Shown here piece after piece: positions 1 to 36,641 of a stretch of DNA of 36,641 bases (position 1 is the first letter of the stretch; the number at the start of each line of letters is the position of its first letter). Origin of the DNA: a virus; the IMG/VR virus record IMGVR_UViG_3300044225_002348, positions 1-36,641 of that record. One strand, written 5' to 3'. A program made the position numbers and the translations under genes. The notes under the pieces were generated by a model. That model did not search any database. It had not been told where the DNA came from and worked only from the letters and a program-made list of their open reading frames with translations.

Positions 1-22
1 GGGGAAAATGGAGGAGAGGTGA

Positions 23-400
23 ACCACGGCAGAGCTGAACATCATGGATGGCGACACCTCTGCGTCATCCACCACTGTGGCAGACGCTGACCGTGTGGTG
101 TTCAACGATGCTGGCACCATGAAGCAAGTGGCAGTCACAGACCTGGCTGCCTACTTTGATGACGAAATCACAGCAATGCCTAACCTTGTTACAACAGGCG
201 CACTAAATTCTGGCAGCATCACAAGCGGCTTTGGCGCGATAGACAACGGTTCTAGCAATATCACCACAACTGGCGTTGGAACATTTGGCTCACTGGATAT
301 CAGCGGAGATATAGACGTTGATGGTACAACAAATCTTGACGCTGTAGACATTGACGGTGCTGTGGACATTGCTGGCAACCTCACCGTAGACGGCGGCACA
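23..400 (+). repeat. Diverged repeat of fibre shaft, copy 1
   Basis: Aligns without gaps to 34670-35047 (offset 34647). The two copies differ at about twenty-odd positions before about base 370, nearly all at third codon positions, and similarity fades after the residues VDIDGAVD. This marks the left border of the exchangeable fibre tip. The first 22 bases of the window have no match in the other copy. Confidence 0.9.
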
Positions 401-2458
401 ATTAAACTAGACGGCAACTACCCAACAGGCAGCAACAACGTAGCACTTGGTGACGCAGCCCTTGATGATGGTTCGCTATCTGGTGGTAACAACACTGCTG
501 TAGGTGCCTCTGCTTTGACAGATAATACTTCTGCTGGACAGAATACTGCCATCGGTTCTTTTGCTGGAACGAACCTTACCACAGGCGGGTTGAATGTTGC
601 TGTGGGTCAGAACGCATTGTTCACAGCTACGACAGGAACAAACAATGTGGCTGTTGGGCAAGGTTCTCTGGATGCTCTGACAACAGCAAGCAATAACGTG
701 GCTATAGGCAAGGATTCGCTTGGCGCAACCACCACAGCCGCTGGTAGCACAGCGGTGGGGTATCAGGCTGGTGCAGCAAGTACAACGGGGCTAGTTACTG
801 CTGTCGGCTATCAAGCACTAGATGCAAACACAACAGCAATATATAACAGTGCGTTTGGTATTCTTGCACTGACTGCAAACACAACTGGCGAGTACAATAC
901 GGCGATAGGCCGCGAATCGTTAGAGGCGAATACCACTGCATCCAACAACACAGCCGTTGGCTATCAGGCACTCACCGCAAACACTACTGGCGCAGAAAAC
1001 ACGGCAGTCGGAACATACGCTTTAGACGCGAACAGTTCTGGCGGGAACAATGTCGCAGTCGGCAGATACGCTTTATCCGCAAATACAACTGCCTCTAATA
1101 ATACGGCTGTTGGGGACGCGGCATTGATGCAGTCAACGACAGGAGCGAACAACACCGCTTGCGGCAAAACATCTTTGTACGCACTTACAACGGGTTCCAA
1201 CAATACGGCAGTAGGTCATCAAGCCTTAGATGCTGTTACAACGGGTGGTAACAACACGGCTTGTGGTCAAAATGCTCTTACAGCTTGTACAGGCGATAAC
1301 AATACGGCAGTTGGCACAGCGGCACTTCAAGCGAATACTTCAGGCGCAGGAAACACCGCCATCGGAACAAATGCAGGAGATGCAATCAGCACTGGTTCAA
1401 ATAATGCTGCAATGGGATTTCACGCATTATCAACAGTTACAACAGCTAATAACAATGTTGGCATAGGGTCTTATTCAGGAGATGCCATCACAACTGGTGG
1501 TGGGAATACCCTATGCGGGGTTAATGCGGGGACCACGCTTACCACGGGTAACAATAACATTGCTGTCGGGCTAAATGCTCTTATGTCAGCGACCACGGGC
1601 AGTCACAATCATGCGGTAGGTGATAGCGCATTACAGACGCTTACAACTGGTCAGTATAATGTTGCTTTAGGTCACTACACTGGTGGGTTGACGACCACAC
1701 CAACATTTAATGTGTCCATTGGTCACGGCACAATGACAAGCGGAACAACAGGTGGAAACAACACTGCTGTTGGTGGCCAAGCTCTTTATTACAATCAAAC
1801 AGGGTCAGAAAATGTTGCAATTGGTCGTTTTGCTCTTGGTGGTGTAGGCTCAAATAGCCACAGTTCTAATACTGCTGTTGGAAGTCAAGCAGCTGGAGGA
1901 ATTACTACTGGTAACGAAAATGTATTTATAGGTGCTTCTGCTGGGCATAGCTCAATATCCACTACAACAGGTGCTGGCAATATATACATAGGTAGAAGCT
2001 CTCATGGAAGTGCAGCAAGCAATACTAAAGAAATAGTAATAGCCTATAATTCTACAGGCAAAGGCAGTAACACAGGTTTTATCAACCCTAATAGCGGTGG
2101 TGTTTATCAAGGCAATAATTCATCTAGCTGGTCAACCACATCAGATATTCGCATTAAGAAAAACATTGAAGATAACAACATTGGTCTTGAGGCAATCAAT
2201 CAAGTTAGGGTCCGCAACTTTGAGTATAGAACCCCTGATGAGATAGATGAGCTGCCAACAAACACCGCCATAGACAAGCAGGGCGTTCAGCTTGGCGTTA
2301 TTGCCCAAGAGATACAGCAAGTTTTGCCTGATATGGTAAAGCAAGAAACGACAGGTTGTCTCAGAGTAGACGCTGATAATATCACATGGTATTTGGTGAA
2401 TGCCGTGAAAGAACTTTCAGCAAAAGTAGCTGAATTAGAAGCCAAGATAGGAGATTAA
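23..2458 (+). CDS. Tail fibre C-terminal part, YadA-like repeats plus S74 chaperone domain (5' partial)
   Basis: Receptor-binding tip of a tail fibre, open at the left edge. The frame from base 23 matches the fibre at 33626-36202 through its shared shaft (to about base 400); an in-frame stop at 20-22 lies in 22 bases with no counterpart there. From 434 to about 2000 come some 31 units of 17-18 residues of the type NNTAVGxxAL-x3-TTG, the pattern of YadA-head left-handed beta-rolls. The last part (2141-2458) is an intramolecular chaperone of peptidase family S74: SDIRIKKNI gives the Ser (codon 2141) and Lys (codon 2156) five residues apart that form the self-cleavage dyad in endosialidase-type fibres, and it ends in a coiled coil. 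In that family the domain drives trimer folding and is then cut off. ATG 44 is internal, not the true start. Confidence 0.85.
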   Translation, partial: TTAELNIMDGDTSASSTTVADADRVVFNDAGTMKQVAVTDLAAYFDDEITAMPNLVTTGALNSGSITSGFGAIDNGSSNITTTGVGTFGSLDISGDIDVDGTTNLDAVDIDGAVDIAGNLTVDGGTIKLDGNYPTGSNNVALGDAALDDGSLSGGNNTAVGASALTDNTSAGQNTAIGSFAGTNLTTGGLNVAVGQNALFTATTGTNNVAVGQGSLDALTTASNNVAIGKDSLGATTTAAGSTAVGYQAGAASTTGLVTAVGYQALDANTTAIYNSAFGILALTANTTGEYNTAIGRESLEANTTASNNTAVGYQALTANTTGAENTAVGTYALDANSSGGNNVAVGRYALSANTTASNNTAVGDAALMQSTTGANNTACGKTSLYALTTGSNNTAVGHQALDAVTTGGNNTACGQNALTACTGDNNTAVGTAALQANTSGAGNTAIGTNAGDAISTGSNNAAMGFHALSTVTTANNNVGIGSYSGDAITTGGGNTLCGVNAGTTLTTGNNNIAVGLNALMSATTGSHNHAVGDSALQTLTTGQYNVALGHYTGGLTTTPTFNVSIGHGTMTSGTTGGNNTAVGGQALYYNQTGSENVAIGRFALGGVGSNSHSSNTAVGSQAAGGITTGNENVFIGASAGHSSISTTTGAGNIYIGRSSHGSAASNTKEIVIAYNSTGKGSNTGFINPNSGGVYQGNNSSSWSTTSDIRIKKNIEDNNIGLEAINQVRVRNFEYRTPDEIDELPTNTAIDKQGVQLGVIAQEIQQVLPDMVKQETTGCLRVDADNITWYLVNAVKELSAKVAELEAKIGD

Positions 2459-2459
2459 A

Positions 2460-2702
2460 ATGGCTAGAACAGACGCAGAAAAAGCACAAGACTACACAGC
2501 AATGGGTCACTCCGTTGAACTCATCAACGCTGTGATTGCAGGGTCACAGATGGCAGATGAAGATGCTTCTGAACGTCAGGCTTGTGTAGACCGTAATGTA
2601 GAACACCTAGAACTTATGAAGGCAAAGACCGACTGGGGTTCTGAGGACATGACGGCTACAACGAAAGCAATCAGTGACGGCAAGGCATATAAGGCAAGCT
2701 AA
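2460..2702 (+). CDS. Small protein downstream of tail-fibre tip (allele 1)
   Basis: An 80-residue soluble, acidic, mostly helical protein starting two bases after the fibre stop and overlapping the next start by one base. It holds the place that an unrelated 92-residue protein (36212-36490) holds beside the other fibre tip, so it travels with the tip. By position it could be a fibre assembly chaperone or a tip-associated protein, but no motif shows this. I do not recognise the family. Confidence 0.75.
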   Translation: MARTDAEKAQDYTAMGHSVELINAVIAGSQMADEDASERQACVDRNVEHLELMKAKTDWGSEDMTATTKAISDGKAYKAS

Positions 2703-2920
2703 TGGACTTAGTCCATATCATAGACGGCCTGATCGGCGTCCTAGTCATGGCTGGCGGCTGGTTCCTCGGATCACAAGCGCGTGAGGTCAAGCGGCTGGAT
2801 ATCTTGATAAACAGGACACGCGAGGACTTTGTGTCGCGTGGCGAGTTGCGTAACGATTTGCAAAGAATAACTGATAGTCTACAACGCCTAGAGGACAGAC
2901 TGGAGCGCCTCAGCTCATAG
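2702..2920 (+). CDS. Small membrane protein with coiled coil (lysis-region)
   Basis: A 72-residue protein with one hydrophobic segment (about residues 6-24, with a GGWFLG end) followed by a charged amphipathic helix to the C-terminus, predicted coiled coil. Single N-terminal membrane anchor plus helical periplasmic or cytoplasmic domain fits an inner spanin-like or holin-accessory protein, and the gene opens the lysis cluster that ends in the M15 endolysin. The function is inferred only from topology and position. Its first 145 bases occur again at 36497-36641, identical from 2744 on but with synonymous differences before that. Confidence 0.7.
   Translation: MDLVHIIDGLIGVLVMAGGWFLGSQAREVKRLDILINRTREDFVSRGELRNDLQRITDSLQRLEDRLERLSS
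2744..2846 (+). repeat. Exact 103-bp overlap with window end, copy 1
   Basis: Identical to 36539-36641 (offset 33795). It indicates that the sequence leaving the right edge continues here, so the genome is circular, circularly permuted or concatemeric. It also marks the right border of the exchanged fibre-tip segment. Confidence 0.93.
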
Positions 2921-2927
2921 GTGAACC

Positions 2928-3152
2928 ATGCTCACTGTTTTCGTCTTGACCGTTTACATGGGGCTGGGCGAAGACAAAAAACTAATCCACGACAAAATGC
3001 TCTTTCGCAGCCTGGTAGACTGCCAGTGGTATGCGTCCCGTATTGTCAAAACCTATGGCAACTATGAGTTCTACCGAGCCGGCACTGACAAGATCACTGC
3101 CTATTGCCTGCCCCTAGAAATCCCAGACAACACTGATCAGAGGCTTTACTGA
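2928..3152 (+). CDS. Short conserved-type phage protein, hydrophobic N-terminus
   Basis: A 74-residue protein preceded by AGGTGA. Residues 1-12 are hydrophobic (MLTVFVLTVYMG), a short membrane or signal-like stretch, followed by a compact domain with two cysteines (in DCQWYA and AYCLP). Short proteins of this shape, with a cysteine-aromatic motif, are common near the lysis or fibre genes of marine podoviruses, but their function is unknown to me. Its stop overlaps the next start by one base. Confidence 0.65.
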   Translation: MLTVFVLTVYMGLGEDKKLIHDKMLFRSLVDCQWYASRIVKTYGNYEFYRAGTDKITAYCLPLEIPDNTDQRLY

Positions 3153-3844
3153 TGGACCCAGTATCAGCAATGGCGGCAGCATCAGCAGCCTTCTCAGCGG
3201 TCAAAAAAGGCGTAGCCATTGGCAAAGACATTGAGTCTATGGCCTCAGATATCGGAAGATGGATGGGTGCGCTTAGTGATCTGGATATGCTGGAGAAAGA
3301 AGCCAAGAACCCTCCTATTTTTAAAAAGTTATTTTCTGGTCAAAGCGTAGAACAAGAAGCAATGGAAGCATTTGCTGCTGCTGAAAAGAGTAGGCAGCAA
3401 CGAACCGATCTCAAAAACATGATTGGCATGATGTACGGCAAATCCAAATGGGATGAGCTTGTTCGTATGGAAGGCCAGATACGCAAACGAAGGCAAGATA
3501 CCCTTTACAAGCAAAGACAGCGGCGCAGAAAGTTTGTTGAGATTGTGGCTTGGATAATGATGGCAGTAGTAGCTGCCGCGTTACTCACTCTGTTTGTGTT
3601 GTTTCTTAAAGGCCAAGCTGCCAAGGCACAGCCAGATCATGTGATCTGCCGGCTGGTGGGCTGCGAGGTTTTCCAGGGGAAACGATGGTGCGTTTATAGG
3701 GGCGCATGGAACACACAAGAATCAATGAGCTTTGGAATGAGCGAGTGGTTTCCGCGTGAGTATCTTTGTGACTTTGTACCTGACGCGCCCAAGCCGCCGA
3801 GCATGAGGGACACTCTCAAGGCAATTCGGGAGAGTCAACGATGA
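3152..3844 (+). CDS. Membrane-anchored phage protein, unknown function
   Basis: A 230-residue protein. The N-terminal third is Ala-rich and helical (starts MDPVSAMAAASAAFSAVKKG); residues about 60-125 are charged helix ending in a basic run (QRQRRRK); then one transmembrane helix (about 130-152) and a C-terminal domain with four cysteines (CRLVGCEVF, RWCVYRG, YLCDF) that could form disulfides outside the cytoplasm. Proteins with this MDPV...AVKKG start are frequent beside fibre and lysis genes of marine phages. A role in lysis or envelope interaction is possible by position. It overlaps the next gene by four bases. Confidence 0.7.
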   Translation: MDPVSAMAAASAAFSAVKKGVAIGKDIESMASDIGRWMGALSDLDMLEKEAKNPPIFKKLFSGQSVEQEAMEAFAAAEKSRQQRTDLKNMIGMMYGKSKWDELVRMEGQIRKRRQDTLYKQRQRRRKFVEIVAWIMMAVVAAALLTLFVLFLKGQAAKAQPDHVICRLVGCEVFQGKRWCVYRGAWNTQESMSFGMSEWFPREYLCDFVPDAPKPPSMRDTLKAIRESQR

Positions 3845-4161
3845 CACAGAAAAAGTTGCAGCCGCAAAGCGATTTTGAACAATACGATTTGGATGGTGAC
3901 GGGGTCGTTACAGATGAGGAGCTGGAACACGCCAAGGCGATGAAACAAACAGAGCGTGAGCTGCGTAAGAGCTTGGCACAGCTCCGCATGGCAAGGTTCA
4001 CGCTGATCGGCATGGGCGCCTTCACGGCAATGATGTTTACCCCTTGGGTGAGTGTCGAGCGTATTGATGCGCTCAGCGAGATTTCAAACCTTTTCTATAT
4101 TTCCGGCGCCGGCATTGTCGGGGCGTATATGGGAACAACAGCGTGGATGAGTAGGAAATGA
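3841..4161 (+). CDS. EF-hand membrane protein
   Basis: A 106-residue protein with a canonical EF-hand loop at residues 16-27 (DLDGDGVVTDEE: Asp16, Asp18, Asp20, Thr24, Glu27), which predicts calcium binding. After a charged helix come two hydrophobic segments (about 53-68 and 80-97), so it is likely a two-pass membrane protein with the EF-hand on the N-terminal side. It is joined by ATGA-type overlaps to both neighbours inside the lysis cluster. The combination suggests a calcium-sensing or calcium-stabilised component of holin-type lysis, but that is inference; only the EF-hand and the hydrophobic segments are visible. Confidence 0.72.
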   Translation: MTQKKLQPQSDFEQYDLDGDGVVTDEELEHAKAMKQTERELRKSLAQLRMARFTLIGMGAFTAMMFTPWVSVERIDALSEISNLFYISGAGIVGAYMGTTAWMSRK

Positions 4162-4559
4162 TCCAAGCATTGATTGGTCCAATAGCCGAGTTGGCTGGCG
4201 GCTGGCTGAAGTCAAAGGCGGCAACCAAAGCGGCTGAGACTGAGGCTAAGGTCGCGATGAAAAAAGCAGAGGCCAAGGTCTATGAGACTGAGGCCACCAG
4301 TACAATGCTTATGGAGCAGCAGCTGACGCGCCAGATGGAGAGCAGCTGGAAGGATGAATTTTGGGTCATAATTTTTGGCTCGATTCTAATCGCCTGTTTT
4401 CTGCCCTGGACCCAAGAGTACGTTAAAAACGGGTTTATCTTCCTCGATCAACATACGCCACCCTGGTTCGCAAATTGCCTTTACATTTCAATCAGCGCGA
4501 GCTTTGGCTACCGCATAGGTAAGGCAGGGCTCGGCGCACTTGCTAACAGGAAAAAGTAA
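4158..4559 (+). CDS. Holin-like protein (gene-transfer-agent 3-TM holin type)
   Basis: A 133-residue protein: a short N-terminal hydrophobic patch (IQALIGPIAELAGGWL), an Ala/Lys/Glu amphipathic helix (about 18-60), then WKDEFWVIIFGSILIACFLPW and a second membrane span ending in SFGYRIGKAG. The order (GP-type N-terminus, charged helix, W-D/E-E-aromatic membrane entry, SFG near the end) resembles the holin family found in alphaproteobacterial gene transfer agents and prophages. Holins make the inner-membrane lesion that lets the endolysin out. The next gene, starting on its stop codon, is the endolysin, which supports the call. Confidence 0.65.
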   Translation: MIQALIGPIAELAGGWLKSKAATKAAETEAKVAMKKAEAKVYETEATSTMLMEQQLTRQMESSWKDEFWVIIFGSILIACFLPWTQEYVKNGFIFLDQHTPPWFANCLYISISASFGYRIGKAGLGALANRKK

Positions 4560-5017
4560 TGAAGCTATCGGCTAATTTTACTCTGGACGAGCTTTGCAAA
4601 AGTCAGACAGCTGAGAGAAAGGGCATACCAAATCTGCCCAACACAGATGAGATAGAAGCACTTGAGCTGCTGTGTGAGCACATATTGCAGCCCATCAGAG
4701 ATAAGTTCGGACCCTTTATGGTATCGTCAGGATTCCGAAGCCCGGAGTTGTGTGTTGCGATCGGCTCAAAAATCACCTCACAGCATTGCTGTACAGATGG
4801 TAAATGTGCTGCAGCTGATTTTGAGATTCCCGGCACTGATAACTATGCTTTGAGTGAGTGGATACGCGACAACCTGGATTTTGATCAACTAATTCTAGAG
4901 TGCTATCGCGGTGGCAACACTGGCTGGATTCACTGCAGCTGGGCGCCAGATCCACGCAAAGAGCTGCTCACATACGACAGAAAAAATGGATATAGGAAAG
5001 GTTTGATCAATGCCTGA
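4559..5017 (+). CDS. Endolysin, peptidase M15 (D-Ala-D-Ala carboxypeptidase-like)
   Basis: A 152-residue protein of the M15 zinc-peptidase fold used by many phages to cut peptidoglycan cross-bridges. Visible family marks: FTLDELCKSQTA at the start, VSSGFRSPELC, the zinc ligands His76 (SQH), Asp87 (AADFE) and His125 (WIH). The usual short spacer between the first two ligands is longer here and holds three cysteines (residues 77, 78 and 83, in HCCTDGKC), which is unusual. No signal peptide, so export would depend on the holin just upstream. The final eight bases overlap the next small gene. Confidence 0.88.
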   Translation: MKLSANFTLDELCKSQTAERKGIPNLPNTDEIEALELLCEHILQPIRDKFGPFMVSSGFRSPELCVAIGSKITSQHCCTDGKCAAADFEIPGTDNYALSEWIRDNLDFDQLILECYRGGNTGWIHCSWAPDPRKELLTYDRKNGYRKGLINA

Positions 5018-5168
5018 GAGACTAGAGAAAAGCCTCATGGCCCAGGCCGCTAAGAAGGGGCTGAAGGGCAAGAAGCGTGATGCCTATGTATATGGCACCA
5101 TGACAAAGGTTGCCGGCCCCAAGGGCTCTAAAAAGGCCGCTATGACCGGGTCCATCAGGCGTGGCTAA
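5010..5168 (+). CDS. Very small basic protein
   Basis: A 52-residue Lys/Gly/Ala-rich protein beginning at ATG 5010 inside the end of the endolysin gene and ending inside the start of the next. It carries the signature YVYGTMTKV...GPKGSKKA, seen in very small basic proteins of marine phages. High positive charge suggests nucleic-acid binding or packaging in the virion, but nothing proves it. The overlaps on both sides indicate translational coupling. Confidence 0.65.
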   Translation: MPERLEKSLMAQAAKKGLKGKKRDAYVYGTMTKVAGPKGSKKAAMTGSIRRG

Positions 5169-5430
5169 GACGCCTGCATGGCAGAGATCAGCTGGGCAAA
5201 GTGAATCAGGTGGCCTCAACGAGGCAGGCAGAAGATCAGCTCGCCGGCAGGGCATGAATTTGCAGGCTCCTGTAAGTGCAAAGCAGGCAAAGAAATCACC
5301 GAAATCAGCTGCCAGGCGTAAGAGTTTTTGCGCGCGTATGTCTGGCATGAAAGCAAAGCTGACATCTGCAAAGACAGCGCGCGATCCAAACAGCCGTATC
5401 AACAAAGCTCTGAGAAAGTGGGATTGTTAG
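5161..5430 (+). CDS. Small basic phage protein (DUF6321-like)
   Basis: An 89-residue basic protein. The pattern AKTPAWQR...GGLNEAGR...GMNLQAPV...ARRKSFCARMSGM...INKALRKW resembles a short protein family of marine phages that I believe is DUF6321, of unknown function. The start is GTG 5161: the conserved family start (AKTPAW) follows directly and no in-frame ATG is nearby. It overlaps the preceding gene by eight bases and lies three bases before the next ATG. Confidence 0.68.
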   Translation: MAKTPAWQRSAGQSESGGLNEAGRRSARRQGMNLQAPVSAKQAKKSPKSAARRKSFCARMSGMKAKLTSAKTARDPNSRINKALRKWDC

Positions 5431-5432
5431 CC

Positions 5433-5573
5433 ATGAAACCTGGTCTATATGCCAACATCAATCGGCGCCGCGCCGCCGGCACCAGTCGTTCTAAATCCAA
5501 AAGCACAATTAGCAAAGCTGCCTACGCAAACATGAAGGCAGGCTTTCCAAAGAAAAAGAAGAAAAAAGCCTAG
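5433..5573 (+). CDS. Very small basic protein, poly-Lys tail
   Basis: A 46-residue protein starting MKPGLYANINRRRAAGTS and ending in six lysines and an alanine. The MKPGLYANI start is common to tiny basic proteins of marine podoviruses. The true start is ATG 5433, two bases after the stop of the preceding gene; longer reading in this frame upstream overlaps that gene and is not supported. Its stop lies three bases before the first attachment-site repeat, so it is the last gene of the rightward late cluster. Confidence 0.65.
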   Translation: MKPGLYANINRRRAAGTSRSKSKSTISKAAYANMKAGFPKKKKKKA

Positions 5574-5575
5574 CC

Positions 5576-5616
5576 GGGTCACAAACTTTTTGTGACCCGG
5601 GTCACAGCTGGGTCAC
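5576..5616 (+). repeat. GGGTCAC repeats, left arm of attachment site
   Basis: GGGTCAC lies at 5576-5582, 5599-5605 and 5610-5616, and its complement at 5592-5598. The first part is a perfect hairpin, GGGTCACAAA-CTT-TTTGTGACCC (5576-5598), which may also end transcription from the late genes. The last two copies form a direct pair 11 bp apart (GGGTCAC-N4-GGGTCAC). The same pair sits at 5794-5811 across the tRNA-like core, the expected layout of arm-type binding sites for a tyrosine integrase or its accessory factor. Confidence 0.75.
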
Positions 5617-5624
5617 GTGCCTGA

Positions 5625-5652
5625 CGTAACTGAACGTAACTGGGCGTAACTG
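5625..5652 (+). repeat. Three CGTAACTG direct repeats with 10-bp spacing
   Basis: CGTAACTG occurs at 5625, 5635 and 5645, exactly one per ten bases, so all three face the same side of the helix. This is typical of cooperative binding by an integrase arm domain, excisionase or repressor. They lie between the left GGGTCAC arm and the tRNA-like core. Confidence 0.8.
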
Positions 5653-5722
5653 AAACATTACGTATTGCTTTATGTGGCTTCATGTGGCACATATGGACTT
5701 GTAATGCATCAATGTTTTGACA

Positions 5723-5748
5723 GGTTCGAGTCCCGTCACTCCCGCCAC
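5723..5748 (+). other. attP core: 3' end of a tRNA gene
   Basis: GGTTCGAGTCCCGTCACTCC-CGCCAC has the T-loop (TTCGAGT, 5725-5731), the T-stem 3' side, a 7-base acceptor strand (CACTCCC), discriminator G (5744) and CCA (5745-5747) of a bacterial tRNA. Upstream bases do not complete a cloverleaf, so this is only the 3' piece, as phages carry in order to restore the host tRNA on integration. Discriminator G fits Asp, Ser, Asn or similar; Asp-like is my best guess but weak. The integrase gene lies 170 bp downstream. Confidence 0.8.
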
Positions 5749-5750
5749 GC

Positions 5751-5787
5751 AAGCCATTGTTTTCATTACGAAAGCAATGGTTTTTTT
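5751..5787 (+). terminator. Rho-independent terminator after the tRNA 3' end
   Basis: CCATTG (5754-5759) pairs with CAATGG (5775-5780), extended by TTTT/AAAG pairs around the loop CATTACG, and is followed by seven T (5781-5787). Directly after the tRNA CCA it would end the tRNA transcript once the phage is integrated, and insulates the integrase promoter. Confidence 0.8.
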
Positions 5788-5793
5788 GCGTTT

Positions 5794-5811
5794 GGGTCAC
5801 AAATGGGTCAC
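5794..5811 (+). repeat. GGGTCAC-N4-GGGTCAC, right arm of attachment site
   Basis: Two GGGTCAC copies, at 5794-5800 and 5805-5811, 11 bp apart, same orientation and spacing as the pair at 5599-5616. They flank the tRNA-like core on the integrase side. Confidence 0.75.
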
Positions 5812-5852
5812 AAGAAATGTTAAGTGGGTGCGGGATTTGTCCCTTTCCCGGT

Positions 5853-5899
5853 CTTGATCTTTACGTTAAACGTCAATATATATGTTGTGTAAGATCAAG
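5853..5899 (+). promoter_or_regulatory. Integrase promoter with operator
   Basis: TTGATC (5854-5859), a 17-base spacer and TATATA (5877-5882) form a good sigma-70 promoter ahead of the integrase. The spacer holds the palindrome ACGTTAAACGT (5863-5873), part of CGTTAAACGTCAATA, which matches a site in the cI-cro region with one mismatch. A larger inverted repeat, CTTGATCTTTAC (5853-5864) against GTAAGATCAAG (5889-5899), brackets the promoter and may bind a second protein or fold in the mRNA leader. The ribosome site AAGGG (5901-5905) precedes ATG 5914. Confidence 0.7.
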
Positions 5900-5913
5900 A
5901 AAGGGATACAATC

Positions 5914-7032
5914 ATGGAAATAGATGTAAGCCAATATTCCTCACGTGCTAAGGAAGGCAAAGCCTCTTGGTGCGTTGACACTCGCTCTCTGGTAAACAAT
6001 GGCAAGCAGGAATTTTTCAAAACCAAGGCCGAGGCCAAGGCCTATGCTAAGCACGTTGCAGCCGAGATCAACCCGGCCAGCTCACAGGCCTGGGACTGGA
6101 CCTTTAAGCAGCTGTGCGACAGCTACCTTGCTCACGTACAACAAGAGTTTGACGATGGCGAGATCAAGCGCTCTAACATGCTGGAGAAAAAACGCCACGC
6201 TAGATGCTTTGTTAAGCTAACGCTAGATAACCACAAGCTCACTAGCTACAAGGTGCGTGACCTTACCGCCGGCCAGATCAAGTTGCAGCTGATGAACCAG
6301 CTGAAGAAAAACCGCACAATCAAGACAGTCAAAAACATCATGGGCAATGTACGCCTGATGTTTGATCACGCGATTGATTCTGGTTGTCGTAACAGCAACC
6401 CGGCTCTCGGCGTCAAGGCCAAGGGCGCTAAGGGCGCCGGTAAAGGCTTGGCAGTCAAACCTAACGAAAGCATGATTGACAATGTCATCGCGCATATGAC
6501 GCCTGCATGGCAGCTGCGCGCTGAGTTTGCAGCGACTACTGGATTGCGCCAGGGCGAGCAGCGCGCTCTCTTGTGGGCTGACCTTGTTGACCATGACTTT
6601 AAAAAGGTTGATGTCAACAAAGCAGTCGAGCACCGGGCTGGCGTTGGCGATACAAAGACGCCGGCTGGTAAGCGTAAGGTTCCACTGAAGCCAGACGTAG
6701 CCAAGAAAATGAAAGAGCTGTGGATGGCCGAGGGCCGGCCTATGAAAGGCCTGGTGTTCCCGTCACGCACAGGGCATGTGCTATCAGACAGTAGGTTCCT
6801 GCCGGCCATACACGCTGCCTGCGATGCAGCTGGCGTTGCGCGCATCAGGTGGCACGATCTGCGCCACTACTACGCCTCTAAGCTCTTGCAGAAATTCCCT
6901 GGTGACTGGTGGACTGTCACCAACCTGATGGGCCATGAGAGCATCAAGACAACCACAGAAATTTATGGGCATTGGCTTGAAGATGAAGCCCGTGACCAAG
7001 AGATCGCTGATAAGATGTGGGGGCCTTCCTAA
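5914..7032 (+). CDS. int: Tyrosine-recombinase integrase
   Basis: A 372-residue site-specific recombinase that would insert the phage into the host tRNA gene by the attachment site just upstream. It has an N-terminal arm-binding region (about 1-60), a SAM-like core-binding domain (about 65-165) and the catalytic domain with Arg212 (TTGLRQGEQ), Lys248 (DTKTPAGKRK), His314 and Arg317 (WHDLRHYYAS), His341 (LMGHESIKTT) and the nucleophile Tyr351 (EIYGHW). All catalytic residues are present, so it should be active. ATG 5914 has AAGGG eight bases upstream. The stop overlaps the start of the next gene, so the two are coupled. Confidence 0.95.
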   Translation: MEIDVSQYSSRAKEGKASWCVDTRSLVNNGKQEFFKTKAEAKAYAKHVAAEINPASSQAWDWTFKQLCDSYLAHVQQEFDDGEIKRSNMLEKKRHARCFVKLTLDNHKLTSYKVRDLTAGQIKLQLMNQLKKNRTIKTVKNIMGNVRLMFDHAIDSGCRNSNPALGVKAKGAKGAGKGLAVKPNESMIDNVIAHMTPAWQLRAEFAATTGLRQGEQRALLWADLVDHDFKKVDVNKAVEHRAGVGDTKTPAGKRKVPLKPDVAKKMKELWMAEGRPMKGLVFPSRTGHVLSDSRFLPAIHAACDAAGVARIRWHDLRHYYASKLLQKFPGDWWTVTNLMGHESIKTTTEIYGHWLEDEARDQEIADKMWGPS

Positions 7033-7445
7033 TGGAAACGCGCCTCATAGAAAAGTACCGTGTTGGGGGGGATATCAAAACCCTCGGCGCGCACGAAACC
7101 AGGTGGCAGTTTGGCAACCATGAGATCCGCGTAAGGGTGCGGCGCGGCAACTGGCAGTATTACATGAACGCCAATTCCAGAATATCTGGCTGGAATGGGC
7201 GCAGCTTGGCAGACTTTCCAGAATGGCTGGATGTTCGCTGTCCTACCATGACAGAAGAGCAGCTGCCTGCAGTAGAAGAGTGGATGCGCCAAGAGCTCAC
7301 AGACGACAACGATACCAGAACTTTTGAGGTTTCTAACAAACGCTATTTACCGCGCAGAAAAGAGTTTGTCGGCCAACCGTCTAGGCACTGGCTGCCTGAG
7401 TGCGACAGAGGAAAACCAAATAGAGTGCAAAGCTGGACAGACTAA
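7032..7445 (+). CDS. Hypothetical protein coupled to integrase
   Basis: A 137-residue protein starting at ATG 7032, one base inside the integrase stop. It is rich in Trp and Arg (RWQFGNHEIRVRVRRGNWQYY, SGWNGRSLADFPEWLDVRCP) and ends in a basic, low-order tail. No known domain is recognised. Coupling with the integrase suggests a role in integration, excision control or early lysogeny, but this is inference only. Confidence 0.6.
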   Translation: METRLIEKYRVGGDIKTLGAHETRWQFGNHEIRVRVRRGNWQYYMNANSRISGWNGRSLADFPEWLDVRCPTMTEEQLPAVEEWMRQELTDDNDTRTFEVSNKRYLPRRKEFVGQPSRHWLPECDRGKPNRVQSWTD

Positions 7446-7450
7446 TGAGC

Positions 7451-7503
7451 GGGGGAGCAAAAGTAGGCCATTTTATGTACTGGCCGGGCAAACTTGCTCC
7501 CCC
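7451..7503. other. Nested inverted repeat between convergent operons
   Basis: GGGGGAGCAA (7451-7460) is perfectly complementary to TTGCTCCCCC (7494-7503), and inside it GGCCA (7466-7470) pairs with TGGCC (7481-7485). It lies in the 106-bp gap where the integrase transcript and the leftward operon meet. There is no T-run after it, so it may be a bidirectional terminator, a structured RNA or a binding site. Nothing else is visible in the gap. Confidence 0.6.
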
Positions 7504-7551
7504 TATGGCGCGCTGTCGCTGATACAGAAACTACACGCGCCAATCTAAAAA

Positions 7552-7749
7552 TTAATCGTCATCAAACATTGCCGGGCCAAACTCGGACTGCAGCGTGTCA
7601 CGTTTTAGATACCAGCTGCGCCCAATATGCACGACAGGCAAATCCATTGCCTTGACCAGGCGGCGCGTCCTTTGCTGAGCCGCTTTGTGGTCGTCACCCC
7701 AGAGCACACGGCTGGCCTCAGCAACGGTATATAAATATTTACCATCCAT
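7552..7749 (-). CDS. Small winged-helix protein, excisionase candidate
   Basis: A 65-residue protein with a MerR/excisionase-like helix-turn-helix: YLYTVAEASRVLWG at the start, a basic recognition region (QQRTRRLVKAM) and the wing VVHIGRSWYLKRDTLQ. Proteins of this size and fold act as recombination directionality factors or small DNA binders. It is the last gene of the leftward operon, facing the integrase. A transcription-regulator role is an equal alternative. The gene starts inside the end of the preceding one (about 11 bases overlap). Confidence 0.6.
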   Translation of the reverse strand: MDGKYLYTVAEASRVLWGDDHKAAQQRTRRLVKAMDLPVVHIGRSWYLKRDTLQSEFGPAMFDDD

Positions 7750-8095
7750 TACCGCCTACCTCTTGCCGCTGTTCTTGCTGCTGTTCTTTGCGCTTATTTA
7801 CGTAGACTTTGCCGGTCATAATCTTTGGCAGATTCTTGAGCTCTGTTTCACCAGGCATTTGTTTCTGGAACACAAAGCCAATCTCAACGCCGGCCTCGGC
7901 CATTTGTGCATGAAAGTCATCACAGATCTTTTGTTGCGAATCTGTCATTCGCTCATATCTGCCGGCATCGTCATCCCAATTTGTTTTAAATTGAATAAAC
8001 ATAGACGCCCGGTATTCGACCTTTTGACCAGCTGCATCCTCGGCGATCATGTTCTGCCGCAGCTTGATACTATTGTTTGAAAAATGAGCCATCAT
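7739..8095 (-). CDS. Hypothetical protein of recombination operon
   Basis: A 118-residue protein (MMAHFSNNSIKLRQNMIAEDA...) with an ordered N-terminal two thirds and a Gln/Glu-rich low-complexity tail ending GGNGW. Its start overlaps the stop of the annealing-protein candidate by four bases, so they are translated together. I do not recognise the family. A single-stranded-DNA-binding or annealing partner is conceivable from context only. A start one codon downstream is equally possible. Confidence 0.6.
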   Translation of the reverse strand: MMAHFSNNSIKLRQNMIAEDAAGQKVEYRASMFIQFKTNWDDDAGRYERMTDSQQKICDDFHAQMAEAGVEIGFVFQKQMPGETELKNLPKIMTGKVYVNKRKEQQQEQRQEVGGNGW

Positions 8096-8781
8096 CTCTC
8101 TCCATTGTTTAGTTTGTCATATTTGGCTGAGTAGTAATCTCTAAGCTCAGCAGTGAGCTCGCGGCTAAATTCATGTAGATCACCACGTTTTTTACGGGTG
8201 CGATTTGCCCAGCCTGTGCAGGCACCAATGCTATCGGCCTCATCTATCAAGCCTTTTTGCTTTGTCACCCATTGCGCCCACATATCCTCATGATCAAACG
8301 GGATCTCGTCAGATGGCGGCGGCGTTGCTGTTTCTTTTTTAGGTGCGCCCGATATATTGTCCTTGTCTGACGCTTCACGTGCCAGACGGGCCTGCTCAAT
8401 TTTGAAATCCTCGGCTTCCTCGTTTGAGTAAACATCACCAGACACCTCAATGAGCTTGAGGATCACGCGGTCTTTTGCGCGCTTCTCTGCCATAGCGTAG
8501 GGGTAGCCGTTTTTATTGTTGTACGGAGCCGCCTCGCCAATCGACCATTCGACCTTTTCGCCGAGCCGGCCAGTCACCAGCATGACGACAGTTTTTGTCT
8601 GCGCGTCACTTTCGATAACCGATGGCTCATCAAAGGTGATATTGAGGTGAGCTGCAACACGCTCCAAGGATTTGTGATTCACCACAGGCGTATTGTTTTG
8701 CGGCAAGTACCACACAGCCTCGTCCGAGGTGATGCCCATATCCTTGAACAAAGCGACCAGTTTCTCAGGAATTTTCCGCAT
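8092..8781 (-). CDS. Rad52-like single-strand annealing protein candidate
   Basis: A 229-residue protein. The N-terminal 125 residues hold the pattern W-LP...VNHKSLERVAAHLNITFDEP...VVMLVTGRLG...WSIGEAAPYNN...YPYAMAEKRAKDRVILKL, typical of a conserved family in alphaproteobacterial prophages whose fold I believe is Rad52-like; then a GDVYSNEEAEDF motif and a charged, flexible C-terminal part. Annealing proteins pair single strands made by a phage exonuclease; an exonuclease is encoded two genes upstream in the same operon, which supports the role. The fold assignment is from memory of the family, not from a catalytic motif. Confidence 0.6.
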   Translation of the reverse strand: MRKIPEKLVALFKDMGITSDEAVWYLPQNNTPVVNHKSLERVAAHLNITFDEPSVIESDAQTKTVVMLVTGRLGEKVEWSIGEAAPYNNKNGYPYAMAEKRAKDRVILKLIEVSGDVYSNEEAEDFKIEQARLAREASDKDNISGAPKKETATPPPSDEIPFDHEDMWAQWVTKQKGLIDEADSIGACTGWANRTRKKRGDLHEFSRELTAELRDYYSAKYDKLNNGER

Positions 8782-8795
8782 CAGGAATGATCTCC

Positions 8796-9161
8796 CTATT
8801 TGTCATAGATGCCCTCCAGTAGCTCGCGTCCAGCTGGGGTGATCTCCCACACAATCTCTTGCCGGCCACGATAATTGGTGGCGCGCCTGCCGCTATCGAC
8901 AGCGAGGCCCATGCGGCATAGCTCGGTGATCCTCGGCTTGACGCTATATTCATACGCCCTCACACTGCGAACAACCTGGGTACTGCTTAGGCCAGACGGG
9001 GCTGCGGCGAGGCTTTGCAGGGCTGATAGCCGTAGTCCCGTTACTTTGACTGCTATAAACTCAGCGGCCTGCCGCTCAGTATCTTTGGCGTTTTTATGCA
9101 CGTTAGGGCCAGGGTCACCGGGCCAGTCTAAAAGATCTGCTTGCATCATTTTCACTTCCAT
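8796..9161 (-). CDS. Winged-helix DNA-binding protein
   Basis: A 121-residue protein whose residues about 42-118 look like a MarR-type winged helix: GLRLSALQSLAAAPSGLSST, then SVKPRITELCRMGLAVDSG (recognition helix and wing) and a C-terminal WEITPAGRELLEGI strand-helix. It could be a transcription regulator or, in a genome with no other candidate, a replication-related DNA binder. ATG 9161 lies inside the end of the small membrane-peptide gene; ATG 9149, after GGAAG, is also possible and would give MMQADLLDWPG as the start. Confidence 0.65.
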   Translation of the reverse strand: MEVKMMQADLLDWPGDPGPNVHKNAKDTERQAAEFIAVKVTGLRLSALQSLAAAPSGLSSTQVVRSVRAYEYSVKPRITELCRMGLAVDSGRRATNYRGRQEIVWEITPAGRELLEGIYDK

Positions 9162-9268
9162 AGTGTTGGATCAGGGAAAACTAAGACGAGCATGGCGCAC
9201 ACCATTCCCATCATTAGTACGAAAAGTATTGTTGCGAAAATCTCGCGTATCCATTCCCACATTGTCAT
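9152..9268 (-). CDS. 38-residue single-span membrane peptide
   Basis: Starts MTMWEWIREIF, then a strongly hydrophobic stretch of about 22 residues (ATILFVLMMGMVCAMLVLVF) and ends PDPTLWK. The start codon overlaps the exonuclease stop (ATGA) and the stop falls inside the start region of the next gene, so translational coupling on both sides supports it as a real gene despite its size. A single-span peptide in a recombination operon is unexpected; a role in superinfection exclusion or membrane signalling is only a guess. Confidence 0.6.
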   Translation of the reverse strand: MTMWEWIREIFATILFVLMMGMVCAMLVLVFPDPTLWK

Positions 9269-10212
9269 ATCAACCCCCATGTCCTTTTGGCTTCATCCAG
9301 ATATGCCGGCGATTCGTTCCAGCACAGCAGGGACCAGTCTGGTGAGACCATGCCCAACAGCTCGTCCTTAGTGCTGGCTGCCCTGAGGATGTTTTCGGTT
9401 GTTTTGTGATAGTGCTGAATGTCTTGGACGACATCAGCGAGGAAATCGTCACGCAGCTCAGGCGCGTTATCCGGCGTGAACAGCACATAGTCAGTTGTGC
9501 TGGCATACAAGATAAAGGGTGGCTGGCGACCATTCAGAGCCCAGAAACCGGCAGCCTGGTAGACAGAGTTCATCTCCCACATGCCGGACAGTTTTTTAGG
9601 CGCTGAAACGCTACTCCACCCAGATTTTGTCTTGGCTGGCTTTGACCATTTTGTCTTGAGGTCTCCGCGCCGCACATAATCAGGGCGAGTGTTATGAGGT
9701 AATGCATTACCGGGCAGCGTATCCATCAGGGCAATCTCGCCCAGGATGCGGTTCTCCCGTGCCATAGCTTCCCGCAGGCCGGCTATGGCATTGTCTATGA
9801 CTAGCGGCAGCTCTTCTAGATATTTGCTTTTCTTAATCTCATCAGTGCCATTGTCCCAGCTGATCGGCCTATAGGCCTTTAGCTTATCTATAGCTGCCTG
9901 CTTGGCCTCTTCTACCGAGGTGGTCTTGCCTTCCTTGTCAGGCACCAGGACCATGTCAGTGGCCAGCTGCGTTGCAACGCCGGAAGCCATGTTTGCTGAG
10001 CCGGTATTGAAATACAGCGTGTCGAGGATCTCACGCGCTCTAGCGCGATCAGCCGGGTCTGCCTGTGGTGATTTGAGGATTTGGAAAGCCCAGTCAACCA
10101 ATATTCTGACGTGGGTTTTTTCGTAAATCGCTTTTGCGCGATCTTTGGATTTTGGGTTTGAGTGCCAGAAATAGTGATGCCTGGCAGACCAGTCGGGTGT
10201 TTCAAGTAACAT
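9265..10212 (-). CDS. PD-(D/E)XK exonuclease (RecB/YqaJ-like)
   Basis: A 315-residue nuclease. The active-site pattern is visible: Glu159 (LGEI), Asp178 in RPDYVRRG, then Asp184-Leu-Lys186 (GDLKTKW) and a helix with Gln219 (VYQAAGFWAL), as in RecB-, Cas4- and lambda-exonuclease-like enzymes. It would degrade one strand of double-stranded ends for recombination by the annealing candidate encoded downstream. First gene of the leftward operon, with ribosome site GGAGAGG just upstream, partly inside a small hairpin. A catalytically active enzyme is likely; substrate polarity cannot be read. Confidence 0.75.
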   Translation of the reverse strand: MLLETPDWSARHHYFWHSNPKSKDRAKAIYEKTHVRILVDWAFQILKSPQADPADRARAREILDTLYFNTGSANMASGVATQLATDMVLVPDKEGKTTSVEEAKQAAIDKLKAYRPISWDNGTDEIKKSKYLEELPLVIDNAIAGLREAMARENRILGEIALMDTLPGNALPHNTRPDYVRRGDLKTKWSKPAKTKSGWSSVSAPKKLSGMWEMNSVYQAAGFWALNGRQPPFILYASTTDYVLFTPDNAPELRDDFLADVVQDIQHYHKTTENILRAASTKDELLGMVSPDWSLLCWNESPAYLDEAKRTWGLI

Positions 10213-10218
10213 GATAAG

Positions 10219-10236
10219 CCTCTCCGTTACGAGAGA
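10219..10236 (-). promoter_or_regulatory. Hairpin covering exonuclease ribosome site
   Basis: On the minus strand CTCTC (10235-10231) can pair with GAGAG (10224-10220), which belongs to the ribosome site GGAGAGG ahead of ATG 10212. The short stem could damp translation of the exonuclease. Confidence 0.4.
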
Positions 10237-10247
10237 AGCTATATCAC

Positions 10248-10264
10248 TTTACGTAATACGTAAA
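10248..10264. promoter_or_regulatory. 17-bp perfect palindrome, operator for leftward operon
   Basis: TTTACGTAATACGTAAA is a perfect palindrome about one centre base. It lies 36 bp upstream of the exonuclease start and just after the repressor stop, where the leftward operon must have its promoter; TTTACG within it can serve as a minus-strand -35 with a weak -10 near TAGCTT. It probably binds the repressor or the Cro-like protein, though it differs from the CGTTWAACG sites. Confidence 0.6.
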
Positions 10265-10273
10265 CCCTATTTC

Positions 10274-11053
10274 TTATTTTGCCTCATTACTTATTTTTAA
10301 AAGCGTATCTGTTTCCAGATCAGCCCAGACAACCCCATGAAATTCTGGCTGCTCGATCATTACGATTCCTGGCGATGCCCATTTAATTTTTAGGTTTGTG
10401 TAATTTCCAAAATAATGCGACTCCATTGAATAGGTATTGCGGCCTGACTGGTAAAGGATGCCATAAAGCAATTCATTATTATAGGTCATTGCACAGCAAT
10501 ATTTGCCGAGCGCCCTGGCATCGACTGTGCTGGTAACAACTGGGTTTCTTGGCATCAGGCTGATCATGCCGTGCAGCCAGCTGCTTTTGTGGTCCTCTAG
10601 CCCTTTTAAATCCCAGTAGACTGCCATCATATCGTCAGCAAAATAGTCGTGCATATAAACGGCCTTGTTTGCGTATTTCTGTGATCGTCCGGTGGTCCAC
10701 ATATGTGACAAAATTAAAGGCGGGTTTTTGCCGTTATCACCACCAAGCATAATCGACCCGTGATCCTTACAATATTTTGTGGAATCCTCTTGCCATTTAT
10801 TTGCCACTGCTAGGATAGGTATTGGCGGGTTGGCAAAAAATATCTCCATTGTTTTGCATTTAAGGATTTTGGCATAATCCTCAGCATCAGACAGGCTGAT
10901 GGCGATATCGCCGGATTTATGGCGTGACAAAGTGCCGGGCTGGACACCCTTGAGCTCTGCTACCATCTGGTTTTTGAGGCCAGACTTGACCACCATTTTA
11001 TGTAAGTTATTAGGTGCCACCGAGATATCCGCGCTAGTTTGATTTGTTACCAT
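10274..11053 (-). CDS. cI-like repressor with degenerate S24-type C-terminus
   Basis: A 259-residue protein. Residues about 27-66 form a Cro/cI-type helix-turn-helix (GLKNQMVAELKGVQPGTLSR). The C-terminal half has the strand order of LexA/cI S24 domains, ending GKYCCAMTYNNELLYGIL, then SMESHYFGNYTNLKIKWA. The catalytic lysine expected in that penultimate region is not there and no convincing Ser motif is seen, so RecA-triggered self-cleavage may be lost. ATG 11053 has AAAGG upstream and is preferred over TTG 11080, which sits in the operator. Divergent from the Cro-like gene, it should maintain lysogeny. Confidence 0.72.
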   Translation of the reverse strand: MVTNQTSADISVAPNNLHKMVVKSGLKNQMVAELKGVQPGTLSRHKSGDIAISLSDAEDYAKILKCKTMEIFFANPPIPILAVANKWQEDSTKYCKDHGSIMLGGDNGKNPPLILSHMWTTGRSQKYANKAVYMHDYFADDMMAVYWDLKGLEDHKSSWLHGMISLMPRNPVVTSTVDARALGKYCCAMTYNNELLYGILYQSGRNTYSMESHYFGNYTNLKIKWASPGIVMIEQPEFHGVVWADLETDTLLKISNEAK

Positions 11054-11147
11054 TGTCGTGCCTTTGTCGTTTAACGTCAATAATCTTGTACAGTTAAATT
11101 GCTTTACGGATTAAGTCAAGTACATTACAGTCTGCTGAATATTACTT
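11054..11147. promoter_or_regulatory. cI-cro intergenic switch region
   Basis: Holds CGTTTAACGTCAATA (11068-11082), which matches the integrase-promoter site with one mismatch at the palindrome centre, so it is a likely operator. Rightward: TTGTAC (11086-11091), 17 bases, GATTAA (11109-11114) is a moderate promoter for the Cro-like gene. Leftward: TTGACT (complement of 11114-11119) is a good -35 for the repressor but its -10 is poor. Related half-sites CTTGTAC and CAAGTACAT lie in opposite orientation in the middle. Confidence 0.65.
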
Positions 11148-11375
11148 ATGCGGATTGTGTACATGCTATTGAACGACTATAGGCTTAAGAAGGGCTGGCA
11201 CTATACGGATTTAGCCCGTCTGGTTGGTGTAAAACACGCCACGATCGTGCGGCGTTGGTGCTTGCCGCATGGTGACAAGGACCGGCTGATACCTCGCGCC
11301 GACAACATGGATAAGATCATTTTGCTGACCAATGGAGAGGTCATGCCGAATGATTTTTACATGCGCCGTGACTGA
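11148..11375 (+). CDS. Cro-like helix-turn-helix protein
   Basis: A 75-residue DNA-binding protein with YRLKKGWHYTDLARLVGVKH as helices 1-3 of a helix-turn-helix and the C-terminal VMPNDFY typical of Cro/YdaS-type phage regulators. It is transcribed divergently from the repressor across a 94-bp switch and heads the rightward early operon, so it should favour the lytic state. ATG 11163 is an alternative start five codons in. The stop is overlapped by the next gene. Confidence 0.75.
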   Translation: MRIVYMLLNDYRLKKGWHYTDLARLVGVKHATIVRRWCLPHGDKDRLIPRADNMDKIILLTNGEVMPNDFYMRRD

Positions 11376-11739
11376 GGATGAGCTGCAAATCCAGGTAGCC
11401 AGCTGGTTGCCTTTCGCTTTGCCGCCGGGCTGTGTCTTTCATCATTCGCCTAACGAAGGCACCCGCCACGTTGCGTTCAAAACAAAGATCAAGCGTATGG
11501 GTACTAAGTTTGGCTGGCCTGACCTTGAGATTTTTGTCCCAGCTGATCAGTCCAGGACTGGCCTCAGCTCGGCGATATTCATTGAGCTAAAACGCATGAA
11601 GAGTGGCCGGCTCAACGACAATCAAAAGACCATGCGTGACGCCCTGCTTGATGCTGGGGCGCATTGGGGCATGGCTCGGTCACTTGATGAGGTCCATGAG
11701 ATCCTGGCGCCCCTGGTCAAGCTGAGGGCAGGGCCATGA
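11368..11739 (+). CDS. VRR-NUC family nuclease
   Basis: A 123-residue PD-(D/E)XK-type nuclease of the VRR-NUC family, common as a stand-alone phage protein and possibly cutting branched DNA. Key residues are visible: HHSPNEG with the conserved Asn-Glu, KRMGTKFGWPDLEIF with Asp52, IELKR with Glu73 and Lys75, and LNDNQKTMRDALLDAGAHWG. The GTG 11368 start gives the usual short TEDELQIQVASWL beginning and overlaps the Cro-like gene by eight bases; ATG 11332 in the same frame is possible but overlaps it by 44. Confidence 0.82.
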   Translation: MTEDELQIQVASWLPFALPPGCVFHHSPNEGTRHVAFKTKIKRMGTKFGWPDLEIFVPADQSRTGLSSAIFIELKRMKSGRLNDNQKTMRDALLDAGAHWGMARSLDEVHEILAPLVKLRAGP

Positions 11740-12113
11740 TGCGTATCTGCGATTTCAAAAATCATTACACACGCTGCAAAAAAGGCTGGGTGTACATGCC
11801 TGATGGCATGGGCTGCGTCCAGTCTGAGCTGTGTCCGAAATGCGATGGAGAGGGACAAATACCCATGAAGGATGAAGAGCAAGACGAGCTGCTGAAATCA
11901 CGCAAGCCACATGGCTACCAGTATTATCAGACATTCGCTGTGACGCTGCATGTGACATACGCCAAGAGCTACACAATCCGAGCGATGAACGATGAACACG
12001 CTATGGACATAGCCGCGCGCCGGGTTGCGAAGCGTCACAAGCACACTGACAACAAGGGCTTGGGGTTTGTAAAGGCTGTCCCCGTGGACGCCAAGCGTTT
12101 GGGCAAAGGCTAA
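11736..12113 (+). CDS. Hypothetical protein with zinc-binding cysteines
   Basis: A 125-residue protein. Its first half carries Cys5, Cys14 and a CPKCDGEGQI knuckle (about residues 33-42), the DnaJ-like CxxCxGxG pattern, so it probably binds zinc. The second half is a small alpha/beta region (YYQTFAVTLHVTYAKSYTIRA...HAMDIAARRVAKRH), which looks like a phage accessory domain of unknown role. It overlaps the nuclease stop by four bases and abuts the methyltransferase start. Confidence 0.65.
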   Translation: MMRICDFKNHYTRCKKGWVYMPDGMGCVQSELCPKCDGEGQIPMKDEEQDELLKSRKPHGYQYYQTFAVTLHVTYAKSYTIRAMNDEHAMDIAARRVAKRHKHTDNKGLGFVKAVPVDAKRLGKG

Positions 12114-12629
12114 ATGACCAGGCAGAAAGATGACTGGTATCCAACGCCTCACACAGCAATCAAGAGCCTGCTGGATGTTGAGGTGTTTGACCCTGTTATC
12201 TGGGAGCCGGCAGCTGGTGACGGGGCTATATCCAAGGTGCTGGAGCTGGCCTGCTATGAGGTCGTTAGCCAGGATCTGAACGACTATGGCTATTGTCCTG
12301 CCGGCTATGATTTTCTGATGGCGACAGAGCGTGAGGCTGACTGCCTGGTAACGAACCCCCCATATAAGCTCGCTCAGCAGTTTATCGAACATGCCATAGG
12401 GCTTGGCGTCAAGAAACATGCCTGGCTGCTGCGCTTGAGCTTCCTAGAGGGGCGGGGGCGGTTCCTGGAGCTATTTGATAATTACCCACCATCACGAATC
12501 CATGTGTTCTCTAAGCGCCTGACAATTTGGAGGGGCGGCGAGGCGCCAGCTGGCACCGGCACGACTGCATATGCGTGGTTCGTGTGGAACGCCAACTACA
12601 ACGGCGTGCCGCAGCTGGGCTGGCTATGA
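12114..12629 (+). CDS. DNA adenine-N6 methyltransferase
   Basis: A 171-residue enzyme: AdoMet-binding motif EPAAGDGAI from residue 31 and catalytic NPPY at 81-84, the marks of amino-DNA methyltransferases, with DWYPTPHTAIKSLL at the start as in phage Dam-like proteins. It would methylate adenine in phage DNA, protecting from restriction or marking DNA for packaging or expression. No partner restriction enzyme is nearby, so it is an orphan. It lacks a separate large recognition domain; its target sequence cannot be read. Confidence 0.82.
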   Translation: MTRQKDDWYPTPHTAIKSLLDVEVFDPVIWEPAAGDGAISKVLELACYEVVSQDLNDYGYCPAGYDFLMATEREADCLVTNPPYKLAQQFIEHAIGLGVKKHAWLLRLSFLEGRGRFLELFDNYPPSRIHVFSKRLTIWRGGEAPAGTGTTAYAWFVWNANYNGVPQLGWL

Positions 12630-12871
12630 AGAAAAAGAAACGCGGAAGCGCATATGCTGATTTTCTCAGGAGGCGAAACGGGCATATGCCAGCACCAAGA
12701 CAAACAGAACCAGAGCCATGTGTTGTTTGCGGCGCCATGCACCAGCTGCACATGGGAACCTGGATCATGACAGCCAACAAGGATCTGCTTTGTGCAAATG
12801 ATCGTTGCTGGCGCATTGCAGTAGAAAGGGAAAAAGATGGGAAAGCGACACAAGATGTCATGGACAGATGA
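12626..12871 (+). CDS. Small zinc-ribbon-like protein
   Basis: An 81-residue protein starting MKKKKRGSAYADFLRRR, with CVVCGAMHQ and LLCANDRCW giving two cysteine pairs that could bind zinc. ATG 12626 overlaps the methyltransferase stop by four bases, which fixes the start. Function unknown; small zinc proteins of early phage operons are often host-takeover or transcription factors. Confidence 0.65.
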   Translation: MKKKKRGSAYADFLRRRNGHMPAPRQTEPEPCVVCGAMHQLHMGTWIMTANKDLLCANDRCWRIAVEREKDGKATQDVMDR

Positions 12872-13016
12872 GCGGCGACAAGCTCAATCGGAGCGGCTCA
12901 AGAAGGCCTGGGCTGACAAAAAGGCCAGGAAGGATCTGCAGGCCTGGCACGATATTGGTGGCAAGACAGATCCCTGGTGGAAGCCCATTTTTAATTTATT
13001 CCGTAAAGGGGCTTGA
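12837..13016 (+). CDS. Small basic protein
   Basis: A 59-residue, strongly basic helical protein: MGKRHKMSWTDERRQAQSER, then KKAWADKKARKDLQ and DPWWKPIFNLFRKGA at the end. A good ribosome site (AAAGGG, six bases before ATG 12837) and a position overlapping the preceding gene by 35 bases support it over the other frame. The charge suggests DNA or RNA binding. It overlaps no recognised motif of another gene. Confidence 0.62.
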   Translation: MGKRHKMSWTDERRQAQSERLKKAWADKKARKDLQAWHDIGGKTDPWWKPIFNLFRKGA

Positions 13017-13022
13017 CAGAAA

Positions 13023-13361
13023 ATGGAAAGTAAAAATAAAATCGGCGCAGCCGCGCTAGATTCTAAGCTACCCAGAGCTCAGCAAACAAAGCTCAGCGAC
13101 AACCCAATAATAAATAACTTACTGAAAAGCACTGCCAAGCAAACAAGCTATGCTTATAGCTCAGCTATAGCCAGAGCTAAGCTATCGCCGCTTGATGAGC
13201 TTCAGCGCAGGGTTTTTAAGAGGCTCAGGCCCATGTATGGCTCTGATCGTTACATGGAATTGCAGAACCAGGTCAGCGCATTAGCGCCGCTGGAACGCCA
13301 AGACTGGCTCAATGACATGCAGGACAAGCTCAATGCAGTTAAGCAGGCTAACAATAGCTGA
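13023..13361 (+). CDS. Hypothetical early protein
   Basis: A 112-residue basic, helical protein (KIGAAALDSKLPRAQQTKLS near the start, LDELQRRVFKRLRPMYG in the middle, APLERQDWLNDMQDKLNAV near the end). No family recognised. It overlaps the next gene by 29 bases. A TTGACA at its start is the preceding gene's stop context and is unlikely to be a promoter. Confidence 0.6.
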   Translation: MESKNKIGAAALDSKLPRAQQTKLSDNPIINNLLKSTAKQTSYAYSSAIARAKLSPLDELQRRVFKRLRPMYGSDRYMELQNQVSALAPLERQDWLNDMQDKLNAVKQANNS

Positions 13362-13731
13362 GCTTGACGAGCTCTTCATGGAAGCAGCTGAGACAGAGCG
13401 CAAGCTGCCAGCTGCAATGCGTAAACAGAAAATGTCCGGGTGGCCTGACTATCCCAGGGACTATGCAGCCTATGGCTATAATGCTTTTGAGGTGCCAATG
13501 CTCAAGGCAACGCCCGATCAGGTTAGCCGTTACGATGCAGCATTGAACCTGGTGCTTACCAAGCTAGATGAAGAGGACAGGCGCCTCGTGTGGGCTGTGG
13601 CAGCCTCAGCTGCGTATAGGCAGCGAGGGCCGCGCTGGACAAAGCTGGCGGTCATACTGGGCTTAAATGACCCTAGAATCGTTAAGCAAAAATACAAAGA
13701 TGCACTAATACGGTTATATTATATGCTTTAA
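13333..13731 (+). CDS. DUF6362-like protein, sigma-region-4-like helix-turn-helix
   Basis: A 132-residue protein: AAETERKLPAAM, a WPDYP region, then DEEDRRLVWAVAASAAYRQR and RWTKLAVILGLNDPRIVKQK ending in a terminal helix. This order (R-LP, WP, R-lVWA-A-A, WK-IA-x3-G) matches what I know as DUF6362, small phage proteins often placed just before the terminase genes and with a C-terminal helix-turn-helix. It may activate late transcription. ATG 13333 is chosen because the earlier in-frame ATG lies deeper in the preceding gene. Confidence 0.68.
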   Translation: MQLSRLTIAELDELFMEAAETERKLPAAMRKQKMSGWPDYPRDYAAYGYNAFEVPMLKATPDQVSRYDAALNLVLTKLDEEDRRLVWAVAASAAYRQRGPRWTKLAVILGLNDPRIVKQKYKDALIRLYYML

Positions 13732-13743
13732 ACGTAAAGACTA

Positions 13744-13773
13744 TTGACGCGAATGTACCAAATCTGGTACTGC
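13744..13773 (+). promoter_or_regulatory. Candidate late promoter with palindromic operator
   Basis: TTGACG (13744-13749) is a good -35; the best -10, TACTGC (13768-13773) at 18 bases, is weak and may need an activator. The perfect inverted repeat GTACCA-AATC-TGGTAC (13755-13770) covers spacer and -10. The complement of the -35 region reads CGTCAATA, the same octamer as at the integrase and cI-cro sites. Confidence 0.55.
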
Positions 13774-13937
13774 AAAAGATAGCATCGACTATATGTCGCT
13801 GTTAAATGAACTGCGGTTCATTCGCTGCATGGTTGGACCCTCTGTTGTAAAGGGACTGACGCATTGTTTCTTCCCTAACGAAACCTTACCGGCTGTCTGT
13901 TGTTTTATGCGAGCAACAGGCAGCTGGGCTTTTATGG
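13774..13937 (+). other. Structured leader or small RNA upstream of terminase genes
   Basis: No convincing gene. AATGAAC-TGCG-GTTCATT (13805-13822) is a perfect 7-bp hairpin. CCGGCTGTCTGTTG (13889-13902) pairs with CAACAGGCAGCTGG (13914-13927), 14 bp with two G-U pairs, and is followed by GCTTTT eleven bases before the small-terminase ATG. It could be an attenuator, a small RNA with its terminator, or a fold controlling terminase translation. A 52-codon open frame (13793-13951) also exists here. Confidence 0.55.
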
Positions 13938-14357
13938 ATGGCAATGGCTAAGAGACGCATCACCAAAGCTCAGATGACGATTATCTGTGAGCGTATTGCT
14001 GACGGAATCAGTCTGACAAGGATCTGCAACGAGGACAGTGAGCTGCCATCGTGGAGGACAGTGCTGCGCCATGTTCAAGAGGATGAGGATGCTTACACAA
14101 GCTATAGGACAGCCAGGTCATTGCAGTGTGAGGTCATGCGTGACCAGATCATTGACCTGGTCGAGGCACCGTTGCCAAGCGATCCTAAGCTAGCAATGGC
14201 TGAGGTACAGCGTAGAAGGTTAGAGGCAGATCATAAGGACAAGCACATAAGGCAGATGCAGCCACTGGGGCTAAGAGACAAGGCTGAGGACAGCAAGCAG
14301 ACGAGCGGGACGATCACGCTGAGCTGGGGCAATGCTGACGTGCAGGCTAGTGGTTGA
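13938..14357 (+). CDS. terS: Terminase small subunit
   Basis: A 139-residue DNA-recognition subunit of the packaging motor. It has an N-terminal helix-turn-helix (ITKAQMTIICERIADGISLT, SWRTVLRHVQ), a helical oligomerisation part (SYRTARSLQCEVMRDQIIDL, AEVQRRRLEADHKDKH) and a C-terminal tail likely to touch the large subunit. Length and order fit the TerS-like family of podoviruses. Two starts are possible, ATG 13938 and ATG 13944; no strong ribosome site is seen, and the hairpin just upstream may limit access. Confidence 0.82.
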   Translation: MAMAKRRITKAQMTIICERIADGISLTRICNEDSELPSWRTVLRHVQEDEDAYTSYRTARSLQCEVMRDQIIDLVEAPLPSDPKLAMAEVQRRRLEADHKDKHIRQMQPLGLRDKAEDSKQTSGTITLSWGNADVQASG

Positions 14358-14440
14358 GTGGTGCAGTGCTGTCATCCAGTGGCAGGGCTCGCGCGCACGA
14401 GGCATATGTCAACCTGATTTTAGTTTACAAAGCTGATCTT

Positions 14441-14458
14441 GTGACCGAGCTGTGACCC
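14441..14458 (-). repeat. Inverted copy of attachment-arm element
   Basis: The complement reads GGGTCACAGCTCGGTCAC, a 17/18 match to 5599-5616. It sits in the 252-bp gap between the small and large terminase genes, where no gene is visible. See also the 15-bp repeat at 14487. Confidence 0.75.
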
Positions 14459-14486
14459 AGCGCTCTGTAATGCCCGGCTAGCCTAC

Positions 14487-14501
14487 AAGTGGGTGCGGGA
14501 T
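14487..14501 (+). repeat. 15-bp repeat shared with integrase upstream region
   Basis: AAGTGGGTGCGGGAT is identical to 5822-5836, which lies 11 bp after the right attachment arm. Together with the arm-like element at 14441 it shows that two pieces of the attachment region recur ahead of the large terminase gene. The rest of 14358-14609 holds nothing recognisable. Confidence 0.75.
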
Positions 14502-14609
14502 ACATACCCGTTTGCAATGTCTCGATTTCCTGGCGACCACCCCCGGCCCCCCAAAAGACCGGGCGCTGTGTCTATAACGTATATAAACCCTGACAAGAGC
14601 CTGTCTCTA

Positions 14610-15893
14610 ATGAACATCGAAATCCCCTATTCCCCAAGGCCGCTGCAGGCTCAGATCCACTCTGAGCTATCCGAGAAGCGCTGGGGCGTAGTCGTGCTAC
14701 ACCGCCGAGCTGGCAAGACAGTCATGGCTATCAATCACTTGCTAAGGGAGGCTGTGCTTAACCAGCATACGAACCCTCGCTGTGCTTACATAGCGCCGAC
14801 CTATCGGCAGGCCAAGGCTGTTGCCTGGGACTACCTCAAGCAGTTCGCCGGCAAGATACCGATGGTTCGCTTCCATGAGACTGAGCTGCGGTGTGACTTG
14901 CCCAATGGTGCAAGGATACAGCTGCTAGGTGCTGAAAATCCAGATTCACTCCGTGGAATCTACCTGGATATGGCCGTTCTTGATGAGATGGCTGACATGC
15001 CGGAGAGTTTGTTTCCTGAGATCATCAGGCCGGCGCTGAGCGATCGTAAGGGCAAGGCGCTGTTCATTGGTACACCCAAGGGCCACAACGCCTTCTATGA
15101 GCTTTATACGGCTGCTGAGAGCCAGGACGACTGGTACACGGCGATCCATAAGGCTAGTGAGACTGGCATATTGGATGCAGAAGAGCTGGATGCTGCCAGG
15201 TCCATGATGTCAGCCGACCAGTACCAGCAGGAATTTGAGTGCTCATGGGTGGCTAATGTGCCAGGTGCTGTTTTCGGCAAAGAGCTGCAGCAGATCCAGG
15301 AAATGGGGCGCATCAGCAGTGTGCCATATGACCCGGCATACACGGTTGATACCTGGTGGGATCTGGGCATAGGCGATAGCACGGCGATCTGGTTTACCCA
15401 AAGCGTTGGCCGGGCTGTGCATGTGATCGACTTTTACGAGAACAGGGGCGAGGGCTTGCCCCATTACGCTGCTGTTTTGCAGCAAAAAGAATATTTGTAT
15501 GGGAGCCATAACGCGCCGCATGACATTGAGGTCAGAGAGTTGGGCAGTGGCAAGAGCCGGCGGGAGGTATCCTGGGATCTAGGGATAAATTTTAGGGTGG
15601 TTCCAAAGCTGCCTGTCGAGGATGGGCTCCATGCTGCACAGATGCTTATACCACGCTGCTGGTTTGATAAAGAGCTCACAAAACCGGGGCTCGAAGCCTT
15701 ACGACAGTATCACCGAGCCTACAATGAAAGACTTAGAAGTTTTCGTAATACCCCTGTTCACGATTGGTCGTCACATGCTGCGGATGCTTTTCGTTATTTG
15801 GCGGTTGGTATCAAGGACGCCAGGGCAACCGATAGACCCCCGCAAGCATTTGCGGATTCGCACTATAACCCACTTGGATATGTAGGAGCTTAA
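14610..15893 (+). CDS. terL: Terminase large subunit
   Basis: A 427-residue packaging ATPase and nuclease. Walker A is LHRRAGKT (residues 30-37), Walker B is MAVLDEMAD with Asp125-Glu126, followed by a coupling motif region (ALFIGTPKGHN). The C-terminal nuclease starts with DTWWDLGIGD and continues to HDWSSHAADAFRYLAVG, both typical of Terminase_6-type large subunits. ATG 14610 is preferred because it gives the usual NIEIPYSPRPLQAQIH start; the open frame reaches back to GTG 14493, but that stretch is Pro-rich and overlaps repeats of the attachment region. Confidence 0.93.
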   Translation: MNIEIPYSPRPLQAQIHSELSEKRWGVVVLHRRAGKTVMAINHLLREAVLNQHTNPRCAYIAPTYRQAKAVAWDYLKQFAGKIPMVRFHETELRCDLPNGARIQLLGAENPDSLRGIYLDMAVLDEMADMPESLFPEIIRPALSDRKGKALFIGTPKGHNAFYELYTAAESQDDWYTAIHKASETGILDAEELDAARSMMSADQYQQEFECSWVANVPGAVFGKELQQIQEMGRISSVPYDPAYTVDTWWDLGIGDSTAIWFTQSVGRAVHVIDFYENRGEGLPHYAAVLQQKEYLYGSHNAPHDIEVRELGSGKSRREVSWDLGINFRVVPKLPVEDGLHAAQMLIPRCWFDKELTKPGLEALRQYHRAYNERLRSFRNTPVHDWSSHAADAFRYLAVGIKDARATDRPPQAFADSHYNPLGYVGA

Positions 15894-15895
15894 CC

Positions 15896-16129
15896 ATGTC
15901 TGGATTGTTCGGGGGCAGCAAATCGTCAGCCCCGCCACCACCTCCACCACCGCCACCACCGGCAAAAGCCGTACCGGCTTCAGCTGTTGCAGCTGATACG
16001 GATGCAAAGATAAAAGACCCGAAAAAGGTCAACAAGAAAAAGACCCAGGTGACTGGCCCTCAAGGCGTCCTTAATGAGGATAGCGTTGAGTATAAGTCGC
16101 TCCTGGGCGGCGCAAAGAAGATGAAGTAA
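15896..16129 (+). CDS. Small proline-run protein between terminase and portal
   Basis: A 77-residue protein: MSGLFGGSKSSA, a run of ten prolines, an Ala/Val linker, a Lys-rich part and the C-terminal LLGGAKKMK. Proteins starting G-LFGG-S with a proline run sit between terL and the portal gene in many marine podoviruses; their function is not established, and a head-completion or linker role is only suggested by position. It starts three bases after the terL stop. Confidence 0.7.
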   Translation: MSGLFGGSKSSAPPPPPPPPPPAKAVPASAVAADTDAKIKDPKKVNKKKTQVTGPQGVLNEDSVEYKSLLGGAKKMK

Positions 16130-16131
16130 CA

Positions 16132-17082
16132 ATGGGGGGTGGCGGTCCATCAGATGGGGGCGATAGCCCCGCTCCAGACCCAATAGACAATACAGAACCG
16201 CCCGGAGTTCCAACAACACCGCCACCATCACCACCGCCTGCCCCAGAGCCAGAGCCGAAACCTGAGCCTAAGCCAGAGCCGGAGCCAGAGCCTGACAGAC
16301 CGTCTGATAACCCAGGGACAAGGCCGCCAGACCAGATAGGCCCACAGCCTGATCCTATTGATATTGATTTCCCGGATACATTCCCGGATGACGATATTGA
16401 TGACGATGACGATGATCCGGGCTTTACATTACCGCCCACAATACCACCAGATATGCCATATGACGGCTATGTGCCGGATGCAGAAGAGCCAGAGCGTCCA
16501 ATACCAGAGCCGGTTCAGCCAGACATTCCTGTTGATATACCGCCAGTAATACCCGATGACACACCGCCGATCGAAGCAAGGCCGCCGGTAGATGATCCAG
16601 TCGCAGATATGCCTTACGAGGGTTATGTGCCGGACATAGAAGAGCCGGAGCGACCCTTGCCAGAGCCGGTGCTGCCGGAAATGCCGGATGATTCTATAGC
16701 CGACACCACACAGCCGGGTGACTTTCCCTATGGCGGTTATCAGCCAGACCCGGAAGAACCGCCAAGGCCTGGCGCGCCCGGCTTTGACCCTGAGGCTGAG
16801 CCAACAATACCAGCTGATCCTGGGCCAGAGCCGACCATACCAGATGTTTATAACCCGCCAGCTGATGATCCACCGGCAACAACACCGCCGCCAACAGGGT
16901 CACCAAAGCCAGAAGATACCAGCGGCGATGGCGATCCTGACGATGTTGTCAGGGGCAAGGAAGCTGGGCCACAGCGGCGCAAGCGTCCAGGCCGGGCCGG
17001 TGAGGGCAGATCTATCTTGGGATCACAGACCTATGCCGGCAAAGGCAAAAATGTGCAGAAAAAATCACTGACAGGACAATAA
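16132..17082 (+). CDS. Proline- and acid-rich repeat protein
   Basis: A 316-residue, almost entirely disordered protein: PEPKPEPKPEPEPEP runs, a poly-Asp patch, and three related units beginning MPYDGYVPDAEEPERP, MPYEGYVPDIEEPERP and FPYGGYQPDPEEPPRP (near 16452, 16608 and 16722). The last 40 residues are basic and end RSILGSQTYAGKGKNV...LTGQ, the kind of conserved C-terminus found in linkers beside podovirus portal genes, so only this end may bind the virion. It probably varies in length by repeat slippage. Its stop is directly followed by the portal ATG. Confidence 0.7.
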   Translation: MGGGGPSDGGDSPAPDPIDNTEPPGVPTTPPPSPPPAPEPEPKPEPKPEPEPEPDRPSDNPGTRPPDQIGPQPDPIDIDFPDTFPDDDIDDDDDDPGFTLPPTIPPDMPYDGYVPDAEEPERPIPEPVQPDIPVDIPPVIPDDTPPIEARPPVDDPVADMPYEGYVPDIEEPERPLPEPVLPEMPDDSIADTTQPGDFPYGGYQPDPEEPPRPGAPGFDPEAEPTIPADPGPEPTIPDVYNPPADDPPATTPPPTGSPKPEDTSGDGDPDDVVRGKEAGPQRRKRPGRAGEGRSILGSQTYAGKGKNVQKKSLTGQ

Positions 17083-18696
17083 ATGGCAACAGTCGATGAA
17101 CAAGCAGTAATCCTGCTAAAAAGGTTTTCCAGCCTGCAATCGCAAAGGCAGACCTGGGAGAGCCATTGGCAGGAAATTGCTGACTTTGTCGTGCCGCGTA
17201 AAGCTGACGTGACAAAGAAAAGATCACCGGGCGACAAGCGCACCGAGCTTGTGTTTGACAGCACGGCCATCCATGCAGCTGAGCTGCTGAGCGCCAGTTT
17301 GCACGGCATGTTGACCAATATGTCCACAAAATGGTTTAGCCTGCGCTATCTGGACCCAGATCTAGAGGGCAATGATGAAGCCAAGGAATATCTGCTGTCT
17401 GTGGAAGAGACCATGTATACAGCCTTTGCCCGGTCTAATTTTGCCGAGCAGATCCATGAGCTCTATCACGATCTGATTACATTTGGGACAGGCGTGATCT
17501 TTGTCGAGGATGATGATGAGTTCGATGTCAGGTTCTCAACGCGACATATAGCAGAATGTTATATATCAGAAGATGAAACGGGCCGTGTCGATACGGTGTT
17601 TCGCAAGTTCCAGATGCCGGCCAGGGCTGTGGTCAATGAGTTCGGCATCGACAACCTATCACAAAAAATACAAAAGACAGACACCGAGAATCCTTATGAG
17701 CTGGTGACCCTGATCCATGCGGTGTTCCCACGCCAGGATCGGGATATCACCAAGCTCACCAGCGAAAACAAGGCCTTTGCATCGATATATCTTGACCCCG
17801 AAGCCAAAACAGCATTGCGCGAAAAGGGCTTTGATAGTTTCCCGTATATGGCGCCCAGGTTCCTCAAGGCCAGTTTTGAGATTGGATATGGCAGATCACC
17901 AGCCATGACCGCCCTACCAGACATCAAAATGATCAACAAGATGTCTGAGGTAACCATCCGGGCAGCGCAAAAACAGGTCGATCCTCCCTTGCTCGTTCCT
18001 GATGATGGGTTCATCCTTCCTATCCGCACTGTTCCGGGTGGACTGAATTTCTACCGCTCAGGCACCAGGGACCGCCTGGAGCCGCTCAATATAGGCGCAA
18101 ACAACCCGCTGGGCCTGCAAATGGAAGAGCAGCGCCGCAAAGCCATACAATCAGCCTTCTTTGTCGATCAGCTCATCCTAAGCCAGGGGCCGCAGATGAC
18201 GGCAACCGAGGTGGTGCAAAGAACAGAAGAAAAGATGCGCCTGCTTGGCCCCGTCCTGGGCAGGCTGCAGGCCGAGCTGCTGCAGCCATTGATCAACCGG
18301 GTGTTTTCTATATTGACCGAGCGCAAGGTTTTCCGGCCAGCTCCTGAGTTCATGCGCGATACAACAATAGATATTGAATATGTAAGCCCATTGGCCAAGG
18401 CGCAGCGCCAGGGTGACATCCAGTCTGCCATGCGCCTGCTGGAGCTTATGCAGCCAATGGTACAGCTAGATCCAAGCATCCTGGACAACATCGATGCTGA
18501 CGGGTTTGTGAAGCATCTGGTCAAGGTTCTCTCGGTGCCGGCAACGGCAGTCAGGGGTCAGGATGAGATTGCCAGGATACGACAGACCAGGGCAGCTGAA
18601 CAGCAGCAGCAGATGGAGATGCAGCAGGCCATGCAAGCGGCTCAGGCAGCCGGTGAGGGCGCTCCGTTCATCCGCGCAGTCAGTGACCAGCAATGA
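17083..18696 (+). CDS. Portal protein (T7-like head-tail connector)
   Basis: A 537-residue portal. The start (LLKRFSSLQSQRQTWESHWQ-EIADFVVP) and the stretch STAIHAAELLSASLHGMLTN followed by KWFSL match the T7 gp8-type head-tail connector family; the C-terminal part has QGPQMTATEVVQRTEEKMRL, then GPVLGRLQAELLQPLINRVF, the conserved crown/wing helices. Twelve copies would form the DNA channel at the packaging vertex. Gln-rich helical tail (EQQQQMEMQQAMQAAQ). Overlaps the next gene by four bases. Confidence 0.93.
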   Translation: MATVDEQAVILLKRFSSLQSQRQTWESHWQEIADFVVPRKADVTKKRSPGDKRTELVFDSTAIHAAELLSASLHGMLTNMSTKWFSLRYLDPDLEGNDEAKEYLLSVEETMYTAFARSNFAEQIHELYHDLITFGTGVIFVEDDDEFDVRFSTRHIAECYISEDETGRVDTVFRKFQMPARAVVNEFGIDNLSQKIQKTDTENPYELVTLIHAVFPRQDRDITKLTSENKAFASIYLDPEAKTALREKGFDSFPYMAPRFLKASFEIGYGRSPAMTALPDIKMINKMSEVTIRAAQKQVDPPLLVPDDGFILPIRTVPGGLNFYRSGTRDRLEPLNIGANNPLGLQMEEQRRKAIQSAFFVDQLILSQGPQMTATEVVQRTEEKMRLLGPVLGRLQAELLQPLINRVFSILTERKVFRPAPEFMRDTTIDIEYVSPLAKAQRQGDIQSAMRLLELMQPMVQLDPSILDNIDADGFVKHLVKVLSVPATAVRGQDEIARIRQTRAAEQQQQMEMQQAMQAAQAAGEGAPFIRAVSDQQ

Positions 18697-18917
18697 CGCC
18701 AGAGGACACTATAGCACTCTACAAGCAAGTGTTCACGTCAGATCAAGGCGAGCAACTATTAGAGGATCTGGGCGTGAGATTTTGTGAAAATAGTTCAACC
18801 TTTTCACCAGATCCATACGAGACAGCCTACCGCGAAGGGCAGCGCACGGTAGTGCTTTTTATCAAATCAATGCTGCGAGATCGTAAACAGATAGAGGATA
18901 TGATTGACAATGAGTGA
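18693..18917 (+). CDS. Bbp19-like small structural protein
   Basis: A 74-residue protein ending in AYREGQRTVVLFIKSMLRD, the signature of the Bbp19-type phage protein. It is normally found between portal and scaffold genes, as here, and is thought to be a minor virion or assembly component. It overlaps both neighbours. Confidence 0.72.
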   Translation: MTPEDTIALYKQVFTSDQGEQLLEDLGVRFCENSSTFSPDPYETAYREGQRTVVLFIKSMLRDRKQIEDMIDNE

Positions 18918-19779
18918 AGAACAGGTAGCGGAGGTCTCAGCTGAGGTAGCCCCGTCTGTGTCAGAGGACTGGCGCTCAGCGATTCCTGAGGACATCAGGG
19001 ACCATAAATCACTTTCAACAATAAAGGATGTAGGCGGCCTGGCTAAGGGCTTTGTCCACGCGCAGTCGATGATTGGCGCGGATAAGATAGCCATACCGGG
19101 CAAATTTGCGACAGAGGATGACTGGAACCCGGTCTGGGATAAATTAGGCCGGCCAGAAAGCGCAGAGGGTTACGAGCTCACAAACGAGCCAGGCGAAGGC
19201 ATAGAGGCCAATGAAGAGATGCTTGGCTGGTTCAAAGGCGTGGCCCACAAAACCGGCCTAACGCCAGGGCAGGCGCAAAATCTTCTTAACGAATATAATG
19301 CCTATGCAGCCGAGGTTGGCCTGGATGAAGCGCCAGCGCCAGAATTTAGCCAGGAACAAGTCGTAACCCAGCTAAAAAAGGAATATGGCGCCGCCTTTGA
19401 GGACAAGGCAAGCGCTGCAGCTGGTGTTGTTACACAGTTTGCACCAGATGAAACTATGGTGACTGCCTACGCTGAGAACGGCGAATCATACCAGCATAGC
19501 TCGCTATCAGAGCTTGTGTTGGCTGATGGCAGCACGGTGGGGGATCACCCTGATTTCATCAGGACAATGGTTAATATAAGCGATTTTATTGCATCGAAAA
19601 TTGGTGAGGACAGCCTGGAGGGCATCAAGTCTAGCGGATCACTGACGCCATCCGAGGCGCAGGGACAAATAGACCAGCTCATGGCTCCTAAAGGCCCATA
19701 CTGGGACCAGCGGCACCCACAGCATGACTGGACTGTCCAGGAGGTTTTTAGATTAAGGGAGCTCTCCCTTGCCGAATGA
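18910..19779 (+). CDS. Capsid scaffold protein
   Basis: A 289-residue acidic protein between portal and capsid genes, the place of the T7 gp9-like scaffold. Recognisable parts: EDWRSAIPEDIRDHKSLSTI at the start, then FATEDDWNPVWDKLGRPESA-EGYEL, a mid region of helices and the C-terminal half with LAPKGPYWDQRHPQHDWTVQ-like wording (MAPKGPYWDQ...). These are standard in marine podovirus scaffolds. It should form the transient core for capsid assembly and leave before packaging. ATG 18910 is used; a TTG two codons earlier is unlikely. Confidence 0.8.
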   Translation: MSEEQVAEVSAEVAPSVSEDWRSAIPEDIRDHKSLSTIKDVGGLAKGFVHAQSMIGADKIAIPGKFATEDDWNPVWDKLGRPESAEGYELTNEPGEGIEANEEMLGWFKGVAHKTGLTPGQAQNLLNEYNAYAAEVGLDEAPAPEFSQEQVVTQLKKEYGAAFEDKASAAAGVVTQFAPDETMVTAYAENGESYQHSSLSELVLADGSTVGDHPDFIRTMVNISDFIASKIGEDSLEGIKSSGSLTPSEAQGQIDQLMAPKGPYWDQRHPQHDWTVQEVFRLRELSLAE

Positions 19780-19957
19780 TGATGCAATGCTGCGCCTGGA
19801 GGTGCTGCGGATGACCCTGGAAACAGGCTCAGCTGCGATAATAGCCAATCCTCTAGAGCAAGCAGAAAAGAATTTACAATGGGTCATCCTGCCAGTTGAT
19901 AAGCCCCAGGCCCAGCTGGCAAAGCCCCAGAGTAAGAAACCCGGACAAGCTGCATAG
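19769..19957 (+). CDS. Small protein before capsid gene, TTG start
   Basis: A 62-residue protein (DDAMLRLEVLRMTLETGSAA, then NPLEQAEKNLQWVI). TTG 19769 is taken as the start because AGGGAG lies seven bases upstream; the next in-frame ATG, 19787, has no such site. It overlaps the scaffold gene by 11 bases. Short helical proteins of this kind occur beside podovirus capsid genes, function unknown. The 92 bp after it hold no gene, only the capsid leader. Confidence 0.55.
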   Translation: MPNDDAMLRLEVLRMTLETGSAAIIANPLEQAEKNLQWVILPVDKPQAQLAKPQSKKPGQAA

Positions 19958-20049
19958 CCCCGGTCAGCGCAACTGTAACTGCAAAACCTTTCGTCCGACA
20001 CACTGTTGGGTAGCGATTTTTTGTAAACGCTTAGTGAAAGGAGGGTGCT

Positions 20050-20913
20050 ATGAGCACTCAAATCACAACCGCGTTTTCCCAGCAGTTTAGCACTAATGTT
20101 CAGCTGCTTTCTCAGCAGACCGGCTCCATCCTACGGGGCGGCGTGTCTGAGGAATCAGTGACTGGCGAGAAAGCCTTTTTCGACCAGGTCGGTGCAGCTG
20201 CAGCGGTAAAACGCACATCACGCCATCAGGATACCCCGATGGTTGATACCCCACATAGCCGCCGGATGGTGACTATGGATGCGTATGAATGGGCAGACCT
20301 AATCGATGATGCTGACAAAGTTCAAATGCTTATCGACCCAACAAGCACCTATGCCCGTGCGGCAGCGGCTGCTATGGGCCGGGCGATGGACGATGCCATC
20401 ATTGCGGCAGCCACAGGAACGTCACTGACCGGCAAAGCTGGAGCGTCAAGCACAACAATGCTTGCTGCTAACCAGATAGCCAATGGCTCAGCTGATATGA
20501 GCGTGGCTAAGCTGATTGAGGCCAAGAAGATCCTTGACCTTGGTTCAGTTGATCCATCAATACCCAGGCACATTGCCCTGGGGCCAGACCAAATTGAGGC
20601 GTTGTTGAACACCACCTCTGTCACAAGCTCTGACTTTAATACAGTCAAAGCCTTGGTACAGGGTGAGATCAACACATTCATGGGATTCCAGTTCCATGTG
20701 ACCACTCGCCTTGCCAAATCTGGCAACATTCGCACCTGCTTTGCCTGGGCCGAGGACGGCCTCAAACTGGCGGTGGGTAAAGACGTAACCAGTCGTATCG
20801 ATGAAAGATCTGACAAATCCTATTCTACCCAGGTTTACTATTGCGCCCAGTTCGGCGCGACCCGGATGGAAGAGGAAAAGGTCGTTCAAATCGATTGCGA
20901 TGAGAGCGCATAG
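20050..20913 (+). CDS. Major capsid protein
   Basis: A 287-residue capsid subunit with a strong ribosome site (GAAAGGAGGG). The sequence FSQQFSTNVQLLSQQTGSIL, ALGPDQIEALL and the final FGATRMEEEKVVQIDC follow the HK97-fold major capsid proteins of marine podoviruses related to T7-like and HTVC010P-like groups. It follows the scaffold gene and precedes a likely decoration protein, and the transcription terminator downstream would keep capsid mRNA abundant. Confidence 0.88.
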   Translation: MSTQITTAFSQQFSTNVQLLSQQTGSILRGGVSEESVTGEKAFFDQVGAAAAVKRTSRHQDTPMVDTPHSRRMVTMDAYEWADLIDDADKVQMLIDPTSTYARAAAAAMGRAMDDAIIAAATGTSLTGKAGASSTTMLAANQIANGSADMSVAKLIEAKKILDLGSVDPSIPRHIALGPDQIEALLNTTSVTSSDFNTVKALVQGEINTFMGFQFHVTTRLAKSGNIRTCFAWAEDGLKLAVGKDVTSRIDERSDKSYSTQVYYCAQFGATRMEEEKVVQIDCDESA

Positions 20914-20924
20914 GGGGGCCTGTT

Positions 20925-21404
20925 ATGACAACTAAAAACTCAGATCTGGTTGCTAACTTTGAAGCCAGCCCACAGGTGTTTAACAATGCGGCACTGCTTG
21001 GCGGTGAGCTCCGCGTTGCTCAAGGCACAATCGAGCTTGTTGCTGGTGATAGCACCGACAATGACATTGTCATGCTGGCGCCAATACCAAGCCATGCAAC
21101 GATCCCGCAGCTGTTTATCGGCACCGATACATTCGGCGGGTCATGCACTTTCAACGTAGGTTTGTATCTGCCTGACGGGACTGTGAAAGACGAAGATGTC
21201 TTTGCATCCTCAGTGGCCGATGCAGCTGCAATGGCTGATGTACGCTTTGAGGCGGCAGACATAAACACTGCCGGCCAGAGAGTATATGAGCTTGCTGGTG
21301 ATTCGACTGATCCCGGTGATTACTACTATGTTGCGGTGACTTTCAACGCAACTGGTGGCACTGCCGGCACCATGTCGTTCAACATCGTTTACGTTGTAAA
21401 CTAA
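20925..21404 (+). CDS. Head decoration or capsid-associated protein
   Basis: A 159-residue beta-rich protein (ELRVAQGTIELVAGDSTDND, VGLYLPDGTVKDEDVFASS, GDYYYVAVTFNATGG). It is encoded directly after the capsid gene, with a good ribosome site, where marine podoviruses carry a capsid-decorating or minor head protein of this type. Beta-sandwich fold is likely from the strand pattern; the role is inferred from position. Confidence 0.6.
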   Translation: MTTKNSDLVANFEASPQVFNNAALLGGELRVAQGTIELVAGDSTDNDIVMLAPIPSHATIPQLFIGTDTFGGSCTFNVGLYLPDGTVKDEDVFASSVADAAAMADVRFEAADINTAGQRVYELAGDSTDPGDYYYVAVTFNATGGTAGTMSFNIVYVVN

Positions 21405-21412
21405 CCGAGATA

Positions 21413-21444
21413 GGCCAGCTCAGAGATGGGCTGGCCGTTTCTTT
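21413..21444 (+). terminator. Terminator or attenuator after capsid genes
   Basis: GGCCAGC (21413-21419) pairs with GCTGGCC (21430-21436), followed by GTTTCTTT. It lies between the head genes and the tail genes and probably lowers, rather than abolishes, expression of the tail genes. Confidence 0.72.
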
Positions 21445-21455
21445 GAGGGAAACTC

Positions 21456-22046
21456 ATGGCATCTGTTGTTGATATCTGTAACAGCGCACTGAACCAGATC
21501 GGGGCAGCAAACATTACTGCTTTGACCGAGGACAGCAAGGCGGCGCGTGTCTTAAACCAGCGCTATGAATTTGTCCGGGACATGGTGTTCAGAGCCCATC
21601 CCTGGAACAGCCTGATCACACGCAAAAAACTAGCAGCTGACAGCGATGCCCCAGCCTTTGAGTTCGCATACGCATTTACATTGCCGACAGACCCATTTTG
21701 CTTGCGCGTCCTACATCTTGATTTTCACGACATTATCTACCGGGTCGAGGGCCGCAAGATCCTGACAGACGAGGCTGTTGTGAACCTGGTGTATGTAGGG
21801 CGAATCACTGACCCACAGCAATATGACACGCTGCTGACAGAGACCATAGCCACAGCCCTGGCAGCTGACGTGAGCTACAACATTGTTGGCTCATCCACGC
21901 TGACACAGACGCTGAACCAGCTCTATACATCCAAGCTATCAGAGGCGCGCTTTGTCGATGCAACAGAAGGCACTCCGGCCAGCGTCACAAGCGTTGCAGC
22001 TGCCGGCTCGCTTGAGGCTGATACCTTTATCAGATCCAGATATTAA
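21456..22046 (+). CDS. Tail tubular protein A (T7 gp11-like)
   Basis: A 196-residue adaptor that links portal to nozzle in short-tailed phages. It has the family start VVDICNSALNQIGAANITAL, FVRDMVFRAHPWN and, in the second half, YVGRITDPQQYDTLLTETIA. Length is as in T7 gp11. The ribosome site GAGGG precedes ATG 21456, and the stop overlaps the tail tube B start by one base. Confidence 0.92.
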   Translation: MASVVDICNSALNQIGAANITALTEDSKAARVLNQRYEFVRDMVFRAHPWNSLITRKKLAADSDAPAFEFAYAFTLPTDPFCLRVLHLDFHDIIYRVEGRKILTDEAVVNLVYVGRITDPQQYDTLLTETIATALAADVSYNIVGSSTLTQTLNQLYTSKLSEARFVDATEGTPASVTSVAAAGSLEADTFIRSRY

Positions 22047-24844
22047 TGACAAAAGCCAGCCCAGCCCTGAATAACTTTACAGCCGGTGAGCTCTCGCCGC
22101 GCCTGGATGGCCGCACCGACATTGTCAAATATTTCCAGGGCAGCAGGAAACTAGAGAATTTTACGGTGCATCCTCATGGTGGTGCCTCACGGCGGCCAGG
22201 CACTATCTTTGTGCGCGCTGTCAAAACAGCATCCGCAAAAACCAGGCTGATACCTTTTGAGTTCAATGTCGAACAGACTTACGCCTTGGAATTTGGCAAT
22301 GAGTATTTTAGAATCCACAAGGATGGCGGCACAGTTGTGTCCAGTGGTAGCCCGGTGGAGGTCACGACAGTCTATACAACGGCGCAGCTGCCAGATCTAA
22401 AATATGTGCAGTCAGCTGACGTGATGTACATCGTACATCCCAGCCACCCGGTCTATAAGATCACCCGCACCAGCGACACTGCCTGGACATTTACCCAGGT
22501 GGATTTTCGCCGGGGTCCAATGCAGGATGACAACATCACAGACACAACGCTTCTGGCGAATGGCAGAACAGGCAGCGTAACAGTCACAGCCTCGGCTAGT
22601 TTGTTTGTCAGTACTGATGTTGGCCGGATAATCAGGCTGCATGATGGCTTTGCCAAAATCACTGCCTTTACCTCAGCCACTGTGGTCACAGCAACTGTGC
22701 AGGAAAATGTCGAGCGCAGAAGTGAGCTGATGCCGTCAATGACAGCCACCACACTGGCATTTCACGAAGGCGACCCATCAGCCACGGGCCTGGAGCATAA
22801 TGACCGCATCACAGATACCGCTGGTAATTTTGTAAAAGAAGGCTTCAAGAAAGGCATGAAGGTCACGACCACCGGGGCCGGCACTAGCGGAAACAATCAG
22901 GCCGCTATTTTGCTTGTCCAGGTCACCGAGGACACAATGCTTTTTGCGCCATCTGTTGATGTAACCGATGAGAGCGCAGGCCAAAGCATTACCATAGCCG
23001 GTGACCTAGAGGCCGACACAGATTTTGCCTTGGGTGCTTTCTCGGTCACAACAGGCTTTCCGGCAGCTGTCGCGTTTTATGAGGAACGGCTGACCTTTGC
23101 CAATACAACGGCGCAGCCCCAAACAATATTCTTTAGTGTGGCCGGTGACTTTGAGGATTTCGCTGATGGCATCGATGCTGACGATGCGCTGATCTATACC
23201 ATTGGATCTAACCAGGTCAACGTCATCCGCTACCTATCATCAAGTAGGGCGCTTATTGTCGGCACGTCTGGCGGTGAGTTCGCGGTTACTGCATCAGGCG
23301 GCCCGGAGCCGCTCAGCCCGACTAACGCACAAATCAAGCGCCAGGCCTCATATGGCTCTGCCAACATCCAGCCAGTGCAAGTCGGTAACGTCACGCTCTT
23401 TGTGCAGCGCGCCAAGCGTAAAATCCGCGAGCTGGTCTACAATTTCGATACGGATTCATATCAGGCGCCTGATCTAACGATACTGGCAGAACACATAACA
23501 GATAGCGGCATTGTTGAGATAGCGCACCAGCAAGAGCCGGACAATGTGGTCTGGCTGGTTCTAGATGATGGCCGACTGGTCGGCATGACATACCGGCGCG
23601 AAGAGAACGTGATTGCTTTTCATAAGCACCTTTTTGGCGGCAAATCAGATACCGGCAAAACAATCATTGTGCAAAGCATTAGCTTTACGGCTAACAGCAC
23701 CACGGTAAACACAAGCAATAATCGCATCACGCTGTCTAGCCACGGCCTGACAACCGGCGATCCAATTTACTATAACGCCAGCACCAATTCGATCACGGGC
23801 CTTGATAATGAGAGCGTCTATTTTGTTATAAGTGTGGATAGCAATACCATCAGCCTGGCATCCAGCGCAGCAAATGCCTCTGCCGGCACGGCAATCACGC
23901 TGTACTCTGCGCCAGGCAGTGACACCACGCAGCAGTTTTTCCAGGGCGTCAATATCGCTAACTCTAATATCTACTCGGCATCACATGGCCTTAAAACAGG
24001 CGATCTCATCTTTTATGAAACACCTGGCACGGCTATTGGCGGCCTGGCAGAGAACACCAGATATTTTGTACAAAAGATCTCTGACAATGAGTTCCGGGTT
24101 GCAAGCTCGCTAGATTTTACCAATGACATTGTTGCGCTGACATCTGCGCCAGCCACTGAGCAAACCGATAAAATCCTGACCCATGCCAAGGTTGAGAGTA
24201 TTGCCACGGTGCCGGGCGATTTGGATGAGGATGACATCTATGTCATCGTGCAGCGCTACATAAATGGCAGCACTGTGCGCCATGTCGAGTATTTTTCTAA
24301 CTATGATTTTGGCTCGGATGTAAATGATGCCTATTTTGTTGATTGCGGCCTGACCTACTCCGGCGCAGCTGCCACAACAATCAGCGGTCTGACGCACCTA
24401 GAGGGCGAGACAGTCAGCATCCTGGCAGATGGCGCCACGCACCCAGACAAAACTGTAAGCTCTGGCTCCATAACGCTAGAGCGCGCAGCTGAGGTCGCTC
24501 ATATAGGCCTTAACTACACCTCTACGATGGAAACCATGCGCCTAGAGGCCGGCGACACTGAAGGCACCGCCCAGGGCCGTATAAAGCGCGTACACGGCGT
24601 CACCATGCGTCTGTATAGGTCTGTGGGGGCAAAGATAGGAAGCAGCGAGAATGAGCTTGATATCGTGCCTTTCAGATCTAGTGCAAACGTCATGGATACT
24701 GCCACGCCATTATTTACGGGCGATAAAGAAATAGAGTTTAGGGGAGGGTATGAGACCGAGGCCAGCATTGTTGTCCAGCAAGACCAGCCCCTGCCACTTA
24801 CCATCCTGGCGCTATATCCGCGCCTAACGACATTTGAGAGCTAA
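22046..24844 (+). CDS. Tail tubular protein B (T7 gp12-like nozzle)
   Basis: A 932-residue nozzle protein. The start SPALNNFTAGELSPRLDGRT, KYFQGSRKLENFTVHPHGGA and SRRPGTIFV are typical of gp12-like tail tubes, as are FPAAVAFYEERLTFANT and IKRQASYGSANIQPVQVGN. Residues about 545-690 carry two tandem beta modules with the motifs SHGLTTGDPIYY and SHGLKTGDLIFY, an insertion that could project from the tail. The remainder resumes the family pattern (VIVQRYINGSTVRHVEYFSN). Confidence 0.92.
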   Translation: MTKASPALNNFTAGELSPRLDGRTDIVKYFQGSRKLENFTVHPHGGASRRPGTIFVRAVKTASAKTRLIPFEFNVEQTYALEFGNEYFRIHKDGGTVVSSGSPVEVTTVYTTAQLPDLKYVQSADVMYIVHPSHPVYKITRTSDTAWTFTQVDFRRGPMQDDNITDTTLLANGRTGSVTVTASASLFVSTDVGRIIRLHDGFAKITAFTSATVVTATVQENVERRSELMPSMTATTLAFHEGDPSATGLEHNDRITDTAGNFVKEGFKKGMKVTTTGAGTSGNNQAAILLVQVTEDTMLFAPSVDVTDESAGQSITIAGDLEADTDFALGAFSVTTGFPAAVAFYEERLTFANTTAQPQTIFFSVAGDFEDFADGIDADDALIYTIGSNQVNVIRYLSSSRALIVGTSGGEFAVTASGGPEPLSPTNAQIKRQASYGSANIQPVQVGNVTLFVQRAKRKIRELVYNFDTDSYQAPDLTILAEHITDSGIVEIAHQQEPDNVVWLVLDDGRLVGMTYRREENVIAFHKHLFGGKSDTGKTIIVQSISFTANSTTVNTSNNRITLSSHGLTTGDPIYYNASTNSITGLDNESVYFVISVDSNTISLASSAANASAGTAITLYSAPGSDTTQQFFQGVNIANSNIYSASHGLKTGDLIFYETPGTAIGGLAENTRYFVQKISDNEFRVASSLDFTNDIVALTSAPATEQTDKILTHAKVESIATVPGDLDEDDIYVIVQRYINGSTVRHVEYFSNYDFGSDVNDAYFVDCGLTYSGAAATTISGLTHLEGETVSILADGATHPDKTVSSGSITLERAAEVAHIGLNYTSTMETMRLEAGDTEGTAQGRIKRVHGVTMRLYRSVGAKIGSSENELDIVPFRSSANVMDTATPLFTGDKEIEFRGGYETEASIVVQQDQPLPLTILALYPRLTTFES

Positions 24845-25284
24845 TGAACATAGTCCCATATTTAACTGATCACGTTGATCACATTATTAAAGAGCGCACC
24901 AATGACCAAAACCCAGAAGATTATAAGCGCTATTTTGGGTTTGGCAGCGGGCTAGATCAGCCCGGCATGGCTTATACAGCCTTTGATAATGGCCACGTTA
25001 TCTGTTCTGCCGGTATCAAAAAACTATGGCTGGGTGTTGGCGAGGCCTGGATTGTCAGCAGCTGGCGCATCAGAGAAAAGCCTATTGGCGTGATCAAAGC
25101 TATACGCGCCAGGTTCGATGACATTATAGAAACCAATGAGCTGCACCGCGTCCAGGCCGCTGTAAGGGCCGACTGGGATGAAGCAATAAGATTTGCCGAA
25201 TATTTAGATTTTAAAAACGAGGGCCTGATGCGCGGCTACGGCGTGGATGGTCGTGATTATTTTAGATATGCGAGGGTGAGCTAA
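24844..25284 (+). CDS. GNAT-like protein, T7 gp13-type
   Basis: A 146-residue protein with the acetyltransferase-like wording of T7 gp13: AYTAFDNGHVICSAGIKKLW, GEAWIVSSWRI, then NELHRVQAAVRADWDEAIRF-AEYLDFKNEGLMRGYGVDGRDY. In T7 the gp13 protein helps assemble the internal virion proteins. The acetyl-CoA loop is not clearly kept, so catalytic activity is doubtful. Overlaps both neighbours by one base. Confidence 0.75.
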   Translation: MNIVPYLTDHVDHIIKERTNDQNPEDYKRYFGFGSGLDQPGMAYTAFDNGHVICSAGIKKLWLGVGEAWIVSSWRIREKPIGVIKAIRARFDDIIETNELHRVQAAVRADWDEAIRFAEYLDFKNEGLMRGYGVDGRDYFRYARVS

Positions 25285-25769
25285 TGGCATCTGGTCCTTT
25301 GATGATTGCCAGCGCCGCAGTAAAAGCTGTTGGCGCAATGCAACAAGGCAGAGCCCAAGCACGGGCTAACCGCTACAACGCGCAGATAAATGAGCGAAAT
25401 GCGCTTGTGGCCGAGCAAGAGGGTGAACAGCTCATCCTGGAGAACGAGGACGCGATTGTCAGGTTCAAGCGCGACTTTGCAAAGCTCCAAGCGGCAACGC
25501 AGCAGGCACAAAGATATAATGGCTGGATAGCAAGTGGCGGCACCCCGCTAAAAGTGGCCCTGGCTAATGCAGCTGAGGCAGATGAGGAAATCGCGGTTCG
25601 GCGGTACAACGCAAAAGTCGGCAAGCAGCAAAAAGAAGAGAGCGCGCTGCAACAAAGGATGCAAGCTAACCTCAATAATCTTTATGCCTCCGCTGCCAGA
25701 AAATCATCCTTCATCAGCGCAGGCTCCAGCTTGCTAAGCGGCTTTGGCCAGGTAAAGGCGATAGGCTGA
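25284..25769 (+). CDS. Internal virion protein (T7 gp14-like)
   Basis: A 161-residue, Ala/Gln-rich helical protein: a short hydrophobic N-terminus (LMIASAAVKAVGAMQQG), a long charged helix (NAQINERNALVAEQEGEQLI and beyond), the motif NGWIASGGTPLKVALANAAE and a final hydrophobic part. This is the pattern of the ejection protein that first inserts into the outer membrane in T7-like phages. Position between gp13- and gp15-like genes supports it. Confidence 0.82.
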   Translation: MASGPLMIASAAVKAVGAMQQGRAQARANRYNAQINERNALVAEQEGEQLILENEDAIVRFKRDFAKLQAATQQAQRYNGWIASGGTPLKVALANAAEADEEIAVRRYNAKVGKQQKEESALQQRMQANLNNLYASAARKSSFISAGSSLLSGFGQVKAIG

Positions 25770-27535
25770 TGAGAGTTCCTACATACAGCCAGCAGACGCA
25801 ACGTACAGCAGCTGTTGGCGCTCAGCCAATGACTGTCCAGGCAAATCCAAATGCTTTGGCTGCGCCAGGCAGGGCTTTGGCCCAGCTGGGTGACACAGCC
25901 TTTAGGATCAGTGCATCATTCTATGAAGCAGAAAAAAAGGCAGAACGAGCCGGCCAGGTTGCCGGGCGGGTGGCGCAGGCAACCAAGGCAGTCCAAGATT
26001 TTGTTTTAGACCCCGACAATCAAAACAGAGTTTTTGAGACTAACGGCCAGGCGTCTAGTTTTTTCGATACCAGCATGGCGCCAATCCGCATGATGGCTAT
26101 GGAGGGCGTTACAGATCCGCGGGTAAAAAGCCAGATAGCGACCCAGTTTTCTACTATTTACGAGAGCAGCCGCCTGGGTTTTATGAAAATAGCGCGTAAC
26201 AACTTGATTGACCGCAACATAGCAAAATTTTACGCGACAGCAGACGGTTTGAAGGAAAGGGCAGCTATTGGCAGCCCCAGTGAGGTAAACGCTGCAAACA
26301 TAGAGCTGTTTGAAAACTACAACAAACAAGGCGTGGGCCTTTATGATTACATGGCCCAGCTGGGCCTTATCGATGAGCAAACAGCGTTAAAAAACAGAAA
26401 ATCTGCCGGCAGTGATATCGCGCAGACACAAGTCAATTCTGAGCTCAACTCAGCTGCCCTGTCTGGTAACGCCGAGCTGGCTGATCAAGTCATTCTAAAA
26501 CTGCTTGATCCCAAGGAATATGAAGGCCTGGACGCTGAAACACGCACCAGCCTGACAGCAAAAGCAACATCACTATCAGACAAATTATTTAGGCGCGCTG
26601 TCACTGCAGCTGAGAAAGCAGAAACTAAAACCGCGAAAGACCTTAAAAAGAGACAAGAAACAACTGAACGTGACTTTTTTGCGAGGTTCCGGGCCGGCAG
26701 TATGGAGAACGCCACAGATGCTCAGATCCAAGCTATGCCGACAGAGCTTGATATCAGTGAGGCACTGACTTTTGGAGAGATCCGGCAGCCGGCAGCAGAC
26801 GCCTTGATTAAGCTGGTGCGCGGCGGTGATGCGCCTGTCGATGACGCACAGTTCGTAACGAATATTCAGCAACAAATTTTAGCGCAAGATACTGAAGCTG
26901 GGATCAATGAGCTCGTTGACACGGCCACAGCCGCGCTGGGTCCGAATGGAAAGATTACGCAAGGCTCGCTTGAGAAGGTCATATCACTTGCAGAATCAGC
27001 CAAGGCAAAAACCCCTGAGGTCGAAGAAATCAAAAGATATGAGCAAGTCTTAAACAAGCTCTTACAGCAAGATGCGGGCTTCCAAGCTGAATTTGACTTT
27101 GGCGAGCAAGCCAGGCGGGCAGACGCCTTAGCTACATACTTTGAGCTGACTAGTGACCCTGACATGCGCCTGTCGGGCAAAGAGGCATACAATCAAGTAA
27201 GGGACATGTTTGGTCGGTCCTTAAACCAAAAGCTCAACTTTCTTGCTCCAGCCACTTTGGTGCGTGAGGCAGTCGGTAAACCGGCCAGCCAATGGCTGCC
27301 GGAGGACATTTTAAAGGCTCAGTTAGCAGTGGGACGAAGCGATCTCAATCAAGTTCAAAAAGCCTTAGAGTATGAAACCATTGGCGAGATTGAATCGATC
27401 GCAAGAAAAAACGCTCAGGCGCTTAGAGAGGCAGAAGATGCCGCCGCAACTACAGAGGACCAAGATGGTCGCGGATTATTTGATTTTATCAAAGAGTGGC
27501 TAAAAGGCGATGATGACAGACTGAGGACAAGCTAG
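25769..27535 (+). CDS. Internal virion protein (T7 gp15-like)
   Basis: A 588-residue, mostly alpha-helical protein with the start MRVPTYSQQTQRTA, Ala/Lys-rich helices (FYEAEKKAERAGQVAGRVAQ) and a charged coiled coil near residues 275-300. In T7-like phages the gp15-type protein forms the periplasmic tunnel during DNA ejection. The assignment rests on gene order, size and helical content, since this family diverges quickly. Its stop overlaps the GTG start of the next gene. Confidence 0.72.
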   Translation: MRVPTYSQQTQRTAAVGAQPMTVQANPNALAAPGRALAQLGDTAFRISASFYEAEKKAERAGQVAGRVAQATKAVQDFVLDPDNQNRVFETNGQASSFFDTSMAPIRMMAMEGVTDPRVKSQIATQFSTIYESSRLGFMKIARNNLIDRNIAKFYATADGLKERAAIGSPSEVNAANIELFENYNKQGVGLYDYMAQLGLIDEQTALKNRKSAGSDIAQTQVNSELNSAALSGNAELADQVILKLLDPKEYEGLDAETRTSLTAKATSLSDKLFRRAVTAAEKAETKTAKDLKKRQETTERDFFARFRAGSMENATDAQIQAMPTELDISEALTFGEIRQPAADALIKLVRGGDAPVDDAQFVTNIQQQILAQDTEAGINELVDTATAALGPNGKITQGSLEKVISLAESAKAKTPEVEEIKRYEQVLNKLLQQDAGFQAEFDFGEQARRADALATYFELTSDPDMRLSGKEAYNQVRDMFGRSLNQKLNFLAPATLVREAVGKPASQWLPEDILKAQLAVGRSDLNQVQKALEYETIGEIESIARKNAQALREAEDAAATTEDQDGRGLFDFIKEWLKGDDDRLRTS

Positions 27536-30500
27536 TGGATTTCCTAACCTCATTTGCGAACAGCCGGCTAGATGCCAGAATGGCAAATGGCAGATATGCC
27601 AAGGCTATCCAGGACGCATCAGACATTGAGCTGGATGTTGACTACATCCTTAAAAAAGATGTCATGCCGACCAACACAGCCCAAGAGCTAGATGAAAGCG
27701 AGCTGATAGATATGAGCTCACCCACTGGCTCCAACTGGGCTGCCGCCAGTCAGCGCATTTATGAAACCTTCCGGGGCGACAGAGATCTGAAAGGCCGGAA
27801 CATGGCGCGGGGCGCGCGCGAGCCGCAGACGCCAGAAGAATATGCACAATGGGGCATAGAGTTCATTGGTCAGATGAATCACAATTTCTCAAGCATGGCC
27901 GTCAACACAGTCAAGCTGAACGGTCAGGACGACATGACCAAGCTGGCAATGCACCATCTTTTCCAGGATTATGAGCGCCTGCCCGGCATGAGCTGGAACG
28001 GGACCAAGCGGTTTTTCAAAGGTATAGCCACAGATCCAACAACATATGTAGGGCTAGGCACACTTGGCCTGGGAACATTGGGTGTTGCCGGCGCCAAGCA
28101 AATGAGCAAGCAAGGTTTCTCGCGTTTCTTGCGTGGATCTCTTAATCCCAAAATGTTGGCCGCTTATGAGGGCGCTGGCTACACAGGGGCTTTTGACGCA
28201 ATGCGGCAGAATATCAACGTGCAGGCTGGTATCCAGGATGAGCTTGATTTAGGACAAACTGGTTTGGCTACGGCTCTTGGCGGTGTTGGTGGCCGCGCGT
28301 TAGCTGAGGGCGTTGACCAGGTGGTCAAAAACGCACCGGCCATAGCAGGAGCTGTGCGCGAGGGCATTGATCAGCTGGGCCAGGCAGCTGACGCCAGGAC
28401 TTTGCAAAGAGCCCAAGACACAAGCGTCCAGCTCAATACTGGCGTTGACCCAATGCAGGCAATAGATGCTGCTTTGTCTGGGGCTGGCAGAGTAGCCAGA
28501 GGGATGCAAAGACAGGTGGTAGCACCTGGAACAACAATCCCGCCAAAAACCTCCCCACCAACAACTGATGATTTGGCCGCAGCTCAGGCTGATACACGGC
28601 AAACTGCCGAATCTGTTGGTCAAAGGCTTGATATCACTGTGCCTGAGGCTGAACGAGTTGCTGGTGGTACGTATGTTGCTGGGGCGCCAGGCGGTGGCCG
28701 TTGGTCAGACTTGCCCGAAGAAACACTTAATCAGCGCGGTCCAGGGTTTGCTGGATCAGATGCAGATCTTGCCCGTATGTGGCAAGAAACGCTCAGTGAG
28801 GTTAGCCAGGCAGCGCGTGACTCTGTTAGTAGAACGGGTGCAACTTGGGAGGCGTTTCCTGCTAAATCTTGGGATTTGGCTATGCGCCTGCCCAACAGGC
28901 ATCAGTTTTGGTATGAGCTCTCAGGAGAAAGTTTTGTAGATCGTTTGCCAGACTTAAGCATGGATGAGCACATGATGTTTGTCGATTTGGTTGGCGCTAC
29001 ATCAGCGCGAGCCGGTCCTGGCCCTAATTTAGAGCGAGCTGTTTCTGTGCTTTCGCAAAATTTGCGCGGGGTTCCTGTCGATGTTGATCTTACAACGCAA
29101 TCAACTGTAGAAGCCGCGTTGCAACGCCAAGGGGTTGGCGTCAGCTCTGACTTAGCAAATAAAACCGGCATGTTTTCTGACACTCTTGCTTTGACTGGCG
29201 GTTTGCCTGTTCGCTATCCAATAGCGGTAAATGATGTCTGGGTGGCAAAAGCATATGGCATTACAGACGGTCAATTGAGTGGCAACCAAGCCCTGCATGA
29301 GGTGTTCGGCAAATACACAAACAAACTGCGTGACTTTACAAATCAAAAAAGTCCTGGGGGTATTCCACACCAAAGCTGGCAAAAACAAGCACGTCAGTGG
29401 GTGCAAATGCGCTCCGCTGATGATGGTATTGATACATCTAAGGTTACGTCTGTTGAGGGCAATGATTACGCTTCAGAATTTGGCCGTCTTGTTCAAAAGC
29501 TGGAGGGTGCCGGCATCAATGTTCCTGGCGGCGTTTTAACAAGAAATGTATTGATGGACCCGCGTGTTGCTGACGCTTTGCGCCCTACAACGCCCGGCTA
29601 CAGAGAGGCGCCAAAAGCAACAGTTGAGTTTGGCACATTGCTAACGCCATCTGGTGAAAAGGCCGCTAGCATTTTTGCTGCGGCAAGAGATGCCGGCGAC
29701 ACACTAACGCAACAAGAATATCTTGGTACGCTCACTGGCAGCATGTATACCAGCGCCAGAGGCAAGACACTTTGGGAAAAAACTGTTCGCCTAGCGACCA
29801 ATGAGTCAAGAATGGTTACGCGGATTTCCGCGCCAACAAAGGCAGACCCATTTGCTTATAGCGGCACATTTGAGGGAGCTGCTGCACCAAATATCCGTAT
29901 ACCGCTCAAAAATATGTCACCAGACCAGATCGCATATTTCAATGCGATGGCAGGAAAAGGTCTAAAGCAAAAGGCCATGGCTGCTGCAGAAATTAAAAAT
30001 ATAAACTTAAATGAGGCTTTGCCAGAGGGCTACATCGAAACTAACACATTGTATTTTCCTTGGACACAGACGGTGCCAGAAGAGCTTATCATAGGGGTTT
30101 CACGGGCGCTCGGTGAGGGCTTTGAAGTGTCTGCAAGCAAAACGCCTGGTGGACTAGCAATAGACGTAAACCCTAGATTTACTGATGATGGGGCTGAGGG
30201 GCCAGACGCCGATGCCATTGACAGAGCGACAGATTTCCTAGAAAATGAGTTCGGCGCTCAGAATGTGAAAGCATTTAGAGCGGCGTACAAAAGTGACTAC
30301 GGCAAAAACTATGTCGAGGATGACGGCACAGGGGCAGCCTACGATGAAATCATCGAAGCAACGCTAAAAGGATGGGAAGATGAAGCAGCCCAGCAAATCC
30401 AATCAATCGCCGGGACAAGCACAACAGCCGATGCAATCACAGCCTTCCTCAGGGGTGACACAAAAGACCTCGCCATCACAGGCGATGGGCTCACGAGCGC

Positions 30501-30708
30501 CGAAAAGGCTAGCATCAGACGAAGAACATCAACAGTTCGTAAAAATGCGCGGGGCAGAGTTGATTCTCACAACCAGACGTTAGCTGAGTGGGGTCAGCTT
30601 GGTGATGAGCTAGATAACAAAATGACTGCCGCTATTCCTAAGTGGGAAAGGCGCGCAGCAGCTAGAGCGAAAAATCAAGAGGCTGTAGCCAACGCCTCAG
30701 AATTATAG
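27535..30708 (+). CDS. Large internal virion protein
   Basis: A 1057-residue protein starting at GTG 27535, which overlaps the preceding TAG. N-terminal helical part, a Gly-rich hydrophobic segment near residues 175-200 (YVGLGTLGLGTLGVAGAKQ), then from about residue 430 a distinct domain (WEAFPAKSWDLAMRLPNRHQ, FWYELSGESFVDR...MFVDLVGATSARAGPGPN...) found in large proteins of marine podoviruses, function unknown to me. The C-terminal third ends in charged helix. No lysozyme or transglycosylase motif is visible. Probably ejected with the DNA, like gp16. Codon use looks more AT-rich from about 28600. Confidence 0.7.
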   Translation: MDFLTSFANSRLDARMANGRYAKAIQDASDIELDVDYILKKDVMPTNTAQELDESELIDMSSPTGSNWAAASQRIYETFRGDRDLKGRNMARGAREPQTPEEYAQWGIEFIGQMNHNFSSMAVNTVKLNGQDDMTKLAMHHLFQDYERLPGMSWNGTKRFFKGIATDPTTYVGLGTLGLGTLGVAGAKQMSKQGFSRFLRGSLNPKMLAAYEGAGYTGAFDAMRQNINVQAGIQDELDLGQTGLATALGGVGGRALAEGVDQVVKNAPAIAGAVREGIDQLGQAADARTLQRAQDTSVQLNTGVDPMQAIDAALSGAGRVARGMQRQVVAPGTTIPPKTSPPTTDDLAAAQADTRQTAESVGQRLDITVPEAERVAGGTYVAGAPGGGRWSDLPEETLNQRGPGFAGSDADLARMWQETLSEVSQAARDSVSRTGATWEAFPAKSWDLAMRLPNRHQFWYELSGESFVDRLPDLSMDEHMMFVDLVGATSARAGPGPNLERAVSVLSQNLRGVPVDVDLTTQSTVEAALQRQGVGVSSDLANKTGMFSDTLALTGGLPVRYPIAVNDVWVAKAYGITDGQLSGNQALHEVFGKYTNKLRDFTNQKSPGGIPHQSWQKQARQWVQMRSADDGIDTSKVTSVEGNDYASEFGRLVQKLEGAGINVPGGVLTRNVLMDPRVADALRPTTPGYREAPKATVEFGTLLTPSGEKAASIFAAARDAGDTLTQQEYLGTLTGSMYTSARGKTLWEKTVRLATNESRMVTRISAPTKADPFAYSGTFEGAAAPNIRIPLKNMSPDQIAYFNAMAGKGLKQKAMAAAEIKNINLNEALPEGYIETNTLYFPWTQTVPEELIIGVSRALGEGFEVSASKTPGGLAIDVNPRFTDDGAEGPDADAIDRATDFLENEFGAQNVKAFRAAYKSDYGKNYVEDDGTGAAYDEIIEATLKGWEDEAAQQIQSIAGTSTTADAITAFLRGDTKDLAITGDGLTSAEKASIRRRTSTVRKNARGRVDSHNQTLAEWGQLGDELDNKMTAAIPKWERRAAARAKNQEAVANASEL

Positions 30709-30726
30709 TACCTTGTTATAAAGTAG

Positions 30727-30749
30727 GGGCGCCGTGAGGCGCCCTTTTT
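30727..30749 (+). terminator. Strong rho-independent terminator between ejection genes
   Basis: GGGCGCC (30727-30733), loop GTGA, GGCGCCC (30738-30744), then TTTTT (30745-30749). It separates the two large ejection-protein genes; the downstream gene and the fibre then need read-through or their own promoter (TATAAA lies just before the stem, at 30717-30722, as a possible -10 element). Confidence 0.88.
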
Positions 30750-30761
30750 GCTGGGAAAATC

Positions 30762-33629
30762 ATGGCACTTACAGATCCTAAGACACCTGAGGGCATGGCC
30801 TTGCAGGGCGATTTACTGCGCCCGTTAGAGGGCAATGAAATGCAGCCCGTCCAGACTGCTGGGCTATTTGACGCGCTAGGCAAGGCAGTAGGTGGCCCGG
30901 TACTGAACAGGGCTCAACAGCGCCTGCGCGAGTTGCAGACACAGCCACAGCCGGCAGCCCCTGAGATTGCTACAGATGCAGTTTCGGTTGATCCTGTTTA
31001 TGAGGCACAGCTTAAAGCAATGACCGCGCCTTACCAAGGTGACGGCGTGAATATCAAACCCACAGAGGCAGAGGCAGCTGCTGTGGCAAAAGCTATGAAT
31101 AGACCTTCTCAAGTGAGTGATGAGGGGTTGTTAAGCGATTTTCGGGCAGTTGGCGCTCGTGGTGATGAAAAAATACCAGATGAGGGGAGGGTCTTAGCGT
31201 CTATTGAGGCCATAAGCCAGACTTACAGAGCCGATATCTCTGGAGCTGCTCGCGATGAAATGAAAGATAAGGCTGTTAGAGATTTGGCCAATCTCTTGGG
31301 AACTACTCAGAAAAAAGTATTACAAACCAAAATACTGGGCAGAGAACGTGGCGAAACTTTCAATGCTGAAACAATGCTTGCCGCGAGGGATTTGTTAGTT
31401 TCAGAAATGAACACTCTGGATAGGCTGGCAGCCATAGCTGAAACAGGTAGTGATTCAGACGCACTTAAATTCCGCACACAGCTAGAACTTGTGTCCCAGT
31501 TACAAGCGCAAGTAAAAGGCGCTCAGACCGAAATTGCCAGGGCGCTATCGTCTTTTCGCATACCCGCAAGGAACTATTCCGGCGACCAAGACCCAATAAT
31601 GAAGGCAGCTGCAACGACCACTATATTGGACGATTTTGGCGGTGCCGGCACTGTGCGTGATATGGCAAAAGCATATCGTCAATCAGGCTCTCAACACGCT
31701 AGGGCAGCATTTGCCAGGAGCGTAACAAAACTAAAAGTGCGTGAGAGCTTGGATGCCTTTTATGAAATGTGGATTAACGGCCTGCTAAGTAATCCAGTTA
31801 CTCATATTAAAAACGTAACTGGTGCTTTTCTTACTACTGGCGCGCATGTGCCGGAGATGTACGGTGCCGCAATGGTTGGTGGCATGAGGCGCGCTTTGGG
31901 CGGCCGGGGTGGCGTCACAGCAGCTGACGCTCATGCCTCTGTGTTCGGTGCCATTATGGGGCTGCGGGATGCGTATGGCGCTGCAGCCAGGGGTTTTGCA
32001 ACTGGCGAGAAACCATTGCCAGGTACAAAAATTGATTTTCAGCCATCTAATATGATTGGCAACAAAAACAAACGAGTGGAACATGCTTTTAGCGCCGAAG
32101 CCTTTGGCGCTCAGGGTCCGATGGGAACATCGATAGACGCGCTAGGACGCCTATTAACAATAAACCGTATTCCAACACGGGCGCTAGAATTTGAAGATAC
32201 TTATTTCAAGGTAGTGGCACACCGCATGTCTTTGTATGAGTCGGCCATGCGCTCTGGGCGGCAGAAAGGTTTCAAAGGGGATGACCTAGCAGAGCACGTT
32301 GCAAATTACCTATATGACCCTCCAGCGATAGCCATCAAACATGCTGATGCCCACGCAAAATATGTGACCTTGCAAACTGATTTAGACGAGGTTGGCAGAA
32401 ACATTGGCGGCCTGCGGAAAATACCTGGCATGAGGTATTTCCTGCCATTCTTCAAAACGCCTTATAATGCTTTTAAATACGCCATGTTGGATCGCTCTTT
32501 TGTGGGCGCGATCTATGGTGAGAGCGCAAGAGCAATAAAAAGAGCAAATGCGCCCGGCGCGTCTATGGCTGACAAAGCTGCTGGAGATTTGGCGATTGCC
32601 AGGCTTTCGCTAGGCACAATGACTGCGGCATTAATATTCCATTTTTCTCAAACTGGGGAGGTTACTGGAAGAGGTCCAACTGATAGGGGCCTGCGAGCAT
32701 CAATGATGCGTAGTGGGTGGCGCCCTTATTCTGTCAAAATTGGTGACGAGTATTTTAGCTACCAAACAGCAGAGCCATTTTCATCGATTTTAGGAATGGC
32801 GGCAGATGCCGGCGAAGCAATGCAATACGGCGGTATGGATGCTGACAAAAGCGAAGATATTTATGCGGCTGTCGCCGCTGTTGTTGGAAACCAGCTGACC
32901 AACAAGACATTTATGCAGGGCTTTAGTAACTTGGTTAAAACACTAAATGACCCGGTTCGTTATGGAAAATCTACAGCTGATAGCTTCATACGATCTTTGA
33001 CGCCACGCGGGGTTGCAGCTGTTGAACGTATGATGGACCCAGAGGTAAGGGCGGCTGTTGATGCTGTTGACTCATTTAGATCTCAAATCCCTGGTTTAAG
33101 TTCTTCTTTGCCAGCCCGGCGTAACTTTTGGGGGCAAACAATTTACACAAGTGAAGCATTTGGCCCTGATTTGGTAAGCCCGATATACATGGGGCAGTTC
33201 GGGCCAAACCAGCTGGACCCAGATCCCGCTCGCGCTAAACAGGCCTTTGAGCTCGACCAGGAGTTCAAGGCTATTAAATGGGGGCCGACAGATCACCCAA
33301 GCAATTTTGATGACATGATTGAGTTTGGGCCAATGATGAAAGCCCGATATCACGACTATGCCGGCATGAGAGCCCTGCAAACGATTACCCAGACTGTGGG
33401 GATGCCGGAATATCAAAAGTTCCGCAATGCCTTTGTAAACAACGGAGACAAGCTGGCCCGAGATCAGGCCATCTTGATGCTGCGCAGCGCCACGCTATCA
33501 GCTAGGGAAATGGCAAAAGCTGACTTGATGTCCGACAAAGAATTTGGCCCTGAGCTGCTGGAGCTTATTGGAAGAGCAAACGACAAAAGATCTAAGCAGG
33601 CAGATAACATTATGGAAGTATTGAGATGA
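30762..33629 (+). CDS. Large internal virion protein (T7 gp16-like position)
   Basis: A 955-residue protein of the ejection apparatus by position between the gp15-like genes and the fibre. The N-terminal 280 residues are helical and charged; then FYEMWINGLLSNPVTHIKNV opens a long conserved region with several hydrophobic stretches (TGAHVPEMYGAAMVGGMRRA, LSLGTMTAALIFHF) and KIPGMRYFLPFFKTPYNAFK, wording I associate with the largest internal proteins of marine podoviruses. Membrane-active helices fit transport of DNA across the inner membrane. No peptidoglycan-cleaving motif is seen. Ribosome site is modest (GGGAAA); the stop overlaps the fibre start. Confidence 0.72.
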   Translation: MALTDPKTPEGMALQGDLLRPLEGNEMQPVQTAGLFDALGKAVGGPVLNRAQQRLRELQTQPQPAAPEIATDAVSVDPVYEAQLKAMTAPYQGDGVNIKPTEAEAAAVAKAMNRPSQVSDEGLLSDFRAVGARGDEKIPDEGRVLASIEAISQTYRADISGAARDEMKDKAVRDLANLLGTTQKKVLQTKILGRERGETFNAETMLAARDLLVSEMNTLDRLAAIAETGSDSDALKFRTQLELVSQLQAQVKGAQTEIARALSSFRIPARNYSGDQDPIMKAAATTTILDDFGGAGTVRDMAKAYRQSGSQHARAAFARSVTKLKVRESLDAFYEMWINGLLSNPVTHIKNVTGAFLTTGAHVPEMYGAAMVGGMRRALGGRGGVTAADAHASVFGAIMGLRDAYGAAARGFATGEKPLPGTKIDFQPSNMIGNKNKRVEHAFSAEAFGAQGPMGTSIDALGRLLTINRIPTRALEFEDTYFKVVAHRMSLYESAMRSGRQKGFKGDDLAEHVANYLYDPPAIAIKHADAHAKYVTLQTDLDEVGRNIGGLRKIPGMRYFLPFFKTPYNAFKYAMLDRSFVGAIYGESARAIKRANAPGASMADKAAGDLAIARLSLGTMTAALIFHFSQTGEVTGRGPTDRGLRASMMRSGWRPYSVKIGDEYFSYQTAEPFSSILGMAADAGEAMQYGGMDADKSEDIYAAVAAVVGNQLTNKTFMQGFSNLVKTLNDPVRYGKSTADSFIRSLTPRGVAAVERMMDPEVRAAVDAVDSFRSQIPGLSSSLPARRNFWGQTIYTSEAFGPDLVSPIYMGQFGPNQLDPDPARAKQAFELDQEFKAIKWGPTDHPSNFDDMIEFGPMMKARYHDYAGMRALQTITQTVGMPEYQKFRNAFVNNGDKLARDQAILMLRSATLSAREMAKADLMSDKEFGPELLELIGRANDKRSKQADNIMEVLR

Positions 33630-36202
33630 CAGTATCAAGCACCGCAAATAAAGTTAGCTATTCTGGCAACGGGTCTTTGGACACCTTTGCCTATACCTTC
33701 AAGATATTTGCCGACAGTGATCTGAAGGTCTTTATCAGGACTAGCGCCGGCACAGAGACGCTAAAAACGATCAGCACCCACTACACGGTTACTAATGCCG
33801 GGGTGGCTACTGGCGGCAATGTCGTTTTCACCTCAGGCAATATACCGGCCAGCGGCGAGACTGTTGTTATCCAGCGTGAGCTTACGCTGACACAAGGCAC
33901 CGACTACGTTGAGAATGACCCGTTCCCGGCGCAGAGCCATGAGGATGCGCTTGACCGGCTAACCTTTGTCACCCAGCAGATGCAGGAAGAGCTGGACAGA
34001 TCTATCAAAGCATCTGTGACAAACACCATTACAAACTCTGAGTTTACAGTGTCAGCCACAGACCGGGCCAACAAGGTCTTTGCGTTTGATGCATCTGGGA
34101 ATCTATCTGTCACCCAGGAGCTCGGCACGAACAGAGGGGATTGGGCAGCATCGACAAGCTATGCTGTGCGCGACCTGGTCAAAGACACTAGCACTGGCAA
34201 TATCTTTTTTGTAAATGAGGCACACACAAGCTCTGGCTCACAGCCCCTGACAACTAACGCCAACAGCGCTAAATACGACCTGATTGTTGATGCTGCGTCT
34301 GCGACCACAAGCGCGTCAGCTGCGGCGTCAAGCGCTACTGCAGCCGCATCCAGTGCCTCAACGGCATCAACCCAGGCATCCAATGCCTCGACCAGCGCAT
34401 CAACATCTTCAACCCAGGCATCAAATGCGGCATCATCTGCCACGGCAGCGGCGTCATCTGCTACTGCCGCCGCCGCATCAGCCACCTCTGCGGCAGCCTC
34501 GCTGGATGCTTTCGATGATAATTACTTAGGGGCAAAGTCTAGTGATCCAAGCACCGACAACGATGGTGATGCCCTTACCGCTGGTGACTTGTACTTTAAT
34601 ACATCAAGCAATGTCTTAAAGGTGTACAACGGTTCAGCGTGGCAGGAAGCTACTTTGGTTACGACTGCCACCACGGCAGAGCTGAACATCATGGATGGCG
34701 ACACCTCTGCGTCATCCACCACTGTGGCAGACGCTGACCGTGTCGTATTCAACGATGCTGGCACCATGAAGCAAGTGGCAGTCACAGACCTGGCTGCCTA
34801 CTTTGATGATGAAATCACCGCCATGCCTAACCTTGTTACAACAGGCGCACTAAATTCTGGCAGCATCACAAGCGGCTTTGGCGCGATAGACAACGGTTCT
34901 AGCAATATCACCACGACAGGCGTTGGAACATTCGGCTCACTGGATATTAGCGGAGACATTGACGTGGACGGCACCACAAACCTAGATGTCGTAGACATTG
35001 ATGGTGCTGTTGATATGGCGTCCACATTGCAAGTCGACGGCGCAATAACATCATCTGCTGGCGCAACAATCACTACTGCCGATAACACTGCACAGCTTAC
35101 TATAAAATCTACGGACGCAGATGCAAGTGGTGGTCCTTTTATAGATTTAATAAGAGACAGCAGCAGCCCTGCGGCCAATGATATTGTAGGTTTACTTAGA
35201 TTCCGTAATGATAATTCAGCAGGAGACGTACACACTTACGGTTTAATCCAGTCAAAAATCTTAGATGCTACTGATGGCAGTGAAGATATGGGGCTGGAAA
35301 TAACAATGAATAAAGATGGCACGAATCGTAGCAGAATAGAGTGTCTTGCTGCCGAAACTGTGTTTAATGAGGATAGTGTAGACCTAGACTTCCGTGTTGA
35401 GTCCAACGGCAACGCTAACATGCTGGTTGTGGATGCGGGTAATGATAAAGTCGGCATTGGGACTAACGTCCCAGCAAACAAATTATCTGTGGTTGGTGGA
35501 GATTTTGGAACACTCCTTCTAGATAACGCTAACTCATCTCACGGAACACAAATTCTTTTTCAAGCAAATGGCACAGCCAACACAGGTGGTGACATTCAGA
35601 TGTCTGATGCTGGCGGTATGAAGATTAGAACGCTTGCAGTTGAACCAATTACACTTGCTACTTCTGCGTCCGCTGGTTCTCCTGCTAATGTGCTTGTTCT
35701 TGGAACAAATAAAGATGTGACTGTTAGCGACGGCGACCTTGTGATTGGCACAAGTGGTCATGGCATTAGTTTTGCTGCAACCGGTGATGCTAGTGGCGCG
35801 ACCAGTGAACTTCTTGACGACTATGAAGAAGGCACTTGGACTCCAGTGTTAACAACAAGTTCTGGAACTCCTGCTACTTATGGCACACAACAGATAGGAA
35901 AATATGTAAAAATTGGTGATTTGGTACACATTTATTTTGATATTGCAATCAACCAAGTAAACAACAGTAATACAACTCTTGTTTCTGGACATCCTTTCAA
36001 TTCAGTAAATAACGACGCACTGGCAGTTAGTTTCTTTAGCACTTTGGCTGTCAGTCCCGTGTTTGTACAGTTTCAATCTGTTGGGTCAAGTGGTTTCATG
36101 GCCGTCGGCCTGACAAGCGCAGGGACAAACATTACCAACGGGCTTGGAATATTCGGAAATAGCGCAAGAATAATAGCAAGTGGCACTTACAGAACAGCAT
36201 AG
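33626..36202 (+). CDS. Tail fibre, T7 gp17-type N-terminus (allele 2 tip)
   Basis: An 858-residue fibre. Residues about 3-130 are the T7 gp17-like tail-attachment domain (ANKVSYSGNGSLDTFAYTFK, QGTDYVENDPFPAQSHEDAL). About 225-290 is an Ala/Ser/Thr-rich stalk, then YLGAKSSDPSTDNDGDALTA and a shaft (from 349) shared with the window start. After about residue 474 it departs from the other copy: no YadA repeats and no S74 domain. The last part (735-858) starts YEEGTWTPVL, a C-terminal domain seen in many phage fibres. It should bind the host receptor. Confidence 0.9.
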   Translation: MTVSSTANKVSYSGNGSLDTFAYTFKIFADSDLKVFIRTSAGTETLKTISTHYTVTNAGVATGGNVVFTSGNIPASGETVVIQRELTLTQGTDYVENDPFPAQSHEDALDRLTFVTQQMQEELDRSIKASVTNTITNSEFTVSATDRANKVFAFDASGNLSVTQELGTNRGDWAASTSYAVRDLVKDTSTGNIFFVNEAHTSSGSQPLTTNANSAKYDLIVDAASATTSASAAASSATAAASSASTASTQASNASTSASTSSTQASNAASSATAAASSATAAAASATSAAASLDAFDDNYLGAKSSDPSTDNDGDALTAGDLYFNTSSNVLKVYNGSAWQEATLVTTATTAELNIMDGDTSASSTTVADADRVVFNDAGTMKQVAVTDLAAYFDDEITAMPNLVTTGALNSGSITSGFGAIDNGSSNITTTGVGTFGSLDISGDIDVDGTTNLDVVDIDGAVDMASTLQVDGAITSSAGATITTADNTAQLTIKSTDADASGGPFIDLIRDSSSPAANDIVGLLRFRNDNSAGDVHTYGLIQSKILDATDGSEDMGLEITMNKDGTNRSRIECLAAETVFNEDSVDLDFRVESNGNANMLVVDAGNDKVGIGTNVPANKLSVVGGDFGTLLLDNANSSHGTQILFQANGTANTGGDIQMSDAGGMKIRTLAVEPITLATSASAGSPANVLVLGTNKDVTVSDGDLVIGTSGHGISFAATGDASGATSELLDDYEEGTWTPVLTTSSGTPATYGTQQIGKYVKIGDLVHIYFDIAINQVNNSNTTLVSGHPFNSVNNDALAVSFFSTLAVSPVFVQFQSVGSSGFMAVGLTSAGTNITNGLGIFGNSARIIASGTYRTA
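34670..35047 (+). repeat. Diverged repeat of fibre shaft, copy 2
   Basis: Partner of 23-400. Third-position differences dominate, so both copies have been kept as functional protein. Beyond 35047 the two fibre tips are unrelated. Confidence 0.9.
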
Positions 36203-36211
36203 GAGACTGAT

Positions 36212-36490
36212 ATGGCACTAACAGAAGAAACAGTAGAAGACAAGATTGAAGTAGTTGGCGACCATAAAATCGTACAAGTTCGCACCGCAACTGTGATTAA
36301 AAAAGATGGTATGGAAATTAATCGTAGTTTTCATCGGCACCAAGTGTCACCTAGTGTAAAAACAGATAGCGGTTGGTCCGACACAGACATCAGCGGTGAA
36401 ACAGCAGAAGTACAAGCTATCTGCAATGCCGTGTGGACTGATGCTGTAAAGACTGCATATCAGAAAATGGTAGATGCACAAGAACTTTAA
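36212..36490 (+). CDS. Small protein downstream of tail-fibre tip (allele 2)
   Basis: A 92-residue soluble protein (EETVEDKIEVVGDHKIVQVR, RTATVIKKDGMEINRSFHRH, SGWSDTDISGETAEVQAICN) with the look of small proteins that follow fibre genes in marine phages. It has a clear ribosome site (AGGAGA) and takes the place of the unrelated 80-residue protein at 2460-2702. Association with its own fibre tip suggests a tip-specific assembly role; not proven. Confidence 0.72.
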   Translation: MALTEETVEDKIEVVGDHKIVQVRTATVIKKDGMEINRSFHRHQVSPSVKTDSGWSDTDISGETAEVQAICNAVWTDAVKTAYQKMVDAQEL

Positions 36491-36496
36491 TTAAAG

Positions 36497-36641
36497 ATGG
36501 ATTTAGTTCACATAATAGACGGTTTGATTGGCGTTCTGGTCATGGCTGGCGGCTGGTTCCTCGGATCACAAGCGCGTGAGGTCAAGCGGCTGGATATCTT
36601 GATAAACAGGACACGCGAGGACTTTGTGTCGCGTGGCGAGT
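36497..36641 (+). CDS. Small membrane protein, 5' end of second copy (3' partial)
   Basis: The first 48 codons of the gene at 2702-2920, cut by the right edge. The protein is the same so far (MDLVHIIDGLIGVLVMAGGW...). DNA differs only at synonymous sites up to 36538 and is identical afterwards, so the sequence beyond the edge is expected to continue as at 2847. Confidence 0.9.
   Translation, partial: MDLVHIIDGLIGVLVMAGGWFLGSQAREVKRLDILINRTREDFVSRGE
36539..36641 (+). repeat. Exact 103-bp overlap with 2744-2846, copy 2
   Basis: Right-hand partner of the repeat at 2744. It reaches the last base of the window without a mismatch. Confidence 0.93.

Follow-up and report, generated by a model that had tools for sequence, protein, structure and literature searches.

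The stretch of DNA analysed here (the window) is an IMG/VR virus record of 36,641 bases from a podovirus-like phage. Its large terminase subunit (TerL, 14610..15893, plus strand) is HTVC010P-like, sharing 56.7% identity with the TerL of Pelagibacter phage HTVC010P. The gene for the small terminase subunit, terS (13938..14357, plus strand; phrog_1482, 6.9e-18), precedes it, and the window also encodes the head-tail adaptor family phrog_332 and a tyrosine integrase of 372 aa (5914..7032, plus strand; phrog_1, 1.7e-51; PF00589, 2.9e-18). The phage is temperate, belongs to a group of marine phages and is related to HTVC010P. A nucleotide search among deposited phages returned a single weak match, Venkman. 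A minus-strand ORF at 10274-11080 weakly matches phage transcriptional repressors (phrog_4, 3.2e-4).

At the ends of the window, 2744-2846 is identical to 36539-36641 and approximately 23-290 closely matches 34670-34937; 1-2846 and 34648-36641 hold two alternative tail-fibre gene ends with common flanks. This arrangement suggests an assembly bubble, opened up in the contig, in a circular map of approximately 33.8 kb that has two tail-fibre alleles.

The attachment site in front of the integrase gene

Upstream of the integrase gene lies an attP in which arm repeats flank, on either side, a stretch identical to the 3' end of tRNA-Asp (5723..5747, plus strand; host genome match and ARAGORN). The left (P) tandem arm-type sites, recognised from the sequence as GGGTCAC-N4-GGGTCAC, are at 5599..5616 and the right (P') ones at 5794..5811, both on the plus strand. 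The core, ACAGG-TTCGAGT-CCCGT (5720..5736, plus strand), corresponds to the T-arm of tRNA-Asp by sequence and host tRNA match. The host tRNA 3' end was present in 17 of 58 alphaproteobacterial genomes, and ARAGORN called tRNA-Asp(gtc) in all three loci read. For the attP of a further group (the C group; G022, G039 and G041), a matching host tRNA was found in none of 142 genomes.

The P side also carries an inverted pair of arm-type sites, GGGTCACA...TGTGACCC (5576..5598), and similar inverted pairs are found in the attP of G012, G025, G042 and G043. This pair forms a hairpin right behind the upstream ORF, the stop codon of which is near 5573, and may also serve as a terminator. At 5624-5655, in the span from the left arm to the core, CGTAACTG occurs three times as direct repeats approximately 11 bp apart, possibly the sites of an excision or bending factor.

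Elements in the gap between terS and terL

With the ATG at 14610 taken as the TerL start, the terS-terL gap (14358-14609) is 252 bp long. An earlier note on this DNA had reported that the reverse complement of 14441-14458, GGGTCACAGCTCGGTCAC, matches the left arm at 5599-5616 at 17/18 positions, and that a 15-mer, AAGTGGGTGCGGGAT, is present at both 5822-5836 and 14487-14501. We confirmed the first match, and the second is exact at both places. The gap thus contains two arm-type sites (14441..14458, minus strand), assigned by the match to the left arm and by covariation, that are inverted relative to the P' arm of attP. Missed in the earlier note was an inverted repeat of 5+7+5 bases, GCGGG-ATACATA-CCCGT (14495..14511, plus strand), that begins 36 bp past the gap arm repeats. 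Its half-sites are those of the host tRNA-Asp T-stem, GCGGG/CCCGT, and we refer to it as the gap core-type site. The gap copy of the 15-mer (plus strand) overlaps its left half-site.

Two further conserved elements flank these sites. A CGCGCGCACGA-type motif after terS (14389..14401) may be a signal for packaging or expression. A similar motif lies approximately 184-262 bases upstream of TerL in most relatives of the integrase type and the dif type (see below), or farther where a small ORF intervenes, and it is a candidate packaging signal. A C-rich tract (14537..14552, plus strand) is also found in HTVC010P, Lederberg and HTVC204P. An Rfam scan of 5500-15000 gave no match.

Dinucleotide shuffling of the gap (2000 times) never gave an arm match better than 15/18, which was reached once, or an exact string in common with 5576-5913 that was longer than 13. 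When 714 window stretches of 252 bp were scanned (step 50; stretches over attP excluded), an arm match of at least 15/18 or a shared string of at least 12 was seen only over the terS-terL gap. Plain chance was therefore rejected as the source of the gap matches. GGGTCAC occurs singly 13 times in the window, and the tandem GGGTCAC-N4-GGGTCAC (at most one mismatch) only three times, as the left arm, the right arm and the gap sites. Thus, pairs of this kind are not scattered through the genome, and the two elements are kept together in close relatives; either scatter or absence from relatives would have spoken against the earlier reading. The 15-bp exact pair is unremarkable window-wide, as several other pairs of at least 15 exist, and it matters because of where its two copies are located and because it recurs in relatives.

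Arm-type units in the gap track attP

The form of the gap repeat is fixed in many relatives: two units approximately 11 bp apart, with letters that vary by phage while the paired units agree. With attP units and T-stem halves read by eye, and G038 and G030 (no unit) omitted from the arm comparison, the phage's own attP unit was present twice, inverted and 11-12 bp apart, in its own gap at 15-16/16 in 10 of 13 lineages. The window scored 15/16. Seven different units are represented, counting as one that shared by G012, G016 and G042 and as another that shared by the window and G043. The highest score among 390 shuffles was 12/16, and cross-lineage comparisons gave at most 14 unless the units were alike.

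The attP and gap units are the same in G025 (GGCGCCTA), G008 (GCATGCC), G016 and G012 (both GCATCACA); for G025, G008 and G016 the attP was first located via the gap motif, so these comparisons were not blind. The gap units of G042 (TGTGATGC), G043/G044 (TGTGACC) and G045 (TTTGGCACA) are each carried by the phage's own attP, and in G042, G043 and G045 the gap was read before attP. The integrases of these phages are 83-91% identical to that of G025, yet their gaps contain three other units. For G047 and G048 the reading was made in the opposite order, attP before gap, and the attP units recur behind terS, with extra genes standing between the gap and terL. No matching arms were found in the gaps of the C group (9-11/16), and no gap arms were seen in G038.

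The close relatives L213, L214, L217 and L220 switch arm units while the first 60 integrase residues vary. As arm units switch and attP and gap stay matched, these loci make up a natural series in which the choice of DNA by the arm domain can be tested. As the repeats follow the attP arms, a cosB-like repeat bound by TerS is not needed to account for them.

The core-type site copies the tRNA T-stem

Among the 14 lineages in which a tRNA attP was recognised, 11 have a 5-7-5 dyad that starts 113-116 bases before TerL and matches the phage's own T-stem at 8-10/10 positions. In the window, the gap half-sites are identical to the host T-stem GCGGG...CCCGT of 16 of the 17 tRNA-Asp genes found, including the unpaired G-T, and it is the left half-site of attP, ACAGG, that is unlike the GCGGG of the gap. 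The best core score in shuffled gaps was usually 6-7; 8 was reached in approximately 1/9, 9 in approximately 1/100 and 10 in at most 3/3000 per stem class. Single core scores of 8 are accordingly weak alone, and the fixed place adds weight. Perfect 5-bp repeats at this place in 56 distinct gaps are spaced by 7 in 17, by 5 in 15 and by 9 in 11, so the 7-bp spacing, although the most frequent, is only moderate evidence alone. The exceptions are G008, the half-sites of which are in another register (GTAGG-N4-CCTAC), and G047 and G048, which have arms with no clear core in the gap.

The 15-mer is best read as part of the same pattern. Its copy at attP (5822..5836, plus strand) includes GCGGG at 5830-5834, past the P' arm and before the integrase gene, and would be an additional core-type half-site close to the promoter of the integrase gene. 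Lineage-specific half-sites stand at the same spot in five other lineages. In G012, the half-site and its outer flank have their own letters, GGGCGCGGGAT, at both places; the others have GTAGGATT (G016), GTTACGAG (G022), TTACGAG (G039) and CTACGAG (G041). The resemblance is weak in G025 and G008. As core half-sites occupy that spot beside attP in several lineages, we rejected the 15-mer as a separate element for another protein.

The proposal in the earlier note that the same protein acts at attP and at the packaging genes is strongly supported, as arm units and core half-sites covary across lineages. That protein is most likely the integrase and not a host factor: the gap is, very probably, a second site of the phage's own integrase, which would bind the arm-type and core-type sequences common to attP and the gap. 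What the covariation indicates is a common binder rather than catalysis.

That the gap sites are functionless remnants, either decayed old attachment sites or those of a satellite once integrated there, is highly improbable. Some lineages do retain arms alone or a core alone, and the core of G016 resembles its own tRNA core in inverted orientation. However, in many lineages the present specificity of attP is reflected in both arms and core, with the core at a fixed distance from TerL, and relics would not follow new arm units.

The spacer sets the gap site apart from attP

Compared in the same orientation, the gap spacer and the attP overlap agree at 1-4/7 positions across lineages and at 2/7 in the window. 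In G016 the inverted comparison gives 6/7, so attP and the gap may recombine in that phage. Among near relatives the spacer drifts (ATACATA, ATACACA, ATGCACA, ATACGTA). Of the features of an attachment site, the window gap has the cognate core half-sites and the arm repeats, and lacks identity of the overlap to attP or, in the 385 genomes searched (see below), to a host attB.

These observations bear on whether the gap is an alternative attP. Under that explanation, the relatives with a dif-like site described below integrate at the host dif via XerCD, as IMEX phages do, and the integrase-type phages integrate, or once did, at another host site via the gap core. There is precedent in the filamentous phages and the alphaproteobacterial phage Jorvik, for which integration through a dif-like attP is reported (PMC5357621, PMC3025954, PMC10589892). 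It would also fit that the dif-type records are without an integrase and that a tRNA attP was not found in G030. Against it, a search of 385 alphaproteobacterial genomes with the window gap core returned no exact match and six with one mismatch, vs two for the reversed pattern; among these genomes, a host integration site for this core was thus not found. Furthermore, a drifting spacer is unlike an attachment overlap, and among eight genome matches no host prophage was seen split at the gap. We consider this explanation doubtful.

A clade with a shortened integrase

In G028, G030, G031, G034, G054 and locus L209, the integrase is 355 aa long and starts at the second domain of its full-length relatives. 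An in-frame stop is found just upstream of the shortened gene in G030, and the five G records have evidently lost the integrase N-terminus. A tRNA T-arm attP was not found across the whole of G030, nor in the 1.5 kb upstream of the gene in L207, L208 and L209, and this clade may use a non-tRNA attP. Its gap showed no arm repeats. The gap core, AGCGG-TA(T/A)CTAA-CCGAT, is kept in the five clade records with TerL; the 30-kb G030 record has the inner pattern of this core, GCGG-N7-CCG, at a single further place. The core begins 135 bases before TerL in this clade and 113 in L069.

dif-like sites in relatives without an integrase

The 400 bases upstream of TerL were scanned with the pattern NTCGCATAAN6TTATGTTAAAT (19 fixed positions). 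In 14 of 81 relatives, the terS-terL gap contains a dif-like (XerCD) site, consisting of a XerC half, a 6-bp centre and a XerD half, that scores 15-19/19; all other gaps score at most 13. In shuffles (20 per gap), 15 was reached twice and never exceeded. The sites occur in both orientations, and the CGCGCGCACGA-like element and the C-rich tract flank both site types. Window-type gaps (L010-L013) score 11-12, which is at shuffle level. Among the dif-type relatives, one has a gene for an Erf-like protein that anneals ssDNA (L045:2903-3694).

The integrase gene was present in 9/9 integrase-type records (G001, G012, G015, G022, G028, G030, G031, G034 and G038) and 0/5 dif-type records (G003, G004, G013, G020 and G021) that span the integrase locus (Fisher p=0.0005), under a rule for spanning that was set after the integrase results had been seen and with spans derived by hand from coordinates. 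In a TerL tree of 81 rows, with type labels assigned by hand (L026 as integrase-type) and the integrase-type L033 dropped by the length filter, 50 rows are integrase-type, 14 are dif-type and 17 are neither or cut off. Five of these 17 are contigs that end before the gap (L014, L020, L058, L071 and L076), and the others are without a gap before TerL or without either site. At least four changes between integrase-type and dif-type are needed on this tree, in which the dif-type clades L019/L021/L022/L023 and L034/L035 are nested in integrase-type clades.

On the host side, the strict dif pattern was absent from one Rhodobacterales genome. With at most one mismatch it was found in 14 of 190 alphaproteobacteria, and the centres are unlike those in the phages. 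The dif of Dinoroseobacter has been described (PMC7901474).

What the integrase would do at the gap

The earlier note had offered a packaging signal, transcription control or a host factor site as roles for the gap elements. None of these is the best fit, as the swap for a dif-like site points to recombination, and a packaging or regulatory role may still apply. One such role is that of a regulator or roadblock, in which the integrase, on binding the gap, would repress terL or stop terminase at a pac or cos close by, and so spare a genome bound for integration from cutting or packaging. The site is flanked by conserved non-coding motifs directly before terL, core half-sites also precede the integrase gene in several lineages, as in autoregulation, and binding would tolerate the arms-only and core-only versions that exist. 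By itself, however, this role leaves unexplained the dif-like XerCD site in the gap of integrase-less relatives, as well as the fixed place of a core with both half-sites. It seems unlikely to us.

We lean, by a little, towards self-recombination near the packaging start, of the Cre/lox or dif kind, as the job of the gap site. The integrase would bind the arm-type repeats and a core-type site that copies the tRNA T-stem around a private 7-bp spacer. The site would then recombine with a copy of itself, either in a second genome or at the opposite end of one that is terminally redundant. Because its spacer does not match, attP and the host tRNA would not be partners in this reaction. If the analogy with P1 applies, packaged DNA would have the site in its terminal repeat, given the position next to the packaging start. 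Circularisation of incoming genomes and resolution of multimers could then be carried out by the integrase and, in relatives that lack it, by the XerCD of the host. Three points lead us to favour circularisation or multimer resolution. Site-specific recombination is the sole thing that host XerCD has in common with a phage integrase, a private spacer would shield the site from attP, and the terminase genes are next to it.

A broader reading, which we put forward tentatively and without holding it to be the probable one, is that in temperate HTVC010P-like marine phages the integrase has two uses: lysogeny, at attP, and the circularisation and resolution of genomes, at a lox-like site that adjoins the packaging start and is insulated. 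Of the two, the second would be the more conserved. It would outlive attP and the arm domain, and phages that lose the integrase altogether would take up a dif-like site and rely on the XerCD of the host. If this is true, the integrase gains a genome-maintenance job at the packaging locus, and the circularisation of such phages is explained. The gap repeats would also serve as a sequence marker that predicts the attP arms and the tRNA T-stem used.

Comparison with known systems

In P1, Cre acts on identical loxP copies near pac, circularises terminally redundant DNA and resolves dimers. The arrangement proposed here from sequence is alike in that a tyrosine recombinase would act on one site near the packaging start, and the gap site, as seen in the window, adjoins the terminase genes. 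Cre is, however, dedicated and not used to integrate, whereas here the attP integrase would do both, and relatives of the window phage swap the site for a dif-like one. The dif-type relatives resemble the host XerCD/dif system and IMEX phages in their XerC half, 6-bp centre and XerD half, whereas the window has an integrase-specific core with a 7-bp spacer, and IMEX phages integrate through their sites. An attP of the lambda type has arm-type and core-type sites. The window gap, in which a core of two half-sites has tandem arm sites to one side, is like an attL-type half, and differs in its place at the terminase genes and in a spacer unlike the attP overlap.

In a literature search of titles and abstract starts, we recognised no paper that places an integrase or dif site at the terminase gap of a phage, and in a text search of 5.39 million papers, XerCD, terminase, attP and dif site were never found together in one paper. 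Freshwater HTVC010P-related phages are reported without an integrase (PMC6811365), and a distant phage family is reported with integrases (PMC11288001). MEP301, a distantly related OM43 phage, is reported as a circular assembly and called circularly permuted or terminally repeated (PMC8024684).

In TerL, HTVC010P-type pelagiphages resemble the window phage, with 50-57% identity over the 20 matches listed. HTVC010P itself differs in having no PF00589 integrase, and neither type of gap site was recognised in it. In five pelagiphage isolates (L155 and L255-L258), the best dif-like score was 11-13, which equals background. Of 10 pelagiphage isolates, some lytic ones (L256, L258, L259 and L260) have GATAA-N6/7-TTATC palindromes in the matching gap, which are perhaps SAR11 Xer sites.

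Follow-up and report, generated by a model that had tools for sequence, protein, structure and literature searches.

The window analysed here, the full extent of a virus record 36,641 bases long, is very probably a composite, in which one phage genome bearing a tail-fibre tip that we call tip 2 was joined at assembly to the cassette of a variant tip, tip 1. The real genome would be a circularly mapping molecule of 33,795 bp with tip 2, running from 2847 through 36641 and then back to 2847. At the left end, the assembler would have gone upstream through the common 72-aa gene into the tip-1 cassette of a co-existing related phage, and would have halted in unmatched sequence beyond the tip-1 joint. 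We infer, in other words, that assembly of the window ran past closure onto a variant, and that tip 1 stems from a related phage present in the same sample. The features on which this reading is built are collected in Table 1.

Table 1. Features at the two ends of the window, with the basis on which each was assigned.
Feature	Position	Strand	Basis or remark
Unmatched contig end GGGGAAAATGGAGGAGAGGTGA	1..22	+	20/22 purines, TGA in frame with the fibre; probably an artefact of assembly or reads
Joint module, tip-1 copy	23..400	+	About 93% to tip-2 copy
Tip 1: YadA-head-like repeats, then Peptidase_S74 (endosialidase chaperone)	401..2458	+	PF13884, E 4e-12; repeat motifs
Small protein, 80 aa, of S74-type tips	2460..2702	+	Relatives up to 91%
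72-aa gene	2702..2920	+	Tip-1 allele over the first 42 nt, remainder common with the tip-2 form
Tail-fibre conserved N-terminal part (virion anchor, Ala/Ser/Thr-rich shaft)	33626..34669	+	PHROG tail-protein matches, residues 1-161
Joint module, tip-2 copy, inside the fibre	34670..35047	+	Common with 23-400
Tip 2: C-terminal fibre tip, 'EEGTWTP' end module, without S74	35048..36202	+	ORF 33626-36202
Small protein, 92 aa, of tip-2-type fibres	36212..36490	+	phrog_6228
72-aa gene 5' part, tip-2 allele, cut by contig end	36497..36641	+	Last 103 nt identical to 2744-2846

Self-BLAST of the window returned two long-range direct repeats of the end-to-end kind, both far beyond chance. The left repeat pairs 23-372 with 34670-35019 (350 nt, 93.1%, E 2e-149), and the right one pairs 2702-2846 with 36497-36641 (145 nt, 93.8%, E 3e-58). 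The original prediction had described bases 23-400 as a diverged copy of 34670-35047; the homology itself stands, at 93% over 23-372, but the limit of 400 is generous, as mismatches, absent from the first 74 nt, reach 12 of 40 positions at 343-382 and 23 of 40 at 383-422, and the homology is gone by about 400. Beyond the 74 identical nucleotides, the changes in the left repeat are mostly at third codon positions and rise towards the tip. The right repeat has nine mismatches within its first 42 nt (79% identity), eight of which fall at third positions, and none beyond, so that the last 103 nt of the window match 2744-2846 exactly, as had been predicted, with the true start of the repeat lying further upstream, at 2702/36497. 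Given the third-position changes and the conserved flanks, these repeats are best seen as ordinary coding homology between two alleles of a coding sequence. The spacing of the repeats also agrees with the closing lengths calculated beforehand, 33,795 bp through tip 2 and 34,647 bp through tip 1, and the domain content expected of the two tips was borne out by Pfam, which placed Peptidase_S74 behind the YadA-head-like repeats of tip 1 and gave no match for the tip-2 fibre. The N-terminal part of the fibre matches relatives in HTVC010P-type pelagiphages at 57-73%, and the product of the 72-aa gene, which has a weak match to phrog_12220, would by inspection be a membrane protein.

Evidence for a tip-2 genome comes from other contigs with the same body. 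IMG/VR was queried with the 1057-aa protein encoded at 27535-30705, which returned three contigs identical over that protein, and with exact queries taken from the left flank (39 bases) and the right flank (32 bases), each of which returned only G001, G002, G003 and G006 (aliases L163, L164, L165 and L273, respectively). All four carry the body of the window at 99.98-100%, all contain tip 2, and in all of them the tip-2 allele of the 72-aa gene runs on across the junction from 36641 to 2847 and onward. G001 is 100% identical to the window over 23006-36641 and then continues straight into the sequence after 2846, and over 2702-9210 its sole differences from the window are the nine bases of the tip-2 allele; G003 passes through tip 2 and the junction at 99.98%, G006 crosses it likewise, and G002 ends 23 nt beyond it. 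No tip-1 DNA was found in any of the four contigs, which may stem from samples other than the source sample of the window. Between them, G001 (to 16232) and G002 (from 14397) span the entire tip-2 circle of 33,795 bp, so that a silent tip-1 cassette has no room in those genomes. No counterpart of the 34,647 bp form, with closure through tip 1, turned up among the data searched, and a tip-1 pattern found tip 1 in no other IMG/VR record, records very near the window possibly lying outside the searches. A search for the same body with either tip, proposed as a check on the original prediction, thus yielded four contigs with tip 2 and none with tip 1. This outcome favours the first of the two readings put forward there, that co-existing variants were joined by assembly, and speaks against the second, in which both tips reside in one phage that switches between them, since the circle closes without tip 1 and no machinery for switching was found. 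It is conceivable, but rather doubtful, that a sub-population in the source sample has exactly the body of the window with tip 1, through a very recent exchange in the joint and the 72-aa gene; if that were true, a tip and its own small protein would move as a unit between otherwise identical integrase-bearing phages.

Several properties of the contig ends bear on how such a join could have come about. That the contig runs for 103 nt beyond the final mismatch in the right repeat and then ends fits two converging paths of an assembly graph, one of them already used. Two sister contigs with a body about 95% identical to that of the window, G004 (ends L255 and L256) and G005 (ends L257 and L258), have ends that overlap by 179 nt at 92% and by 462 nt at 93%, respectively, at loci unrelated to the fibre, which argues that wrapping onto a variant is not peculiar to the fibre. 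Both records may likewise represent circular genomes that were continued onto a variant. The terminal identity is 103 nt in the window, 77 nt in G005 and 52 nt in G004; these lengths fit an assembly k of 103 for the window and of 77 for G005 and, with 52 in G004, are only suggestive. Short-read assembly of HTVC010P-type genomes is known to fragment by microdiversity, and Warwick-Dugdale et al. (2019, PMC6487183) reported, in a situation akin to ours, that variant islands bounded by tail-fibre genes upset assembly. The effect there, however, was fragmentation, whereas the contig studied here overran closure onto a variant.

The first 22 nt of the window, which close with a stop codon (TGA) in frame with the fibre, do not match 34648-34669, do not occur elsewhere in the window on either strand with up to three mismatches, and have no match in IMG/VR; only 13 of the 36,620 22-mers of the window contain at least 20 purines. 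The leader is likely an artefact. Because of these unmatched bases and the in-frame stop, the window does not join tip 1 to a fibre N-terminus. In relatives, the joint was matched 21 times, in each case within a fibre gene whose frame stays open for 170 codons or more before it, and behind several different N-termini overall. A stop immediately before the tip-1 joint, set against this internal position in relatives, indicates that the left edge is truncated or artefactual.

The unit that differs between the two ends is a cassette made of a tip and its own small protein, as the pairing of the two in relatives shows. The 80-aa protein lies directly behind an S74 domain in 48 of 102 copies and behind an EEGTWTP tip in none, and the 92-aa protein lies directly behind an EEGTWTP tip in 5 of 19 copies and behind S74 in none, the other copies being left unclassified, as they were cut by contig ends or had tips too diverged to detect. 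In L172, a tip-1-type module sits on a different N-terminus, behind a tip-2-type small protein, and begins where the homology to the joint ends in the window (GGTIKLDGNYP), an arrangement indicating that tip-1-type tips move between fibres. Among sisters with a 95% identical body, L170 has another single tip and L171 another tip plus an added gene. Fibre C-termini therefore do differ between genomes of approximately the same body, these being the 95% sisters; with the exact body of the window, tip 2 alone was found in complete form. In nature, the tip cassette would pass between phages through homologous recombination within its two flanks, the joint and the 72-aa gene, so that each genome would hold one tip at the fibre position with several tips across the population; tip 1 and tip 2 would presumably differ in receptor. 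Two further observations were made on these fibres. In L103, L105, L106 and L118, the joint occurs twice per fibre gene, with another N-terminal domain (TYTRQSSFTDGDVI), and from this double occurrence in the sequences the joint appears to behave as a general fibre building block. In L053, L061, L066 and L172, two or more fibre-like genes stand in tandem, the downstream one usually with an MPYIG/MAYIGK-type N-terminus.

Arrangements such as the last invite the question of whether the window could derive from a fixed tandem, with the tip-2 fibre first, a second fibre gene with tip 1 after it, and the contig broken between the two. A second fibre is indeed found downstream in L061, L066 and L053, and in L172 a tip-1-type fibre, together with its small protein, comes after a tip-2-type small protein. 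However, the second fibre of L053, L061 and L172 has its own N-terminal domain (MPYIG/MAYIGK/MAYLGK), whereas tip 1 begins within the joint, a segment that relatives have in the interior of the fibre. In all four same-body contigs, moreover, a single 72-aa gene and the body follow directly behind tip 2, and a tandem would need this gene to be duplicated as well; we consider such an arrangement very unlikely. Similarly improbable is that tip 1 comes by a chance chimera from a distantly related phage and is no allele of the fibre locus. The unmatched bases 1-22 with their in-frame stop would agree with a chimera, as would the tip-1 core, which has no close relative and a best match at about 52% amino-acid identity, but the flanks of tip 1 match the fibre locus in the right order, with the joint at 93% on the left and the 72-aa gene on the right, and the succession of S74 tip end, 80-aa protein and 72-aa gene recurs in L176.

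Alternative fibre tips within one phage lineage are produced by Mu-type inversion of the G segment, by shufflons and by diversity-generating retroelements. Phase variation, by which one phage would store both tips and switch receptor specificity by recombination, could be imagined here from the two tips on one contig with common flanking homology of 350 and 145 nt, and from the tyrosine integrase encoded in the genome. Yet the tip-2 circle is complete without a second tip, the homologies are direct and diverged at synonymous positions rather than kept identical, and nothing suggests that the integrase, some 3 kb distant, acts on the fibre, which makes such storage hardly credible. Inversion of the G segment and shufflons need inverted repeats together with a recombinase, an arrangement that was not found: only short and weak inverted pairs flank the tips in the window, none of them convincing, and no serine invertase or reverse transcriptase was present among the proteins scanned. 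A site-specific inversion switch was rejected, as the flanking repeats are direct and the tip-2 circle is complete without tip 1. A diversity-generating retroelement, which needs a reverse transcriptase and template repeats that were likewise not found in the window, was also rejected, the repeat copies differing mostly at third positions of all kinds.

With regard to the phage itself, the terminase large subunit has its top matches in HTVC010P and related pelagiphages (56-57% over 90% of the protein, with 57% to HTVC010P itself), the 33,795 bp circle falls within the range of about 33-36 kb of HTVC010P-type podovirus genomes, and a T7-like connector, tubular tail protein, internal virion protein, fibre and M15 endolysin are present according to PHROG and Pfam. 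A tyrosine integrase is encoded at 5914-7032 (Pfam, 3e-18), and the sister contig G004 matches across this region. Since PMC6811365 describes HTVC010P-related genomes as having no integrase detected, we call the phage HTVC010P-like rather than a strict member of that group; its integrase hints at a temperate lineage within phages that have been described as lytic. Megablast of the window against phage genomes gave no match, and comparison of the capsid protein with bacterial genomes retrieved prophage-like or misbinned relatives and no clear host. One of the records encountered, PAOW01000004.1 (L259 and L266; 38,079 bases, in a 'Euryarchaeota' bin), carries near both of its ends a capsid gene with 77% identity to that of the phage, and is probably a misbinned, wrapped phage genome. 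Elsewhere in the window, 16132-17082 encodes a proline- and acid-rich protein of 316 aa with internal repeats (an 89-nt repeat at 16448 and 16604). At 28496-30684, which encodes the last two thirds of the 1057-aa protein, the DNA is unalignable with L170 and L171, with both sides 80-95% identical; judged from these alignments, it is a second exchangeable region, in a probable internal virion protein.

Variability of the fibre tip in the HTVC010P-like group is already published. Mizuno et al. (2014, PMC3909814) described in these phages a conserved fibre N-terminus followed by an unrelated, under-recruiting C-terminus, that is, a metaviromic island, and S74 and YadA-like domains are among the C-termini that they reported. 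The window is thus probably an instance of known tip swapping together with an assembly join. It differs from those islands in having both tips on the two ends of one contig, which allows the flanks, namely the joint and the 72-aa gene, to be compared directly. For the record itself, the correction would be from a contig of 36,641 bases to a genome of 33,795 bp with a 2.8-kb cassette of the variant attached; to assign both fibres to a single genome would give a false hint of dual receptor specificity. For the biology of these phages, the comparison delimits the unit of exchange as running from the joint up to where the 72-aa gene begins; should the exchange be real, it would be a well-delimited addition to what is known of variable fibre tips in abundant marine phages.
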